A stretch of DNA of 64,000 nt. It comes from Massilia sp. PAMC28688 (GTDB lineage: Bacteria > Pseudomonadota > Gammaproteobacteria > Burkholderiales > Burkholderiaceae_D). Of the stretch, positions 1-64,000 are shown piece after piece. Under the pieces are notes generated by a model. The model was given only the letters and a program-made list of their open reading frames with translations, made no database searches and was not told where the DNA came from. A program made the position numbers and the translations under genes. How positions within the stretch are numbered: position 1 is the first letter of the stretch; every line of letters begins with the position of its first letter. The stretch covers positions 2,542,001-2,606,000 of the forward strand of contig NZ_CP080378.1 in NCBI RefSeq assembly GCF_019443445.1, in the 5' to 3' direction.

Positions 1-2
1 CC

Positions 3-2462
3 ACGGTCGCCGGACTGCACCAGCAGCACCGGTATGACCTGATCATCCTCGACCTGCACATGCCCGGCATGAGCGGATTTGACGTGATGGAGGCGCTCAA
101 GCCGATCGAGAGCGAAAGCTACCTGCCGGTGCTGGTGGTGACGGCCGACCCGGACAAGAAGGTGCAGGCGCTGGAAGCGGGCGCGCGCGATTTCGTGAGC
201 AAGCCCTTCGACCCGGTCGAAGTGCTCACCCGCATCCGCAACATGCTGGAAGTGCGCCTGATGCACCGCGACGCCAGGAACTACGGGGCGCTGCTCGAGC
301 AGACCGTGCGCGAACGCACCGCCGAGCTGCAGCGATTTCGCAGCGCCATGGATGCCACCGCCGACGCCATCTTCCTGATCGATACGGCCACCCTGTCGCT
401 GGTGGACGTCAATGACGGTGCCTGCCGCATGCTGGTCTATCCGCGCTGTGAACTGCTGGAGATGGGACCGGTCGCCCTGGGGCTGGCCAGTGCCGATGAA
501 CTGGCGCGCCAGGCCGGGCGTACCGACGACCGGGGCGACCCGCAGCTGATCGACGCGCAGCTGTTGCGGGCCGACCTCGAGACCGTGCCGGTGGAAACCT
601 ACTGGCAGGTGCAGACCGTGGGCGGCGTACGCATGCTCATTGCGGTGGCGCGCGACATCACCGAACGGCTGCAGGCGCTGCAGCGGCTCAAGCACATGGC
701 CAGCTACGACAGCCTGACCGGCCTGCCGAACCGCACCCTGTTCTACCAGACCCTGCGCGACGCCATCGAACTGGCCCAGGACAAGGACTGGCGCATCGCC
801 GTGCTGTTCATCTCACTGGACCGCTTCAAGATAGTCAACGACTCGGTGGGCGCGGCGCTGGGCGACGAACTGCTGCGCCAGTTCAGCACGCGCCTGGTGC
901 AATGCGTGCGCATCCGCGACACGGTGGGGCGCCTGGGCGGCGATGAATTCGGCCTGATCCTGACCATGACGCGCGACCATGAAGACGCGGTCAACGTCGC
1001 CAACGAAGTGCGCGAAGCGCTGCGCGCGCCGTTCGACCTCGAAGGCCAGCAGGCCGGCCTGACCACCTCGATCGGCATTTCCATGTACCCGGACGACGCC
1101 ACCGATCCCGAGACTCTGGTGCGCTACGCCGACACCGCCATGGTGCGGGCCAAGGAAGCGGGGCGCGACGGCTACCGCTTTTTCACCGCCGGCATGAACG
1201 TGCAGGTTCTGGCGCGGCTGGACCTGGAACTGGCCTTGCGCCGCGCGCTCGAGAATAACGAATTCGTGCTGTACTACCAGCCCAAGGTCAACCTCTCCAC
1301 CGGCCGCATTGCCGGGGCCGAAGCGCTGCTGCGCTGGAACCGGCCGGGCTACGGCCTCGTGTTCCCGGCCGAATTCATCCCCGTGATGGAAGAGACGGGG
1401 CTGATCGTGCGGGTGGGGGCGTGGATCATCGACGAAGCGTGCCGCCAGATGGCGCAGTGGCAGAACGAAGGGGTGGGCGAAGTGCGGGTGGCGGTCAATG
1501 TATCGAGCCGCCAGTTTGTCGAGGGCGACCTCGAAGGCGATGTGCGGGCGGCGATTGCGCGCCACCAGGCCGACCCCGCGCTGCTGGAACTGGAACTGAC
1601 CGAAAGCGCTTTGATGACCAACGCCGAGCACACCATTGGCGTGCTCAGCAATATCAAGGCGCTGGGGATCAAGATTGCGATTGACGATTTCGGCACTGGC
1701 TACTCGAGCCTGGCCTACCTCAAGCGCTTCCCGATCGACAAGCTCAAGATCGACATCGCCTTTGTGCGCGACATCACCATCAACCCGGACGACGCGGCCA
1801 TCGCGCTGGCCATCATCAGCATGGCGCACAGCATGAAGATGCGCGTGATTGCCGAAGGCGTGGAGTCGCGCGCGCAGATGGCGTATCTGCGGCGGCACCG
1901 TTGCGACGAGATCCAGGGTTTCCACTTCAGCCGCCCGTTGCCGGCGCGCGAGATGGCCGAAATGGTGATCGCCAACCGCGCCATGCCGTCCGAGCCGGAA
2001 TCGGTGGAAGCGGTGCGCGAGACGCTGCTGCTGGTTGACGACGACGTCAACGTACTATCGGCGCTGCACCGGCTGTTCCGGCGTGACAGTTACCGGGTTC
2101 TGACAGCGCAGTCGCCGGCCGAAGGCTTCGAGCTGCTGGCGCTCAACGAGGTGCAAGTAATCGTGTGCGACCAGCGCATGCCGATCATGAGCGGCACCGA
2201 GTTTCTCAGCAAGGTCAAGGAAATGTATCCGGACACGATCCGCATCATCTTGTCTGGATACACGGGGCTCGAAGCGGTGCTCGACTCCATCAACCGGGGT
2301 GCCATCTACCGCTTCTACACCAAGCCCTGGGACGACACCCAGCTGCGCGACAACATCCGGCTGGCATTCCATCATTACTGGCTTGTCAATGGCGAGCGCG
2401 ACGAACGCCGCAGGATGCGCAGCGGGCTGGCTGGCAACGGCGCCGAACAAATCTCCATCTGA
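3..2462 (+). CDS. Response regulator with REC-PAS-GGDEF-EAL-REC architecture (5' end outside window)
   Basis: The reading frame is open from base 3, so the N-terminus lies outside the window; about 819 residues are visible. The first part is the second half of a receiver domain, with the phosphoacceptor Asp encoded at 51-53 (LDLHMPG) and the conserved Lys in VSKPFDP. A PAS-like segment follows. Next is a GGDEF domain with an intact GGDEF signature (RLGGDEFGL) and an EAL domain with EALLRW, NVSSRQF, DDFGTGYSSL and AEGVES, so both cyclic-di-GMP synthesis and hydrolysis residues look intact. A second complete receiver domain closes the protein, with VDDD, phosphoacceptor Asp in VCDQRMP and Lys in YTKPW. 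It is cytoplasmic with no membrane segment visible. Which enzymatic activity dominates cannot be told from sequence. Confidence 0.92.
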   Translation, partial: TVAGLHQQHRYDLIILDLHMPGMSGFDVMEALKPIESESYLPVLVVTADPDKKVQALEAGARDFVSKPFDPVEVLTRIRNMLEVRLMHRDARNYGALLEQTVRERTAELQRFRSAMDATADAIFLIDTATLSLVDVNDGACRMLVYPRCELLEMGPVALGLASADELARQAGRTDDRGDPQLIDAQLLRADLETVPVETYWQVQTVGGVRMLIAVARDITERLQALQRLKHMASYDSLTGLPNRTLFYQTLRDAIELAQDKDWRIAVLFISLDRFKIVNDSVGAALGDELLRQFSTRLVQCVRIRDTVGRLGGDEFGLILTMTRDHEDAVNVANEVREALRAPFDLEGQQAGLTTSIGISMYPDDATDPETLVRYADTAMVRAKEAGRDGYRFFTAGMNVQVLARLDLELALRRALENNEFVLYYQPKVNLSTGRIAGAEALLRWNRPGYGLVFPAEFIPVMEETGLIVRVGAWIIDEACRQMAQWQNEGVGEVRVAVNVSSRQFVEGDLEGDVRAAIARHQADPALLELELTESALMTNAEHTIGVLSNIKALGIKIAIDDFGTGYSSLAYLKRFPIDKLKIDIAFVRDITINPDDAAIALAIISMAHSMKMRVIAEGVESRAQMAYLRRHRCDEIQGFHFSRPLPAREMAEMVIANRAMPSEPESVEAVRETLLLVDDDVNVLSALHRLFRRDSYRVLTAQSPAEGFELLALNEVQVIVCDQRMPIMSGTEFLSKVKEMYPDTIRIILSGYTGLEAVLDSINRGAIYRFYTKPWDDTQLRDNIRLAFHHYWLVNGERDERRRMRSGLAGNGAEQISI

Positions 2463-2476
2463 CCCCACCCACCCCG

Positions 2477-2680
2477 GGGTCAGACCACTTAATCGGGCTA
2501 AAAACAATGGTTTGCAGTCATTTTCTGGCCGCATCGCAAGGTTTTGGGTAACAACGGCGGATTTAAAGCTCGTCCTATCCTGTTGGTTCCCGTACGTTTC
2601 TCAAGTCATATCAACGGGGCATCGATATGACATGCCTGCGCGCTATTTGTTGCAAAAACTGGTTTTAAGTGGTCTGACCC
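2477..2680. mobile_element. Short non-coding element bounded by a perfect 16-bp inverted repeat (MITE/REP-like)
   Basis: GGGTCAGACCACTTAA at 2477-2492 is repeated as its exact reverse complement at 2665-2680, enclosing about 170 bases that are more AT-rich than the flanks and carry no convincing gene. It sits between the stop of the GGDEF/EAL gene (2462) and the end of convergent thiL (2712). Perfect terminal inverted repeats around a short non-coding interior are typical of a non-autonomous mobile element; GGGTCAGACC-type termini occur repeatedly in genomes of this group, but that is from memory. It may also act as a bidirectional terminator. No target-site duplication was identified. Confidence 0.5.
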
Positions 2681-2711
2681 TGGCGGTAGGAAATTTTTGA
2701 TGGGGTCGTGG

Positions 2712-3677
2712 CTAGCTGGCGAAGTGGTCGAAGCCGGCCACTTTGAGGGTGAGCGCCTTGCCGGCGCTGTCGACCAGCCGCAGCCCGCGCGCCGTTTCCA
2801 TGCGCCCGACGCGCGTGACCGCGGTGCCGGTGCGCAGGCCGGCTTCCTGCACGGCGGCGCGCTGCGCCGGCGCGGCTGTGAAGCACAGCTCGTAGTCGTC
2901 GCCGCCAGCGACGCAGAAGCGCCGCCGCAGGTCGCTGTCCTGCTGCGCCAGCACCGGCCCCGCCGGCAGCGCGTCGGCGTCAAGCGTGGCTCCCAGGCCC
3001 GACGCGCCCAGGATGTGGCGCAAGTCGCCTGCCAGGCCGTCCGAGATGTCAATCGCCGCCCGCGCCAGCTGCCCCTGCGCCAGCGCCTGCCCCAGCGCTA
3101 CCCGCGGCGTCGGCGCGTGCATGCGCGGCGCGGCCTGCGCCAGCGCGGCGTCGCTCAGCCGGTGCTCGTTCCAGTAGTGCGCAAGGGCCAGGCGCGCGTC
3201 GCCCAGCGCCCCGGAGATCCAGATGTCGTCACCGGCCAGCGCAGCATCGCGCCGCAGCGCCTGGCCCGGTGCCAGTTCGCCAAAGACGGTGATGCAGATG
3301 GTGAGCGGACCTTTGGTGGTGTCGCCGCCAATGAGTTCGCAGTCAAATTCATCGGCCAGTGCGAATAGGCCCGAGGCGAATGCTTCAAGCCACACTGGAT
3401 CGGCTGCCGGCAGCGCCAGCGCCAGCGTGAAGCCAAGCGGCCTGGCTCCCATGGCCGCCAGGTCGGACAGATTCACGGCCAGGGATTTGTGTCCGAGCAT
3501 GCGCGCGTCCGCCCCGGCAAAAAAATGTCGGTCTTCGACCAGCATGTCCGAGGAGATGGCCATCTGCTTGCCGGCCGCCGGCGCGATCACGGCGCAGTCG
3601 TCGCCGATGCCAACCACGGCGCGCCCCTGGCGCGCGCGCACAAAGTAGTTTTTGATGAGTTCGAATTCGGAGAGCAT
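2712..3677 (-). CDS. thiL: Thiamine-monophosphate kinase ThiL
   Basis: ThiL phosphorylates thiamine monophosphate to thiamine pyrophosphate with ATP, the last step of cofactor synthesis, in the cytoplasm. The 321-residue protein has the usual family length and the AIRS-type N-terminal features: FELIKNYF near the start, VGIGDDCAVI (Mg/ATP-binding Asp pair), SSDMLVEDRHF, and a GGDTTKGPL segment. The frame is open 132 bases upstream of the chosen start, but the family begins at the MLSEFELIK methionine, giving the start at 3677; the upstream extension is low-complexity Arg/Ala sequence. The gene stands alone, convergent with the GGDEF/EAL gene and divergent from maeB. Confidence 0.92.
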   Translation of the reverse strand: MLSEFELIKNYFVRARQGRAVVGIGDDCAVIAPAAGKQMAISSDMLVEDRHFFAGADARMLGHKSLAVNLSDLAAMGARPLGFTLALALPAADPVWLEAFASGLFALADEFDCELIGGDTTKGPLTICITVFGELAPGQALRRDAALAGDDIWISGALGDARLALAHYWNEHRLSDAALAQAAPRMHAPTPRVALGQALAQGQLARAAIDISDGLAGDLRHILGASGLGATLDADALPAGPVLAQQDSDLRRRFCVAGGDDYELCFTAAPAQRAAVQEAGLRTGTAVTRVGRMETARGLRLVDSAGKALTLKVAGFDHFAS

Positions 3678-4069
3678 GGCATATTGTACGTTGACCTCGC
3701 CTGCGGGGCGAGTCCCGGCTCTTCGGCCAGCAGCATCTTTGCCGCGCCCAAGCGCTGCGCCCCGCCAGCCGGCCGCCGCCCCTGCACCTGGGACACGCCG
3801 GCACGCCATTCACGCAAGGGATGCAGGCCGCGCCGCGGTCGGCTTGCTCCTGGACGGACCCGGACCGTCATTCCGGCCGCCCGCGCCAGGTGCCGCTGCC
3901 GCGCCGATGGCCTCGCCAGTTTGCGAGCATACCGGCAATGCCTTGGCCTGCCACGTGCCCGGCGCTTCGCCGGCGATGGCGCCTTCCCGGTTTTCGGACC
4001 ATTTAAAATACGCTTTGGCACGGTCTGCTAAAATCGACGATCCCCCAGTAACAGGAAGGCCGCACCAGC
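3678..4069. other. Intergenic region between divergent thiL and maeB
   Basis: About 390 bases separate the two divergent starts. The first 280 bases are very GC-rich with several overlapping long frames that look like compositional shadows. Only the last 80 bases become AT-rich (ATTTAAAATA at 4001-4010, TAAAAT at 4029-4034), where the maeB promoter presumably lies, but no well-spaced -35/-10 pair stands out. AGGAAGG just before 4070 is a plausible ribosome binding site for maeB. Confidence 0.5.
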
Positions 4070-6382
4070 ATGGATTCGTCCCCGGAAAAGAAAGAAGAAC
4101 GCCGTCAAACCCTGCGCCAGGCCGCGCTCGAGTATCACGAGATTCCGCGCCCCGGCAAGATCAGCGTCACCCCCACCAAGCAATTGCTCAACCAGCGCGA
4201 CCTGGCCCTGGCGTATTCGCCGGGCGTGGCGGCGCCGTGCGAGGAGATCGTGAAGGATCCGCAGGCAGCCTACAAGTACACGGCGCGCGGCAATCTGGTG
4301 GCGGTCATTACCAACGGTACGGCAGTACTGGGGCTGGGTAATATCGGGGCGCTCGCGTCCAAGCCTGTCATGGAAGGCAAGGGCGTCCTGTTCAAGAAAT
4401 TCGCTGGCATCGATGTCTTCGATATCGAGATCAATGAGCAGGATCCGGACAAGCTGGTCGACATCATCGCCTCGCTCGAGCCAACCTTTGGCGGCATCAA
4501 CCTGGAAGACATCAAGGCGCCGGAGTGCTTCTACATCGAGCGCCAGCTGCGCAGCCGCATGAAGATCCCGGTCTTCCACGATGACCAGCATGGCACCGCG
4601 ATCATCGTCGGGGCAGCCATCATCAATGGCATCAAGGTGGTGGGCAAGGATATGCGCGAGTGTAAGCTGGTGGTGTCGGGCGCCGGTGCGGCCGCCCTGG
4701 CCTGCCTGGAGCTGATCGTGGATCTGGGCTTCCCGATCGAAAACATCTTCGTCACTGACCTTGCCGGCGTGGTGTACAAGGGCCGCCCCGAGCTGATGGA
4801 CCCGGACAAGGAGCGCTTTGCCCAGGATACGCCGCTGCGCACCCTGGCCGAGGTGATGCCCGGCGCCGATATTTTCCTGGGCCTGTCCGCCGGCGGCGTG
4901 CTCAAACAGGAGATGGTCAGCCAGATGGCGCCCAATCCGCTGATCCTGGCGCTGGCCAATCCGACCCCGGAAATCCTGCCCGAGGAAGTCAAGGCGGTGC
5001 GCGGCGACGCGGTGATTGCCACCGGCCGCTCGGACTATCCGAACCAGGTCAACAATGTCCTGTGCTTCCCCTACATTTTCCGTGGCGCGCTCGATTGCGG
5101 CGCCACCACCATCACGCGCGAAATGGAAATCGCGGTGGTGCACGCCATTGCCGAACTGGCGCACGCCGAGCAGTCGGACGTGGTGGCGACCACCTACGGC
5201 ATCAGCAACCTGTCGTTCGGCCCGGAATACCTGATCCCGATGCCGTTCGACCCGCGCCTGTTGATGCACATCGCGCCGGCAGTGGCACGCGCGGCCGAAC
5301 TGTCGGGGGTGGCCACGCGTCCCATCGCCGATCTCCAGGCCTACGCGGCGAGCCTGCAGCAGTTCGTGTACCGCAGCGGCACCTTCATGAAGCCGCTGTT
5401 TGCAGTGGCCAAGGCGGCGCCGCCCGAGATGAAGCGCATCGTCTACGCCGAGGGTGAAGAGGAGCGCGTGCTGCGCGCAGTGCAGGTGGTGGTGGACGAG
5501 AAGCTGGCGCGCCCGATCCTGGTGGGCCGCCCGAGCGTGCTGGAACAGCGCATCACCAGGTTCGGCCTGCGCATCCGCGAGGGCGAGCACTTCGACGTCA
5601 TCAATCCGGACCGCGAAGAGCGCTACCGCGACTACTGGCAGACCTATTACGAGATGACGTGCCGCAAAGGCGTGACCCAGGAATACGCCAAGCTGGAAAT
5701 GCGCCGCCGCCACAGCCTGATCGGCGCCATGATGATCCACAAGGGCGACGCCGATGGCATGATCTGCGGTACCTTCGGCACCACCATGCTGCATCTGCAT
5801 TACATCGACCAGGTGCTGGGCCGGCGCGCCGGCGCCAACGTGTACGCGGCGATGAATTTCCTGATCCTGCCGGAGCGCCAGATGGCACTGGTGGATACCC
5901 ACGTCAACGAAAATCCCACCGCCGAGCAGCTGGCCGAAATCACCATCATGGCCGCCGACGAGATGAGCCGCTTTGGCCTGATCCCGCGCGCGGCCCTGCT
6001 GTCGCACTCCAATTTCGGATCGGCCAACAGCGAGTCGGCCAAAAAGATGCGCGCGGCCCTGGCCCTGGTGCAGCAGCAAAAGCCGGATCTGGAAGTCGAT
6101 GGCGAGATGCACGGCGACGTGGCGCTCGACAGCAAGCTGCGCATGGCCCTGATGCCGCAGTCGACCCTGCAGGGCGATGCCAATTTGCTGGTGATGCCGA
6201 ATATCGACAGCGCCAATATTGCCTACAACCTCATCAAGACGGCGGCCGGCAATGGCATTGCCATCGGCCCCGTCCTGCTGGGCTGCGCCCGCCCGGTCCA
6301 TATCCTCACGCCATCGGCCACCGTGCGCCGCATCGTCAACATGACGGCCCTGTGCGTGGTCGACGCCGTGTCGGAGCGCTAG
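4070..6382 (+). CDS. maeB: NADP-dependent malic enzyme (MaeB type, with phosphotransacetylase-like C-terminal domain)
   Basis: The enzyme oxidatively decarboxylates malate to pyruvate with NADP, feeding gluconeogenesis and NADPH supply. The 770-residue protein matches the MaeB class. Residues 1-430 hold the malic enzyme domain ([11 protein letters not shown], the Lys-containing [24 protein letters not shown], Rossmann [11 protein letters not shown], and LANPTPE near the end of the catalytic half). Residues from about 440 onward form the phosphate acetyl/butyryl transferase-like domain that usually regulates the enzyme through acetyl-CoA. It is monocistronic and is followed by a 28-base palindrome. 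A long opposite-strand frame across this gene is a shadow. Confidence 0.95.
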
Positions 6383-6391
6383 ACGTTACCC

Positions 6392-6419
6392 GGGAAAAGG
6401 GGCAGCTGCTCCTTTTCCC
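6392..6419 (+). terminator. 28-base near-perfect palindrome after maeB, probable terminator
   Basis: GGGAAAAGG (6392-6400) and CCTTTTCCC (6411-6419) pair around GGCAGCTGCT, giving a long stable stem ten bases after the maeB stop codon. There is no uninterrupted T run afterwards, so it may be a weak terminator or an mRNA-stabilising 3' hairpin. Confidence 0.55.
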
Positions 6420-6579
6420 TCTCTGCATCCACTTTGCCGCAGCTTGCTGAAATGGCATGCCGTCCCCGTCCGGTGCCATGCTTATGCGCTTGACAAGGCA
6501 CGCCACGGATGCACGCGCTGCGGTTGCAGCGACCTGAGCCTAGCTGCTATTCTGGCAGTGGAACAGCTTGAGGCGCACC

Positions 6580-7323
6580 ATGGCTACACGAACAGCTTTA
6601 CTCGCATCACTCCTGGCCGCCCTCCACGCCGGCGCCGCTGCACAGGCGCAGCTGCTGCATATCGCCACCGAAAATTCGCCCCCCACCAGCATGCTGGACA
6701 ACGGGCGCGTGGTGGGCATTGCCACCGACAAGGTGCGGGAAGCCATGCAGCGCGCAGCCATCGATTACACGCTGGAAGTGCTGCCCTGGAAGCGGGCCTA
6801 CAGCATCGCGCTCACGCGCGCCAATGGCTGCGTCTACTCCACCACCCGCACGCCCGAGCGCGAGCACCTGTTCAAATGGGCCGGTCCCACCGACGAGGGC
6901 GACTGGGTGCTGATGGGCCGGGCCGACCGCAGCTACCAGCTGCGGACGCTGGAAGACGCGCGCAAGCTGCGCATCGGCACCTATGGCGGCGACGCCCGCG
7001 ATTCCTTCCTGCGCTCGCGCGGCTTTTTGGTGGACCCGGCGCCCAATGACCTGAGCAATCCGCAAAAGCTGCTGCTTGGCCGGATCGACCTGTGGGCGGT
7101 GGGCTTGCGGCGCGACAGCCCGGCGCTGGGCAACAGCGGCTGGGCCGGACGCATCGTGCCGGTATTTACCTTCAACCGCGTCAAGCTGTACCTGGCCTGT
7201 AACCGCGCGGTGCCCGATACCACCATTGCACGGCTCAATGCCGCCTTCGAGGCCATGCAGCGCGACGGGACGGCGCGCCGCCTGGACCGCAAATACGATG
7301 ACTGGATGGCGCCCAAGCCCTGA
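6580..7323 (+). CDS. Periplasmic substrate-binding protein, family 3 (PBP2-like)
   Basis: The 247-residue protein starts with a clear Sec signal peptide (LLASLLAALHAGAAAQAQ) followed by a family 3 solute-binding fold: IATENSPPTSMLDNGRVVGI near the N-terminus, a central PWKRAY segment and FEAMQRDGTARRL close to the C-terminus. Such proteins bind amino acids or related small molecules, but no permease or ATPase gene is adjacent, so this belongs to the stand-alone YckB/ArtJ-like periplasmic binders whose ligands are usually unknown. The ATG at 6580 is preceded by GAGG at a good distance; a TTG twelve bases upstream in frame is less likely. It is convergent with the RlmN-like gene, ending 15 bases from it. 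Confidence 0.8.
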   Translation: MATRTALLASLLAALHAGAAAQAQLLHIATENSPPTSMLDNGRVVGIATDKVREAMQRAAIDYTLEVLPWKRAYSIALTRANGCVYSTTRTPEREHLFKWAGPTDEGDWVLMGRADRSYQLRTLEDARKLRIGTYGGDARDSFLRSRGFLVDPAPNDLSNPQKLLLGRIDLWAVGLRRDSPALGNSGWAGRIVPVFTFNRVKLYLACNRAVPDTTIARLNAAFEAMQRDGTARRLDRKYDDWMAPKP

Positions 7324-7338
7324 CACCGGGGCGGCGCG

Positions 7339-8370
7339 TCAGGACGCCGGCCGGATGGGAATGCTGCGCGCAGGCCGCTCTGCCCGGGCCCGCAGCTGGC
7401 CGCAGCCGCCATCGACATCCTGCCCCGCCGAATCGCGCAGCTTGGTCAGGATGCCGCGTGCGTGCAGCCGTTCGGCGATGGCGCGCGCCTTGTCCCAGCT
7501 TGGCCGCTGGAAGTCGAGGCCGGGGATGGTGTTGTAGGGAATCATGTTGAGGACGGCGTATTTGCCCTTGAGCAGGCGCACGATGCCATCGAGCTCGTCG
7601 TCGCCATCGTTGATGCCGTCGAGCAGGGTCCACTGGTACTGGATCGGGTAGGACGTCAGGCGCGCATAGGTCTCGCCCAGTGCCACCAGCTCGTCGGGCG
7701 TCAGGCGCGGGGCGCGGGGGAGCAGGCGCTCGCGCAGCCCGGCCCGGGTGGTATGCAGCGACAGCGCCAGCGCCGGCCTTACCTTGCCCTGCGCCAGACG
7801 CGCGAACACACGGGGGTCACCGACGGTGGAGAACACGATATTCTTGTGGCCCAGCTTGCCTTCCGTGCCCAGCAGGTCGATGGCTTCCATCACATTGTCG
7901 AGGTTGTGGGCCGGCTCGCCCATGCCCATGAACACCACTTTCTTGACCGGCCGCAGGGTGCGCGCCAGCACCACCTGGGCCACGATTTCGCCGCTGGTGA
8001 CCTGGCGCACCAGGCCGCCTTGTCCCGTCATGCAGAACTGGCAGCCCACGGCGCAGCCGACCTGGCTCGACACGCACACCCCGTCGCGCGGCAGCAGCAC
8101 GCTTTCCACGGTCTGGCCGTCGGCCAGGCCCACCAGCAGGCGGGCCGAGCCGTCCGCGCCCGGGTGGGTCGATACCAGCGTGGCCATGGCGGCCAGCTCG
8201 GCGTCGATCTGCGGCAGCGCGTCCCTGACAGGGCGCGGCAGGAAATCCCGGGCCCGGCGGCGGCCCTGGTCGTGCGGCTGGGCCTGCACCCAGTCGCGCA
8301 GCACGCGCTGCTCGTGCAGGGGCAGGGCACCGAGGGCGCGCAGGCGCTGGCGCAGGAGGTCGAGTTGCAT
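7339..8370 (-). CDS. RlmN/Cfr-family radical SAM RNA methyltransferase (probable paralogue of RlmN)
   Basis: Members of this family methylate C2 or C8 of adenosine in 23S rRNA (RlmN also acts on tRNA), using an iron-sulfur cluster and two cysteines. The 343-residue protein has the cluster motif C106-x3-C110-x2-C113 within CVSSQVGCAVGCQFC, the FMGMGEPAHN motif, LSLHTTRAGLRERLLP, the DGINDGDDEL segment and a C-terminal GGCGQLR whose Cys would form the transient methyl-Cys/RNA adduct. It is shorter at the N-terminus than the usual RlmN of about 380 residues and departs from the usual D-[IV]-DAACGQL ending, so I treat it as a second family member rather than rlmN itself. The substrate is uncertain. 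Confidence 0.82.
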   Translation of the reverse strand: MQLDLLRQRLRALGALPLHEQRVLRDWVQAQPHDQGRRRARDFLPRPVRDALPQIDAELAAMATLVSTHPGADGSARLLVGLADGQTVESVLLPRDGVCVSSQVGCAVGCQFCMTGQGGLVRQVTSGEIVAQVVLARTLRPVKKVVFMGMGEPAHNLDNVMEAIDLLGTEGKLGHKNIVFSTVGDPRVFARLAQGKVRPALALSLHTTRAGLRERLLPRAPRLTPDELVALGETYARLTSYPIQYQWTLLDGINDGDDELDGIVRLLKGKYAVLNMIPYNTIPGLDFQRPSWDKARAIAERLHARGILTKLRDSAGQDVDGGCGQLRARAERPARSIPIRPAS

Positions 8371-8521
8371 ACGAAGGAGGGAGTTGACAGGCCCGCCATT
8401 CTACACGCAGCGCTTGCGCCTCATGCGTGGCTGCCGCATGGGAAATTGTGGCGTTTTTACCACCATTTCGTCGATCTGCGGCGCTTGTAAATACCACGCT
8501 TTCCAGCGCCGGGCCGATACG

Positions 8522-8565
8522 CTACATTCCTTCAAGGCCTGGCGTAATGTAGGGATGCGCCAGGC
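8522..8565. promoter_or_regulatory. Nested inverted repeats upstream of mtoX, possible operator
   Basis: Two interleaved inverted repeats lie 60-100 bases before the mtoX start: CTACATT (8522-8528) with AATGTAG (8546-8552), and GCCTGGCG (8537-8544) with CGCCAGGC (8558-8565). The arms overlap so that only one hairpin could form at a time. This could be an operator or a 5' UTR switch; no -35/-10 pair is convincing nearby. Confidence 0.3.
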
Positions 8566-8622
8566 TGCACCAGCTGCACAAGAGCGTCCGACCACCACGC
8601 CCAATCTTCTGGAGACAACGCC

Positions 8623-9936
8623 ATGCCCGTCCACCGTATGTTCCATGTTCCCGCCGCCCTCGTCATGTCGGCGTTGCTGGCCAGTCCGTTTGCCATGGCC
8701 GATGAAACCTGCAATTCCCCGTACATGTCCGGCCTCATCAAGGGGCAGGAAGACTTCGTGCATGTCTGGACGCTGGGCGTCAAGGGCATGGGCGACGGCT
8801 TTGACAAGCTGGTCACGGTGGACGTCAATCCCGCATCAAAAAACTATGGCAAGGTGGTGGGGCACGTGTCGGTGGGGGCGCGCGGCGAAGCCCATCACAT
8901 GGGCTTTACCGATGACCGGCGCTTCCTGTGGGCAGGCGGCCTGGACGACAACAAGATTTACGTGTTCGATATCCACAGCAATCCGGCCAAGCCCAGGCTG
9001 GTGCGCACCATCACCGATTTCGCCCCCAGGAGCGGCCTGGTGGGGCCCCACACCTTTTACGCCATGCCCGGCCGCATGCTCATTGGCGCCCTGTCCAACA
9101 CCCGCGACCACGGCGGGGTGACCGGCATGGCGATGTACAACAACAAGGGTGAGTTCGTCAGCAAGCACGACATGCCCACCACCAACGGTGGCGATGGCTA
9201 TGGCTACGACATTGCCATCAATCCCGGCAAGAATGTGATGCTCACGTCGAGCTTTACTGGCTGGAACAATTACATGATGGACATGGGCAAGATGATCAAG
9301 GACCCGGCCGCCATGAAGAATTTCGGCAGCACCATGGTCTTGTGGAACCTGAAGGCCATGCAGCCGCAAAAGATTTTTTCAGTCCCCGGGGCGCCGCTGG
9401 AAATCCGCTGGTCGCTCAAGCAGGGCGACGACTGGGCCATCACGGCCAGTGCACTCACATCCAAGCTGTGGCTGGTCAAGAAGGATGCCAAGGGCGAGTG
9501 GCAAGCAAAGGATGTGGCCACCATTGGCGACCCGGCCAAGATTCCGCTGCCGGTCGACATTTCCATTACGGCCGACGGCAAGGGCTTGTGGGTCAATACC
9601 TTCATGGATGGGACCACGCGCTACTTCGACCTGAGCAATCCCGAAGCGCCCCGCCAGACGTATGCCAAACAGACCGGTTCCCAGGTCAATATGGTGTCGC
9701 AGAGCTGGGATGGAAAGCGCATCTACATCACCAGCTCGCTGCTGGCCAACTGGGACAAGAAGGGCGCGGACGATGAACAGTTCCTCAAGCTGTTTGCCTG
9801 GGATGGCAAGGAGCTCAAGGAGGCGTGGAAGATCGACTTCTACAAGCTCAAATTGGGCCGCGCCCACCACATGAAGTTTGGTGCCAGGGCGGCAGCCGTG
9901 GCCGCTATCAAACCGGCAGCACTGGCTTCACGCTAG
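8623..9936 (+). CDS. mtoX: Methanethiol oxidase (selenium-binding protein SBP56 family)
   Basis: Bacterial SBP56-family proteins of the MtoX type oxidise methanethiol to formaldehyde, sulfide and hydrogen peroxide in the periplasm and depend on copper. The 437-residue protein has a Sec signal peptide (residues 1-26, ending FAMADETC) and the family blocks near YMSGLIKGQEDFVHVW, EAHHMGFTDDRRFLWAGG, VGPHTFYAMPGRMLIGALSN and RAHHMKFG at the C-terminus; the conserved His residues are candidates for metal ligands. GGAGAC (8611-8616) is a good ribosome binding site for the ATG at 8623. It leads an operon with a SCO-type copper chaperone and a MauG-like di-haem protein, the partner set known beside methanethiol oxidase genes, which supports the functional call. 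Confidence 0.85.
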   Translation: MPVHRMFHVPAALVMSALLASPFAMADETCNSPYMSGLIKGQEDFVHVWTLGVKGMGDGFDKLVTVDVNPASKNYGKVVGHVSVGARGEAHHMGFTDDRRFLWAGGLDDNKIYVFDIHSNPAKPRLVRTITDFAPRSGLVGPHTFYAMPGRMLIGALSNTRDHGGVTGMAMYNNKGEFVSKHDMPTTNGGDGYGYDIAINPGKNVMLTSSFTGWNNYMMDMGKMIKDPAAMKNFGSTMVLWNLKAMQPQKIFSVPGAPLEIRWSLKQGDDWAITASALTSKLWLVKKDAKGEWQAKDVATIGDPAKIPLPVDISITADGKGLWVNTFMDGTTRYFDLSNPEAPRQTYAKQTGSQVNMVSQSWDGKRIYITSSLLANWDKKGADDEQFLKLFAWDGKELKEAWKIDFYKLKLGRAHHMKFGARAAAVAAIKPAALASR

Positions 9937-9982
9937 CATGCGCAGGCGGCCGTCATGTCGGCGGCCACTGGAAGGGACCAAG

Positions 9983-10663
9983 ATGACCGTGATCGACCTT
10001 GCGCGCCGCGCCACCTTGCTGGCGGCGCTGGCGCTGCCCGCCGTGGCCAGTGCCACGGCGTTGCCGCCGCTGGGCTTTGTGCCGCCGCCACCGGGCTCTT
10101 ACCAGCTGCACCGCATCATGCAGGCGCCGGACGGCAATGTGCTCGACAGCGACGGTCGCGCCCATCGGCTCGCCCATTTCACGCGCGGCAAGATCACTGT
10201 GTTTTCCTTTATCTACACATACTGCACCGATGCCAGGGGCTGCCCGCTGGCGTATGAAACGCTGCACAGCCTCAAGAAGACCATTGAAGCGGACCGCAGC
10301 CTGCACGACAAGGTGCGCTTCGTGAGCATGAGTTTTGATCCCCGCAACGATACGCCCGACATCATGCGCCGCTATGGCGACAGCGAACTGCGCGACCGGC
10401 GCGGCCTGCGCTGGCACTTCCTGACCACCCGGTCCGGCGCCGAACTGGCGCCCATGCTGGACGGCTTCGGGCAGGATGTGAGCGTTGCCGCCGACCAGCC
10501 GGACGGCGCCCGGGTGCCGGTGCTGCAGCACATGCTCAAGGTGTATCTGCTTGACAGCAGGGGGAGCGTGCGTGAAATCTACAGTACGTCCTTCCTCCAT
10601 CCCACGATTTTGCTGGGCGATATCAGGACGCTGCTGCGCGAGCGGCCTGCCGCGCGCCGATGA
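9983..10663 (+). CDS. SCO1/SenC-family copper chaperone, periplasmic
   Basis: SCO proteins are thioredoxin-fold copper carriers; beside mtoX this one probably metallates the oxidase. The 226-residue protein has a signal peptide (LLAALALPAVASA), a strand/turn FSFIYTYC, and a distal His (H183 in LQHMLKVYLLD) in the position of the third copper ligand. The two Cys ligands are C81 and C87, spaced C-x5-C instead of the canonical C-x3-C. Its start at 9983 follows GAAGGGA; the open frame extends 105 bases upstream without a comparable site. It begins 47 bases after mtoX and its stop overlaps the mauG start by four bases (ATGA), indicating translational coupling. Confidence 0.82.
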   Translation: MTVIDLARRATLLAALALPAVASATALPPLGFVPPPPGSYQLHRIMQAPDGNVLDSDGRAHRLAHFTRGKITVFSFIYTYCTDARGCPLAYETLHSLKKTIEADRSLHDKVRFVSMSFDPRNDTPDIMRRYGDSELRDRRGLRWHFLTTRSGAELAPMLDGFGQDVSVAADQPDGARVPVLQHMLKVYLLDSRGSVREIYSTSFLHPTILLGDIRTLLRERPAARR

Positions 10664-11865
10664 AAGCGCTGCTGCCCGTTTGCCTGGTGGTGCAGCTGGC
10701 GCTGCTGGGCGCCTGCCAGCCACCGCCGGCGATCATGCCTGGCCCGGCGCTGGGCTTGCCAGCGCTGCCGCCGGCCCCGCGCGGCGCCGATACCGCGGCC
10801 GCGGTGGAACTGGGCCGCAAGCTGTTCATGGACCGGCGGCTGTCGCACAACAACACCATGTCCTGTGCCATGTGCCACATCCCGGAGCAAGGCTTTACGG
10901 CCACGCAACTGGGCACGGCGCTGGGTCTGGAAGGACGCACGCTGCGGCGCAATGCGCCCACCCTGCTCAACGTGGCCTATGTGCAGCCGCTGTTTCATGA
11001 TGGACGCGCCGAGTCCCTGCACCTGCAAGCCTGGGATCCGCTGCTCAATCCCATCGAGATGGGCAATCCCGATTCCTCCGGGCTGATCGACAAGCTGCGC
11101 CGGATGCCGGACTACGACGGCCTGTTCGAGGCTGCCTTCGACGGGGCGCAGGCGGACCGCCGCACGGTCGGGCTGGCCCTGGCCAGTTACCAGCGCACAC
11201 TGGTGGCGGGCAATTCCCGCTTTGACCGCTGGCATTACGGCAAGCAGGCCCATGCCCTCACGCCGCAGGAGCAGGCCGGCTTCAAGATCTTTACCGGCAA
11301 GGGGCGTTGCGTGGCCTGCCATGCGATCGGGAAGCAGCACGCTCTGTTTACCGACGGGCGCTTCCACAATACCGGGGTCGGCCTCGGCCCGCGCGCGGGC
11401 AGCCACCGGGTACGCCTGGCCGCCGGTATCGACATTGAGGTGACGGCGCAGTCGCTGGCCAGTGTCAGCGAGCCGCTGCAGGCGGACCTGGGGCGCTACG
11501 AAGTCACGCGCCTGCCGGCCCACCGCTACGCCTACCGCACTCCTGGCCTGCGCAACGTGGCGCTGACGGCGCCCTATATGCACGACGGTTCACTGGCCTC
11601 GCTGGAAGACGTGGTGGCGTTCTACCAGCGCGGCGGGATAGACAATCCGGCGCGCGACCCGCTGCTGCGGCCCTTGCAGCTCGGTGAGCAGGAAAAAGCC
11701 GACCTGAGCGCCTTTCTGCGCAGTCTGACCGGTGACAAGATCGACGCCCTGGCCGCTGCCGCGAGAAGGGGAAGTGGCGGCCATCCGCTACCGCCGGATA
11801 CAACCGCAACGGCCAGGCGCGGCGAACACGATTCCCCTGCCGGGCGCAAGGCGATGGGCCCCTAG
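10660..11865 (+). CDS. MauG-like di-haem cytochrome c peroxidase family lipoprotein
   Basis: The 401-residue protein has a lipoprotein signal (LLGAC, Cys19) and two c-type haem-binding motifs, CAMCH (69-73) and CVACH (217-221), arranged as in di-haem peroxidases and MauG, together with the RRNAPTLLNVAY, FHDGRAESL and APYMHDGSLASL blocks of that family. MauG-type enzymes carry out oxidative maturation of partner proteins; here the partner is presumably MtoX, consistent with the recurring mtoX-SCO-mauG arrangement. The start overlaps the SCO gene stop (ATGA). The C-terminal 40 residues are low-complexity. The stop codon overlaps that of the convergent exoprotein gene in the palindrome CTAG. Confidence 0.85.
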   Translation: MKALLPVCLVVQLALLGACQPPPAIMPGPALGLPALPPAPRGADTAAAVELGRKLFMDRRLSHNNTMSCAMCHIPEQGFTATQLGTALGLEGRTLRRNAPTLLNVAYVQPLFHDGRAESLHLQAWDPLLNPIEMGNPDSSGLIDKLRRMPDYDGLFEAAFDGAQADRRTVGLALASYQRTLVAGNSRFDRWHYGKQAHALTPQEQAGFKIFTGKGRCVACHAIGKQHALFTDGRFHNTGVGLGPRAGSHRVRLAAGIDIEVTAQSLASVSEPLQADLGRYEVTRLPAHRYAYRTPGLRNVALTAPYMHDGSLASLEDVVAFYQRGGIDNPARDPLLRPLQLGEQEKADLSAFLRSLTGDKIDALAAAARRGSGGHPLPPDTTATARRGEHDSPAGRKAMGP

Positions 11866-14800
11866 TTGGTACGCATCTCAAACAGGAAGTCGCCGCCCGG
11901 CTGGTGTCCTGCTGCCGACACGGAGCCATACTTCGGGGTTTGAGGGAAGTCCTTTTTCACGCGCGACTGCACTTCCGTAAAGATCTTGCTGCCGGGCTTC
12001 CAGTCGGCGATGGTGCCCACCACCTGCATCAGGTGCCACGCAAAGATGGAGTGGCCTCCCTTGCCTTCGTCAGCCACCGGCTCGTCGCCGCCCGAGGAGA
12101 GCACCACCACCGAACGCTTGGCCAGCACTTCCTCGACCTTCACATCCTGGCCGACGGCGTCCATGCCTTCGCGCGCGAACCCGCCCGAGTAGCAGCTGTC
12201 GGAAATGAGCGACATCTGGCGCGAACGGATGCCCGTCAGGAGCTGGGCAATGTCGCTGTTCGATACCCAGCTGGCCGGTTCGTTGACATTGGCGTCCGCC
12301 GCCAGCCAGTAGCCCGCGCCATTTTTTTCCAGCGAATAGCCGTGGCCGGCGTAGTAGATGACGACACTGTCGGACGGATCGACCCGGGTCGACAGCGCGT
12401 TCAGGGTGCGGATGATGTCGGCCTTGACGGGATTGCGCACGACCGTCACTTCGTAGCCGAGCTTGTCGGCGAGCTGGCGCGCGACTGCATCGACGTCGGG
12501 AATCGCGTTTTCCAGTTTGGGGATTTGCTTGTCCGTGTAGTCGTTAATCCCGAACAGCACGGCAATCTTGCGTTCGATCTGGGGCACACTGGCCATCTTC
12601 GGGCGCGTGCTTTTCACATCGGCCTGGGTGTGCGCCTTGGCCTGGTGGATTTCGTCGAGCTGGGCGCGGGTAATCAGGCAGGCTCCGGAACTGGCTTCGA
12701 CAATGGTGGTGCACGGCTGAACATCGGCCAGCCTGGGGTCGATGTCGAGCTTGTAGATGGCGTCGGCAAACAGCTTTTTCTTGAAATCCTTGCGCCGGTC
12801 AATCAGGTGCGCCAGCTCATTGTGGTTCATCGCGCCGATGGCGACGGGGCTGAAGCTGTTTGCCGCCACGGCTGCGCTTGATGTGGTGATCGCCACCGCC
12901 ACCTGCGGCGCGCCGGTGCCAAGGCCCGTCACGGCGCCGCTGACAGCTGCCGCCTGCTGGGGCGCGAGCGCCACCGGCAGTGCCGCCTGCACCGCCTGCT
13001 GCGAAGCCTGGGCGCTGCTGCCGGCGGCCGTCTCGGGCAAGCCCGCTGCAAGCCCGTCGAACCGGATCTGCAAGGCGCTGGCGTTGGCCGGGTGCTGGGC
13101 AAACACGTAGTTCGCCGCGACCAGGCCACTGCCCTCGATCGCGTAGCTGCCTGGCGCCGAGGACGCTGTGGCCGGGCTGGTCCACGCCAGGGTACCGCTG
13201 GCCGCGCCGGCCAGTTGGTCGCTTCCCTTCCAGCCCGTGACGGTGCCGGTGAAGCCGCCCGGGGTGGTGCCGGCGCTGCGCTCGGCCGGGGTGGCCTGGT
13301 AGAGCAGGGTGGCAGGCGTGATGGTGCCCACGTTGCCACGCGCGCTGGCGCTGACCAGGGTGGACGCATTGCTCAGGATGACGTTGCCGACCCGGTAGTT
13401 CGCTGCATCCGCGCCGCCAATGTCAAAACTGCCGCTCACGCTGACCTGCTTTTGCTGTCCCACGTTGGCCGAGTCGAAGCTGCCCGCGCTGGGGCCGGCC
13501 ACGGTGACGCGGTCGCCGGCGACCAGGCCGCCGAGCAGGAACTGGCCGGGCGCCAGCGTGGCGTCGGTCGTCGCGTCATACTCCTTGCTGACGCTGCCGG
13601 TGAGGCCGATCTCCAGCGGCCGGTGCATCACGTCGCCGCTGGTGGCAGCCGGCATGGACAGTACGTAGTTGGCCGCGTCCGCCCCGGTCAGGGTACCGCC
13701 GCTCACCGTCACGTTCTTGGACAGGCCCGCATCCCTGGTGTCGAACTGGCCGCTTACGCCTTCGAGCGCCAGCAGGTCGCCGGCCAGCGCATCTGCCAGC
13801 GACGCCGAGAGCGCGGCATCGCGGCTGCCGTCATATACCCTGGCAGCGACGCTCAGGTTGACGCCGACCGCGCGCGGTGTGATGTCGGCATGGGTGGTGG
13901 CCGGGCTGGCCAGCGTGTAGTTGCCCGCGTCGGCCCCGCTCAGGGTGGCGCCCGCAATCGTCACGGTCTTGGCACTGCCGGCGTGTTTGGTGTCGAACAG
14001 GCCGGTCGCGCCGCTGAAGCTGACCATATCCCCGCCAAGCACGCCCGACAGGGACCCTGTCAGCGTGGCGGCGCGGGTGGCATCGTAGACCTTGTTGGCC
14101 GCCGTGACGGTGGCGCTGACCGGCCTGGGCGTGATGGTGCCGACATTGCCGCTGGCGCTGGCGGTGACGAGGTTGGATGAGGCGCCAAGATAAACGTCAC
14201 CGATGCGGTAGTTCGATGCCTGTGCGCCGTCGATGGTGAAGGTGCCGGTGGCCGTGACCTGCTTGAACTGCCCGGCATGGCGCGAGTCGAAACTGCCCTG
14301 GGCCGGGCCGGTAACGGAGAGGCTTTCCCCGGCCAGTACGCCGTCAAGGCGGAACTGGCCGGCGCCCACGCTGGCGAGCAGTGTGGCGTCATACTCCTTG
14401 CGCACTTCGCCGGCAATGGCGATGGCCAGCGGCCGGTGGGTAATGTCGGCGTTGACCACGAGCGAGGGCGCGAGCGCGTAATTGCCTGCATCGGCGCCGG
14501 CCAGCGTGCCGGTGATCGTGACGGGCCTTGCCGCGCCCACGTCCTTGCTGTCGAACAGGCCGGTGGCGCCATCGAGCCATACCGTGTCGCCGCCCAGGAC
14601 ATCGGCCAGCGCGCCCGACAGCGCCGCGCTGCGGCTGCCGTCATAGACCTTGTTTGCCGCGCTCAGGCCGTTCGCGCCCATCGGCCGCGGCGTAATGTCG
14701 GCCTGCATGGCGGCGGCGCCGGTGAGCGTGTAGTTGGCGGCATCGGCGCCGGTCAGGGTGGCGCTGGAAAATGTCACGGTCTTGCCAAGCCCCACGTGCT

Positions 14801-17504
14801 TGCTGTCGAACAGGCCGCTGGCGCTGCCCAAAGCCACGCTGTCGCCGTCGATCATGCCGGACAGCGAACCGGACAGCGAGGCGGTGCGGGTGGCGTCGTA
14901 CGTCTTGTTGGCCGCCACCAGCTGGGCACTGAGGGCTTTGCGGGTGATGTCGGCAACATATGATTGCGTCACCCCGAACACGGGCAGGTCGATGGCGGTC
15001 ACCACGGCGAAGGCCGGGCTATCGTAGTCATACACGATGGCCTTGTCGACGCCGGCGTTCTTGTCCTGGAAGCTGGTCTCCATCACGACATTGCCGTGGT
15101 CAGGACTGAGCACAAGCCCTTCGGGCAAACCGCTTTGCCCGACCCACCGCGAGAACGATGCGGCGCTGGTGCCGTCATACTCGCGCGAAGCATCGACCCT
15201 GACCTGAGCGTGGACCGCATCGGCCATCAGCACGCCATGCTGGCCGATACCCGAGCGCAGCGGGGTGGCGTCGACGCCCGCGCCCACCTGCACGTAGGTG
15301 TAGCCGAGCTGCTCCAGGGCGCTGGCGGGGAAGGCCGTCTGGCCGGCAGCCAGGCGCATGACCCAGTAGCCATTGGGCGTGGCCAGCATGCTGCCGGTCG
15401 ATGTCAGGCTGCCGGTGGACATGTCGAGCGCGCCACCTTCGGCGCCGGCTGAAATCGTGCTGTTGTTGAGCGCGAAACTGGTGGGCGCCAGTACATTGAC
15501 ATAGTCGGTGGCGTCCAGGCTGGCGGCATTCAGTGCCACTGCAGCGGCGCTGATCGAGATCATGCTGAGGCCTTCCGACGAATCGGCGCGCACCACCGCA
15601 TTGTCAAGCCGGACGCTGTCGGCCTCGAAGGCGATGTCGCCGCCATCAACCGTGCTCGCGCCCGACAGGTCGACGCTGCCGGCGGTCATGGCAAGCATGC
15701 CGCCTGCCGTATTGAGGGTGCTGCCGGCGATCGTGATGTGCTGGGCGCTGCCATATTCGCCGGCCCCGCCGCCCAGCAGCAGGTAGCCGCCGCGCGTGAT
15801 GAAGCGCGCACCCTCGCGCAGATTGATGCCGCCGGCGCCGTCGCCATCGCTGTCGGCGGTCAGGCTGACCCGGATGGCGGAGGTGTCAACCGTCATTCCG
15901 GCGCCCGCATTGACGGTGATGTCATTGTGCGCTTCCAGGTTCAGCGAGGCCCCGGAGTCCGCCCTGAAGCTCCCCTGGCTGATGTTGGCCACTTCCGATC
16001 CCAGCACAATATTGCCCGATTGGACTCCGCTGCCATGCCCGCCGGCCCGCAGCGTCACGCCCGCGCCGCGTGCCAGCGCATACGAGAGCGCCTCGGTAGC
16101 GATGAAGGGTGCCGGGTCGCTGTTCCCGCTCCCGTTGCTGCGGGCCGTGATGCCGCCGGCGCCAAGCAGCCAGCTGCCTGGCCGGCCGCCGCCGCGCGTG
16201 ACATCGACCAGGGGATTGCCCTCGAGGACGAGGCCGGAGGTTTCGATCACGCCACCGTCACCGGTCTCCAGGCCGCCCCTGGCTTCGAGGGTGCCGAAGA
16301 CGCGCGTGCTGCCGCCGGACCATACGACGATCGTGCCGCCATTGCCGTTCATGTCGGTGGCGCTGGCGCTGATGCTGGCCGATGGCGCAATGTAGGTGTT
16401 GAGCGCGTGGTGGATGGCGGCGTCGGCACCGCCGGCGCTGCCGCCCACCAGCACTTCGCCCCCGGTCCAGCCGTTGGCGCTGATCCCAGCCGTACTGTCG
16501 ATGTTTACCTGCTGTCCCAGGAGATGGACGGAGCCGCCAATGTCACCGCTGTTGTCCGCGCTCACCGTTCCCGCCACCGTGGTGGTGCCGTCGCGCGAGT
16601 CGACCAGCAGCCTGCCGCCCAGGTAGGTGGTCGAATTGACGCTGGTCTGGCTGCCCGCTCCCAGCCCGATGTCGCCACTGGCCCGGATCACGATGCGCCC
16701 GACATTGTCGTAGTCCATGCTGTCGGCACGCACAATGCCATCCTGGTTGACGCTGGCGCCATGCAGGTCAATGCTGCCCCCTTCCGGGGCCAGCAGCGAG
16801 CCCAGGTTCACCGTCGTGTTTTCCGGCGCGCTGACCCGCACCGTGACATTCGGCGCGCCCGAGTCGACCAGCTCAATGCTCTTGCCGGCAGCCAGCACGA
16901 TCTTGCCCGTCTCGCTCTCGATGGCGCCTTCGTTGCGCACCGCGTCGCCAAGCAGCCAGAGGCGCCCGCCAAAGCTGGTCGTGATGGTGCCCCGGTTGAG
17001 CACCTGGCCCGCGGAGGACCCGCTGGTGGCAAACGAAAAGCGGTTGTTGATGAAGTCTTCGTTGGCAATGCCCAGCGTCGATGCCACCATGGCGCCCACA
17101 TCGACCCGGGCGCTGCTGCCGAACAGCACGCCGTGCGGATTGACCAGCCACACTTCGCCATTCGAGGTCAGGCTGCCCAGGATGCTGGAGGGATCATTGC
17201 CGACCACGCGGTTGAGCACCTTGCTCGATGCGCTTTCCTGCTCGAAGCGCACGCCATTGTTGGCGCCGATCGAAAAGCTTTCCCAGTTCAGCACTGCGTT
17301 GGGCGAATTGGTGATGGTCAGCTGCGATCCATCGATCACCGCCGGCGCCGTGCCGCTGACGACCTGCAGGCCGGTGGGCAGTTGCGCCCACGCGGGCGCC
17401 GCGGCGCCACCGAAGGCGGCAATGAGCGAGGCCACCAGCGCACGGCGCGCATGGCGGGTGCGGCGTGGCGACGAGTGGGGACGGTGTTGGCTTGGCAATT
17501 TCAT
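11862..17504 (-). CDS. Two-partner secretion exoprotein (TpsA/FHA-like) with YDG/MBG-type repeats and C-terminal caspase-fold domain
   Basis: The 1880-residue protein begins with an extended signal peptide (cleavage expected after AWA, residue 40) and a TPS/haemagglutination domain at about 42-160 that includes NSPNAVLNWESFSI and the secretion signature LVNPHGVLFG. A beta-helical region follows, then seven repeats marked by YD[AG] with LFDSKHVG/GADAANYTL blocks. Residues 1646-1880 form a peptidase C14 (caspase/metacaspase) domain: IAVLFGINDY, catalytic His1721 in YYAGHGY and catalytic Cys1771 in SDSCYSGG. The upstream frame adds 95 residues that look non-coding; the ATG at 17504 precedes the signal peptide. 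The cognate transporter gene lies 38 bases upstream. It probably reaches the cell surface or medium; the role of the protease there is unknown. Confidence 0.88.
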   Translation of the reverse strand: MKLPSQHRPHSSPRRTRHARRALVASLIAAFGGAAAPAWAQLPTGLQVVSGTAPAVIDGSQLTITNSPNAVLNWESFSIGANNGVRFEQESASSKVLNRVVGNDPSSILGSLTSNGEVWLVNPHGVLFGSSARVDVGAMVASTLGIANEDFINNRFSFATSGSSAGQVLNRGTITTSFGGRLWLLGDAVRNEGAIESETGKIVLAAGKSIELVDSGAPNVTVRVSAPENTTVNLGSLLAPEGGSIDLHGASVNQDGIVRADSMDYDNVGRIVIRASGDIGLGAGSQTSVNSTTYLGGRLLVDSRDGTTTVAGTVSADNSGDIGGSVHLLGQQVNIDSTAGISANGWTGGEVLVGGSAGGADAAIHHALNTYIAPSASISASATDMNGNGGTIVVWSGGSTRVFGTLEARGGLETGDGGVIETSGLVLEGNPLVDVTRGGGRPGSWLLGAGGITARSNGSGNSDPAPFIATEALSYALARGAGVTLRAGGHGSGVQSGNIVLGSEVANISQGSFRADSGASLNLEAHNDITVNAGAGMTVDTSAIRVSLTADSDGDGAGGINLREGARFITRGGYLLLGGGAGEYGSAQHITIAGSTLNTAGGMLAMTAGSVDLSGASTVDGGDIAFEADSVRLDNAVVRADSSEGLSMISISAAAVALNAASLDATDYVNVLAPTSFALNNSTISAGAEGGALDMSTGSLTSTGSMLATPNGYWVMRLAAGQTAFPASALEQLGYTYVQVGAGVDATPLRSGIGQHGVLMADAVHAQVRVDASREYDGTSAASFSRWVGQSGLPEGLVLSPDHGNVVMETSFQDKNAGVDKAIVYDYDSPAFAVVTAIDLPVFGVTQSYVADITRKALSAQLVAANKTYDATRTASLSGSLSGMIDGDSVALGSASGLFDSKHVGLGKTVTFSSATLTGADAANYTLTGAAAMQADITPRPMGANGLSAANKVYDGSRSAALSGALADVLGGDTVWLDGATGLFDSKDVGAARPVTITGTLAGADAGNYALAPSLVVNADITHRPLAIAIAGEVRKEYDATLLASVGAGQFRLDGVLAGESLSVTGPAQGSFDSRHAGQFKQVTATGTFTIDGAQASNYRIGDVYLGASSNLVTASASGNVGTITPRPVSATVTAANKVYDATRAATLTGSLSGVLGGDMVSFSGATGLFDTKHAGSAKTVTIAGATLSGADAGNYTLASPATTHADITPRAVGVNLSVAARVYDGSRDAALSASLADALAGDLLALEGVSGQFDTRDAGLSKNVTVSGGTLTGADAANYVLSMPAATSGDVMHRPLEIGLTGSVSKEYDATTDATLAPGQFLLGGLVAGDRVTVAGPSAGSFDSANVGQQKQVSVSGSFDIGGADAANYRVGNVILSNASTLVSASARGNVGTITPATLLYQATPAERSAGTTPGGFTGTVTGWKGSDQLAGAASGTLAWTSPATASSAPGSYAIEGSGLVAANYVFAQHPANASALQIRFDGLAAGLPETAAGSSAQASQQAVQAALPVALAPQQAAAVSGAVTGLGTGAPQVAVAITTSSAAVAANSFSPVAIGAMNHNELAHLIDRRKDFKKKLFADAIYKLDIDPRLADVQPCTTIVEASSGACLITRAQLDEIHQAKAHTQADVKSTRPKMASVPQIERKIAVLFGINDYTDKQIPKLENAIPDVDAVARQLADKLGYEVTVVRNPVKADIIRTLNALSTRVDPSDSVVIYYAGHGYSLEKNGAGYWLAADANVNEPASWVSNSDIAQLLTGIRSRQMSLISDSCYSGGFAREGMDAVGQDVKVEEVLAKRSVVVLSSGGDEPVADEGKGGHSIFAWHLMQVVGTIADWKPGSKIFTEVQSRVKKDFPQTPKYGSVSAAGHQPGGDFLFEMRTN
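13500..15180 (-). repeat. Seven in-frame YDG/MBG-type repeats inside the exoprotein gene
   Basis: Copies are recognised by codons for YDAT/YDGS/YDGT starting near 15179, 14900, 14644, 14393, 14087, 13835 and 13580, so the period is 251-306 bases (84-102 residues). Each copy carries a GLFDSKHVG- or SFDSRHAG-like block and most a GADAANY-like block. The repeats differ in sequence, so they are diverged domain duplications rather than a slippage-prone DNA array. Extracellular adhesins commonly use such domains as stalks. Confidence 0.7.
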
Positions 17505-17542
17505 GGCGGGATCCTCGGGGATCGATGGCAAAGTGGCGGGAC

Positions 17543-19120
17543 TTAAAACACCAGGTTGAGCGCGGCGTGGGCGCGGATGTCGCCGGGTTCGGAAGTGGGG
17601 CCGCGCTTCATGGCACGCCCGATATCGAGGCTGGCGCTGGCCAGCTTTTGCGCGCTCAGGCGCACGCCCACGCCGGTTCCGGTCAGCTCGCAGGTGCGCT
17701 GCAGGCCGCTGCACGGCATGTCGCCATGGTTCCTGACCAGGCCATGGTCGAGAAACAGGTAAGGGCGCAGGCGCACACCCTGTTGCCACTCGCGGGCAGG
17801 CACGGCGAGTTCGAGGCGCAGCAGCAGGCCGGCGTCGCCGGCCAGTTCCCGCTCGGCGTAGCCGCGTACGCTGTTGGCGCCGCCGATGCCGAATTTTTCA
17901 GCCGAGATCAGCGGATCGGCGCTCATTTGCGCTTCCGCGCGCAGGTTGATGCCGCTCCCGGCGCCAAGCGGCCTGTCGACAAACCCGGACAGGCGCGAGA
18001 GCAGGTAGCGCCGCTGCGCGCCCGGCCGGGCCGCCTCGAAGGTTGCCTGCGAACTGCCGGCGATGTTGCTGGCCAGCGAAGCGTTATAGCCGTAGTTGAG
18101 GGCGGCGCCCCCTTGCTGGCCGGTGTACGACAGCGTCAGCGGCACTGTCGTCACGTCCACCGCGGCCGAGCCGCAGGCGGCGGCGCCAAAGTCGCCGATG
18201 GAGCAGTCATCCTTGTAGGCGCGCCAGTCCAGCCCGAGCGTGACGTGGTGGTCGTAATCGCCGCGCCGTTCCAGGTGGCGATTGGCGCGCAGGCCGACGA
18301 TGGTGCCCTTGCCGGTAAACGACAGCGGGCCGGCGGGGGTAGCGGTCTTGCCGTTGCTGACGGTGGAATAGGCGACAAAGGCGTCGAACGAGGCAGCCAG
18401 GGCGTACAGCGGCACGCGGTAGCCGGCACTGAGAATTTGCACCCGGTTGGGGTAACCGGGCGAGGTTTGCAGCTGCAGCGTGCCCACGTGGTCGCGGTCA
18501 AACAGATTGGCATGCTCGACGCCGATGCTGACCCGGTGCCGTCCCGTCATCGCGGTGCCGGTATTGTTGTAGCCAAAAAGGTACTGCACCGGGCGCGAAT
18601 CGGCCACGTCCACCTGGGCATCGATGGTGCCCGCTTCCTTGCCCGCTGCCAGGCTCACATTGACGTGCTTGGCCGGGTTGTTGTTGGTCAGCTGGATGTC
18701 GCGGTTGATCGCCCGCACGCTTGGGGTGCTGCCTTCGCGCAGATGCGGCAGCCCGGCGCGGATATTGGCAGTGGCAAAGTGCTTGTTGCCGGTCACCCGC
18801 ACCACGGCGATCTTGCCCTCGACCACGCGCACCACGATCTGGCCATTGGTCGCTTCCTGGGGCGGCACATAGGCCACCACGCCGCCATAACCGGCGTCGC
18901 GATAGGCATTCTGGATGCGCGCGGCCAGTGCCTTCAGTTCACTCAGGGGAGGTTGCTGGGATACTGCCGAGGTCAGCTCGGCCAGGGTCTGCGGGGCCAG
19001 CAGGGTATTGCCTTCAACGCGCACGCTGGTGGCGCCGCCCTGGCCCGATGCGCTGCCCGCGAGCAGCAGAAGGGAGGGGCAGGCGAACAGCAAAACCCAG
19101 TTGCAAAAGCGCGCGGTCAT
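17543..19120 (-). CDS. Two-partner secretion outer-membrane transporter (TpsB, ShlB/FhaC/HecB family)
   Basis: The 525-residue protein has a signal peptide (LLLLAGSASGQ), a POTRA region (about 30-180, with VRVEGNTLLAP, VVEGKIAVVRVTGNKHF and IRAGLPHLREG) and an Omp85-type beta-barrel ending in the aromatic residue expected for barrel insertion (LVF). The GANSVRGYAE block carries the VRGY motif of loop 6 that is required for secretion in FhaC. It is first in a two-gene minus-strand operon with the caspase-bearing exoprotein, whose TPS domain it should recognise. The start at 19120 follows an AT-rich region shared with the divergent ompA-like gene. Confidence 0.9.
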   Translation of the reverse strand: MTARFCNWVLLFACPSLLLLAGSASGQGGATSVRVEGNTLLAPQTLAELTSAVSQQPPLSELKALAARIQNAYRDAGYGGVVAYVPPQEATNGQIVVRVVEGKIAVVRVTGNKHFATANIRAGLPHLREGSTPSVRAINRDIQLTNNNPAKHVNVSLAAGKEAGTIDAQVDVADSRPVQYLFGYNNTGTAMTGRHRVSIGVEHANLFDRDHVGTLQLQTSPGYPNRVQILSAGYRVPLYALAASFDAFVAYSTVSNGKTATPAGPLSFTGKGTIVGLRANRHLERRGDYDHHVTLGLDWRAYKDDCSIGDFGAAACGSAAVDVTTVPLTLSYTGQQGGAALNYGYNASLASNIAGSSQATFEAARPGAQRRYLLSRLSGFVDRPLGAGSGINLRAEAQMSADPLISAEKFGIGGANSVRGYAERELAGDAGLLLRLELAVPAREWQQGVRLRPYLFLDHGLVRNHGDMPCSGLQRTCELTGTGVGVRLSAQKLASASLDIGRAMKRGPTSEPGDIRAHAALNLVF

Positions 19121-19304
19121 GGACTTTCCTTTGGTATCGTCGTATAGCAGTGATCGGCAATATACGTCGGGACCACTTGGGAAATTGTTATATTTAGTCT
19201 AACAGGATGTGTTAATGTATGCCAAATTTTAATCGAAGATCATGACCAAACCAGCAACACTCTGGGGCGGTTGTCGTTAACAATCGAGCCATAAGGAAGA
19301 GAAC

Positions 19305-19841
19305 ATGAAGATCCCATCACTGCTGGCAGCGTGCATCCTGGCCGCCGCCCTGCCTGCACAGGGCCAGGAAACCCCGGTGATCGGCGAAGGACAGGCCGAA
19401 ATGGGCGTGCTGGTCGATGCGCTGGCGCCCAAGGCGCCGGTGCGCACCCGCGGCATCGGTCTGGCGCGCGACAAGGCAGCTGCCAAGCCTGCCGCCCCGG
19501 CCAAGGTATCGCTCCTGATTACCTTCGAGCCCAATTCGGCGGCGCTGACAGCGAGCTCGCGCCAGTCGCTCGAAGTGGTCGGCCAGGCGCTGGCGTCGGA
19601 GAAGCTCTCGCCGTTCCGCTTTGCCATTGAAGGCCATGCCGACCCGCGCGGACTGGCGGCCAACAACCTGAAGCTGTCGCAGCTGCGCGCCGAATCGGTC
19701 CGCGCTTACCTCGTCAACACCATGCAGATCGATGGCGCGCGCCTGGACGCGATCGGCAAGGGCGACCGCGAGCTGATGAACAAGGCAGTGCCGGAAGCGC
19801 CGGAAAACCGCCGCGTCACCATCGTCAACCTGTCGCGCTGA
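19305..19841 (+). CDS. OmpA-family peptidoglycan-associated protein
   Basis: The 178-residue protein has a signal peptide (CILAAALPAQGQ) and a C-terminal OmpA-like domain with LITFEPNSAALT, IEGHADPRG, NLKLSQLRAESVRAYL and ENRRVTIV, containing the Asp and Arg that bind diaminopimelate. There is no transmembrane barrel, so it is a soluble periplasmic or weakly anchored envelope protein. AGGAAGAG precedes the ATG at 19305. It is divergent from tpsB across a 184-base AT-rich gap and convergent with the DUF4384 kinase gene, ending 20 bases from it; a shared function with these neighbours is inference. Confidence 0.85.
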   Translation: MKIPSLLAACILAAALPAQGQETPVIGEGQAEMGVLVDALAPKAPVRTRGIGLARDKAAAKPAAPAKVSLLITFEPNSAALTASSRQSLEVVGQALASEKLSPFRFAIEGHADPRGLAANNLKLSQLRAESVRAYLVNTMQIDGARLDAIGKGDRELMNKAVPEAPENRRVTIVNLSR

Positions 19842-19857
19842 CAGGCGCCGGCGCCTG
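19842..19857. terminator. Perfect 16-base palindrome between convergent genes
   Basis: CAGGCGCCGGCGCCTG starts right after the OmpA-like gene stop and ends five bases before the end of the convergent kinase gene. It could act as a bidirectional terminator, though no T tract follows on either strand. Confidence 0.35.
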
Positions 19858-19861
19858 CTAG

Positions 19862-21640
19862 TCAGGGCACGACTTCCCTGATTGAAAACGCGGCGGCGCC
19901 GTAAGTGCCGGCGCACGGCGTGCCGGCGCAGTCGGCAACGCCGGCCAGCAGGGGCGTGGCGCCGCGGTGCGTGCGCTGCAGCTCGGCGATGCGCGCTACC
20001 GGAAAGCTGGAAAACGGCGCCCCTGCTGCCAGGCCGGACGGCCCGAAGTCGCGCGGCGTGTCCGACACCATCACCACAAAATGATCGATGCCTGCCGGGC
20101 CATACGCCATGATCGGCCAGGCCGGGCGCGGCAGGCTGATGGTCTGGCCGGCGCCGATGCGGTTGGCCTTGTCCCTGGCGTTGGGGAACAGCATGACCGG
20201 GTCCTTGCTGTCGGTGCCGACCATGAGCACATACACATGGCCGGCATGCGTCGAATGGATGGAAAACTTGATGTAATCCTTTTCAATCCGCACCCGGCTG
20301 TTGGCCAGGTCCACCGTGACCTTGCGTTCGGGTTCTGCTTCGGCCAGGATGGCGTCCAGGGCCGCAACGGAATCAAACGGGGCCGGTTCGGCAGCGGTGT
20401 CGGCGGCCGCGGGCGCTGCCGCCGTGACAGGGGCAGCGGGGGTAGCGAGGGCGGCAGGGTCGGTCCCTGCGGCCGCCACGGCCGGTGCCGGTGCAGTGGC
20501 GATACCCTCTGACGGCCCGCCCGGCGCATCGCCGCGGCCCAGCAGAAAGGCCGCCAGGCCCGCCAGGGCCAGGCCTGCCAGGCCAAGTCCCGCCACCATC
20601 ATCGTGCGTTGCGGCTTCGCGCTCACCGGCGCCGCCGGTGTGGCCGGGGCGGCCGGCATGGCCGGCGGCGCCATGTGGGTACGCTCCCCCGCTTCCAGTC
20701 CAAGCAAGCTTCTGAAGGCTGCCACGCTTTGCGGCCGGTCGGCCGGCTTGAAGGCGAGCGCGCCATCGATCGCCTCCAGGAAGCCGCTGCTGAAGCGATC
20801 GGCATGGCGGCTGGCCAGCGGCACGTAGGGATCGGTCATCATGCGGCTCATGGCAGGCGGCGGGGGATTGCCGTCAATTACAAAGTGAACCACCGAGGCC
20901 AGCGCGTACAGGTCGGTCCACGGGCCCTGGCCCATGCCGGGCATTTCCGCATACTGCTCGATCGGCGCGTAGTTCTGCTTGAGGATGACGGTAAAGGCGT
21001 TGTTGCTGTCGCCTACCGCGCGCCGCGCCGCGCCGAAATCGAGCAGCAGCGGGCGCCCCTCTTCGAGCATCAGGATGTTGTCGGGCGCGATATCGCGATG
21101 GTAGCAGCGGCTGGCATGGAGCTGTTCGAGTGCATCGAGCAGCGGGGCCAGCAGGGCCTTGAGCCAGGCTTCGTCCGGCGGCGCCGCGCGCGCCAGCAGC
21201 GCCTGTTTGAGTGTGGGGCCGCGGTAATAGGGCATGACCATGTAGGCCGTGCCATTGTCTTCCCAGAAGCGGTACACCTTGACCAGCGAAGGGTGATCAA
21301 ACTGGGCCAGCAGCTTGGCTTCATTGATGAAGCTGCGCCGGCCCGCCTCCAGGCTGTCGGCATGCTGCGACGACAGGACGCTGACGTGGGCGCCAATACC
21401 GCGCCGCGCGAACGACGGCATGTATTCCTTGAGCGCGACCTGGCGTTCGAGCGAACTGTCGTACGCGAGGTAGACAATGCCGAAGCCGCCGATGCCCAGC
21501 ACGCCCGTGATTTCAAATTCGCCCACGCGGGTGCCGTTTGGCAGCACGCTGTCATTGCCGCCCGCTGCCGCTGGCGGCACGGGCACGGAAGCACCCTGGC
21601 CAGTGGCCAGGATGGTGCGGTCATCTTCTGCAGCACTCAT
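19862..21640 (-). CDS. Membrane Ser/Thr protein kinase with C-terminal DUF4384-like domain
   Basis: The 592-residue protein has an N-terminal Hanks-type kinase domain (about 40-315): glycine loop GIGGFG (49-54), Lys71 in VALKEY, catalytic HRD (181-183) within HRDIAPDN, and DFG (201-203). The usual Lys two residues after HRD-[LI] is Ala, a variant seen in some bacterial kinases. A single membrane segment (about 347-368) and an Ala/Pro linker lead to an extracytoplasmic domain (about 430-560; SIHSTHAGHVYVLMVG, MLFPNARDKANRI) resembling DUF4384, a domain otherwise often paired with caspase-fold proteins. The frame is open 126 bases further upstream, but the ATG at 21640 gives the natural N-terminus. 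It lies between the caspase exoprotein cluster and the T6SS locus and might serve either. Confidence 0.85.
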   Translation of the reverse strand: MSAAEDDRTILATGQGASVPVPPAAAGGNDSVLPNGTRVGEFEITGVLGIGGFGIVYLAYDSSLERQVALKEYMPSFARRGIGAHVSVLSSQHADSLEAGRRSFINEAKLLAQFDHPSLVKVYRFWEDNGTAYMVMPYYRGPTLKQALLARAAPPDEAWLKALLAPLLDALEQLHASRCYHRDIAPDNILMLEEGRPLLLDFGAARRAVGDSNNAFTVILKQNYAPIEQYAEMPGMGQGPWTDLYALASVVHFVIDGNPPPPAMSRMMTDPYVPLASRHADRFSSGFLEAIDGALAFKPADRPQSVAAFRSLLGLEAGERTHMAPPAMPAAPATPAAPVSAKPQRTMMVAGLGLAGLALAGLAAFLLGRGDAPGGPSEGIATAPAPAVAAAGTDPAALATPAAPVTAAAPAAADTAAEPAPFDSVAALDAILAEAEPERKVTVDLANSRVRIEKDYIKFSIHSTHAGHVYVLMVGTDSKDPVMLFPNARDKANRIGAGQTISLPRPAWPIMAYGPAGIDHFVVMVSDTPRDFGPSGLAAGAPFSSFPVARIAELQRTHRGATPLLAGVADCAGTPCAGTYGAAAFSIREVVP

Positions 21641-22140
21641 GAATGGATGGGAATTGGGCCGCGCAATCGAACCGGCTCGGCGCCGGTGAACCCGCCGCGG
21701 ACACCGGGCCGGCGCGAGGCTGGCATGCCGCGCCGGTCTGCCAGTTGAGGCAACAAACGCTGGCAAGGTATACCAAAAAAACTACTTTGTACAGCTTGCC
21801 AGACAATGGCAGGACCTGGTTCCGGGCACTGCGGCTGTCACACGGGCAAGTGTTGTTTGACAAGGTTTCCCGAGCTTTCCATGGCTAAACTCGCAAGAAA
21901 TATCCATGGCGGGAATCGTAAAAAGTCAATACAAATCTTTGCATTGAGACCAAAAATTTCGCGTGCTTTTTTGGTTTGTTCTCAATTATAGTGGCCAGCG
22001 TGTTAAAGATCTTCTCTTAACATGATTTGAAAAGCTATGGCGCACGATGCTTCGTGGGCCCGGCCCTGCCTGAACAATCAGGCAAGCTGCCGACTGGAAC
22101 TGGTGGTGTTTTTTATATGCGGTTCGCCGCGGGAGTGTGA
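21641..22140. other. Intergenic region between the DUF4384 kinase and tssA, probable divergent promoters
   Basis: This 500-base gap starts GC-rich and turns AT-rich after about 21770, with T-rich and A-rich stretches at 21771-21790 and 21920-21975. A TTGACA at 21857-21862 and a TATAGT at 21987-21992 occur, but neither has a correctly spaced partner. No gene is supported. The transcripts for tssA (right) and the kinase (left) should begin here; GGGAGTG just before 22141 is the tssA ribosome binding site. Confidence 0.5.
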
Positions 22141-23193
22141 ATGAGCGTGATCGACATTGACGCCTTGTTGCTGGAAATTGACCCGGCAGCACCTTGTGGC
22201 CCCAATCTCGAATACGATCCGGTCTTTGTCGCGCTGGAGCAGGAATCGCTCGGCAAGCCGGAAGTGCAGTACGGCGACACCATTACGCCGGCCGTGCCCC
22301 CTGACTGGAAGGTGGTGCGGCGCATGGCCACCGAATTGCTCGAGCGCAGCCGCGACCTGCGCCTGGCGGTGCACCTGCTGCGCGCCAACCTGGCCCTGTC
22401 CGGCATGCCGGGCTTTGCCGACAGCATCGCCCTGATCGAGCGCCTGCTCGAAGAGCGCTGGGACAGCATCCATCCCCAGCTCGATCCTGACGACGACCTT
22501 GACCCCACCCTGCGCATCAATTCGCTGGCCATTCTTGCCGACACCGGCACGCTGCTGCGCGAACTCAAGGATGCCACCCTGGTGGTATTGCCCGGCCTTG
22601 GGCCGCTGAGCATCAAGATGCTGGAAGTGGCTAATGGCGAAGTGCCGCCGGCGGCCGGGCAGGAAAAGCTGGCCATCGGTTCCATCGAGCGCGCCGCCGC
22701 CGACGTGGCGCCCGAACAGATGGCCGCAGCGGTCGATGCGCTGGCGCGGGCGCTCGCTGCCACCGTCAACATTGAAGTCATCCTGGTGCGCCAGGTTGGC
22801 AGTTCGCAGGCGCTCAACCTCGACAGCCTCACCCGTCCCCTGCGCAAGGGGCACGAATTCCTGGTGCGCTCGCAGCAGGGAGGAGATGCCGGTGGCGGCG
22901 GCGAGGCGGCAGAGGGCGAGCCGGCCGGCGCCGACGGCGGCGCGCGCGCGGCCCGCACCGCCATCAGCGGCGACATCGCCAGCCGCGACGACGTGGTGCG
23001 CATGCTCGACAAGCTGGTGCAGTACTACAGCCGGCACGAGCCATCGAGCCCGATTCCGATCCTGCTCGAGCGCGCCAAGCGCCTCGTCCCCATGAATTTC
23101 TTCGAGATCATGGAAGACCTGGCGCCGGAAGGCATGGCGCAGCTGGCCGTCATCCGCGGACCGGATGGTTCGGCGCCGGCCGACGAGTATTAA
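22141..23193 (+). CDS. tssA: Type VI secretion protein TssA (ImpA N-terminal domain family)
   Basis: TssA contacts the baseplate and sheath and caps or primes tail-tube assembly. The 350-residue protein starts with the ImpA_N region: LLLEIDPAAPCGPNLEYDP, then DWKVVRRMATELLERSRDLRLAV and LLEERWDSIHPQLDPDDD, all family hallmarks. The C-terminal third (SRDDVVRMLDKLVQYYSRHEPSSPIPILLERAKRL in segments) is the conserved short TssA C-terminus with the PSSPIP motif. It is the first gene of the plus-strand T6SS operon and is followed after 80 bases by tssB. Confidence 0.95.
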   Translation: MSVIDIDALLLEIDPAAPCGPNLEYDPVFVALEQESLGKPEVQYGDTITPAVPPDWKVVRRMATELLERSRDLRLAVHLLRANLALSGMPGFADSIALIERLLEERWDSIHPQLDPDDDLDPTLRINSLAILADTGTLLRELKDATLVVLPGLGPLSIKMLEVANGEVPPAAGQEKLAIGSIERAAADVAPEQMAAAVDALARALAATVNIEVILVRQVGSSQALNLDSLTRPLRKGHEFLVRSQQGGDAGGGGEAAEGEPAGADGGARAARTAISGDIASRDDVVRMLDKLVQYYSRHEPSSPIPILLERAKRLVPMNFFEIMEDLAPEGMAQLAVIRGPDGSAPADEY

Positions 23194-23288
23194 GCAGCAA
23201 CCGCAACGACGCACGCCGTCGCCAAGCATTCGCCAGGCAGTATCGGGCAATACGACATTCATGTTGTTCAATCGTGGGGGTATCAATC

Positions 23289-23789
23289 GTGGGTAAAGAG
23301 AGTAGCCAGAAGTTCATCGCGCGCAACCGTGCGCCGCGCGTGCAGATCGAGTACGACGTCGAAGTCTATGGCGCCGAAAAGAAAATCCAGTTGCCATTCG
23401 TGATGGGCGTGATGGCCGACCTGAGCGGCCAGCCGGCCGATCCGCTGGCCCCTGTCGCCGAGCGCAAGTTTCTGGAAATCGATGTCGACAATTTCGACGA
23501 GCGCCTGAAGGCCATGAAGCCGCGCGTGGCGGTACAGGTGCCCAACACGCTCACCGGCGAAGGCAATATGTCGGTCGAGATGACGTTTGAAAACATGGAT
23601 GACTTCACCCCGGCCGCCATTGCGCGCAAGGTCGCACCCCTGGCCAAGCTGCTCGAAGCGCGCGGCCAGCTGGCCAACCTGATGACCTACATGGACGGCA
23701 AGACCGGCGCCGAAGACCTGATCGCCAAGCTGCTGGCCGAGCCGGCCCTGATGCAGGCGCTCACCTCCGCCCCCAAGCCACAAGAATAA
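23289..23789 (+). CDS. tssB: Type VI sheath small subunit TssB (VipA)
   Basis: TssB and TssC form the contractile sheath in the cytoplasm. The 166-residue protein has the family start GKESSQKFIARNRAPRVQI, the segment LPFVMGVMADLSG and FDERLKAMKPRV. I chose the GTG at 23289, eight bases after a GGGGG ribosome binding site, because it gives the length and N-terminus typical of TssB; another GTG 15 bases upstream (23274) is in frame. tssC follows after 21 bases. Confidence 0.95.
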   Translation: MGKESSQKFIARNRAPRVQIEYDVEVYGAEKKIQLPFVMGVMADLSGQPADPLAPVAERKFLEIDVDNFDERLKAMKPRVAVQVPNTLTGEGNMSVEMTFENMDDFTPAAIARKVAPLAKLLEARGQLANLMTYMDGKTGAEDLIAKLLAEPALMQALTSAPKPQE

Positions 23790-23810
23790 TCTGACTGCTG
23801 GAGAATAACG

Positions 23811-25298
23811 ATGGCTGAACTACAAGCACAAACTGAACAAACGGGCGGCACGCTCGAGATGAGCGATTTCGGCAGCCTGCTGCAGAAAGAATTCAAGCCG
23901 CAGTCGGACAAGGCCAAGGAATCGGTCGAAAACGCCGTGCGCACCCTGGCCGAGCAGGCCCTGCAGGGCAGCAACCTCATTTCCGGCGACGTGCTGGGCA
24001 CGATTGAAAGCCTGATTGCCGCCCTTGACCGCAAGCTGAGCGAACAGATCAACCTGATCTTGCACACGCCCGAGTTCCAGTCGGTGGAAGGGGCCTGGCG
24101 CGGCCTGCACCACCTGGTCAGCAATACCGAGACCGATGAAACGCTCAAGATCCGCGTGATGAACATCTCCAAGAACGAACTGGGCAAGACGCTCAAGAAG
24201 TTCAAGGGCACGGCCTGGGACCAGAGCCCGATCTTCAAGAAGATGTACGAGGAAGAGTTTGGCCAGTTCGGCGGCGAGCCTTTTGGCGCCATCGTGGCCG
24301 ACTACTATTTCGACAACAGCGCACCGGACGTGGAACTGCTGACCGGGATGGCAAAGGTGGCGGCCGCCGCTCACGCGCCGTTCATTTCGGCCGCCGCGCC
24401 ATCGGTCATGCTGATGGAATCGTGGCAGGAGCTGGCCAATCCGCGCGACCTGACCAAGATTTTCCAGACCCCGGAACACGCCGCCTGGCGCTCGTTCCGC
24501 GAGTCCGAGGATTCGCGCTATGTGGGCCTGGCCATGCCGCGCTTCCTGGCGCGCCAGCCGTACGGCGCCAAGACCGACCCGGTGGAGGAATTCGATTTCG
24601 AGGAAGATACCTCGGCCGCCCAGAGCAAGAACTACACCTGGGCCAATGCGGCCTACGCCATGGCCGTCAACATCAACCGCTCGTTCAAGGAATACGGCTG
24701 GTGCTCGCGCATTCGCGGCATCGAGTCCGGCGGCGCGGTGGAAGGCTTGCCGGTGCATTCCTTCCCGACCGATGACGGCGGCGTCGACATGCAGTGCCCG
24801 ACCGAGATCGCCATCTCCGACCGGCGCGAAGCGGAACTGGCGGCCAATGGCTTCATGCCGCTGGTGCACAAGAAAAATACCGACTTTGCCGCCTTCATCG
24901 GCGCCCAGTCGCTGCACAAGCCGGCCGAATACGATGACCCGGATGCGACGGCCAACGCCAACCTGGCGGCCCGCCTGCCTTACCTGTTCTCGACCTGCCG
25001 CTTTGCCCACTACCTCAAGTGCATCGTGCGCGACAAGATCGGCTCGTTCAAGGAACGCGACGAGATGCAGCGCTGGCTGACCAACTGGATCACCCAGTAC
25101 GTCGACGGCGATCCGGTCAATTCGAGCGAAAACACCAAGGCGCGCAAGCCGCTGGCCGCCGCCGAAGTGGTGTTGGAGGAAGTCGAAGGCAATCCAGGGT
25201 ATTACAGCTCCAAGTTTTACCTGCGTCCCCACTACCAGCTCGAAGGCCTGACCGTGTCGCTGCGCCTGGTGTCGAAGCTGCCTTCGGCAAAGGGCTGA
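23811..25298 (+). CDS. tssC: Type VI sheath large subunit TssC (VipB)
   Basis: TssC is the large sheath subunit and recycling substrate of ClpV. The 495-residue protein shows the family blocks LHTPEFQSVEGAWRGLHHLV, KIRVMNISKNEL, PFGAIVADYYF, the AAHAPFISAAAPS segment and the C-terminal YSSKFYLRPHYQLEGLTVSLRLV. The ATG at 23811 follows GGAGAA. A strong hairpin with a T run downstream separates it from hcp. Confidence 0.97.
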   Translation: MAELQAQTEQTGGTLEMSDFGSLLQKEFKPQSDKAKESVENAVRTLAEQALQGSNLISGDVLGTIESLIAALDRKLSEQINLILHTPEFQSVEGAWRGLHHLVSNTETDETLKIRVMNISKNELGKTLKKFKGTAWDQSPIFKKMYEEEFGQFGGEPFGAIVADYYFDNSAPDVELLTGMAKVAAAAHAPFISAAAPSVMLMESWQELANPRDLTKIFQTPEHAAWRSFRESEDSRYVGLAMPRFLARQPYGAKTDPVEEFDFEEDTSAAQSKNYTWANAAYAMAVNINRSFKEYGWCSRIRGIESGGAVEGLPVHSFPTDDGGVDMQCPTEIAISDRREAELAANGFMPLVHKKNTDFAAFIGAQSLHKPAEYDDPDATANANLAARLPYLFSTCRFAHYLKCIVRDKIGSFKERDEMQRWLTNWITQYVDGDPVNSSENTKARKPLAAAEVVLEEVEGNPGYYSSKFYLRPHYQLEGLTVSLRLVSKLPSAKG

Positions 25299-25331
25299 TC
25301 GGGGCCGGCATCGCTGTCTGTAGCAAAGTCA

Positions 25332-25360
25332 GGGCAGGTACATCCGTGCCTGCCCATTTT
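25332..25360 (+). terminator. Rho-independent terminator or attenuator between tssC and hcp
   Basis: GGGCAGGTAC (25332-25341) pairs with GTGCCTGCCC (25346-25355) around an ATCC loop, giving a 10-bp stem with one G-U pair, followed by ATTTT. It lies inside the otherwise co-directional T6SS operon, so it should reduce read-through into hcp or protect the tssABC message, with hcp probably also transcribed from its own start. Confidence 0.65.
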
Positions 25361-25404
25361 ATCCACATCCGCCGGCATCGTTCCGGCACACTAGGGGAAA
25401 TACA

Positions 25405-25896
25405 ATGGCATTAGATATGTTCATCAATATGGGCGCCAACATCGTCGGCGAATCGGCTGACAAGGTGCAAGGTCCAAAGGGCGACATCGACGTCCTGGCC
25501 TGGAGCTGGGGCATGTCGCAGTCCGGCACCACCCACATGGGCAGCGGCGGCGGCGCCGGCAAGGCCAACTTCCAGGACCTGTCGTTCACCAAGTACATCG
25601 ACGCGTCCAGCAATGCCTTGATGATCTCGCTGGCCAAGGGCACCCACATCCCGAAAGTGGTGCTGCTGGCGCGCAAGGCCGGTGAAGGCCAGAAGACCTA
25701 CCTCAGCATCGAGATGGAAGACGTCATGGTCACGTCGCTCTCGACCGGCGGCAGCGGCGGTGAAGACCGCCTGACGGAAAACGTCACGCTCAACTTCGCC
25801 AAGGTGAAGTTTGCCTACGCACCGCAGTCGAAGACCGGCGCCAAGGGCGGCGACAAGGAATTCGTCTGGGACATCGCAGGCAACGCAGAGAAGTAA
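25405..25896 (+). CDS. hcp: Type VI tube protein Hcp (TssD)
   Basis: Hcp hexamers stack into the inner tube expelled by the sheath and can chaperone small effectors. The 163-residue protein has the usual length and pattern: an N-terminal MFINMGANIVGES-type strand, the DIDVLAWSWGMSQSG block, DLSFTKYIDASSNAL and a C-terminal FVWDIAGN. AGGGGAAA precedes the ATG. It has hairpins on both sides, so its transcript may be separately abundant, as is common for hcp. Confidence 0.96.
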   Translation: MALDMFINMGANIVGESADKVQGPKGDIDVLAWSWGMSQSGTTHMGSGGGAGKANFQDLSFTKYIDASSNALMISLAKGTHIPKVVLLARKAGEGQKTYLSIEMEDVMVTSLSTGGSGGEDRLTENVTLNFAKVKFAYAPQSKTGAKGGDKEFVWDIAGNAEK

Positions 25897-25908
25897 TCAG
25901 GTAAAGCC

Positions 25909-25930
25909 GGGCGGCGCGCCTGCGCCGTCC
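25909..25930 (+). terminator. GC-rich hairpin after hcp
   Basis: GGGCGGCGC (25909-25917) and GCGCCGTCC (25922-25930) form a 9-bp stem with one G-U pair around GCCT, 13 bases after the hcp stop. There is no T run, so it is more likely a 3' stabiliser or partial terminator of the hcp message. Confidence 0.4.
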
Positions 25931-25952
25931 AATCACACTGGCCGGGACGCTC

Positions 25953-26792
25953 ATGACTGCACAACAATTTATCCGCGAAGGCAAGCTGGCCGAGGCACTG
26001 GCCGCACTGCAGGACATGGTGCGCAAGGATGCGGCCAACGCCAGGCACCGCGTGTTCCTGTTCCAGTTGCTGTGCGTGATGGGACAGTGGAAACGCGCCC
26101 TCACGCAGCTCAATGTGGCGGGCGAACTCGATCCGGCCACCTTGCCCATGGTGCAAACCTACCGCGAAGCGATCCAGTGCGAAGCGCTGCGCGGCGAAAT
26201 TTTCAAGGCGGCGCATGCGCCCCTCATTTTTGGCGCCCCGCCGGCCTGGATGGCGCTCCTGCTCGAAGCAATCAAGGCCGACGCCGCGGGCGACCTGGCG
26301 CGTGCCGACGATGCCCGGGCCCGGGCATTCGATGCCGCCCCCGCCTGCGCCGGCAGCATCGATGGCCAGCGCTTCAACTGGCTGGCAGACGCCGACCAGC
26401 GCCTCGGACCGGTAATGGAAGCGGTGATCAATGGCCGCTACTTCTGGATTCCCATGCAGCGCATCAGCCGCATAGCGTTCGACCCTCCGAGCGACCTGCG
26501 CGACACGGTCTGGATGCCGGCCTCGTTCACCTGGACCAATGGCGCGCAAACGGTGGGCCTGGTGCCGACCCGCTATGTCGACACCCTCTCCAGCGGCGAC
26601 GATGCGCTGTTGCTGGCGCGCCGTACCGAATGGATCGAAGACGGGGAACTGGCCGGGCACGGGATGGGCCAGCGCATGCTGGTCACCGACGCCGGCGAAT
26701 ATGCCCTGATGGACGTGCGCGTGATCGAATTTGACGTGCGCGAGGAAGACGACGCCGGCGGCGCCGTTGACGCAGACGCGGCGGCGCGCTGA
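25953..26792 (+). CDS. tagJ: Type VI accessory protein TagJ (ImpE family)
   Basis: TagJ binds TssB and modulates sheath recycling by ClpV in systems related to the Pseudomonas H1-T6SS. The 279-residue protein begins with a TPR-like helical half (REGKLAEALAALQDMVRKD, HRVFLFQLLCVMGQW) and continues with the ImpE block FNWLADADQRLGPVMEAVINGRYFW, split around DADQRLGP, then RYVDTLSSGDDALLLARRTEW. One base separates its stop from the tssE start, indicating tight coupling. Confidence 0.92.
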   Translation: MTAQQFIREGKLAEALAALQDMVRKDAANARHRVFLFQLLCVMGQWKRALTQLNVAGELDPATLPMVQTYREAIQCEALRGEIFKAAHAPLIFGAPPAWMALLLEAIKADAAGDLARADDARARAFDAAPACAGSIDGQRFNWLADADQRLGPVMEAVINGRYFWIPMQRISRIAFDPPSDLRDTVWMPASFTWTNGAQTVGLVPTRYVDTLSSGDDALLLARRTEWIEDGELAGHGMGQRMLVTDAGEYALMDVRVIEFDVREEDDAGGAVDADAAAR

Positions 26793-26793
26793 C

Positions 26794-27306
26794 ATGGCAG
26801 AACTTGCGCCACGCGAACGCTTGCAGCCGTCCCTGCTCGACCGCCTGACCGACGAGGAGCCGGGCAGCACGGTCGAGCCGCGCGAACGGCGCGTGCTGTC
26901 GCTGCGCACCCTGCGCGAAGGGGTGCTGCGCGACCTGGCGTGGCTGCTCAATACCACCAATTTGCTGTCGGTCACGAGCACGCCCCGCTTGCCCTACCTG
27001 GCAACGTCGGTCATCAACTACGGCGTGCCCGGGCTGGCCGGCAATGCGGTGTCCAACCTTGACATCGGCGCGCTGGAGCGGGGGATCCGCCAGGCGATCT
27101 GGGATTTCGAGCCGCGCCTGATCCGCAACACCGTCACCGTCAAGGCGATTTCCGCCGCCGGCGCCAGCCAGAACAAGCTCGATTTCGAGATTGAAGCGGA
27201 CCTGTGGGCCCAGCCCTATCCGGAGCGCCTGTACCTCAAGACCGAACTTGACCTCGAACGCGGCGCGGTGCTGCTGTCCGAGACGGGCGGCAGGGGCATG
27301 AAATGA
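26794..27306 (+). CDS. tssE: Type VI baseplate protein TssE (gp25-like)
   Basis: TssE is the T4 gp25-like wedge component that initiates sheath assembly. The 170-residue protein has LQPSLLDRLTDEEP near the start, REGVLRDLAWLLNT, YLATSVINYGVPGLAG and IRQAIWDFEPRLIRNTV; the E-P-R motif (FEPRL) is the conserved gp25 signature. The frame is open upstream into tagJ, but the ATG at 26794, one base after the tagJ stop, matches family length. The stop overlaps the tssF start (ATGA). Confidence 0.93.
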   Translation: MAELAPRERLQPSLLDRLTDEEPGSTVEPRERRVLSLRTLREGVLRDLAWLLNTTNLLSVTSTPRLPYLATSVINYGVPGLAGNAVSNLDIGALERGIRQAIWDFEPRLIRNTVTVKAISAAGASQNKLDFEIEADLWAQPYPERLYLKTELDLERGAVLLSETGGRGMK

Positions 27307-29177
27307 ACCCGCGCTTCCTGCGGTATTACAGCCAGGAGCTGCAGCACCTGCGCGAAGGGGGCGGCGAGTTCGCCCAGGAATTTCCCAAGATTGCAGGCCG
27401 CCTGGGGCTGGACAGCTTTGAATGCGCCGATCCCTACGTCGAGCGCCTGCTGGAAGGCTTCAGCTTCATGGCCGCCCGGGTGCAGATGAAGATCGATGGC
27501 GAGTTCCCGCGCTTCACCCAGCACCTGTCGGAACTGGTGTATCCCCACCTGCTGGCGCCCACGCCGTCCATGACCGTGGTGCAGCTGCAGCCTGACCTGT
27601 CCAACCCGGCCCTGCTGCCCGGTTACGAGGTGGCGCGCGGCAGCGCCCTGCGCAGCGTGCTGGGCAAGGGCGACAATACGGCCTGCGAATTTCGCACCGC
27701 GCACGCGGTCACGCTGTGGCCGATCGAGATCGCCGAAGCGAAGTTCTTCACCCACGGCGGCGCCCAGGCCGGCCTGAATGTCCAGCTGCCGCCGGCGGTC
27801 AAGGCAGGCGTGCGGCTGCGCCTGAAAAGCACCGGCGCCGCCTTCAAGGATCTGCCGCTCGACAAGCTGCAGCTGCACGTGCGCGGGGCTGACGAAATGC
27901 CGGTGCGCATCTACGAAGCCCTGCTCGGCAGCGTGGCAGGGGTGCTGGTCGCGCCGGTGGCGCGCCCGGCCTCCTGGCACCGCCTGCTGCCCAAGAGCGC
28001 GCTGCGCCCGCTCGGCTTTGCCGACACCGAGTCGCTGCTCCCGAGCGGCAAGCGCACGTTCCGGGGTTACCGGCTGCTGCAGGAATACTTCGCCTTCCCA
28101 CAGCGCTATCAGTTCCTGGAGCTGGCCGGGCTGCGCGACGCGCTGCGCCAGTGCGCCGAGCGCGAGATCGAGATCACGATCCTGCTCGGACGCGCCGATG
28201 CCCAGCTTGAGAAGTCGCTGGACGCTTCCAATTTTGCCCTGCACTGCACCCCGGCGATCAACCTGTTCCAGCGCCGCACCGACCGCATCAATGTCAGCGG
28301 CGAACAGCTTGAATACCATGTGCTGGTGGACCGCACGCGCCCGATGGATTACGAAGTGTTCCAGGTCGAATCCGTCACTGCCTACGGGGCCGGCCCCAAT
28401 TCGGAGCAGGCCTTCCAGCCTTTTTACACGGCCAAGGATATCGGCACCCTGCACCAGGCCCGGGCCTTTTTCCAGATCCGGCGCGAGGCGCGCCAGGTGT
28501 CGCAGCGCCAGCGCCGCGACGGTCCCCGTTCGAGCTATATCGGCAGCGAAGCCTATATCGCCATTGTCGATGCGGCCGAAGCGCCCTACAGCGCCGACCT
28601 GCGCCAGCTGGGCCTGACCGTGTCCTGCACCAACCGCGACCTGCCGCTGTCCATGGCTGTTGGCGTGGGCAAGACCGATTTCATCCTCGACGATGGCGCC
28701 CCGGTCACGGCCGTGCGCTGCCTGTCGGGCCCCAGCCAGCCGCACCCGTCGTTTGCCGAGGGCAGCATGGCCTGGCGCCTGCTCAACCAGCTCTCGCTCA
28801 ATTACCTGTCGCTGCTCGACACCGATCCGCAGCAGGGCGCGGTGGCCCTGCGCGAAATGCTGGCCCTGTACTGCCATCCGGCGGACATGAATGCCCAGCG
28901 CCAGGTGGAAGGGGTGCGCTCCATCAGTTCCAGGGCGATCACCCGCCGCATGCCGTCGCCCGGACCGATCACGGTCGGACGCGGCATTGAAATTACGGTG
29001 ACACTTGACGATGCGGCATTTGAAGGCACCGGCGCCTTTGTGCTGGGCGCCGTGCTGAGCGAATTCTTTGCCCAGTACGTGTCGATCAATTCGTTTACCG
29101 AAACCGTGGTGCGCACCATCGGACGCGGCGAAATCATGCGCTGGCCATCGAAAGTGGGCGTATGCGCGACCCTGTAG
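27303..29177 (+). CDS. tssF: Type VI baseplate protein TssF
   Basis: TssF forms the baseplate wedge with TssG and TssK. The 624-residue protein has the family opening (RFLRYYSQELQHLREGGGEF) with FPKIAGRLGL and DPYVERLLEGFSFMAARVQ, and later blocks LPLDKLQLHVRG, NLFQRRTDRI and the C-terminal FVLGAVLSEFFAQYVSINSF. It overlaps tssE by four bases and tssG by 16, a translationally coupled tssE-F-G set. Confidence 0.95.
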   Translation: MNPRFLRYYSQELQHLREGGGEFAQEFPKIAGRLGLDSFECADPYVERLLEGFSFMAARVQMKIDGEFPRFTQHLSELVYPHLLAPTPSMTVVQLQPDLSNPALLPGYEVARGSALRSVLGKGDNTACEFRTAHAVTLWPIEIAEAKFFTHGGAQAGLNVQLPPAVKAGVRLRLKSTGAAFKDLPLDKLQLHVRGADEMPVRIYEALLGSVAGVLVAPVARPASWHRLLPKSALRPLGFADTESLLPSGKRTFRGYRLLQEYFAFPQRYQFLELAGLRDALRQCAEREIEITILLGRADAQLEKSLDASNFALHCTPAINLFQRRTDRINVSGEQLEYHVLVDRTRPMDYEVFQVESVTAYGAGPNSEQAFQPFYTAKDIGTLHQARAFFQIRREARQVSQRQRRDGPRSSYIGSEAYIAIVDAAEAPYSADLRQLGLTVSCTNRDLPLSMAVGVGKTDFILDDGAPVTAVRCLSGPSQPHPSFAEGSMAWRLLNQLSLNYLSLLDTDPQQGAVALREMLALYCHPADMNAQRQVEGVRSISSRAITRRMPSPGPITVGRGIEITVTLDDAAFEGTGAFVLGAVLSEFFAQYVSINSFTETVVRTIGRGEIMRWPSKVGVCATL

Positions 29178-30190
29178 AACTGGATTTTTTGCTGGAAGCG
29201 AAGGCGGCGCGCATGGATTTTTACCAGGTGCTGCGCCTGCTGGAAAACGCGCGCCCCGACCTGCCGCGCATCGGCACCTCGCTGCGCCCGCGTGATGACG
29301 CGGTGCGCTTCGGCCAGGATCCCGCGCTCGTATTCCACCCCACCATGCTGGCACACTTCACGCGTGCCAGCGGTGACGCCAAGGCGCGACTGGCGGTCAA
29401 TTTTTTTGGCCTGCTTGGGGCCAACGGGCCAATGCCGGTGCATATCACCGAGTATGTGCGCGACCGCCTGCGCCACGGCGGCGACGCCACCATGCTCGCC
29501 TTTCTGGACGTGTTCCACCACCGCATGCTGGCGCTGTTCTACCGCGCCCGCGCCGTGGCCGAGCCCGTGATCAGCCTGGACCGCGCCGACGGCGACCGCT
29601 TTTCCACCTTTGTCGGCAGCATGTTTGGCATTGGCGCACCGGCGCTGCGCGAACGCGACGCCATTGGCGACTTCGCCAAGCTGCATTTTGCCGGACTGCT
29701 GGCCAACAAGGCGCGGCCGGCGGCGGGCCTGGTCACGATCCTGAGCGAGTATTTCAAGCTGCCGGTCCAGGTCGAGCAATTTTGCGGCCACTGGATGCGC
29801 ATGCCGGCCGAAATCCAGAGCCGCCTGGGCGCGCATGAAAACGGCAATCGCCTGGGCACTTCACTGATCATGGGCCGCAGCGTGTGGGACTGCCAGCACA
29901 AGTTCCGCATCGTGATCGGGCCGCTCGACTACGCCGACTACCAGCGCTTCATGCCGGGCGGCGAGAGCATGCAGCGCCTGCTCGCGTGGGTGAAGAATTA
30001 CGTGGGCGTGACGCTCGACTGGGACGTGCGCCTGCTGCTGAAAAAAGAGCAGATGCCGCCACTGCGCCTGGGCGGCGCCACGCGCATGGGCTGGAGCACC
30101 TGGCTGGCAAGTGCCGCGCCGAAGCGCGATCTCGACCAGATGGTGATCAATCCGGTGCGCATTGAAGCGCAAGTGCATCAACAGATCTAG
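29162..30190 (+). CDS. tssG: Type VI baseplate protein TssG
   Basis: TssG is the adaptor linking TssF dimers with TssK in the baseplate. The 342-residue protein has the expected MDFYQVLRLLEN and RIGTSLRPRDDAVRFGQ opening, the FFGLLGANGPMPVHITEY block, DVFHHRMLALFYRA, and FKLPVQVEQFCGHW. Its ATG lies 16 bases inside the tssF end. tssH follows after 30 bases. Confidence 0.95.
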   Translation: MRDPVELDFLLEAKAARMDFYQVLRLLENARPDLPRIGTSLRPRDDAVRFGQDPALVFHPTMLAHFTRASGDAKARLAVNFFGLLGANGPMPVHITEYVRDRLRHGGDATMLAFLDVFHHRMLALFYRARAVAEPVISLDRADGDRFSTFVGSMFGIGAPALRERDAIGDFAKLHFAGLLANKARPAAGLVTILSEYFKLPVQVEQFCGHWMRMPAEIQSRLGAHENGNRLGTSLIMGRSVWDCQHKFRIVIGPLDYADYQRFMPGGESMQRLLAWVKNYVGVTLDWDVRLLLKKEQMPPLRLGGATRMGWSTWLASAAPKRDLDQMVINPVRIEAQVHQQI

Positions 30191-30220
30191 TACAAACCAA
30201 AAACCACAACAGGGGAAGTC

Positions 30221-32944
30221 ATGGCTGACATCAGTCGCGTAGCATTGTTCGGGAAACTCAACAGCCTGTGTTACCGGGCCATCGAAAGCAGTACCGTGTT
30301 TTGCAAACTGCGCGGTAATCCCTACGTCGAGCTGGTGCACTGGATGCACCAGATCCTGCAACTGCAGGATTCGGACCTGGTGCGCATCATCCGCCACTAC
30401 GAGATCGACGCCGCCGCCCTGGCGCGCGACCTGACGGCGGCGCTGGACCGCCTGCCGCGCGGCTCGACTTCCGTCACCGACCTGTCTTCGCAGCTGGAAG
30501 AGTCGGTCGAGCGGGCCTGGGTGTACGGCACCCTGATGTTTGGCGAATCGCAGATCCGCTCCGGGCATCTGATCGTCGGCATGCTCAAGACCACCGGCCT
30601 GCGCAACGCGCTGTACGGCATGTCGAAGCAGTTCGAGCGGGTCAAGCTGGAGCACCTGACCGACAATTTCGGCAAGCTGCTGGGCGAGTCGCCCGAAGCG
30701 AAGCTGACGGCGACCAATGGCTTCAGCGGTAGCGCCGCGCCCGGGGAGGCGTCCGGCGCCATCGCCCCGGCGGCCATGGGCAAGCAGGAAGCGCTCAAGA
30801 AATTCACGGTCGACCTGACCGAGCAGGCCAGAAGCGGCAAGATGGACCCGATCGTCGGGCGCGACGATGAAATCCGCCAGATGGTCGACATCCTGATGCG
30901 CCGGCGCCAGAACAACCCGATCATGATCGGCGAAGCAGGCGTGGGCAAGACCGCCGTGGTGGAAGGCTTTGCCCAGCGCATTGCGCGCGGCGACGTGCCG
31001 CCCAGCCTGAAGGAAGTGCAGCTGCTCACGCTGGACGTGGGCCTGCTGCAGGCCGGCGCCAGCATGAAGGGCGAATTCGAGCAGCGCCTGCGCTCGGTGA
31101 TCGATGAAGTGCAGGCCAGCGCCACGCCCATCATCCTGTTCATTGACGAGACCCATACCCTGGTGGGGGCGGGCGGGGCAGCCGGCACCGGCGACGCGGC
31201 CAATCTGCTGAAGCCGGCGCTGGCGCGCGGCACCCTGCGCACCATTGGCGCGACCACCTTTGCCGAGTACAAGAAGCACATTGAAAAGGATCCGGCCCTC
31301 ACGCGCCGCTTCCAGAGCATCCAGGTGGACGAGCCGAGCGAAGAGCGCGCGATCCTCATGATACGCGGCGTAGCGTCGACCATGGAACAGCATCACAAAG
31401 TGCAAATCCTGGATGAAGCGCTGGAAGCGGCGGTGCGCCTGTCGCACCGCTACATCCCGGCGCGCCAGCTGCCCGACAAATCGGTCAGCCTGATCGACAC
31501 CGCCTGCGCGCGCGTGGCGGTGAGCCTGCATGCCACGCCGGCCGAGGTGGACGACAGCCGCAAGCGCATTGAAGCTTTGGAAGTGGAGCTGGCCATCATT
31601 GGCCGTGAAGGCGCCATTGGTATCGAGACCGGCAAGCGCGCCGCCGACGCGAACGAGATGCTCGGCGTCGAACGTGCGCGCCTGGCATCGCTGGAGGCGC
31701 GCTGGAACGATGAGCGCACCCTGGTTGACCAGCTGCTGGCGCTGCGCGCGCAGCTGCGCGATGGCGCCCAGCCGGTGGAGGGCACGGGCAGCAAGCTGGA
31801 AGCTGCCGCCGGCGGCGAGGCGCCTGCGACGGCCATGACCGTCGAGCAGCGCGCCGAGCTGATGGAGCAGCTCAACGACGTGCAGGCCAAACTGGCCGAG
31901 CTGCAGGGAGAAAACCCGCTGATCCTGCCGACCGTCGACTTCCAGGCGGTCGCTGCAGTAGTGGGCGACTGGACCGGCATTCCGGTGGGCCGCATGGCCA
32001 GGAACGAGATGGAGACCATTCTCAATATCGCGTCCTCGCTGGCCAAGCGCGTCATCGGCCAGGACCACGCGATGGAGATGATCGCCAAGCGCATCCAGAC
32101 CTCGCGCGCCGGGCTGGATAACCCGAGCAAGCCGATTGGCGTGTTCATGCTGGCCGGTACTTCCGGCGTGGGCAAGACCGAGACTGCGCTGGCCCTGGCC
32201 GAGGCGCTGTACGGTGGCGAGCAGAATCTGATCACCATCAACATGAGCGAATACCAGGAAGCGCATACGGTATCGACCCTCAAGGGCGCGCCACCGGGCT
32301 ACGTGGGCTACGGCGAAGGCGGCGTGCTGACCGAAGCGGTGCGCCGCAAGCCGTATTCGGTGGTGCTGCTCGACGAAGTGGAAAAGGCGCACCCGGACGT
32401 GCACGAGATGTTCTTCCAGGTATTCGACAAGGGCTTCATGGAAGATGGGGAAGGGCGCTTCATCGACTTCAAGAACACGCTCATCATCCTCACCACCAAT
32501 GCCGGTACCGACCTGATTGCAGGCCTGTGCAAAGACCCGGACCTGATGCCCGAGCCTGACGACATGGCCAAGGCCCTGCGCGCGCCCCTGCTCAAGGTGT
32601 TCCCGCCGGCCCTGCTGGGGCGGCTGGTGACGATTCCCTACTACCCCCTGTCGGACGAGATGCTGGGCCAGATCGTCAAGCTGCAGCTCAACCGCATCAA
32701 GAAGCGGGTCGAGGCACGCTACAAGATTCCGTTCACCTACAGCGAGGACGTGGTCAAGCTGGTGGTGTCGCGCTGCACTGAAAGTGAATCGGGCGGACGG
32801 ATGATTGACGCCATCCTGACCAATACGATGCTGCCGGATATTTCCAAAGAGTTCTTGACGCGCATGATGCGCGGAGAGTCGGTCGAGCAAGTGAACGTGG
32901 GCGTGGCCGGTTCGGCGTTTGATTACGGGTTCGGCGCGAATTGA
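30221..32944 (+). CDS. tssH: Type VI sheath-disassembly ATPase TssH (ClpV)
   Basis: ClpV extracts TssC from contracted sheath for reuse. The 907-residue AAA+ protein has an N-terminal Clp-N-like domain (residues 1-160), a first ATPase domain with Walker A GEAGVGKT and Walker B LFIDETHT, a coiled middle segment (about 440-560) and a second ATPase domain with Walker A GTSGVGKT and Walker B VLLDEVEKAHPDV. Length and architecture match ClpV rather than ClpB, as does its position after tssG. AGGGGAAG precedes the ATG. Long opposite-strand frames over this gene are shadows. Confidence 0.96.
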   Translation: MADISRVALFGKLNSLCYRAIESSTVFCKLRGNPYVELVHWMHQILQLQDSDLVRIIRHYEIDAAALARDLTAALDRLPRGSTSVTDLSSQLEESVERAWVYGTLMFGESQIRSGHLIVGMLKTTGLRNALYGMSKQFERVKLEHLTDNFGKLLGESPEAKLTATNGFSGSAAPGEASGAIAPAAMGKQEALKKFTVDLTEQARSGKMDPIVGRDDEIRQMVDILMRRRQNNPIMIGEAGVGKTAVVEGFAQRIARGDVPPSLKEVQLLTLDVGLLQAGASMKGEFEQRLRSVIDEVQASATPIILFIDETHTLVGAGGAAGTGDAANLLKPALARGTLRTIGATTFAEYKKHIEKDPALTRRFQSIQVDEPSEERAILMIRGVASTMEQHHKVQILDEALEAAVRLSHRYIPARQLPDKSVSLIDTACARVAVSLHATPAEVDDSRKRIEALEVELAIIGREGAIGIETGKRAADANEMLGVERARLASLEARWNDERTLVDQLLALRAQLRDGAQPVEGTGSKLEAAAGGEAPATAMTVEQRAELMEQLNDVQAKLAELQGENPLILPTVDFQAVAAVVGDWTGIPVGRMARNEMETILNIASSLAKRVIGQDHAMEMIAKRIQTSRAGLDNPSKPIGVFMLAGTSGVGKTETALALAEALYGGEQNLITINMSEYQEAHTVSTLKGAPPGYVGYGEGGVLTEAVRRKPYSVVLLDEVEKAHPDVHEMFFQVFDKGFMEDGEGRFIDFKNTLIILTTNAGTDLIAGLCKDPDLMPEPDDMAKALRAPLLKVFPPALLGRLVTIPYYPLSDEMLGQIVKLQLNRIKKRVEARYKIPFTYSEDVVKLVVSRCTESESGGRMIDAILTNTMLPDISKEFLTRMMRGESVEQVNVGVAGSAFDYGFGAN

Positions 32945-33144
32945 TCCCGACACCCATGCCAGCGGCGGGCTGGTTCAGGAGCCGCTGATCGCCGTGGCGA
33001 GTGCGAACTGGCCAAGGAGATCATCCATGTGAGCTAGCCAAGGCGCAGGTGCGTGCCCTGGCCGCCATCGCCCTTGCCTGCCGGGCGCGGCTGGCATGCA
33101 GCGGCAGCCAGGGCCTGGTGGAACCCGGATACGTGAAAATTTGT

Positions 33145-33174
33145 ACGCTAGCGCTGCCAACGAGGCGCTAGCGT
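33145..33174 (+). promoter_or_regulatory. Perfect 10-bp inverted repeat upstream of the post-clpV gene set
   Basis: ACGCTAGCGC (33145-33154) and GCGCTAGCGT (33165-33174) are exact reverse complements around a 10-base loop, 25 bases before the next start codon. Without a T run it is either the clpV-end hairpin or an operator or translational control element of the downstream genes. Confidence 0.4.
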
Positions 33175-33198
33175 GGGAAATATGCAAAAGGATCAGCT

Positions 33199-33963
33199 AT
33201 GACATGCACGCTCGTGCTCACAGAATCGCAACAAAAATGGTTTGCCAGCCATAAGATTGCCTGGACCATCGTCGACGGGGGAAAGGATGACATCGTCCCC
33301 GAGAATTCTGCTCATCAAAACCTGGTCGCCCTGCTGGCGAACATGGCCGACTACGGCAAACGGACCTGGCAGTACGAGCCAGGGAACACGACTCACGCCA
33401 CCAATACGTTGAAGGGCCTGCACAAGGTCACCGACTGCGGCTCACTGGCCGACATGTTCCAGCAGATGGCGATCAACCTGGGGTACACGAACGCCAAGAC
33501 CTGGCATATCAAGCCCGACAATGAAAAGGACCGGATCGTCACTGAGCCCGGCCTGGTGTGCTTTACCGGCCAGGTTGGCGATCCCGGTATTGAAGGGCGC
33601 TGGTGCTTTGGCGACCACTGGGTGGTCCAGTGCGATGCCAAATGCTACGACCCCACCTTCAACGAGACCTTCAGTGCCGCGCCGCTGCCGCCGTACTTCG
33701 GTTATTGGGCCAAATATGTCTGGGATCAAAGCGTGTTCGGCACCCACTACTTCGACTGTGATGGCGGTCCCAAGATTTACACCGCCTTCATCCCCGGCAC
33801 GCCCAGTCGCGCCGCCCGGCCCGCCATCAAGGGACGTGCCGGCTTTTGCGGGATCGGCCGCCGCGCCGCGCAGCCGGCCCAGGCTGCTGTTCAGGCAACT
33901 GCGGGCAAGTTCTACTACACGTTCAACAAGACTGACAAGAACGGCAAGGAATTGCTCTCCTGA
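33199..33963 (+). CDS. Uncharacterised protein with transglutaminase/papain-like Cys-His-Asp pattern; candidate T6SS cargo
   Basis: I do not recognise a named family. The 254-residue protein has no signal peptide or membrane segment. Its middle part resembles the transglutaminase-like cysteine hydrolase layout: Cys80 at the start of a helix (VTDCGSLADMFQQMA), then a strand with His140 followed by aromatic and hydrophobic residues (GDHWVVQCD), then Asp151 in CYDPTF. Order and spacing fit a Cys-His-Asp triad, but this is inference. AAAGGA lies seven bases before the ATG at 33199. It is the first of three unknown genes between tssH and the DUF4280/VgrG pair, a common site for secreted effectors and their partners. 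Confidence 0.6.
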   Translation: MTCTLVLTESQQKWFASHKIAWTIVDGGKDDIVPENSAHQNLVALLANMADYGKRTWQYEPGNTTHATNTLKGLHKVTDCGSLADMFQQMAINLGYTNAKTWHIKPDNEKDRIVTEPGLVCFTGQVGDPGIEGRWCFGDHWVVQCDAKCYDPTFNETFSAAPLPPYFGYWAKYVWDQSVFGTHYFDCDGGPKIYTAFIPGTPSRAARPAIKGRAGFCGIGRRAAQPAQAAVQATAGKFYYTFNKTDKNGKELLS

Positions 33964-34021
33964 CGGGCAGTCCGGTAACAAGCAAGCATACATGCCCCGC
34001 TGCGCGGGTTAGGAGAATGGA

Positions 34022-34930
34022 ATGGAAGTAAAAACCGCCGCCGGGTCACCGATTGCCCTGATGACCCTTGACCGCACCATGGGCGGTGGCAAGCAGCAGC
34101 ATAAGATTCGGTGGGTGGCGCTGCCGAACTGCCCGGACGGCTACATCATCCAGCGCATCACGCGCGACACCAAGATCACGCGCGGCAAGGTGCTGAGGGA
34201 CAACCATGGCAATCCCAACGGGAAGTTTTCCTGGGAAAGAACGGAAGTCGTGCGCGCTGATTATTACGAACTGTGGGAAATTTGGAAGGGCAATGTATTT
34301 CCGGCCAAGTCGTCCGCCACCGGCGGCGGCATGTATCACTCGCATGATGGTCTCCAGTCGCGGGCCTGGTTTGGCGATCGCTATATCGACCCGGACAGGG
34401 CGGCCACGCGCGCCCGCAGCAGTGCCGTTCTGGCAGCGCCGGCATCGCGCGCGGTCGGCGTGGCGCCGGCAGCGCTGGTGCCGGCTGCAGCGGCGCTGCC
34501 GGCCGATGTGTACCACGATATCTTTTCCGACTCCGTGCCTGCCTGCACGCAGGGCAGCGTTGTCAAGGGCAGCAACAAGATCCTTGGCAAGGTCTACTTC
34601 ATCCCGCGCGATTCGGCGCTGGCCGCCGGCTTCCTGTCCAAGTACCTGTCCGAAGGACGCCGCAATCTGACCTGGTCCAATACCTTTACCGGCGGCATCC
34701 TGCTGCAGTTCGACGCGAGCGCGATTGCCGAGCCGGATGCGCGCTTCCTGCAAATTACCCGGTATGAAGCAATTGCATTCAATGGCTCGTACAGCAAGAA
34801 GAGTATTGCCGACCGTGGCTATCCGGGCATCATGCGCAAGAAAGGTCAGGGCGTCGTCAACGCCCACAATGCCAATGTGATCTACGGACCGGGGACGGCA
34901 GTCGGCCCTGCGGGCCAGGCCGAGGTTTAA
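34022..34930 (+). CDS. Uncharacterised T6SS-locus protein, 302 residues
   Basis: No family is recognised. The N-terminal 120 residues are rich in charged and aromatic residues (YIIQRITRDTKITRG, SWERTEVVRADYYELWEIW), followed by an Ala/Arg-rich linker (about 125-165) and a C-terminal part with DVYHDIFSDSVPACTQG and RFLQITRYEAIAFNG. There is no signal peptide or membrane segment. TAGGAG is a good ribosome binding site for the ATG at 34022. The gap of 58 bases from the preceding gene and 26 to the next suggests one transcript. It may be an immunity, adaptor or substrate protein; nothing in the sequence decides. Confidence 0.55.
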   Translation: MEVKTAAGSPIALMTLDRTMGGGKQQHKIRWVALPNCPDGYIIQRITRDTKITRGKVLRDNHGNPNGKFSWERTEVVRADYYELWEIWKGNVFPAKSSATGGGMYHSHDGLQSRAWFGDRYIDPDRAATRARSSAVLAAPASRAVGVAPAALVPAAAALPADVYHDIFSDSVPACTQGSVVKGSNKILGKVYFIPRDSALAAGFLSKYLSEGRRNLTWSNTFTGGILLQFDASAIAEPDARFLQITRYEAIAFNGSYSKKSIADRGYPGIMRKKGQGVVNAHNANVIYGPGTAVGPAGQAEV

Positions 34931-34956
34931 AGGTTTTTATCCGAGAAGGAATTACT

Positions 34957-35769
34957 ATGATCACTTTGCCTGAACATGTTCTCGAAAGCACCGTGGAGCC
35001 CGAAGGACAGACCTGGGACGGACACGACAGCGTAACCGGTCACCCCAACAAGGAAACGGCGATGCCCTGGTCCGAGCACCAGCGGATCGTGTGCGCTGCC
35101 GTGCATTTGCTGCAGGGTGAACCGCCTGGCAACGCAGACGTGAAGAAAATATTCAGGGAATTGAAAAGCGCCTACGTCGATCCGGTAGGCCGCTCGGTGG
35201 TCCGGGTCTCGAAAGGTATTCACCAGCCGACCGTGGACCCGCATTTGCAGCTGCGCACGATCACGGATTGGGGTGGCGGGAACATCAGTTATCACAAATT
35301 CCATCTCAACGTGAGTGCGGTGGCAGTGCCGGCAACGGACAATCTGGACGATGACCGGTTCCAATGGACGCCGGTCCAGTTCACCTTCCTGCATACGAAT
35401 AACCAGACCTATGCGTGGCCGGCCCTGGCGGTACCTGTCGAGAAAAAGGGCGACCTGAAGCGCCGCTTGAGCATCAGCGATGCTGACCTGAAAAAGCATG
35501 TTGCTCTTCAACTTGCCTTGCAAAGAGCCGCAGAGAAGGCAAAGCTCGACAAGGAGTTCAATGAGGCGGTGGACGTTTTCCACAAGGCCCATGGTGGGAA
35601 AAAAGGCCGTGTCGCCCATGCCAACCCCGACAAGGATGGCGTTTTCCCCAAGGCTAACTTCCAGGGCGGGACCAATGCCCGCGTCATCATTGACAACAGG
35701 CCCCAGTACGTCCATTACGACCCGGTCAAAAAGGCGGTGCTCATTGGCATGAAGCCGAAAAACCTGTGA
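34957..35769 (+). CDS. Uncharacterised T6SS-locus protein, 270 residues
   Basis: No family is recognised. The protein is soluble and hydrophilic, without signal peptide. It opens with an acidic stretch, has an internal WTPVQFTFLHTNNQTYAW segment and an Ala/Lys-rich helix at about 170-205 (KKHVALQLALQRAAEKAKLDK split by charged residues). AGAAGGA precedes the ATG. It is the last of three co-directional unknown genes after tssH and is followed after 125 bases by the cysteine-rich gene. Confidence 0.55.
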   Translation: MITLPEHVLESTVEPEGQTWDGHDSVTGHPNKETAMPWSEHQRIVCAAVHLLQGEPPGNADVKKIFRELKSAYVDPVGRSVVRVSKGIHQPTVDPHLQLRTITDWGGGNISYHKFHLNVSAVAVPATDNLDDDRFQWTPVQFTFLHTNNQTYAWPALAVPVEKKGDLKRRLSISDADLKKHVALQLALQRAAEKAKLDKEFNEAVDVFHKAHGGKKGRVAHANPDKDGVFPKANFQGGTNARVIIDNRPQYVHYDPVKKAVLIGMKPKNL

Positions 35770-35894
35770 CGGCTGACTCCCGCTCATCCGGAAGCAGCAG
35801 GGAGCCGGGATGCCATTTGGCAGGCAATCGGCCATGGGCAGGCGGCTGCAGAATGTGACCCCGGCCATTTTCGACACTTTGGAGCATTGTCTTC

Positions 35895-36830
35895 ATGCAG
35901 AATCTTCAGCCTTGCCTCACGCGGGCCGGTCACCGGCAAGAGCGCTGCTGCGCCGTGTGCGAGGCACCCCTGCCTGCGCGGCCTGATAGCGTAGCCCGCC
36001 CCGACCCCTATCCGACCTGCCACGCCGTGGCGTGCCGCATGGTGGTGAGCCGCCGCGCAGAAATGGGTGAACACGGCTTTCGGCACTACCTGCAGTACCA
36101 GGTGCAGGAAAAGCGGCGCCAAGCTCGGCGCGCGCTGGCGGATCGGACAATGCTGGAGGCGGAAGCGGCAGAAAATGCCGTGGCGTGGCGCGCCTTGCAC
36201 AGGTATGCGCAGCTGCCGGCCACGGCAGGCCAGGACCCCTTGCGCCTGCTGCTGCCGTCCGGCCCGCGCCGGTCCAGCACCTTGTCGGCGCGGCGCCGTG
36301 AGCGTTACCGGGCACACCTGGCAGCTGCAGCACTGGCGGCGCTAGCGATGGCAAGCGCCGCGGCGGCGCCAGACCCGGCGCCGGCCTCCCCGCTGCCAGG
36401 ACGGCTGTGCGCCCTATGCGGCGGAGGCTGCTGCACCCGGGGTGCCGACCATGCCTACCTGGGCCCGGCCACCTTGCGCCGCTTCATGGATACCGCGCCC
36501 CAGCTCTCTCCCGCGCAAGTGGTGGAGGCCTACCTTGACCGCCTCTCCGGGACGACCCGGGCCGGTTCCTGCATCAACCACACCAGCGCGGGCTGCAGCT
36601 TGCCGCGCGCGATGCGCAGCGATACCTGCAACCGCTACCAGTGCGCATCGCTGGAAAAGCTGGCGGCGCAGGACGAGGCGGAGGCGGTTTTTCCGGTACT
36701 GGTGATACGGCGCCAGCGCGACCAGTGGCATCGCGGGGAAGCGGGGCCGGGCAACGCCCTCATCGGCGCGGCACTGTTGCGCGAGACTGGCGTCAGGCAC
36801 ATGCCGATCCGCGCAAAAGATTGCATCTGA
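35895..36830 (+). CDS. Cysteine-rich protein with two metal-binding-like clusters (YkgJ-like C-terminal half)
   Basis: The 311-residue protein has two separate cysteine clusters. The first, C18/C19, C22, C42 and C47, looks like a small zinc ribbon. The second, C172-x2-C175-x3-C179-C180 followed by C226, C234, C245 and C250, resembles the YkgJ-type putative zinc- or iron-chelating domain (CxxC...CC with a later C...C...C...C set). An Arg-rich and Ala-rich middle (about 70-170) separates them; the Ala-rich stretch at 141-158 could be a weak membrane segment. It lies directly before the PAAR-like gene, so a role in effector or spike maturation is possible but unproven. Confidence 0.6.
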   Translation: MQNLQPCLTRAGHRQERCCAVCEAPLPARPDSVARPDPYPTCHAVACRMVVSRRAEMGEHGFRHYLQYQVQEKRRQARRALADRTMLEAEAAENAVAWRALHRYAQLPATAGQDPLRLLLPSGPRRSSTLSARRRERYRAHLAAAALAALAMASAAAAPDPAPASPLPGRLCALCGGGCCTRGADHAYLGPATLRRFMDTAPQLSPAQVVEAYLDRLSGTTRAGSCINHTSAGCSLPRAMRSDTCNRYQCASLEKLAAQDEAEAVFPVLVIRRQRDQWHRGEAGPGNALIGAALLRETGVRHMPIRAKDCI

Positions 36831-36888
36831 CAATGCCATCCATCATACTTATTGAACAGCAGAGTTGGTCTGCGCACGGGAGCTAGAA

Positions 36889-37278
36889 ATGCCAAACCAG
36901 GTGTCGATGGGCGCGCTGATGACCTGCACCTTTGGTGCGGCGCCTTCCTCGCTGGTGGTCCTGCCAGCGAACCAGGTGCTGTGCGAAGGGCCGCCCGCCG
37001 CCAACATCATGGACCACAAGCCCTTGGTCAACATCATGCCGTTCGGGGTATGCAGCTCGCCCGCCAACCCCACGGTGGCCGCTGCCACCGCCGCCGCGAT
37101 GGGGGTGCTGACGCCCATGCCGTGCCTCCCGGTCACGCCGGCGCCGTGGGTGCCGGGCGCGCCGACCGTCATGATCGGCAAAATGCCGGCGCTCGACAAT
37201 GTCTCCAAGTGCATGTGCAACTGGGGCGGCGTGATCGCCTTCAGCATGGCCGGCACCACCAAGACCATGATTCCCTGA
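36889..37278 (+). CDS. PAAR-like protein (DUF4280), spike tip
   Basis: DUF4280 proteins are PAAR-like; they should cap the VgrG spike and can recruit effectors. The 129-residue protein starts MPNQVSMGALMTCTFG and has the family features: repeated short Gly/Pro/Met segments, NIMDHKPLVNI, FGVCSSPANP, and the ending CMCNWGGVIAFSMAGT. Several conserved Cys could bind metal as PAAR tips do. The start at 36889 gives the family N-terminus; the upstream in-frame start adds eight residues. vgrG follows after 57 bases. Confidence 0.88.
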   Translation: MPNQVSMGALMTCTFGAAPSSLVVLPANQVLCEGPPAANIMDHKPLVNIMPFGVCSSPANPTVAAATAAAMGVLTPMPCLPVTPAPWVPGAPTVMIGKMPALDNVSKCMCNWGGVIAFSMAGTTKTMIP

Positions 37279-37335
37279 CGCCGCCTGCCAACCGCCCGGC
37301 GCCAGCGCCCGCATCATCATTACGAAAGAAATTCT

Positions 37336-39309
37336 ATGCCCGTCACCCAAGCAAACCGCGACGTTGTCATCAAGAGCGCATTGGCCGATGACAAGCTGCT
37401 TTTTGCCAGCATGAGCGGGTCGGAGCAGCTCGGCCGCCTGTCGGAGTTCACCGTGTGCATGCTGTCGCTGGACGCCGACATCATGATTGCCGACGTGCTG
37501 GGCAAGCCACTGGACGTTGCCCTGGCCGTGAATGCCGATGGCGACATGCGCCATTTCAATGGCATCGTCACCCGTTTTCGCAGCACCGGCTGGTACGGCG
37601 ACTTCACCTGCTACGAGGCGACCGTCCATCCCTGGCTGTGGCTGCTGACGCGCTCGTCGAACTGCCGCATCTTCCAGGACCAGACGGTGCCCGATATCGT
37701 CAAGGAAGTGTGCGAGGCGTATGGCGGCGTGGTGGCGCTGACGGCCTCGCTCAGCGGCGAGTACCCGGCACTGCCGTACTGCGTGCAGTACCGTGAAACG
37801 GATTTTAATTTTGTGTGCCGCCTGCTCGAAGGCGCCGGCATCTACTTCTATTTCACGCACACGGCAGACAAGCACACCATGGTGCTGGCCGATTCGTACA
37901 GCGCGCACCAGCCCATTGACGGTTACGACAGCCTCAAGTTCGGTCTGTCGTCACGCAAGGGCAGCTGGAACGAAGAGACTGTTTCCGCCTTCTCGGCGGG
38001 CGGCGAAATCGCATCAAGCAAGTTTGTCCTCAATGACTTCAATTTTGAAAAGCCGGCAGCGAGCCTGCTGACCAATAACAGTATCGAGGCCGGCTTCAAC
38101 CAGGGCGCCTTCGAGATGTTCGATTATCCGGGCAACTACAGCGTGGCAGCCGATGGCGGCGCCCTGGCGCGCGCGCGCATGGAAAGCCTGCACGGGCAGT
38201 GCGAGCAGATTACGGCAACCACGGACGCGCGCGGCCTGCATCCGGGCGGTCTGTTCACCCTGGCCCTGCACCCGCGCGCCGCCTACAACCGCGGCTATCT
38301 GGTGACGGGAGCCAGCTACGCATTCAGTAATACGGATTACGCCAGCGGGGGCGGGGAATTTACCTTCGAGTGCCGCATCACGGCCGTGGGCAAGGAACAC
38401 GCCTATCGTCCGCTGCCCGTGGTGCCCAAACCCGTCGTGCATGGTCCGCAGACGGCATTTGTGGTCGGCAAGGCTGGCGAAGAAATCTGGACCGACAAGT
38501 ATGGCCGCGTCAAGGTGCAGTTCCACTGGGACCGCGTGGGCAAGCACGACGAAAAAAGTTCGTGCTGGGTGCGCGTGGCGCAGGGCTGGGCCGGCAAGGG
38601 CTGGGGCGCATTTACCTTGCCGCGCATCGGCATGGAAGTGGTGGTCAGTTTCCTGGAAGGCGATCCGGACCGCCCGCTGGTGACCGGCTGCGTCTACAAC
38701 GCCAGCGCCATGCCGCCCTACGCCCTGCCGGCCGAGCAGACCATTTCGACCGTCAAGTCGCAGTCCTCCAAGGGCGGCGAGGGTTTCAATGAGCTGCGTT
38801 TCGAGGACAAGAAGGGCGAGGAGGAAGTCTACATCCATGCCGAGCGTGACTTCCTGCGGGTGGTGAAGAACAACGATGCCCTCAAGGTGGGTTTCGAGAC
38901 GGCCGAGAAGGGCGACCAGACCATCGACATCAAGAACGACCAGGTGGTCAAGATCGGCAATGACCAGACCCTGACCGTCACCAATGACCAGCTTGAGACG
39001 ATCGACAACAACCAGACCGTCACGATCAAGGCCGACCAGAAGCTCGACGTTGGCGGCGACCAGACGGTGGGCGTCGACGGGGCCCAGAAAATCAAGGTGG
39101 GCAGCACCATTTCGATTGAAGCGGGCACCTCGATCGAACTGAAGGTGGGCGGCAGCAGCATCAAGATCGAAGGCGCCAAGATCACCATCAAGTCGCCGGA
39201 AATCGAGATTGCGGCCGATGCCAGCGCCAAGGTCAAGTCCGGCGCGATGATGGAGATTAAGTCCGGCGCCATGATGACCATTGCCGGTGCGCTGGTGCAG
39301 ATTAATTGA
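37336..39309 (+). CDS. vgrG: Type VI spike protein VgrG (TssI)
   Basis: VgrG trimers form the spike that carries effectors. The 657-residue protein has the gp27-like first half (SEFTVCMLSLDADI, FNGIVTRFRSTG, YPALPYCVQYRETDFNFVCR split at the YRETD block), the gp5 OB-fold region (KYGRVKVQFHWDR, WVRVAQGWAGKGWG) and a C-terminal beta-helix made of short repeats (NDQVVKIGNDQTLTV, NNQTVTIKADQ). It ends soon after the beta-helix, with no extra toxin domain, so effectors would bind non-covalently or via the DUF4280 tip protein encoded just upstream. Confidence 0.95.
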   Translation: MPVTQANRDVVIKSALADDKLLFASMSGSEQLGRLSEFTVCMLSLDADIMIADVLGKPLDVALAVNADGDMRHFNGIVTRFRSTGWYGDFTCYEATVHPWLWLLTRSSNCRIFQDQTVPDIVKEVCEAYGGVVALTASLSGEYPALPYCVQYRETDFNFVCRLLEGAGIYFYFTHTADKHTMVLADSYSAHQPIDGYDSLKFGLSSRKGSWNEETVSAFSAGGEIASSKFVLNDFNFEKPAASLLTNNSIEAGFNQGAFEMFDYPGNYSVAADGGALARARMESLHGQCEQITATTDARGLHPGGLFTLALHPRAAYNRGYLVTGASYAFSNTDYASGGGEFTFECRITAVGKEHAYRPLPVVPKPVVHGPQTAFVVGKAGEEIWTDKYGRVKVQFHWDRVGKHDEKSSCWVRVAQGWAGKGWGAFTLPRIGMEVVVSFLEGDPDRPLVTGCVYNASAMPPYALPAEQTISTVKSQSSKGGEGFNELRFEDKKGEEEVYIHAERDFLRVVKNNDALKVGFETAEKGDQTIDIKNDQVVKIGNDQTLTVTNDQLETIDNNQTVTIKADQKLDVGGDQTVGVDGAQKIKVGSTISIEAGTSIELKVGGSSIKIEGAKITIKSPEIEIAADASAKVKSGAMMEIKSGAMMTIAGALVQIN

Positions 39310-39362
39310 TGCGGTGCGCGAAAATGACTGTCGCGGCCGCCGCCAGTTTTAGGGCTTGGTTG

Positions 39363-39391
39363 TTGAACATAACCCTGTGGCAACGTATAAT
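39363..39391 (+). promoter_or_regulatory. Sigma-70-type promoter upstream of tagH
   Basis: TTGAAC (39363-39368), a 17-base spacer, and a perfect TATAAT (39386-39391) precede the tagH start at 39466 by about 75 bases. It is the clearest promoter match in the window and implies a separate tagH-tssK-tssL-tssM-tagF transcript. Confidence 0.65.
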
Positions 39392-39465
39392 CATTGCACT
39401 ATTTCAGTCCGATTCCGCCATCCAACGCCACCCCAGCGCAGCATGACATCCACTTCCCTGATCCG

Positions 39466-41034
39466 ATGCTGCTGACCCTGCGCATTCTCAGCTACCGCAA
39501 CCAGCCGGTGCCGGCCGCGCCGGCCGTGCGCTTTGGTCCCGCGGGCGGCAACATCGGCCGCTCGCCCGACAATGCGCTGGTGCTGGACGACCCGAGCAAG
39601 TATATCTCGCGGGTGCATGCCTGCGTGCTGGCCCAGGGCGACGGCTTCGTGCTGGAAGACCTGGGCAGCAATGCCAGCGTGGTCAACGACCGGCCGCTGG
39701 GCAAGGGCAATCAAGCCATGCTGAACCATGGCGACCGGATCGTGATTGGCGACTACCTGCTGCAGGCGCAGCTCGACGTGTTGCCGGCCGCGCCGCCGCT
39801 GGCGCCGGCCGCGGCCAACAATGCCGCCTTGCCCCTGTTTGAGCCGCCACCGCCGCCGCCCCCCGTGCAGCTGCCACCGCTGGAACTGGCGCCTGCGCCG
39901 CCGCCGGCCGCAGCACCGCCTGCCACAGGCTATGGCATCGCCGACGGCCTGCTGGCCGGGCCGAGCCTGCTTGACGTGGGGCCGGGGCAGGGCAGCTTTG
40001 GCGGCGACGATCCGCTGGGCCTGAACATGTTTGCCGCGCCTCCTGTGGCGCCTGCCCGCGCTGCCGAGAACGACCACGTCTCACCGGAGCTGGCGGCCTT
40101 TTCGCTGGGCGTGGCGGCACCTTTCGCCGGCGCCGCTCCCGCGCCCGCCCCTTCGTTCCAGCCTGCCCAGGGAGGCTTTGCCATCCCGGCCGATTACGAT
40201 CCGCTGGCCGACCTGTTCGCGCCCGGCGCCGCACCGGCGCCGGCGCCTGCGCCTGCGCCACCACCTGCGCCCCCGCCGCCATTGGCAACTGCGCCCGTGG
40301 CCGTGCCGGAGCCGTCGCTGTTGTCCGACGACTTCCTGTCCGCCGACGCGGGCGAGGCAACTGCATTCGTGGCCCCGCCCGTGCCCGAACGCGTCGTTCC
40401 CGCGGCTCCCGCGGTTCAGCCAGCGGCGCCTGCGGGCACCGATGACGCCGTCCTCCAGGCCCTGCTGCGCGGCCTTGGCCTGCCCGATCTGAAGCTGCAG
40501 CGTCCCGCCACCGAAGTGGCAGAGCTGGTCGGGGCCATGCTGCGTGAGTGCACCGCAGGGACCATGGACGTACTGATGGCGCGTGCCATGACCAAGAAGG
40601 AAAGCCGGATCGACATGACGATGCTGTCGGTGCGCGCCAACAATCCCCTGAAGTTTTTCCCGAATGCCGATGGCGCACTGACCCAGATGCTCACCGGGGC
40701 CATGGCTGGCTACATGGCCCCGGTGGACGCCATGGCCGGCGCGTTTGACGACCTGCGCGCCCACGAACTGGCCGTCATTGCCGGCATGCGCGCGGCCCTG
40801 GCGGCGGTGCTGCACCGCTTTGACCCGGCCCGGATCGAAGCGCGCCTGGCACTGCCAACGGTGATGGACAAGATGATGTCGTCCAACCGCAAGGCCAAGA
40901 TGTGGGACCGGCTGGTGGAGCTGTATGGCGAAATTGCGCGCGAGGCCGACGACGACCTGCAGCGCCTGTTCGGCGAAAAATTCTCCGAAGCGTATGAAGA
41001 GCAGGTAGAACGCCTGCGCCGGGCAAAACAGTAA
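39466..41034 (+). CDS. tagH: Type VI FHA-domain protein TagH (Fha)
   Basis: Fha proteins read threonine phosphorylation by PpkA and promote T6SS assembly. The 522-residue protein has an N-terminal FHA domain (about 1-95: GRSPDNALVLDDPSKYISRVHA, split around the conserved Arg and Ser, and LGSNASVVND), a long Pro/Ala-rich linker (about 110-320) and a C-terminal type VI FHA-associated domain (LMARAMTKKESRIDMTML, NNPLKFFPNADGAL, KFSEAYEEQVERLR). The ATG at 39466 is chosen because it precedes the FHA fold; an upstream TTG in frame (39394) overlaps the promoter. No strong ribosome binding site is visible. Confidence 0.92.
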   Translation: MLLTLRILSYRNQPVPAAPAVRFGPAGGNIGRSPDNALVLDDPSKYISRVHACVLAQGDGFVLEDLGSNASVVNDRPLGKGNQAMLNHGDRIVIGDYLLQAQLDVLPAAPPLAPAAANNAALPLFEPPPPPPPVQLPPLELAPAPPPAAAPPATGYGIADGLLAGPSLLDVGPGQGSFGGDDPLGLNMFAAPPVAPARAAENDHVSPELAAFSLGVAAPFAGAAPAPAPSFQPAQGGFAIPADYDPLADLFAPGAAPAPAPAPAPPPAPPPPLATAPVAVPEPSLLSDDFLSADAGEATAFVAPPVPERVVPAAPAVQPAAPAGTDDAVLQALLRGLGLPDLKLQRPATEVAELVGAMLRECTAGTMDVLMARAMTKKESRIDMTMLSVRANNPLKFFPNADGALTQMLTGAMAGYMAPVDAMAGAFDDLRAHELAVIAGMRAALAAVLHRFDPARIEARLALPTVMDKMMSSNRKAKMWDRLVELYGEIAREADDDLQRLFGEKFSEAYEEQVERLRRAKQ

Positions 41035-41120
41035 GGTGCCGCACGCATGGCGCCGGCGCAGGGCGATTCCTGGCCGGGCACGCCCGCGCCGCACGAGGAC
41101 ATCACACAAACGAGGCAGCA

Positions 41121-42452
41121 ATGGCGTGGAAAAACAAGGTAGTCTGGTCCGAGGGCATGCTGCTCCAGCCGCAGCATTTGCAACAGCACGACCGCTATTG
41201 GCAAAGCCAGCTTGAAAACCGCGTCGCCGCGCTGCGCCCGTACAGCTGGGGCTTTGCGGACCTGAAGATCGACGAGCATCAGCTGGCCCTGGGCAAGCTG
41301 GCGCTGCAGTCGTGCACGGCGGTGCTGCCCGACGGCACCCCGTTCACGCTGCCGGCCGACGACGAACTGCCGCTGCCGCTCGATATCCCGGCCGACGCCC
41401 GCAACGTGCTGGTGGTGCTGGCGCTGCCCCTGCGCCGCCACGGCGTGGCCGAGGTGGACAATGGCATCGGGCCCGATAACTTCGCGCGCCATCGCGCCGA
41501 CGATTACGAAGCCTGGGACAGCAATGGTCTCGACAACAGCGCCCTGATGCAGGTTGGCAAATTGCGCCTGCGCCTGGCGCTGGCGTCCGAGGTCGCCAAT
41601 GCCTATGCCACCATCGGCGTGGCCCGCATCATTGAGCGGCGCGCCGACAACCGCGTAGTGATTGACCCGGACTACAGCGCGCCGTGCCTGGATTTTCGCG
41701 CCGCCCCGCGCCTGTCGGCCTTTGCCGACGAACTGGCGGGCCTCTTGCACCAGCGCGGCGACCTGCTGGCCGCGCGCCTGTCGCAGCCCGGCGCCGCCGG
41801 CGCTGCCGAAATTGCGGACTTCCTCCTGCTGCAGCTGATCAACCGGGTCGAGCCGCTGGTGCAGCACCTGGCCGGTGCCACCGGGGTGCATCCGGAAACG
41901 CTGTACCAGGCGCTGGTCTCGCTGGCCGGCGAACTGGCCACCTTTACCGATGCCGGCAAGCGCAGCGCCACCTATCCGGTGTACCGCCACGAGCAGCTGG
42001 CCGAAACGTTCGCGCCCGTGATCGCGGACCTGCGGCGCGCCCTGTCCACCGTGATGGATAGCCAGGCCGTGCCGATTCCGCTCGACGAGCGCCAGTTCGG
42101 CATCCGCGTGGCCGTGGTGCCGGACCGCGAGCTGCTGCGCTCGGCCACCTTTGTGCTGGCGGTCAATGCCCACCTGCCGCCGGAGCAGCTGCGCGGCGCC
42201 TTTCCGGCCCAGGTCAAGATTGGCTCGGTGGAAAAGATCCGCGACCTGGTCAATCTGCAGCTGCCCGGCATTGGCCTGCGCCCCCTGCCGGTGGCGCCAC
42301 GCCAGCTGCCGTTCTATGCCGGCTACACGTATTTTGAACTCGACAGCGGCAGCGAATACTTTCAGCAACTGCAGCAGTCGGCCGGCTTCGCCATGCACGT
42401 GGCCGGCGATTTTCCGGGACTGCAAATGCAGTTCTGGGCCATCAGGAGATAA
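41121..42452 (+). CDS. tssK: Type VI baseplate protein TssK
   Basis: TssK links the baseplate to the TssJLM membrane complex. The 443-residue protein has the hallmark start KVVWSEGMLLQPQHLQQHDRY, then SWGFADLKIDEHQLALGKLAL in pieces, and the late blocks IPLDERQFGIRVAVV and QLPGIGLRPLPVAPRQLPF. It follows tagH by 86 bases with no tssJ between them, and tssL follows after six bases. Confidence 0.95.
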   Translation: MAWKNKVVWSEGMLLQPQHLQQHDRYWQSQLENRVAALRPYSWGFADLKIDEHQLALGKLALQSCTAVLPDGTPFTLPADDELPLPLDIPADARNVLVVLALPLRRHGVAEVDNGIGPDNFARHRADDYEAWDSNGLDNSALMQVGKLRLRLALASEVANAYATIGVARIIERRADNRVVIDPDYSAPCLDFRAAPRLSAFADELAGLLHQRGDLLAARLSQPGAAGAAEIADFLLLQLINRVEPLVQHLAGATGVHPETLYQALVSLAGELATFTDAGKRSATYPVYRHEQLAETFAPVIADLRRALSTVMDSQAVPIPLDERQFGIRVAVVPDRELLRSATFVLAVNAHLPPEQLRGAFPAQVKIGSVEKIRDLVNLQLPGIGLRPLPVAPRQLPFYAGYTYFELDSGSEYFQQLQQSAGFAMHVAGDFPGLQMQFWAIRR

Positions 42453-42458
42453 CGCGCC

Positions 42459-43802
42459 ATGAGCACACAGGAGCCGGGCAAGCCGGAACAGGACCCGGCC
42501 AGGCCGCAGCCGGATCCGGACGCCACCATGCTGATCCTGAACCCGGGCGGACGGCGCCCGGCGCCAGCGCCGGCAGGGGGCGCTGGCCCCGCCGCCCCCG
42601 CCGCCAGCGCCCACGCCGCGACGCCGCACACCGTGCTGGCAGGCAGTGGCCTGAACCGGCTGGTGCGGGCGGCCGATCCGCTGCTCGACCTGGTGGTGCC
42701 GCTGCGCCACACCATGCAGCCGCCAGACCTCGGCCAGCTGCGCGAACGCCTGGCGCTGGCGATTCGCACCTTTGAAGCCGATGCCGCGGCGGCGGGTGTG
42801 CCGGCCGAATCCATCGCCGCCGCCCGCTACGCCCTGTGCACCCTGCTGGACGAAACGATTGCCGGCACTGCCTGGGGCAGCGGGGTGTGGGGCACGCGCA
42901 GCCTGCTGGTGGCCTTTCACAATGAAGCATCCGGCGGCGAAAAATTCTTCCTGGTGCTGCAGCGCCTGAGCCAGGACCCGGCCAGGCACCTGGACTTGCT
43001 GGAACTGATGTACCTGTGCCTGGCGCTGGGGCTGGAGGGACGCTTTCGCATGGCCGACCAGGGCCAGGCCCAGCTGACCCAGTTGCGTGAGCGCCTGCTG
43101 CAGCTGATCCGCCAGCACCGGGGCGCGGTGGACAGCGGCCTGTCGCCGCACTGGCGCGGCGCCGCGGCACCGGTCGCCGCCCCCCTGCGCAGCACCCCCG
43201 TGTGGGTGGCGGCGGCGGCAGTCTGCGTGCTGCTGCTGGGCGCGCAGCTGGCCGCCTCGGTGGCGCTCAACCGCAGTTCCGACCCGGTCTTTGCCAGGTT
43301 GTCGGCCCTGCGCCAGGCCGCACCGTCGGCTCCGGCGCCGGTGCAGGCCGCCGCGGGACCATCGCGCCTGTCCACCTTCCTGGCGCCCGAAGTGGCGGCC
43401 GGCCGCGTGAGCGTGAACGAAACGCCGGGCCGCACCACCATCACCCTGCACGGCGAAGGCATGTTCGGCTCCGGCAGCGCGGCCGTGGACCCGGCCATGA
43501 CGCCCCTGCTGAACCGCATTGGCGAGGCCCTCAAGACCTTGCCCGGCAAGGTGCAGGTGATCGGCCACACCGACAACACCCGGCCCGGCCTGTCGGCGCG
43601 CTATCCATCCAATTACGACCTGTCCAAGGCACGGGCGGCCAGCGTCATGGCCATGCTGGCCGCGCAGGCCGGCCCGCCGGAGCGCTATAGCGCCGAGGGC
43701 CGGGGCGATGCCGCGCCCCTGACTTCCAATGACAGCCCGGCCGGACGCGCGCGCAACCGCCGCGTGGACCTGGTGGTGCTGGCGCCCGCCAGCGCGCCTT
43801 GA
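42459..43802 (+). CDS. tssL: Type VI membrane-complex protein TssL (DotU family) with C-terminal OmpA domain
   Basis: TssL anchors the complex in the inner membrane. The 447-residue protein has a cytoplasmic DotU domain (about 60-235: LNRLVRAADPLLDLVVPLR, ALCTLLDETIAG, EKFFLVLQRL, YLCLALGLEGRFR), one membrane segment (about 247-269) and a periplasmic OmpA-like domain (TLHGEGMFGSGSAAV, VIGHTDNTRP, NYDLSKARAASVM, RARNRRVDLVVL) that should bind peptidoglycan. This is the extended TssL form. tssM follows after 64 bases. Confidence 0.95.
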   Translation: MSTQEPGKPEQDPARPQPDPDATMLILNPGGRRPAPAPAGGAGPAAPAASAHAATPHTVLAGSGLNRLVRAADPLLDLVVPLRHTMQPPDLGQLRERLALAIRTFEADAAAAGVPAESIAAARYALCTLLDETIAGTAWGSGVWGTRSLLVAFHNEASGGEKFFLVLQRLSQDPARHLDLLELMYLCLALGLEGRFRMADQGQAQLTQLRERLLQLIRQHRGAVDSGLSPHWRGAAAPVAAPLRSTPVWVAAAAVCVLLLGAQLAASVALNRSSDPVFARLSALRQAAPSAPAPVQAAAGPSRLSTFLAPEVAAGRVSVNETPGRTTITLHGEGMFGSGSAAVDPAMTPLLNRIGEALKTLPGKVQVIGHTDNTRPGLSARYPSNYDLSKARAASVMAMLAAQAGPPERYSAEGRGDAAPLTSNDSPAGRARNRRVDLVVLAPASAP

Positions 43803-43866
43803 CCGCACGCTGCGCCATGCTGTTCCTGGCTGTTCCACCCATTTTTTACCGTTTCGGCGGCCCAAT

Positions 43867-46800
43867 ATGAAACGTCTGTTCTCCTGGCTGTTCAAGCGCG
43901 CGGTACTGGCATTTATCGGTGTGCTGCTGCTGTCGCTGGTGTTCTGGTTCGAATCGCCCCTCTTGGCCTTTGACGGCAAGGAGCCGTTTGCCGGCACCGG
44001 GGTGCGCTGGTTCTTCATCGCCCTCATGTTCGCCGCCTGGGCCGGCTGGTATGGCTGGAAGATGCTCTCGGCCCACCTGGCCAACCGGCGCCTGATGGCC
44101 AGCCTGGCGGCGGCCGATGCGCCGCCGGCCGCGCCAGGGGCGGGCACCCTGTCGGCGGCAACCGTGCAGGAACAGGCCGCGCTCAAGGAACGTATGGAGC
44201 AGGCCCTGGCCGTGCTGCGCAAGTCGTCGGGCAAGCAGCGCTGGGGCAGCGCCTACCTGTACCAGCTGCCGTGGTACCTGTTCGTGGGCGCTCCCGGCAG
44301 CGGCAAGACCACCACGCTCCTCAATTCCGGCCTGCGCTTTCCGCTGGCCGACACCATTGGCCCGGGCGCCGTGGGCGGCGTGGGCGGCACCCGCCTGTGC
44401 GACTGGTGGTTCACCGATGAAGCCGTGCTGCTCGATACGGCCGGACGCTACACCACCCAGGACAGCGATGCCGCGGTCGACCAGGCCGGCTGGCATGGCT
44501 TTCTGGACCTGCTCAAGAAGCATCGCCCGCGCCGCCCCATCAATGGCGTGATCGTGGCCTTGAGCGTGGCCGACCTGCTGCAGCAGGGGCCGGCGGCGCG
44601 CCAGGCCCAGGCCGCGGCCATCCGGGCCCGCATCCGCGAGCTGCACGAAAAGCTCGGCAGCACCTTCCCCGTGTATGTCACCGTCACCAAGTGCGACCTG
44701 CTGGCCGGCTTCATGGAGTTTTTCGATACGCTCGGCCGCGACGAGCGGGCCAAGGTGTGGGGCATGACCTTCCCGGTCGAAGGCGGCGGCGCCGCCGCGC
44801 TGGCGGCCTTTCCGGCCCGCTTCCTGGAGCTGGAGCAGCAGCTGCAGGCGCGGGTGCTCTCGCGCATGCAGGAAGAGCGCGACCTGCAGCGGCGCGCCTT
44901 GCTGTACCGCTTTCCGCAGCAGTTCGGCGGCCTGGGGGAGGTGCTTGACGGCTTCCTGAAGGCCGTGTTCGAGCCCACCCGTTATGAAGCGAGCGCCCAG
45001 CTGCGTGGCGTCTACTTCACCAGCGGCACCCAGGAAGGCAGTCCGATCGACCGCGTCATGGGCGCGCTGGCTGCCACCTTTGGCCTGGACCGCAAGGTGC
45101 TGCCGCCCAATGCCACCAGTGGCCGCAGCTACTTCATCACCGACCTGCTGCGCGAAGTGATGTTCAAGGAAGCCGGGCTGGCCGGCACCGATGCCGGTTT
45201 CGAGCAGCGCCAGCGGCGCCTGCGCTGGGCTGGCGCGGGCGCTGCCGCCCTGCTGCTGGTGCTGCTTGCCGCGGGCCTGGCCAGCAGTTATGTCCGTAAC
45301 GGGCGCACCGTGGACGAGGTGGCGCAGCGCACTGGCGCGCTCGAAAAGGTGGTGCAGGCGGTGCCGCCCGGCGCCGCCCCGGCCGAGCTGCTGCCGATGC
45401 TCGACGCCGCCCGCGCGCTGCCCGGGGGCTACGACGAGCGCGAGGCCGGCGTGCCGCTGCTCGATCGCTTCGGCCTGAACCAGCGCGACAAGCTCGGTGC
45501 CGGCGCCCAGCTGGCCTACCAGCGCCTGCTCCATTCGGCCCTGCTGCCACGCCTCACGGAGCGCCTCGAACAGGTGCTGCGCCGGGGCGACGCCAACAAC
45601 CAGGAGCAGCTCTACGAAGCGTTGCGCGTGTACCTGATGCTGGGCCAGCCCAATCATCTCGATGCCGATTCCGTGCTTGCCTGGTTTGACGTGGACTGGC
45701 GCCGCAGCCTGTCCGGCGCCAGCGTGGAGCAGCGCGACCAGCTGCTGGCCCATGTGGCCGCGCTGCTTGACGGCGGCGCCGAACCGCCGCCGCTCGACCC
45801 GGCCCTGGTGGCCACCGTGCGCGGCACCCTGGCCATGATGCCGCTGCCAGAGCGCGTCTACAACCGCGTCAAGCGCCAGGTGGGGCAGGCGCGCCTGCCC
45901 GAGTTTTCCGTCAATGGCGCCGTCGGGCGCGACGTGTCGGCAGTCCTGGCACGCAAGAGCGGCGAGCCGCTCACCCGCGGCGTGCCAGGGCTGTACAGCG
46001 TGGCCGGCTACCGCGAAGTGCTCAAGCAAACGCCGCTGGCGCTGGTTGATATTGCCAAGGACAGCTGGGTGCTCGACCGCCGCGAAAGCGAAGGTGGCGC
46101 CGGTGCCGCCGCCGCCCTCACCGGCGACCAGATGACGGCGGCCGTGCTGCAGCTGTATTACGCCGACTATATCCGTCTGTGGGACCAGCTGCTGGCCGAC
46201 GTGCGCATCGCACCGTTTTCCAGCCTGGACCAGGGCGCGCGCATCACCAATGCGCTGGCCGGGGCCGATTCCCCGCTCAAGACCTTCCTGGCCGCGGCGG
46301 CGCGCGAAACCAGCCTGGGCGGCGCCGCCAGGACGGCTGCCCCGATGGAGGCGGTGGTGCGCAGCAAAATGTCGGAAGCGCGCAAGAAGCTCGAAGCGGC
46401 GCTCAGCGGCGAGGAAGGCGCCGTGCCGGAAGCGCCGTCCGCGAATCCGGTGGACCAGCATTTTGCGCCTCTGCACAAGCTGGTTGGCACGGCGGCCGCG
46501 CCCGGCCCGCTCGACGCTCAGCTGGCGCTGCTCAAGGATGCCTCGCAATACTTCGATGCGGCCGACCAGGCGCGCAAGGCCGGCACGCCCGCTCCCGCCG
46601 GCGACGCGCTGCAAAAGATCAAGCGCGCCGCCGAAGGCACGCCGGCGCCGTTGGGCGAAATCCTGCAAAACGTCGACAGTGCCGGTGCCGGCCTGACCCT
46701 GGGCAGCGAGCGGGCCCGCATCCAGGCCCTGTGGGCGGCCGAGGCCGCGCCCTTCTGCCGCGACGCCATTGCCGGGCGCTACCCGCTGGTGCGCAACGCC

Positions 46801-47412
46801 AGCCGTGACGCCACGCCCGATGACTTTGGCAAGTTCTTCGGACCGGGCGGCCTCATGGACGACTTTTTCACCAAGAACCTGGCCGCGCAAGTGGACATGG
46901 CGGGCGGCCAATGGAAGTGGCGCAACACCGGCAACGCCCCGATCGGCATAGGCCAGGATGTGCTCAACCAGTTCCAGCGCGCCGCGCGCCTGCGCCAGAT
47001 GTTCTTCGCCAGCGGCGGACGCCAGCCTTCGCTGCGCTTTGACCTGATGCCCCAAGGGGGGGACCCGGCCCTGGCCAAGGTCATCCTCGACATTGACGGC
47101 CAGCCGGTGCTTTACACCAGCGGCGCGCCGGCGCGAGCCACCGCCATCACCCTGCCGTCGGGCAAAGGCGGGGGGCAGGTGATGTTCGAGGTGACGCCGG
47201 CCCTGCGGGCGGAAATGCGCACCGACGGCCCATGGGCCTGGTTCCGCATGCTCGACAAGGGCGTGCTGCAGCCGGGCGCGCAGGGAGAGCGCTACACGCT
47301 CACGTTTGATCTGGACGGCCACAAGATGGCTTACCAGCTCACCGCCAGCAGCGTGATCAATCCGTTCCGGCGCGATGCGCTGGAACAGTTCCGCTGTCCC
47401 AGCAGCTGGTGA
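43867..47412 (+). CDS. tssM: Type VI membrane-complex protein TssM (IcmF family)
   Basis: TssM spans the inner membrane and reaches the outer membrane complex. The 1181-residue protein has two N-terminal membrane segments (about 10-30 and 48-66), a cytoplasmic domain with Walker A GAPGSGKT (141-148) and a third membrane segment near 445-465, followed by a large periplasmic part ending in the DUF1215-type region (RRDALEQFRCPSSW). An intact P-loop suggests NTP binding. The ATG at 43867 is chosen over the long upstream extension because it starts at the first membrane segment. tagF begins 10 bases after the stop. Confidence 0.95.
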   Translation: MKRLFSWLFKRAVLAFIGVLLLSLVFWFESPLLAFDGKEPFAGTGVRWFFIALMFAAWAGWYGWKMLSAHLANRRLMASLAAADAPPAAPGAGTLSAATVQEQAALKERMEQALAVLRKSSGKQRWGSAYLYQLPWYLFVGAPGSGKTTTLLNSGLRFPLADTIGPGAVGGVGGTRLCDWWFTDEAVLLDTAGRYTTQDSDAAVDQAGWHGFLDLLKKHRPRRPINGVIVALSVADLLQQGPAARQAQAAAIRARIRELHEKLGSTFPVYVTVTKCDLLAGFMEFFDTLGRDERAKVWGMTFPVEGGGAAALAAFPARFLELEQQLQARVLSRMQEERDLQRRALLYRFPQQFGGLGEVLDGFLKAVFEPTRYEASAQLRGVYFTSGTQEGSPIDRVMGALAATFGLDRKVLPPNATSGRSYFITDLLREVMFKEAGLAGTDAGFEQRQRRLRWAGAGAAALLLVLLAAGLASSYVRNGRTVDEVAQRTGALEKVVQAVPPGAAPAELLPMLDAARALPGGYDEREAGVPLLDRFGLNQRDKLGAGAQLAYQRLLHSALLPRLTERLEQVLRRGDANNQEQLYEALRVYLMLGQPNHLDADSVLAWFDVDWRRSLSGASVEQRDQLLAHVAALLDGGAEPPPLDPALVATVRGTLAMMPLPERVYNRVKRQVGQARLPEFSVNGAVGRDVSAVLARKSGEPLTRGVPGLYSVAGYREVLKQTPLALVDIAKDSWVLDRRESEGGAGAAAALTGDQMTAAVLQLYYADYIRLWDQLLADVRIAPFSSLDQGARITNALAGADSPLKTFLAAAARETSLGGAARTAAPMEAVVRSKMSEARKKLEAALSGEEGAVPEAPSANPVDQHFAPLHKLVGTAAAPGPLDAQLALLKDASQYFDAADQARKAGTPAPAGDALQKIKRAAEGTPAPLGEILQNVDSAGAGLTLGSERARIQALWAAEAAPFCRDAIAGRYPLVRNASRDATPDDFGKFFGPGGLMDDFFTKNLAAQVDMAGGQWKWRNTGNAPIGIGQDVLNQFQRAARLRQMFFASGGRQPSLRFDLMPQGGDPALAKVILDIDGQPVLYTSGAPARATAITLPSGKGGGQVMFEVTPALRAEMRTDGPWAWFRMLDKGVLQPGAQGERYTLTFDLDGHKMAYQLTASSVINPFRRDALEQFRCPSSW

Positions 47413-47422
47413 CGGCGGCCCG

Positions 47423-48088
47423 GTGAGCGTCGGCTTTTTCGGCAAGCTGCCCAGCCACGGCGACTTTGTCGCGCGCCGCCTGCCGGCCCCGATGCAGCAG
47501 CGCTTCGACGCCTGGCTGCAGGGCGCGCTGCTTCGCAGCCGCGAGCAGCTGGGACCGGCCTGGCCAGGGATGTGGGGCGCCAGCCCGATCTGGCGCTTTG
47601 CGCTGGGACCGGCGGTGTGCGGCGACCAGGCCTGGCTGGGGGTGATGATGCCAAGCGCCGACCGCGTGGGGCGCTGCTTTCCCCTGGTGCTGGCCAGCGC
47701 GCTGCCGGCGCTGCCGGTGCTGGCCGATTGCCTGGGGCCGCGCGACGCCTGGTTTGGCCGCCTGGAAGCGCTGGCCCTGTCGGCCCTGGAACCGGACTTT
47801 TCCCTCGATACCTTTGATGCCGCCTTGCTGGCTACGGCAGGCGTGCCCGTGCCAGGTCACGCCGGACCGGGGGCGGCGTTGCCGTTTTCGCCGGCGGTGT
47901 CACCGATCGAGGCCGGCCGCCTGCCGCCGCTGGCCGGCATCGCCATGGCCGGCATCAGCGCCTGGTGGACCGATGGTTCGGCCCACGTGGGGCCCAGCCT
48001 GGCGTGCTGCCATGGCTTACCGGCGCCTGCCGCATTCACTGCCATGCTGGACGGCCAGTGGTCGGCGCGGGGCTGGCGCCAGGTTTAA
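47423..48088 (+). CDS. tagF: Type VI regulator TagF
   Basis: TagF is a post-translational repressor of T6SS firing that acts on Fha in systems with the PpkA/PppA switch. The 221-residue protein has the hallmark start VGFFGKLPSHGDFVARRLP, then RFDAWLQGAL, WRFALGPAVCG and GVMMPSADRVGRCFPL. I chose the GTG at 47423, which gives the family N-terminus; the open frame continues 48 bases upstream into tssM. Its stop overlaps that of the convergent pppA in TTAA. Unlike some relatives it is not fused to a phosphatase domain. Confidence 0.92.
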   Translation: MSVGFFGKLPSHGDFVARRLPAPMQQRFDAWLQGALLRSREQLGPAWPGMWGASPIWRFALGPAVCGDQAWLGVMMPSADRVGRCFPLVLASALPALPVLADCLGPRDAWFGRLEALALSALEPDFSLDTFDAALLATAGVPVPGHAGPGAALPFSPAVSPIEAGRLPPLAGIAMAGISAWWTDGSAHVGPSLACCHGLPAPAAFTAMLDGQWSARGWRQV

Positions 48089-48927
48089 GCAGCGTCGCTG
48101 GCGCACAGGGCCAGCAGCACGGTGATGTTGTCGCGCGCCCCATACAGCTTGGCCATGTCGATCAGCTGGGCGCACAATTGGTCAAGGTTGCCCGGCGTGG
48201 CCCTGGCCAGCATGCTTTCCATTTCCGCGTGCGGCACGCTGCCGTGCAGGCCATCGCTGCACAGCATCAGCACGTCGCCGTCAAGCGCCAGGTGCGAGCG
48301 CACTTCCGGCATGACGGAAGCAGACGGCCCTACCGCCTGCAGCAGCAGGTTGCGCGCCGGCAGATTGTCGAACATGCCCGCTTCCAGCGCCTGCTGATAC
48401 ATGGTCTGGTCGCGCGTGAGCTGTTCCAGCACGCCGCCGCGCAGGCGATACAGGCGGCTGTCGCCCACGTGGAAAAACACCAGGGGCCAGGCCGAATACG
48501 GGCGCCAGAAGCCGGTCAGGGTGGTGCCCATGCCGCCCTCGCTGCGATTGCGGCTGCAGTTTTGCGCGTACAGGCTGGCATTGGCATGCGCAATCCCCGC
48601 GTGCAGCAGGCGTACCGCGCCGGCGGCCGGGTCGGACCAGGTGGCGTCCGGGTCGGCCGCCATGCCCGCCACCGCGGACGGCGCGGGCAAGTCGGCGGCG
48701 CGCTGGTGCAGGTAGTCGCGCAAGGTGGTGAGGGCGCCGGCGCTGGCCACCTCGCCGGCGGCGTGGCCGCCCATGCCATCGGCCACCATGGCCAGTCCCA
48801 GCGCTTCATCGACCAGAAAGTTGTCTTCGTTCCCCGCCCGCACCGGGCCAATGTCGGTGGCGCCAAAGGCCAGCGTGGCCGGCAGGCGGTGGACGCGTAC
48901 GGCTGACAGGGGGATGGGCATGGTCAT
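48085..48927 (-). CDS. pppA: PP2C-family protein phosphatase PppA (T6SS threonine-phosphorylation pathway)
   Basis: PppA dephosphorylates Fha and opposes PpkA. The 280-residue protein carries the PP2C metal-binding motifs in order: GNEDNFLVDE, MVADGMGGHAAGE, GMGTTLTGF, FFHVGDSRLYRL, LCSDGLHGSV and ARDNITVLLA. There is no signal peptide or membrane segment. It lies 18 bases downstream of ppkA on the same strand, and its end touches the end of tagF, completing the PpkA-PppA-Fha-TagF set. Confidence 0.92.
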   Translation of the reverse strand: MTMPIPLSAVRVHRLPATLAFGATDIGPVRAGNEDNFLVDEALGLAMVADGMGGHAAGEVASAGALTTLRDYLHQRAADLPAPSAVAGMAADPDATWSDPAAGAVRLLHAGIAHANASLYAQNCSRNRSEGGMGTTLTGFWRPYSAWPLVFFHVGDSRLYRLRGGVLEQLTRDQTMYQQALEAGMFDNLPARNLLLQAVGPSASVMPEVRSHLALDGDVLMLCSDGLHGSVPHAEMESMLARATPGNLDQLCAQLIDMAKLYGARDNITVLLALCASDAA

Positions 48928-48945
48928 TGGGGGACGTGATCGGGA

Positions 48946-50436
48946 TCAGGCGGCGCCGGCATCGGCAATGAAACGGGCGCGCTCCGCGGGGTTGTCGATA
49001 TGGCCGGCAAGCAGCTGCACAAAGGCCAGCCTGTCATTGGTCTGCTTCATGGCGCGCTTGGCGACCACGCGCGCGATGGGACCGATCACCAGTGTCAGCC
49101 GGGTGGCCAGGGCGTCGGCATAGGCCTGGTCGAAGCCGACCGGCACGCTGATGGCAGAGCGCCCTGCGGCGTGCGTGCCCGTGGCGCTGGTAGTGCCAAG
49201 GGCGCCGCTGCTGCGCGAACCGGACAGCGTGGCATTGGTGCGCAGCCCGGTGCCGGTACCGGTGGCGTCGAGCTTCTTGCCCACCACGGCCACCGCCTGC
49301 TGGAACTGCACCCGCCCGAGGTCCGAGGGGATGTGCGGCAGCAGCAGGTCGGCCAGCTGGTCCAGGCCCTCGGCCTTGTCGGCCACTTTCTTGAGCAGGA
49401 ATCTGGCCATCGGCCCGATCTGGCGGGCCAGGAGGAGCTCGACCTCGGGCAGCGCTTCACGCTTCCAGGCCGTCATGTTGGCAAAACCGCTGCCGGTCGC
49501 TTCCGCGCCGCCCTGGGCCGGTGCCGCGCGCTCGAGCGCCGGCAGGCCGGCGGCAAGGATGGTGCGGTCGCTGTCGGCCAGCGTGGTGGCGTCGGGATCG
49601 TCCGCACCGTGCTGGCCGGCCGCTGCGCGTGCCGCCGCCATCAGCGCCTCGTGGAACTCGCCCGCCGAAGCAAAACGGGCCGCGGGCGACTTGGCAATGG
49701 CGCGCGCCACCACCGGATCGAAATGGCGGCCCAGCGCCGCCAGCACCTGCGAGGGCGGGGGCGGCTGGTCGTTGAGGATCTGGTGCATGACGGCCGAGGC
49801 CGAGCCGGTGAAGGGCCGCACGCCCGTCAAGAGCTGGTACAGCACGATACCGGCCGAGAATACGTCCGAGCGGCCATCCACCGGGTCGCCCCGGAACTGC
49901 TCGGGCGACATGTAGCTGGGCGTGCCGATCATGGAGCCGGCCTGGGTCAGGGTGGATGACTCCATGCGGGCGATGCCGAAGTCGCTGATCTTGACCTGGG
50001 CCGCCGCCGTGATCAGGAGGTTGGCCGGCTTCACATCGCGATGCACCACGCCGCGCGAGTGGGCATACTGCAGGCCCTGCAGCAGGTCGCCCATCCAGGC
50101 CAGCACGCGCGGCAGGGCCGTGGGGCGTTCGGGCACCATCAGCTTGTCGAGCGCGGCACCTTCGACAAACTCCATGGCGATATAGGCCGATTCACTGGTT
50201 TCGCCATAATCGTAGACCATGACGATGTTGGGATGATTCAGGCGCCCGGCCGCCTGCGCCTCGTTCTTGAAGCGCCCGATCAGGTCGTGCTGTTCGCTTT
50301 CGCTGAACATCTCCTTGCGGATGGTCTTGAGCGCCACCACCCGTTCAATCCCCGGGTCGAAGGCCTTGTAGACGACCCCCATGGCGCCCTTGCCCAGGAT
50401 GCTGTCGACCCGGTATTTGCCCAGTTGCTCGATCAT
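48946..50436 (-). CDS. ppkA: Ser/Thr protein kinase PpkA-type (T6SS threonine-phosphorylation pathway)
   Basis: The 496-residue protein has a complete Hanks kinase domain: glycine loop GKGAMG (15-20), Lys37 in VALKTI, catalytic H132-R133-D134 in HRDVKPANL, DFG (152-154) and the activation-segment ending GTPSYMSPEQ. The C-terminal 200 residues include an Ala-rich linker, a helical block (LLLARQIGPMARFLLKKVA) repeated in weaker form near the end (LTLVIGPIARVVAKRAM) and no convincing membrane segment, unlike the membrane-bound PpkA of Pseudomonas. It is followed by pppA and preceded by the haem-motif membrane gene 15 bases away, all one operon. Confidence 0.88.
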   Translation of the reverse strand: MIEQLGKYRVDSILGKGAMGVVYKAFDPGIERVVALKTIRKEMFSESEQHDLIGRFKNEAQAAGRLNHPNIVMVYDYGETSESAYIAMEFVEGAALDKLMVPERPTALPRVLAWMGDLLQGLQYAHSRGVVHRDVKPANLLITAAAQVKISDFGIARMESSTLTQAGSMIGTPSYMSPEQFRGDPVDGRSDVFSAGIVLYQLLTGVRPFTGSASAVMHQILNDQPPPPSQVLAALGRHFDPVVARAIAKSPAARFASAGEFHEALMAAARAAAGQHGADDPDATTLADSDRTILAAGLPALERAAPAQGGAEATGSGFANMTAWKREALPEVELLLARQIGPMARFLLKKVADKAEGLDQLADLLLPHIPSDLGRVQFQQAVAVVGKKLDATGTGTGLRTNATLSGSRSSGALGTTSATGTHAAGRSAISVPVGFDQAYADALATRLTLVIGPIARVVAKRAMKQTNDRLAFVQLLAGHIDNPAERARFIADAGAA

Positions 50437-50451
50437 GCCGCAGCGCTCCGC

Positions 50452-51330
50452 TTACTCGTCCAGCATCTTCATGGCGCTGGCCAGGCTGGAGCGCATGCGG
50501 GCAAACGAGCGCGCCAGGGCCGACAGTTCATCGCTGCCCTTGACCTCGAATTCCTCGGCATTGAATTCGCCCAGGCTGACCTGGTCGGCCAGGCGCGACA
50601 TGCGCGTGATGCGGCGCGTGACGAAGTAGTGCACCATGATGTTCAGGGCAATGAAGAGGAAGGCGAAGATGCCGAGCATCGAGAGCATGTAGGTGTTGAG
50701 CATGGCGCGGGCGCGCTGGAGGGGCACGTCCATCGGCACCGACACCACCTGGGCGCCCACGATTTCCATGTGCTTCCAGCCGAAGCCATTATTGCGCCCG
50801 TAGATGTCGGTCATGGTCTTGGGCGCGGCGTCCGGCACGCTGTGGCAGCGCAGGCAGGCCTGGCTCTTGATTTGCAGGGGGCGCGCCACATACAGCGCCG
50901 GGCCGGTGGCCGTGTTGCGCTGGCCGACCAGTTCAGTCAGGGCCGGCTTGGCGCGCAGGGTGTTGACCAGGTCCGCTTCCCAGTCGGCCGCGCGGTCGCG
51001 CAGGTTGGTGGGGTTGAGTGTCGCTTCCTTGTAGCTGAAATCCGGGTACTGCTTTAGTAGCTGGCCCAGATGCTCGGTGGCGGCAAAGGAGGGGATCGAC
51101 TGCGGCAGAAATTCATACTTCAGGCGCGTTTCAAGCAGGGGCACGATCTGCGCCGCCGTGTAGCTGCGCGCCGCCAGGGCCGACTGCATCAGCACCCGTG
51201 CGCTCTGCAGGGTTTCCTCGCGGGCGTTTTCCTGCAGCAGATGATTGGTGACCAGGCTGGTGGCGCCAAATCCCACTGCAAAGATGGTGAGGAAGACGAT
51301 ATTGAACTTCGCCGCGATTGAAAATGTCAT
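50452..51330 (-). CDS. DUF3365 (Tll0287-like) membrane sensor with c-type haem motif and HAMP domain
   Basis: The 292-residue protein has an N-terminal membrane segment (about 9-29), a periplasmic DUF3365-type domain with one haem-attachment motif CLRCH (159-163), a second membrane segment (about 213-235) and a cytoplasmic HAMP-like segment (about 236-288) with no kinase or methyl-acceptor output attached. Such domains are thought to sense redox state or small ligands. The ATG at 51330 has AAGG seven bases upstream. It lies 15 bases before ppkA and 9 bases after the FecR-like gene, so it probably relays a periplasmic signal to the T6SS kinase, which is inference from operon structure. Confidence 0.82.
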   Translation of the reverse strand: MTFSIAAKFNIVFLTIFAVGFGATSLVTNHLLQENAREETLQSARVLMQSALAARSYTAAQIVPLLETRLKYEFLPQSIPSFAATEHLGQLLKQYPDFSYKEATLNPTNLRDRAADWEADLVNTLRAKPALTELVGQRNTATGPALYVARPLQIKSQACLRCHSVPDAAPKTMTDIYGRNNGFGWKHMEIVGAQVVSVPMDVPLQRARAMLNTYMLSMLGIFAFLFIALNIMVHYFVTRRITRMSRLADQVSLGEFNAEEFEVKGSDELSALARSFARMRSSLASAMKMLDE

Positions 51331-51339
51331 GGTCAAGCC

Positions 51340-52113
51340 TTAGAACTGATCGGTGAGGATGGAGGGCGACGCGGGGCGCGCCTGCCGGGGTGGGGCAAAG
51401 CGCCGCTGGAATTGCTGGCGCAAGACGGGATGGGCGGCCAGCCAGGGCGCCAGGTCAGCATACGCGGCCGCACCCTGGCGTGCCGGCGGCACTGGTGCGC
51501 CCTTGAGGCTAAGCGGCACCAGCGTTTCCTTGAACACGGGCGGCATGGCAGACAGGAAAGCGGCCGGCGGGCGCGGCACGATCTGCAGGGGCTTGGCGCC
51601 GCTGCGAGACGCAAAGTGCTCGCGCGGCAGTCTGGTGCGGCGCTGGAGCTTGCCTGCCTGGGTTTCGTTGACCATCACGTCGGCCGATTCGGCAAACAGC
51701 TCGCTGCTGCCGGCCGCCACGCGCAGGGTGACGGTGGCTGCCAGGCCGGCCAGCTCGACATTGGCGCTGCTGACGGTAAGCGGCTGCTTGCCGCCGTCGG
51801 CCACCTTCATCCAGCCTTCCAGCAAAATCAGTTCGGCGCCATGCTTGACGAAAAAGCGCGAGCCGGGTCCCACCGCCACCGGGCGGCCGGCCACATCGAG
51901 CTGCATGCTGCCGCTGCCGGTTGCCACCATGTCGCTCGCGTGCAGCGCCACGCCGCGCCCGGCGCCGTACACGCTGGTGCCGCGCACCAGGCGCCCGCCC
52001 GGTTCCGCAAACGTGATGGTCAGGGCGGCAGCGGCCGGGCCGGCGGGCGCCGAGGCTGCGCCGCCCAGGGCGCACATCAGCCACAGTGACAGCCCAGCGA
52101 AAATTCTTAACAC
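51340..52113 (-). CDS. Periplasmic FecR-like domain protein, first gene of the ppkA-pppA operon
   Basis: The 257-residue protein has a signal peptide (FAGLSLWLMCALGGAASA) and a FecR-type beta-rich domain (GTSVYGAGRGVALHASD, SGSMQLDVAGRPVAVGPGSRFFV), followed by a Pro/Ala-rich C-terminal part. FecR domains usually pass envelope or iron signals; no sigma factor gene is near. I chose the GTG at 52113, five bases after GGGAG, because it places the signal peptide at the N-terminus; an in-frame GTG at 52155 is less likely. The gene ends nine bases before the haem-sensor gene, so the two are co-transcribed with ppkA and pppA. Confidence 0.72.
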   Translation of the reverse strand: MLRIFAGLSLWLMCALGGAASAPAGPAAAALTITFAEPGGRLVRGTSVYGAGRGVALHASDMVATGSGSMQLDVAGRPVAVGPGSRFFVKHGAELILLEGWMKVADGGKQPLTVSSANVELAGLAATVTLRVAAGSSELFAESADVMVNETQAGKLQRRTRLPREHFASRSGAKPLQIVPRPPAAFLSAMPPVFKETLVPLSLKGAPVPPARQGAAAYADLAPWLAAHPVLRQQFQRRFAPPRQARPASPSILTDQF

Positions 52114-52194
52114 GGATGCTCCCGAAAGCCCGGGCAAGGTGGAATATCCGCGCACGCCGGGTGATGCAATTGTTCAATTATTTTACATTAAGGT

Positions 52195-52223
52195 TGAATA
52201 CCTGAGAAAAGTGATTGTGGCAA
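52195..52223 (-). promoter_or_regulatory. Possible promoter of the FecR-like/DUF3365/ppkA/pppA operon
   Basis: Read on the minus strand, TTGCCA (52223-52218), a 17-base spacer and TATTCA (52200-52195) precede the FecR-like gene start by about 80 bases in an AT-rich gap. The -35 is a 5/6 match, the -10 only 3/6. Confidence 0.4.
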
Positions 52224-52275
52224 TTTCCCCGGCGCGTTTCCCTGTGCGGCGCTGCCGTTGCAGGCCCGGTGGTGG

Positions 52276-53793
52276 CTACGGGGACGGGGCCGTGAGGCGC
52301 AATTCCTGCAGCTTCGGTTCGCGTTCCGGGGTGAGGGTAAAGGCGACGTCCACCGTCCCTTGCTCGCCCACCACGGAGAATGCGCCGCGCAGGCGGTTCT
52401 CGGCCCGGATGGGGCCAAGCGAGACCACCTTGCCGATCCTGGCCAGATGGGTGGCCGTTTCCTCCATCCAGTCTTCACGCGAGCGGTCGAGGAAAAAATT
52501 GTCGGCGGCGATTTCCTGGCCCAGGGCGACATCCCAGCCCTGGATCAGGCGCGCCACCTGGGCCTGGCGCGTGAGCAGGATGGGGGCGGGAACGGGTGAG
52601 CGGGGCGGCAGCTTTGCCTGTTCGATCAGGGTGCCCAGCATCTTGGCGGTGGGGCCGTAGACATTACCGTAGCGCAGGTTGGTGAAGGCGAAGATACCCA
52701 CGCCGTGGTCGGGGGCAAAGCGGAACTGGCTGCCAAATCCTGGCAAGCCGCCCGAATGCCCGACGACGGTCACGCCGCGAGCGTCGCGCGTCCAGCTCAG
52801 GCCGTAACCGTAGAAACTCACCTTCGGATTGGCGGTCTGGCCGTCGGTCAGGGTGGTCTGGGCGTGGAAATCGGAAAACGCCTTGGGCAACTGCATGTCG
52901 CGTACCGAGGCGCGTTTGAGCGGGCCATTGTCGGCGCCGGCGCGGGCGGGCCAGGCGTCGAGGTGGAAGGCGAGGTAGCGGGCGAAATCGTCGGCGGTGG
53001 TGATCAGGCCGCCCATGGCCGCGCCGTCGCCGTCGCGCAGCATCGGCTCGCGCAGCCAGCTGTCATGGAGCCACTGGTAGCCCAGGGCCAGCCGGGCGGC
53101 GGGCGCCTTGCGGTATTCCCAGAGCGTGTCGTTCATGCCCAGCGGCAGCAGGATGTTGCGGGTGATGTAATCCTGGAAGCGCATGCCGGCCACCCTGGTG
53201 ACCACTTTGCCCAGCATGATGTATCCGAGATTGCTGTATTCAAAAGCCTGGCCCGGCGCGCTGGAAAAGGACAGCCCGCCGCCGACCAGGTCTGCCAGTT
53301 CCTTGTTGCTCAGTGCCATCTGGCGGTCGCCCCACGGATTGTCCTCGGGCAGGCCGCTGGTCATGGTCATCAGCATGCGTACCGTCAGCGGGGGAGCATC
53401 CGCAGTGGGCAGCGTGACCTTGCGCAATTCGGGCAAGTACCTGGTGACAGGATCGTCCAGCTGCAACTTGCCTTCGTCGCGCAGCCTGAGCACCGCCATG
53501 GTCACGAAGCTCTTGGTCATCGATGCAATGCGGAACTGGGTCGATGTGGTGACGGGAGACTTGCTTTCCACGTTGGCAAGGCCGATGGCGCGCGAATGCA
53601 CCAGCTTGCCATCGACGACGATGCCGTAGACCAAGCCGGGAAATTTTTCCTTCGCGGCCAGTTCGGCATACATCTTGTCGACTTCAGGGAGCAGTGCCTG
53701 CACGCGCGCCAGCCTGTTCGGGTCGGCAAAAGAGGCATCGGCCGCGTGGGCGGCACCGGCAAACACGCACAAGATGAGCAGGGCAAGGCGCAT
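52276..53793 (-). CDS. Secreted serine hydrolase of the beta-lactamase/class C penicillin-binding family
   Basis: The 505-residue protein has a signal peptide (LALLILCVFAGAAHAAD) and the three active-site motifs of the family: SMTK (nucleophile Ser and Lys), YSN, and HSGG in place of KTG. Such enzymes range from peptidases and esterases to true beta-lactamases, so the substrate is open; a domain of about 110 residues after the hydrolase domain is typical of the non-lactamase members. The ATG at 53793 starts the signal peptide; an upstream TTG is in frame. It lies alone between the signalling operon and the small secreted protein. Confidence 0.85.
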   Translation of the reverse strand: MRLALLILCVFAGAAHAADASFADPNRLARVQALLPEVDKMYAELAAKEKFPGLVYGIVVDGKLVHSRAIGLANVESKSPVTTSTQFRIASMTKSFVTMAVLRLRDEGKLQLDDPVTRYLPELRKVTLPTADAPPLTVRMLMTMTSGLPEDNPWGDRQMALSNKELADLVGGGLSFSSAPGQAFEYSNLGYIMLGKVVTRVAGMRFQDYITRNILLPLGMNDTLWEYRKAPAARLALGYQWLHDSWLREPMLRDGDGAAMGGLITTADDFARYLAFHLDAWPARAGADNGPLKRASVRDMQLPKAFSDFHAQTTLTDGQTANPKVSFYGYGLSWTRDARGVTVVGHSGGLPGFGSQFRFAPDHGVGIFAFTNLRYGNVYGPTAKMLGTLIEQAKLPPRSPVPAPILLTRQAQVARLIQGWDVALGQEIAADNFFLDRSREDWMEETATHLARIGKVVSLGPIRAENRLRGAFSVVGEQGTVDVAFTLTPEREPKLQELRLTAPSP

Positions 53794-53946
53794 GGGGCAG
53801 GCTTTCGGCAAGTGGAAAGTTATCCATCATGCCATACAAGGCCTGGCAGCCAACAACAAAATCTGCTCGGGGGATGGACCGGCAAGAAGCTGCGCGGGAT
53901 TGCGCTTCTCGCATCATGATCGTTGTATTGCGTCGTCATGTCAAAG

Positions 53947-54642
53947 TCAATTCGGATAAGGATCTGTCAATTTCGTTGAGTGAACCCAAGCCCGCACTTT
54001 TCGGTTTGTCTTGAGGTCAACATGCTGCACCTCCGTGTACGGTCCCGACTTCCTGAGTGCCACAACCAATGTTCCGGTCGGGATTTTCTCGATGGTTGAC
54101 ATGAACTTGCCGCCAGTGTTGCGCTGTATAAACGTGTCCAACCCTACCCACCGAATGCCGATGACACTGGAATGAGCAATAGCGGCGAAACGTGCGCCAC
54201 GGGCAGCGTGATGCGTCAGGTTTGCCCCGGGATCTGCCGGCGGCACAACAATCTCATCTTTATCATACTGGCGAGCGCATCCACGCGGCCGGTCAAGGAA
54301 TTGAAGCTGCCAAACAGGTCCTTGGACCATAATGGCGCCTTCTGCGTAGGGTGCCGCGTTCCAGTTCGTGGCCGGACGATCCAGTGACCGCACGTTAAGC
54401 GCATTCTGCCCTTTCACTTTCATAAACATGAAAGTGCATTCGATATTATCCGAGCCGGAAGCGGCGGACGGCTTGGTTGTGTTGCCGGTATAGAATCCTC
54501 GCATCTCGCCTTGATCGAGAACGACGACGAGGTTGGGACGATCAAAAGTGATTAGCGTCGCTGCCGTACTGTCCCTGACGCACATCATCAGCAGCGCAAA
54601 TGCCAGTGCATTCCAAGGGTGACTAAGTTGAAGTGTTTGCAT
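53947..54642 (-). CDS. Uncharacterised secreted protein with SH3-like C-terminal end
   Basis: The 231-residue protein starts with a signal peptide (NALAFALLMMCVRDSTAA). The body has no recognised family. The last 45 residues (IPTGTLVVALRKSGPYTEV, then KVRAWVHSTKL) resemble a bacterial SH3-like strand pattern, a fold often used to bind cell wall. The ATG at 54642 is chosen because it begins the signal peptide. Lower GC and more varied codons than its neighbours suggest an acquired gene. It is adjacent to the broken LprI-like gene. Confidence 0.6.
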   Translation of the reverse strand: MQTLQLSHPWNALAFALLMMCVRDSTAATLITFDRPNLVVVLDQGEMRGFYTGNTTKPSAASGSDNIECTFMFMKVKGQNALNVRSLDRPATNWNAAPYAEGAIMVQGPVWQLQFLDRPRGCARQYDKDEIVVPPADPGANLTHHAARGARFAAIAHSSVIGIRWVGLDTFIQRNTGGKFMSTIEKIPTGTLVVALRKSGPYTEVQHVDLKTNRKVRAWVHSTKLTDPYPN

Positions 54643-54729
54643 GACAAACCTTTTCACGAGGTGGGGTACTGTGAGGCCGAAAATCAACGCAGCGGGCTGT
54701 GACGCTTGCGCACGCAGCGCCGCCCAAGA

Positions 54730-55185
54730 TCAATCCAAAGGTTCGGGATATAGGTCGCTGTAGCGGAAATTGAGAGCCACAGCGGACCGCGGGTTGTTGA
54801 TGAACTCAGCTAACGCTGCTGAACGTTTCTCAGTAATTTCTAGGATACACTTGTCCTGCTCGATTCGGACGCAATGCGCGTTGTTACAGTTTACTGCCGC
54901 TTGCATCTCTTCGCATCTGCGCGCCCGAAAAGCAATCCGTCACCGTTGCGTTTTGCGCAGTGACTCTACCGGCGTTAGCTCTGTGATCAAAGACTTGTAG
55001 CGCTTGTTGAGCGTGGCATCGGCGCGCTTGTAATCGGCATGCAGCGGGCACCGCATCAGAGGCGTCGTTTGCAGCTTGCAGTCTGTGTTCACGGATACCA
55101 AGGCTCCCGACTGATGCTCGTGTGCGCCGCCCGCAGCAAGCGCCTCGGAAGCAAGGGCGAGGGCAATGCCGTGCAGTGGCGTCAC
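54730..55185 (-). pseudogene. LprI/DUF1311-like lysozyme-inhibitor family gene interrupted by an in-frame TGA
   Basis: The frame opens at the ATG 55185 with a weak signal peptide and reads through CKLQ, CPLHADYKRADATLNKRY and TPVESLRKTQR, the LprI pattern. A TGA at 54942-54940 then stops it, but the same frame continues without interruption for 69 more residues with RIAFRARRCEEMQ and DKCILEITEKRSAALAEFI, which match the second half of the family (AQRAWIAFRD...C, then C..LTEERT). A single substitution therefore breaks the gene. LprI-type proteins inhibit lysozyme, and the neighbouring hydrolase gene encodes a lysozyme-like domain, so it may be a decayed immunity or defence gene; sequencing error is possible. 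Confidence 0.65.
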
Positions 55186-55395
55186 GGTAGTGTCGCATCC
55201 TATTAGTCGGTAAGTAAGTCGTAGAGGGCCCCAGGGAAGAAGCCAAGTTGATCAGCGTGAAGAGGCCTGGCGCGACGAATTTTATGCTGACCTACCTTCA
55301 CTGCATGAGTGAATGTGGGGTGCACGTGGGGGCCGGTAAAGGAGTGTCCGCGACGGAGGTATCGTTGCTGTCAGGCTGGCCAAGCGACAACGCGG

Positions 55396-56250
55396 CTATT
55401 TCCGCACAGACGACACCAGCGGCAAGATGCCGCCTTCGCACATCTCGTTTTCCAGCGCCTCGTCCTTTGGCGCGGTCAGGTCGGTGCACAGCAGTTCGGT
55501 CTTGCCGGCCTTGTTGGCCTTCCAGGAGTACTTGTTGCGGATTTCCACCTTCTTCTGCGCGGGATCGTTGGGCCAGATGCCGGCCCAGCTGAACTGGTAA
55601 CCATCGGCGACCTTCTTGATCGTGGGCGCCGGTTTGGCTGCCGGGAATTTCTCGTCCTTCGAGCCAGAATGGGCCGCCCACACGCTGCGCATCACCGCAC
55701 TGTTGGCATCATATAAGTAATACTCGGACGTCATGGCGTAGCGGTTCGGCTTGTATTCCGTCAGCGGACAGTTTTTCTTGATCAGGGCGTACGAGGCGCC
55801 GGCCGCAATGACGCTCACGCCATACTGCGGGCAGGTCGACTCCTTCAACTCTTTCGGCGCGATCTCGAACGTATCGACTGCGCCGGGACGCTCGAACACC
55901 AGGTGGCCTTTTTGCGGCAACAGGCGCATCTTGAAGCCGGCAGCCTTGACCACATCCATCTGCAGGCGTGCCGGGTCGGTGGTGTCCGAAAACAGGGGGA
56001 ACACCCAGCGCTGCTGATCGGTGCCGCTTGCCGCCAGCGCATCACGGGCCTGATTGGCCTTGCGCAGGGCGACCTCCTGCGGGTCTTCTCCGCTTGCCGT
56101 GTTGCCGCATGGTTCGCTCGTGCATTTGGTGGGCGCGGCAGCCGTGGCAGGCGCAGCGCCCGGTTTTGCTTGCCCGGCGCTGGTCTGGTCTGCTGCATTG
56201 CAGCCGCTGGCCAGGAGGAGGATCGAAAGGAGTGCGGCGTAGTTGGTCAT
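55396..56250 (-). CDS. Uncharacterised lipoprotein next to the peptidoglycan hydrolase, candidate immunity protein
   Basis: The 284-residue protein has a lipoprotein signal with lipobox LASGC (Cys17), an Ala/Thr/Pro linker and a globular part with several Cys residues (CTSEPC, STCPQYG, KKNCPL, ELLCTDL, NEMCEGG) that could form disulfides in the periplasm. No family is recognised. It ends the hydrolase operon, starting 20 bases after the LysM/M23 gene. A periplasmic lipoprotein encoded directly after a VgrG and a cell-wall hydrolase fits an immunity protein, but this is inference from position. Confidence 0.6.
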   Translation of the reverse strand: MTNYAALLSILLLASGCNAADQTSAGQAKPGAAPATAAAPTKCTSEPCGNTASGEDPQEVALRKANQARDALAASGTDQQRWVFPLFSDTTDPARLQMDVVKAAGFKMRLLPQKGHLVFERPGAVDTFEIAPKELKESTCPQYGVSVIAAGASYALIKKNCPLTEYKPNRYAMTSEYYLYDANSAVMRSVWAAHSGSKDEKFPAAKPAPTIKKVADGYQFSWAGIWPNDPAQKKVEIRNKYSWKANKAGKTELLCTDLTAPKDEALENEMCEGGILPLVSSVRK

Positions 56251-56270
56251 CAGATAAACGAGCAGGTAGA

Positions 56271-58268
56271 TTAACGGTTAGTACAATTGACGATAAATGG
56301 CAGCGGGTCAACGCGATTTTCAAGGCCCTTGCATTTGAGCAGTGCCTTCTTGCGTACTTCAAAGTGCAAGTGCGCACCGCTGGCCACGGTTGTCATGCCG
56401 GCGGCATTGCCACTGTCGCCTGTCTTGGCAATGGGCGTGCCCGCTTCCACGGGCTTCTTGTTCGGCACCAGGAACTCGCTGAGGTGAGCATAATAGAAGC
56501 CGATGGTTTGCTGGCCCGGATTTACTTTTTTAAACACTTGCGCCTGCGCGGGCGGCAGATCATCGATGTTCACCACCAGCACCAGGCTGTGCCCATAAGG
56601 GTAGCTCTCGTTCGGTGATTTGGCCAGGTACACCTCACCATCGGCGACTGCGTAGACGGTGGTTCCCGGCACGGCAATGAGGTCGATGCCCTGGTGCGGT
56701 TTTTTGCCGCCTGCCCGGACCATGCCGAAGGTGGCCGATTTTTTGCCCGCGAGCTTTGCCGTGCGCAGCGTGCAGGTATCGAGCGGATCGAACCATTTGC
56801 TGTGCGGGTCGCCCACTGGCCCCGTTGCCGCAGCTGCAGGCGTTGTGGCAGGTGACGCAGGCTTGGGCGCGGCCGGCGCTGCCGGCTTTGCTGCCGGCGC
56901 CGACGCCGGCTTGGCTGTTGCCGGGGGCGGGGCGGCGGCCGCCTTCTTGGCAGGCTTGGGCGCAGCGGCAATCTTGTCCAGCGAGCCCATGATGTCGGAC
57001 GTGGAGCGGGGGGCGGTCGCGAACTTTTGCTGGTCCTGGACCAGGAAATGGTTCACATTGATCTTGCTGTCGGTGTAGGTGTACAGCCAGCCCTTGTAGG
57101 CGGAGATGGCATTGCCATCGTACTGTTCAATCAGTTCCGTCAGCTTGGCCAGATTCTTCTTGCCCAGCTGCTGGGCCAACAGCGAGGTGGCGCTGTCCTG
57201 GGTGAAGGGCTTGCCCTTCCCGATCAGGCGCAGGGCGCCGCCCAGGCCTTCATGGTGCAGGATGTAGGCGAGCTTGGCCTTGTCTTCCGGCGGCAGGCCG
57301 TCGACTTCGTACTTGGTCATGCGCGCAAAGCTCTTCAGGTTCAGGCTGGCGTAGGTGGCGGCGCCGTCAATGGCGTACTTCGCTTCCAGGCGCTTCTTGT
57401 AGCGTTCGGCCGCGCTCATTTTCTGGCAGTCTGCATGCAGCAGCGACTTGGGGCTGTTGAATACATCGTCCCAGGCCGGCTTGAAGAACTGGGCCAGGCC
57501 CTGTGCCAGCTTGGGGTTCGATTCGTTCGACTTTTCCTGCCACACGCCTTTTTTCTTGGCCGCCTCCGCGTCCAGCAGCGCTGCCAGCGATTGTGGCGTC
57601 AGCCCGAACTTCTTTGCTGCCGCGATGATGTATTTGCGGTACTGCTCGTTGCCAGGCACCAGGCGCAGGTTTTCTTCGGTGTAGATGGTGGCCAGGGCGT
57701 GGATCGGTTTGCCCGCTTCGGCCCGGGTCTGGGTGGCTGCCGTGGTGCCATTGGTCTGCCTGGCGTTGTGGGTCGTCGCCGCCTTGGCCTGGCTTGTGGT
57801 GGTGGCCGGCGTGCCCGTCTTTTGCTGGAGGTTGCCTTCGATTTTGACGGCGCGCGAATCGATGGCGACATTCCAGGTGCCGATCGGCAGGATGGGGCGG
57901 TCGAGCACGCTCACCATTTCCTTGTTCATGTCCTCGACCCACACCTTCAGTCCCTGGGCATGGTCGCGAATGGTCAGCGCCAGCGAGCCCGATGCATCGA
58001 GCAGGTATTCGAGCACGCCGCCATCGTGTTCGACTTTCACCTTGGCTGGCTTGATGGGCTTGTGATCAAGGCCGCGGAAGGCAAGTGCCAGGGACGTGTC
58101 CGGCGTGCCCGTGGTCTTGCCCGGGATGACCACGCGCTGGCCAATGCTGAGCTGATGGATCTTGCGGCCCTTGAGGTTGTTGGCAATGGCCAGCTGTTCC
58201 ACCGTGACCTTGTGCTGGCGCCCGATCTTCCACAGGGTCTCGCCTTTTTTGACTTCATGAATGTGCAT
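56271..58268 (-). CDS. LysM / lysozyme-like / M23 metallopeptidase peptidoglycan hydrolase, probable T6SS effector
   Basis: The 665-residue protein has no signal peptide. Domains in order: LysM (2-50, KGETLWKIGRQHKV); a spacer resembling the carboxypeptidase-like adaptor of effectors (about 55-145); a lysozyme/transglycosylase-like region (about 205-400) with a candidate catalytic Glu235 (LLDAEAAKKKGVW) and GLAQFFKPAWDDVF; an Ala/Pro linker (432-485); and an M23 endopeptidase with H525-x3-D529 (HQGID), His594 and H633-x-H635 (HLHFEV). It could cut both glycan and peptide bonds. The ATG at 58268 lies 8 bases after the vgrG stop; an in-frame GTG at 58280 overlaps it. Lack of an export signal beside vgrG suggests T6SS delivery. 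Confidence 0.85.
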   Translation of the reverse strand: MHIHEVKKGETLWKIGRQHKVTVEQLAIANNLKGRKIHQLSIGQRVVIPGKTTGTPDTSLALAFRGLDHKPIKPAKVKVEHDGGVLEYLLDASGSLALTIRDHAQGLKVWVEDMNKEMVSVLDRPILPIGTWNVAIDSRAVKIEGNLQQKTGTPATTTSQAKAATTHNARQTNGTTAATQTRAEAGKPIHALATIYTEENLRLVPGNEQYRKYIIAAAKKFGLTPQSLAALLDAEAAKKKGVWQEKSNESNPKLAQGLAQFFKPAWDDVFNSPKSLLHADCQKMSAAERYKKRLEAKYAIDGAATYASLNLKSFARMTKYEVDGLPPEDKAKLAYILHHEGLGGALRLIGKGKPFTQDSATSLLAQQLGKKNLAKLTELIEQYDGNAISAYKGWLYTYTDSKINVNHFLVQDQQKFATAPRSTSDIMGSLDKIAAAPKPAKKAAAAPPPATAKPASAPAAKPAAPAAPKPASPATTPAAAATGPVGDPHSKWFDPLDTCTLRTAKLAGKKSATFGMVRAGGKKPHQGIDLIAVPGTTVYAVADGEVYLAKSPNESYPYGHSLVLVVNIDDLPPAQAQVFKKVNPGQQTIGFYYAHLSEFLVPNKKPVEAGTPIAKTGDSGNAAGMTTVASGAHLHFEVRKKALLKCKGLENRVDPLPFIVNCTNR

Positions 58269-58276
58269 GCTCGTTC

Positions 58277-61183
58277 TCACAGGTGTTCGATGTCGCGGTC
58301 TTCGTCCAGCTCGCCAGGGTCGAAATCCGGTTCGTCGTCGTCCTCGTCATCGCCGACTTCCTCGAATTGGGCAGTCCATCCTTCGTAACCGACCAGCGCC
58401 TTGTACGGCTGGTTGTGATCGGCCAGCACCTCGCTCGACGTGCCCGCACCGCCAATGGTCCGTTCCGCGAACTTGGCACCGGCGACCGGGTCAAAGTACT
58501 GCACCACGGCGTCCTTGAGGGCCTCGCCTTCCGCACTGAACGCGAGCACCTCGACCGCGTGCGGCCCCGGCTTGACCACCTCGGTGATCGGTTTGCTGAT
58601 CAGGCTTGTGGCCAGCCCCGGCAGCAGCGCGGCGTTGGACGCGCCGCCTTCAAACGGATGCTGGCTGCCCTTGACGGTGAAGTTGCCGGGACAGGCAAAG
58701 GTGATGTCGCCGCCATCGAGCGTGATCGACGACTGGCCCGCCTGCAGCACGATCTTTTCCTTGGCCTTGATCTCGATGGTGTCGTTCACCGAGATCACCG
58801 TGATGGACTGGTCAGCCAGGATCTCGAGCAGATCGGTGTGGGCTTCAAGTGACACCGGGCCGTTGGCGGCGATGGCCTGAATGCCGCCGGCATGCGTGAA
58901 CAGGCTGGCCGCGTTGGCCGATGCAGCCGACAGGGTATGGGCCGCCGTCATGTGCAGGTCCGACTGCGTGGTCCACTGCAGGTGCTCGCCGGCGAAGAGC
59001 GCGGTGGAGGCGGGGGTTGCCCAGTTGATGCCGGCGGCCGAATCCAGCATGACCACCGGGGAAGCGAATTTTTCCACCGGCGCGTCCGGGTCGGTTTCGC
59101 GCGCTCCGGCTTTGGCCTTGACCGCTTCCTGCCCGTTGACGGCGCCACTGAACTTGCCCTTGGCCTCGGCATCGATCTGTTCGACGAAGGCGTTGTGCGC
59201 GGCCGCGGCGTCGGCGCTGGCCAGGGCCTGCTGTTCCCTGGCCGCGTCGCCCAGGCGGGTGGCCAGGTCTTGTGCGCCCTTGAGCAGATCCACGGCTTCG
59301 GTCACGTCCATCTGGGTCGATGTGACGCCGCTGCCTTGCTGGGCGCGCGCGGTGGTGGACAGCAGGACGCCTTCGCCGCCGCGCACCACACCCCAGGCGT
59401 CGGTGCGCAGCTCGAAGCCGCTGCCCCGATAGCTGCCGCGCTGGGCCGACGATGGCTGCTGCGCGATCAGGTAGCCGAGATTGAGCTGGGTGGCCGCCGT
59501 GCTGGTGGCAAGACGCGTGCGTACCTGGCCGCTGGTATCGTCAAGCTGCCACTGATTGAATCCCCCGCCGTCGAAATTGTGGCTGTGGATGCCCGACAGG
59601 CTGCCTGCATGATTGGCTGCCGAATCCACGCCGGCCGAAAACGGCGGCAGGTCCGATCCCGTGTACAGCTGGGCGACGACCACCGGACGGTCCATGTCGC
59701 CTTCGATGAAGTCGACCAGCACCTCGGTGCCGATGCGCGGCGTGAAGTGCGAACCCCAGTTGGGTCCTGCCAGTGCTTCGGCCACCCGCACCCAGGTCCC
59801 TGCGGTTTCGTCGCCCGGCGCGCTGCCTTTCTCATCGAGATTGTGGTTCATGCCGCCGGCATTCGGGTTCTGACCCCGCTGCCACGCGAACTGCACCTTC
59901 ACGCGGTGATCACGCTCGGTAGTGGCCACTGCGTCGGCCAGGCCCACAATCAGCGCGGTCTGAGGGCCGAGCGCGGTGCTGGCGTGTGGGGCGGCGGTAG
60001 CGGCAGGAACGATCGGCACGCTGTCGCGCACACAGGCAAACTGGTTGCGGTAGGTGCCAGCTTGCACGCCGCTGCGCTCGGCCGCCTTGATCTGGGAGCC
60101 GAAATTATTGCGGGCCTGGTGGCGTACCCACAGCACCTTGAAGCTGGCGTCGTCGCCTTCGCGCTCGTGCTGCGTGAGCGTAAAGGCATGGCCGGCGGCG
60201 AGGCGCCGTACCGCGCCTGCACCTTCAAAGGTCTTGTTTTCCAGCTCCAGCGCCTGCAGCATCAAGGCGCTGTGCGGGTCCGCCACCTCGCTGTCGCTGG
60301 CGATCCGCTCGCCGCTGCCGTCGTACACGGCCAGGGTGGGGAGTTCGCCTGCATCCAGACTCGATTGCTGTTCGGCCGACGGGGCGAGCAGCTGCTCCGG
60401 GTCCCAGCTGCTGATGCTCACTGCATTGGCCTGCACCTGCCGGCGCGCCCGGAATTGGTCGATCGCGTCGTCGGTGTCGGTAGCGCGCACGCCGTGGAAG
60501 CGGAGGATGTCGCCGTTGGGCGTGGCCGGCGCGCTGGCCTGGCTGTCGAAAATGACGAGGCGGTGCCGCGAGTGGCCGTCGCCCTGGGTATCGTCTTCCT
60601 CGCCGGCCTGGTCGTGTTCAAAGCGCCAGTTCAGGCCCTCGGATGCGAGGATGCGCTGGAAGAATTCGAGGTCGCTCTCGCGGTACTGGGTCGTGATCGG
60701 GCGCTGCGCCAGCTGCTGGGTAATATCGAAGTCAAAGCGAATGCCGGGATAGTCCGACAGCAGTTCCGTGATGATCTCCTGGGCGTTCTTGTCCTGAAAA
60801 ATGTAGCTGTCACGGCGTAGCGCCAGCATGGACAGGGCCGGTTCCAGGCGCAGGCGGTAGCGGGCCACGCCGCCGTCGGCGCCTTGCCAGTCGATGCGGG
60901 TGCACATGCCGTGCCATGCGCGGCGGCTGCCATCGGGCTGCAGCAGGGCGATGGTCAGTTCTTCGCCGATGAATTCCGCCAGGTCCAGGTCGGCGGACGT
61001 GCTGAGGGCATCAATGTCAAAGGCGAACAGTTCGTTGACTGCCTCGCGCCCGGTGAATTGCTCGGCCAGCAGTGATTCCGGCAAACCGCGTTGCTGGGCA
61101 CTGGTCAGCGTGAACAGGCGCGCATGTTGGCTCAGCCCGGTACCGAGCAGGCCCAGGGAAGACATTTCGGCGAGGATATCCAT
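58277..61183 (-). CDS. vgrG: Second VgrG spike protein, long form with DUF2345 region and acidic tail
   Basis: The 968-residue protein has the gp27-like part (ESLLAEQFTGREAVNELFAFDI in pieces, YRESDLEFFQRILASEG), the OB-fold part (HRVKVQFAWQRG, TWVRVAEALAGPNWGSHF, PRIGTEVLVDFIEGDMDRPV), then a long beta-helix with a DUF2345-type region (LTIVI-like strands around IEIKAKEKIVLQAGQSSITLDGG) and about 100 additional residues ending in a very acidic tail (EDDDEPDFDPGELDEDRD). It is first in a minus-strand operon with the LysM/M23 hydrolase and a lipoprotein, so the C-terminus may load that hydrolase. ATG 61183 is chosen over an in-frame GTG six bases upstream; no strong ribosome binding site is visible. 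Confidence 0.92.
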   Translation of the reverse strand: MDILAEMSSLGLLGTGLSQHARLFTLTSAQQRGLPESLLAEQFTGREAVNELFAFDIDALSTSADLDLAEFIGEELTIALLQPDGSRRAWHGMCTRIDWQGADGGVARYRLRLEPALSMLALRRDSYIFQDKNAQEIITELLSDYPGIRFDFDITQQLAQRPITTQYRESDLEFFQRILASEGLNWRFEHDQAGEEDDTQGDGHSRHRLVIFDSQASAPATPNGDILRFHGVRATDTDDAIDQFRARRQVQANAVSISSWDPEQLLAPSAEQQSSLDAGELPTLAVYDGSGERIASDSEVADPHSALMLQALELENKTFEGAGAVRRLAAGHAFTLTQHEREGDDASFKVLWVRHQARNNFGSQIKAAERSGVQAGTYRNQFACVRDSVPIVPAATAAPHASTALGPQTALIVGLADAVATTERDHRVKVQFAWQRGQNPNAGGMNHNLDEKGSAPGDETAGTWVRVAEALAGPNWGSHFTPRIGTEVLVDFIEGDMDRPVVVAQLYTGSDLPPFSAGVDSAANHAGSLSGIHSHNFDGGGFNQWQLDDTSGQVRTRLATSTAATQLNLGYLIAQQPSSAQRGSYRGSGFELRTDAWGVVRGGEGVLLSTTARAQQGSGVTSTQMDVTEAVDLLKGAQDLATRLGDAAREQQALASADAAAAHNAFVEQIDAEAKGKFSGAVNGQEAVKAKAGARETDPDAPVEKFASPVVMLDSAAGINWATPASTALFAGEHLQWTTQSDLHMTAAHTLSAASANAASLFTHAGGIQAIAANGPVSLEAHTDLLEILADQSITVISVNDTIEIKAKEKIVLQAGQSSITLDGGDITFACPGNFTVKGSQHPFEGGASNAALLPGLATSLISKPITEVVKPGPHAVEVLAFSAEGEALKDAVVQYFDPVAGAKFAERTIGGAGTSSEVLADHNQPYKALVGYEGWTAQFEEVGDDEDDDEPDFDPGELDEDRDIEHL

Positions 61184-61497
61184 TGGCACGTTTGTATGGG
61201 AGTAAATGCTGGGCTACGAGAGGTGATCTGGGTGCGGCAACAACGTCACCGCTGCAAAAACATTGCTTTAGTTGCCATTGTATATCTTTTCTCATATTGT
61301 TCGTAAAATATGGAACGCGATGTCGACGTTCTGGAAGGAGATGTCGCGTCGGGGCGACGGCAGGAATGCACGGGATGCAATGCGGCGGGCCGCCGCGTAG
61401 ACTGGCCCTGTGCATCTTGGGCCCGCTGTTCTGACAATCCACGGTGCCAATGGAGGCGGAACAGCAGCGCTTAAACAGCGTTTAGAAAAGTGAGCAT
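61184..61497. other. Divergent intergenic region between the second vgrG and a small membrane gene
   Basis: The first half (61200-61320) is AT-rich and contains the likely vgrG promoter; the second half (61330-61450) is GC-rich without a supported gene. Frames across it on both strands are short and lack ribosome binding sites. Confidence 0.5.
61279..61307 (-). promoter_or_regulatory. Possible promoter of the vgrG-hydrolase-lipoprotein operon
   Basis: On the minus strand, TTTACG (61307-61302), a 17-base spacer and TATACA (61284-61279) lie about 100 bases before the vgrG start. Each hexamer matches the sigma-70 consensus at four of six positions. Confidence 0.4.
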
Positions 61498-61833
61498 ATG
61501 ACAAGCGATCCTGATTCTTTCCGACCCGACCGGACCGTGTGGCACGCCGCCATGACCGGTGGCACGATAGCCCTGGTCTTGACCGTGCTGGGGATCGTGG
61601 CATTTTTCACCGTTGACTCTTCGCCGGCCCCCTCTGGCTATGCGGGCGCCGCCTATGGCCGGTTTCTTGCGTATGTAATAGGCGCGGCGCTGGTCGCCGC
61701 CCTGCTTATCGGCCTGCTGGTGGGTGGCATCCTGTACCGTCGCCGCCGCTCCTGGATCTTCATGTGGGGTGTGATGCTGGTGCTGCTGGGCGGGTTCTTC
61801 ACATGGATATGGTGGTTGTTCTCGACTGGATGA
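61498..61833 (+). CDS. Small membrane protein with three predicted transmembrane segments
   Basis: The 111-residue protein has three hydrophobic segments (about 20-38, 57-79 with LVAALLIGLLVGG, and 87-107 with WGVMLVLLGGFF) joined by a basic loop (YRRRRSW). No family is recognised. Codon use and GC match the host. It is divergent from the vgrG operon; its role is unknown. Confidence 0.6.
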   Translation: MTSDPDSFRPDRTVWHAAMTGGTIALVLTVLGIVAFFTVDSSPAPSGYAGAAYGRFLAYVIGAALVAALLIGLLVGGILYRRRRSWIFMWGVMLVLLGGFFTWIWWLFSTG

Positions 61834-62017
61834 CGGCAGAGCTCATCGCGGTGGATGCCTGCATCTGCATTAACAACGGGAGGTGCGCGCAAGGACGCGA
61901 AGCGCAATGGACCAGGAAAGCAAGAGGCGCGTTTTCCAGAAGGGAAAACAAAGTGTCGAGGGGAGTGGGTGATCTGAGCAATGCGAGTGGTGCCGGGAGC
62001 CGGAATCACATTTCATA
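61834..62017 (+). other. Stretch without a supported gene
   Basis: Between the small membrane gene and the accessory gene pair I see no convincing frame, hairpin or promoter. GC content drops steadily towards the right. Confidence 0.4.
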
Positions 62018-62161
62018 GTGGTTGAAGTCGAAATTGCGGGCTTTTTGTATGGCGCCGAGGCTGCGTATGCCATACAAGCTCTGAAAAGAATGGTCGAAGT
62101 AGCGGATGTGTCAAGTGCTATGATTGCGGCCTCCTGTTATTCGAAGCTGTCTCATGCTTGA
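62018..62161 (+). CDS. Possible 47-residue protein overlapping the next gene
   Basis: A GTG-started frame encodes VEVEIAGFLYGAEAAYAIQ, an ALKRM helix and a short tail, and its stop lies eight bases inside the downstream start (ATGCTTGA), the geometry of translational coupling. There is no clear ribosome binding site and the frame is also open upstream, so it may be the remnant end of a longer gene. Confidence 0.3.
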   Translation: MVEVEIAGFLYGAEAAYAIQALKRMVEVADVSSAMIAASCYSKLSHA

Positions 62162-62972
62162 CTTAGTCCAAATACCTACACTTCTTGCTGGCGCGATCGT
62201 TGCTGCTGTCACTTCCGCTTTGATTGCTCTGTTCAATGACTTCCGGGCGACCAAGAAACTTCATTCTGAGCAGGGGTTCGCGGCCGGCGCTAGCAAGGTT
62301 GCTCGTGAGTACGCCTTGCGTAGCGAGATCTACCTGCCGTTAGCGGTCGCTTGCGATAAGATTATGTCAAGTCTCCCATTTCTGCCCGACGATCGAGAGC
62401 AGGATAGGAAAAGTATGACTGAGTACTCTGAGTGCTCAAGCAAGCTTTTGGTAGTAGCGGAAAGCCCCACAGCTCTCCGTCTCCTCGATCTGAACGAGAA
62501 GCTCTCGGAGGAACTTGCGACACTTTCAATCCTTGCGCGTGACGTCCGCGAAAAAGCGGCCGGTCTTATCTCCGCAACTGAAGGGATTGCAAGCGCACGT
62601 GCCGAGGTGCATTCGGTTGCACTGGAGGTCACCAGCGAAAAGGATAGCCCTTCTAGTGAGGCTTTGGCTGAGCGTATTCATAAGGCAACAGAGCGCGCGT
62701 TCGACAATCTGCAGCATCAACACACGCTAAAAACCTTCTTTACGAAGGCTCGTGCTAAGGCGAAGCGAGCATACTTTAGTCACTTGCGTCAGATCCTTCC
62801 CGAATTAACTGATAACAGCGCGCGGCTGGTAATTGCGCTACGAGGAGAAATGGCTTTGAAAACCGATGAAGCTGCTTTCTTGGAGCGCCATCGTAGTTCT
62901 TGTCGAAAGCTATGCGTCATGATTGACGACATCGTCGCCCGCGCAACCGAGGCTGAGCAACAAGGTCACTAA
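62154..62972 (+). CDS. Uncharacterised membrane-anchored helical protein of atypical composition
   Basis: The 272-residue protein has one N-terminal membrane segment (about 5-27, LLAGAIVAAVTSALIALF) and otherwise a long charged, probably helical body (RLLDLNEKLSEELATLSI, DNLQHQHTLKTFFTKARAKAK). No family is recognised. Codon use is far less GC-biased than in the T6SS genes, which points to horizontal acquisition, and it lies beside a broken prophage end. The ATG at 62154 is preferred over a TTG at 62124. A membrane-anchored defence or regulatory protein is conceivable but unsupported. Confidence 0.6.
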   Translation: MLDLVQIPTLLAGAIVAAVTSALIALFNDFRATKKLHSEQGFAAGASKVAREYALRSEIYLPLAVACDKIMSSLPFLPDDREQDRKSMTEYSECSSKLLVVAESPTALRLLDLNEKLSEELATLSILARDVREKAAGLISATEGIASARAEVHSVALEVTSEKDSPSSEALAERIHKATERAFDNLQHQHTLKTFFTKARAKAKRAYFSHLRQILPELTDNSARLVIALRGEMALKTDEAAFLERHRSSCRKLCVMIDDIVARATEAEQQGH

Positions 62973-63132
62973 CATTCAGCACTCGGTTGCGCTGGAGCAC
63001 AAATGTATATATCAATCTCTATTGACAATCGGTCCGCCCCTACGTAATGCGCGCTTCGGCGCCACCGCTCGGAGGAACCAGGCGAACACCCTTACCGTTG
63101 CGTAAGCCTCGTTCGCCCCGGAATTCCACTTC

Positions 63133-63154
63133 AAGCCACCCATTGCGGTGGCTT
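63133..63154 (+). terminator. Rho-independent terminator
   Basis: AAGCCACC (63133-63140) and GGTGGCTT (63147-63154) form a perfect 8-bp stem around CATTGC, followed by TTGCATTT. It would end transcripts coming from the 62154 gene, 160 bases upstream, or belongs to the prophage remnant. Confidence 0.6.
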
Positions 63155-63186
63155 TTGCATTTGTAGCGCCCACTTCGTGAGGCTAT

Positions 63187-63345
63187 ATGCCGCTGCCCGT
63201 ATCCAGGCCGACCCCTCAGCAGGTGCGAGATTGGATGCGCGCGCCGGCACGCCAGGACAGCCCACCGCCATCGCCTGAGCAGATCAGGCGCGAGCTGGGC
63301 TGGAACCTTGTCCACACTACCGGACGGGTTCGGGAGGGCAGATAA
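63187..63345 (+). CDS. Possible 52-residue prophage-type protein
   Basis: The frame starts MPLPVSRPTPQQVRDWM and continues with a Pro-rich stretch and PEQIRRELGWNLV, ending in a TAA. The composition is GC-rich and protein-like (HTH-like helix with EQIRRELGW), unlike the noise around it. I recall similar small proteins near prophage lysis genes but cannot name a family. There is no strong ribosome binding site. Confidence 0.4.
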   Translation: MPLPVSRPTPQQVRDWMRAPARQDSPPPSPEQIRRELGWNLVHTTGRVREGR

Positions 63346-63376
63346 CGCTGCCAAATCAGCCCGGCCGTTCGAACTA

Positions 63377-63462
63377 TCAGATGTCCTCGATAGCTTTTGC
63401 GAAGTTGAGCATCAGCTTCGAATAGTAGGGATTTTTCTCACTCTCAGCGCGGCTGCGCAATA
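63377..63462 (-). pseudogene. 3' remnant of an unidentified gene
   Basis: On the minus strand a frame ends with AILRSRAESEKNPYYSK, LMLNFAKAIEDI and a TGA at 63379-63377. The residues read like a real protein C-terminus, and the frame passes at about 63460 into the antisense of the endolysin gene, so its 5' part is missing. I cannot identify the family. Confidence 0.35.
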
Positions 63463-63759
63463 TTGCAGGACGCGATCTACGCCCAGGGCCGCACCAAGCC
63501 CGGGCCCAAGGTGACCAATGCCAAGGGCGGGCAGAGCGCGCACCAGTTCCGCTGCGCCTTCGACTTCGTGCCGACCGTCAACGGCAAGGCCATGTGGAAC
63601 GATGCGAAGGCGTATGACACCTGCGGCAAGATCGCCGAGGCCCTGGGCTTCGAGTGGGGCGGCCGCTACACCAATGTTGACAAACCTCACTGCCAATTCA
63701 CCGGCGGCCTCACCATGGCCGACCTGCGCGCCGGAAAGGAAATCCCATGCAAGCCTTGA
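63463..63759 (+). pseudogene. N-terminally truncated M15-type endolysin (phage peptidase)
   Basis: About 98 residues match the second half of an M15 peptidase of the phage endolysin type: QDAIYAQGRTKPGPKVT, NAKGGQSAHQFRCAFDFVP (zinc-ligand His and Asp), LGFEWGGRYTN and DKPHCQFTGG (second zinc ligand His). The family's N-terminal part with the first catalytic segment is absent: upstream of 63460 the sequence is unrelated and a stop occurs in frame at 63406. The TTG at 63463 is only the first possible start, so I read this as a broken gene. The next gene starts 13 bases before its stop, as in lysis cassettes. Confidence 0.7.
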
Positions 63760-64000
63760 GCACTCTCACGCGCGCCGCGGTCAGCGGTGTCTGGAAGCTG
63801 GCGGCCGTCGTGCTGCTGATCGTCCTGGTGCTCACGGCGGCTGGCATGGGCTACCACTGGCACTTGGCGGCGCGGGACCGGGATGCGGCACGGGTGGAGC
63901 TGGTGGCCGAGCGCGCCAAGAGCGCATCCCTCGCGGCGGCCATCACCCGGCAGAACGAAGCCATCGACGCGCTGGCCAGCGAGAAGGCTCAGGCAGACGC
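63747..64000 (+). CDS. Rz-like spanin or lysis-accessory protein (3' end outside window)
   Basis: The visible 84 residues contain one N-terminal membrane segment (about 16-36, LAAVVLLIVLVLTAAGMGY) followed by a charged, probably coiled-coil region (AARVELVAERAKSASLAAA). This layout and the overlap with an endolysin gene match inner-membrane spanins (Rz/LysB) of phage lysis cassettes. The protein continues beyond the window. Confidence 0.6.
   Translation, partial: MQALSTLTRAAVSGVWKLAAVVLLIVLVLTAAGMGYHWHLAARDRDAARVELVAERAKSASLAAAITRQNEAIDALASEKAQAD

Follow-up and report, generated by a model that had tools for sequence, protein, structure and literature searches.

A two-partner secretion exoprotein ending in a caspase domain recurs with a kinase, OmpA and type VI secretion gene set and may serve as its input

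Introduction

Type VI secretion systems (T6SSs) can be controlled by the kinase PpkA, which, according to excerpts of three published accounts, phosphorylates Fha and is counteracted by PppA and TagF, with inputs that vary by species (PMC10482370, PMC6082577, PMC12607579). The PpkA inputs described in the same excerpts are TagQRST, RtkS, which binds the periplasmic part of PpkA, and the outer-membrane protein TssW; in Acinetobacter, OmpA has been put forward as a T6SS contact sensor (PMC10482370, in part). The TagQRST-PpkA system of P. aeruginosa, the RtkS-PpkA system of S. marcescens and the TssW-PpkA-Fha system of A. citrulli resemble the locus described here: the membrane kinase has a periplasmic domain, its gene and those for Fha, PppA and TagF lie within or next to the T6SS cluster, and an outer-membrane or periplasmic partner is also encoded. 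The present locus departs from them in its predicted periplasmic domain, DUF4384, and in its partners, a caspase-bearing stalk of the two-partner secretion (TPS) type and an OmpA-family protein. To our knowledge, the sensing of outside contact or damage by T6SS kinases has been worked out for few species only, and the roles of bacterial caspases beyond the cytoplasm have been little explored.

The exoprotein itself can be compared with CdrA of the CdrA-CdrB/LapG system, with which it shares a TPS domain, an MBG-type stalk and a C-terminal Cys pair; unlike CdrA, it holds a cysteine protease of its own, located after the Cys pair. The LepA protease of P. aeruginosa is trypsin-like, and we know of no link between it and a kinase or a T6SS. 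LepA is likewise exported by two-partner secretion, as stated in the relevant part of a TPS review (PMC5422565), and the protease of the present locus differs from it in being caspase-like. In its fold, His-Cys dyad and conserved acidic residues this protease resembles the MALT1 paracaspase, metacaspases and bacterial orthocaspases (all C14), unlike which it is carried on a secreted stalk together with a helical Cys-pair pre-domain. Orthocaspases also occur with DUF4384, according to an excerpt of PMC7475262.

Our search of the open-access literature returned no paper that combines two-partner secretion with a caspase domain. The word "caspase" is absent from the TPS review PMC5422565 and from PMC10482370 and PMC12607579, as are "two-partner" from PMC10482370 and "hemagglutinin" from PMC12607579; in the excerpts of PMC11077975 and PMC2275737, the word occurs, respectively, in a line that concerns another effector and in the title of a reference only.

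Domains of the exoprotein

The window (the 64,000-nucleotide stretch of Massilia sp. PAMC28688 DNA that was analysed) contains on its minus strand a gene, here called tpsA-C14 (11862..17504, with the ATG at 17504 and the stop at 11862), that encodes a TPS exoprotein of 1,880 residues in which the caspase domain comes last. The reading frame has no internal stop, and its N terminus, judged by eye, resembles a signal peptide. All domains lie on the same strand. The TPS secretion domain PF05860 (16761..17312, Pfam E-value 1.2e-26) has as PDB relatives EtpA, the entry 2odl ("Adhesin") and a heme/hemopexin-binding protein. The stalk (13086..15185, outer limits approximate) consists of seven repeats, for which Pfam gave six YDG matches (4.5e-107) and one MBG_2 match (1.2e-08), and the seven YD-type motifs occupy residues 774-1307. 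A helical pre-domain (12621..12800) contains Cys1598 (codon 12711-12713) and Cys1609 (codon 12678-12680), and it is followed by the Peptidase_C14 domain (11922..12572, E-value 2.7e-23) with His1721 (codon 12342-12344) and Cys1771 (codon 12192-12194). A caspase fold was predicted for the C terminus, in which the residues of the His-Cys dyad are intact.

The tpsB gene (17543..19120, minus strand) is separated from tpsA by 38 bases and encodes an Omp85/ShlB-type transporter with a POTRA_2 domain by Pfam. The N-terminal TPS domain, the signal-peptide-like start and the adjoining TpsB with its POTRA domain and Omp85 barrel place the exoprotein in the TpsA class. Genome-wide, at E-values up to 0.001, the sole C14 domain and the sole TPS domain found were both those of tpsA.

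These results bear out the preliminary description of the gene as a TPS exoprotein with seven YDG/MBG-type repeats, a C-terminal C14 domain with both catalytic residues, and its own TpsB transporter alongside; we share its judgement that this architecture, with an intact C14 domain, is unusual. Two objections that it had raised against itself, a gene split into two proteins and a non-C14 fold in the C-terminal part, fell to the single reading frame and the predicted fold.

On the other side of tpsA lies a gene for a MauG/MbnH-type di-haem peroxidase (10660-11865), which is convergent with tpsA, the two stops overlapping by 4 bases. Because the next gene is convergent, no immunity gene follows tpsA on the same strand, in agreement with the earlier remark that a CdiI-like gene is lacking. 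As a partner, mauG was rejected, since its query matched the window alone among the loci compared, a set to which L033-L111 did not belong.

Neighbouring genes in the window

Beyond tpsB there is a gene for an OmpA-family protein with a signal-peptide-like start (19305..19841, plus strand, assigned by Pfam). Peptidoglycan binding is known for the OmpA family, and such a gene adjoins TPS-C14 in 15 of the 26 loci considered below. The next gene (19862..21766, minus strand) encodes a Ser/Thr kinase with HRD and DFG motifs and a DUF4384 tail; its topology, taken from hydrophobicity alone, has one transmembrane segment at about residues 391-409, with DUF4384 predicted to be periplasmic. A structure model of DUF4384 had a pLDDT of 62 and gave no fold match at E-values up to 0.001.

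The T6SS genes follow on the plus strand, with tssA, tssB, tssC, hcp, impE, tssE (gp25), tssF, tssG and tssH at 22141..32944 and vgrG, fha/tagH, tssK, tssL, tssM and tagF at 37336..48088; sheath, baseplate, ClpV, VgrG and membrane components are all represented. Between tssH and vgrG (33199-36827) lie four open reading frames that had no Pfam or NCBIfam match and are candidate T6SS effectors or adaptors. The minus strand (48088..50436) carries a gene for a PP2C phosphatase, which we call PppA-like although its match was below the Stp1 cut-off, and one for a second Ser/Thr kinase, in which no transmembrane segment stands out. The cluster thus has the parts of a T6SS threonine-phosphorylation module: a membrane kinase with a predicted periplasmic domain, Fha, a PppA-like phosphatase and TagF. 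Since the second kinase lacks a clear transmembrane segment, it is the DUF4384 kinase that could receive a signal from the periplasm, and this kinase is likely the input to the cluster.

An anti-phage defence role was considered and rejected: PADLOC returned a weak caspase match for the C14 part (1.3e-08), numerous kinase-domain matches for the kinase, with mad6 as the best (9.7e-43), and weak ZorB matches for OmpA, all of which we read as generic.

Recurrence of the fusion and its active site

A scan of contigs kept 79 loci with C14 relatives, 13 of which have TPS and C14 in one frame; together with 15 from the window and other genomes, this gave 28 distinct fused loci. A TpsB relative is present in all 28 (truncated where the contig ends in L036). 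Among the 13, the hosts that bear a name are Massilia, Ramlibacter, Malikia, a metagenome-assembled genome (MAG) of Rhodocyclaceae, Nitrosospira, Nitrosomonas, Sterolibacterium, Desulfobulbaceae, a further deltaproteobacterial MAG and a MAG labelled "Chitinophaga pinensis". The last label is probably wrong, because the C14 domain is sister to that of Malikia and the gene order is the same. Recurrence in several genera, and the fact that the fusion unites the single C14 and the single TPS domain found in the genome at that threshold of 0.001, argue that it did not arise by chance.

Relatives of the C-terminal part of the window's protein (E-values up to 1e-40) were found in 15 of 392 family genomes and in 16 of 399 genomes at the level of the order. 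Because 186 of the 392 family genomes have a C14 domain of some kind, the window-type C14 is patchy in distribution. Some of these relatives are not fused, the caspase standing alone in G410, G472, G506 and G573; the sequences of the order-level matches G544 and G723 were left out of this sorting. The same-genus genomes G011, G052 and G075 have a different, shorter TPS protein without C14.

GHG and DSC motifs were present in all 30 fused rows (28 distinct, of which 15 came from motif-free searches and 13 from a scan with the motif in one of its six patterns). The catalytic His and Cys were invariant in an alignment of 54 rows, part of which had been drawn by a pattern holding the His motif, and so were D102, which aligns with a MALT1 Asp, and D201 of the DSC motif. 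Such conserved acidic residues would point to a preference for a basic P1 residue.

Linkage to kinase-DUF4384, OmpA and T6SS genes

The genes around TPS-C14 were counted in the 26 fused loci that span 14 kb or more, after exclusion of L144, L145 and L160 (duplicates of L033, L034 and L046) and of L036 and L042, which are shorter. T6SS genes were found in 15, a kinase-DUF4384 gene in 14 and OmpA (E < 1e-20) in 15. An exported C14-DUF4384 fusion was found in two further loci (L154, L166), and 19 of the 26 had at least one of these four features. Some fused loci were extended by a second stretch; in all 15 loci with T6SS genes, one such gene was already present in the first. Loci in which the frame is cut, broken or without TPS were not scored as fused (L034, L035, L043, L044, L147, L150, L152, L155, L161 and L165); of these, L147 has the kinase, OmpA and T6SS genes, L155 has Fha and TssK, and L035, L043 and L044 have OmpA.

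The arrangement differs between loci, which speaks for function. In L038 and L045 the order is tpsB-tpsA-tssA-tssB-tssC on a single strand, with no kinase tail or OmpA in view. In L041 it is tpsB-tpsA-fha-pppA-ompA, with the kinase and tagF-tssM on the opposite strand, and the same order is seen in L039 with one extra kinase and in L040 with a gap. L046 has the kinase and OmpA and no T6SS gene within about 36 kb, and L157 has only OmpA within about 38 kb.

Two sets of control loci were evaluated. Among 30 TPS loci without C14, which were hand-picked from a single family and four of which cover only 9-16 kb, T6SS genes were found in one (L268, tssA adjoining), and a DUF4384 tail and OmpA in none; other matches were a kinase without DUF4384 in L266, a PP2C phosphatase in L269 and an OmpA part of TssL in L259, which was not scored as T6SS. 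In the stretches covered of 12 T6SS clusters (mostly the tssA side, 8-20 kb) from 11 genomes without a reported TPS-C14 relative, with TssC 73-83% identical to that of the window, a DUF4384 tail, OmpA, C14 and TPS were each found in 0 of 12. Fisher tests on the linkage gave values from 9e-6 to 1e-7, which are a rough guide only because the rows are related. That TPS-C14 belongs to the kinase/OmpA/T6SS gene set is, in our view, very likely.

Caspases with DUF4384 and without a stalk

DUF4384 was found in 36 of 195 family genomes. Of 30 DUF4384 loci, 18 have a kinase in the same frame (three of them with DUF4384 below the Pfam cut-off), and in at least nine of these 18 a C14 gene lies within 2.5 kb (two of the nine with DUF4384 under the cut-off). 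Five of the remaining nine come from genomes that have no C14 among the matches listed (G003, G030, G070, G095 and G103). C14 lies within the DUF4384 frame in four of the 30 loci, as it does in L154 and L166. In L210 (G045), the genes after that of the kinase-DUF4384 protein encode a caspase and an unknown protein, both with signal-peptide-like N termini, and then OmpA. A hydrophobic segment is present at the N terminus of four of the paired caspases, in which the search expression matched the His motif and failed to match the Cys motif. That the two domains are fused in some genomes and neighbours in others suggests that C14 and DUF4384 meet, and the position of DUF4384 after the transmembrane segment of the kinase points to the periplasm as the meeting place.

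Proposed pathway and alternative readings

The preliminary description was right about an unusual TPS exoprotein with an intact C14 domain and no CdiI-like gene, and it listed contact sensing among three guesses at the role; it missed the OmpA, kinase-DUF4384 and T6SS neighbours that recur with TPS-C14. Gene context alone gives no direction of signalling. The recurrence, across a range of bacteria, of a caspase-bearing surface protein with a transmembrane kinase and an OmpA-type protein next to T6SS genes suggests an outside-to-inside switch for the T6SS and not a lone secreted protease, and we see about an even chance that tpsA-C14 is an input to the T6SS. Tentatively, and with the balance leaning against so specific a proposal, the locus could encode a trans-envelope receptor in which the adhesin stalk controls a periplasmic caspase that acts on DUF4384 of the kinase and so licenses T6SS firing.

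As expected for its family, TpsB would export the TPS domain and the YDG/MBG stalk, and the Cys-pair pre-domain and caspase may remain on the periplasmic side of the outer membrane. When the stalk touches a surface or a cell, the caspase would be freed or activated and would bind or cut a periplasmic target, the top candidate for which is DUF4384 of the kinase, with OmpA anchoring the assembly to peptidoglycan. By analogy with PpkA systems, the kinase would phosphorylate Fha, PppA and TagF would oppose it, and the T6SS would assemble. Against this proposal count the seven fused loci without any partner, the separate location of the parts in G098, the absence of T6SS genes from the stretches of L046 and L157, the T6SS genes of L038 and L045 without kinase tail or OmpA, the TPS protein of L268 with a kinase and tssA and no C14, and the poor DUF4384 model. 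The stalk, the protease, the OmpA protein and the kinase encoded here could each be deleted singly in environmental bacteria, and for DUF4384, which is without an assigned function, a testable role emerges: that of the portion of signalling proteins that faces the caspase.

The location of the caspase in this proposed receptor bears on the Cys pair. According to a TPS review, TpsA proteins with a C-terminal disulfide (HMW1, HxuA) are locked in the TpsB pore with the C terminus periplasmic (PMC5422565), and CdrA is described as combining MBG repeats with a cysteine hook (PMC7616799). A Cys pair was found ahead of C14 in all 30 fused rows, with the two residues 7-11 positions apart and the pair 17-66 residues before C14. 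Because the pair is also present in caspases that stand alone and have a signal-peptide-like N terminus (L050, L051, L163 and L164), anchoring in TpsB is not its necessary function; its role as a pure TpsB hook is weakened, and the hook is one reading among others. The earlier placing of the protease itself outside the cell is doubtful, given the periplasmic C termini of disulfide-anchored TpsA proteins (PMC5422565, in part), the pair in every fused row, and the signal-peptide-like starts of the five stalkless caspases examined that lie beside kinase-DUF4384 genes.

Autoprocessing, in which the caspase would cut its own linker and release the stalk as LapG releases CdrA, with an indirect T6SS link through control of detachment or adhesion, is rather unlikely in our view. 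It would fit the position of C14, which ends 0-16 residues from the C terminus in 29 of 30 fused rows (109 in L149), after a variable linker and the Cys-pair pre-domain, and the CdrA-type repeats, CdrA being hook-anchored and cut by a periplasmic protease according to excerpts of PMC7616799 and PMC11898600; however, it leaves both the kinase-DUF4384 and OmpA partners and the stalkless C14 partners unexplained. A somewhat lower probability is given to a protease displayed on the adhesin stalk and acting on outside proteins: the stalk is of the adhesin type, the active-site residues are intact and LepA is a precedent for a TPS-exported protease (PMC5422565, in part), but the linkage to the kinase, OmpA and T6SS, the Cys pair ahead of C14 and the exported caspase relatives without a stalk all count against it.

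That the adhesin module is merely located in T6SS islands is less probable again. Seven of the 26 fused loci had no partner at the thresholds used in the stretch read (L037, L047, L048, L049, L151, L153 and L162; L048 has a weaker OmpA match of 1e-15, and L037 another Ser/Thr kinase), in G098 the kinase, OmpA and T6SS genes are on a different contig, with 29 kb or more to the nearest contig end, and in L268 a C14-less TPS protein is found beside tssA. This reading has to account for the fact that the linkage involves either end of T6SS clusters and extends over several families, compared with one in 30 of the other TPS loci.

The degree of conservation differs along the exoprotein. Identity to the window in five same-family relatives was 71-75% for C14, 57-69% for the TPS domain and 44-48% for the stalk, and in three remoter relatives it was 56-65, 55-62 and 30-36%, respectively. 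C14 was therefore more conserved than the stalk in eight of eight comparisons and than the TPS domain in seven of eight, the exception being L039 (TPS domain 60%, C14 59%); the stalk also varies in type, with YDG/MBG repeats in the window, whereas L039 and L041 have FG-GAP repeats. Delivery of a CDI-like toxin into neighbouring cells with C14 as its tip, one sense of the earlier guess that the protein could act on other cells, would explain a C-terminal enzyme on a TpsA protein and is rejected as very improbable, since C14 is conserved above the stalk, the opposite of the variable CdiA-CT, and no immunity-like gene follows tpsA.

Other relatives of the caspase and the gene set

In a tree of 101 rows, from which duplicates, C14 matches weaker than 1e-30 and matches shorter than 180 residues were excluded, the 28 fusions share one group of 43 rows with relatives that stand alone or are truncated; its support of 90/77 is below the tool's star. 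Adjacent to this group are Magnetococcales and alphaproteobacterial proteins, and in the three that were scanned C14 ends a DUF4347-type protein. In these (L053, L057 and L063), C14 is C-terminal on DUF4347 proteins that also have parts of the Ig-like, cadherin or beta-propeller type, and the caspase looks to be carried on another type of stalk.

Four further arrangements were observed. In L147 (6001-11791, G350), TpsA-C14 is in two frames, due to a broken gene or a sequencing error. In L268 (2-13367), tssA, a Ser/Thr kinase and a TPS protein, the latter without C14 and the set without a DUF4384 tail, are found with TpsB adjoining. In the Kiloniellaceae-type loci L073, L074, L075 and L079, long C14 proteins are encoded at a distance of about 5 kb from genes for a PppA-like protein and a kinase, with TagF also present in L079. 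In a gammaproteobacterial MAG (L086, 7157-18540), a kinase, a separate C14 protein, TpsB and a C14-less TpsA are found in a row, as a split part of the set.
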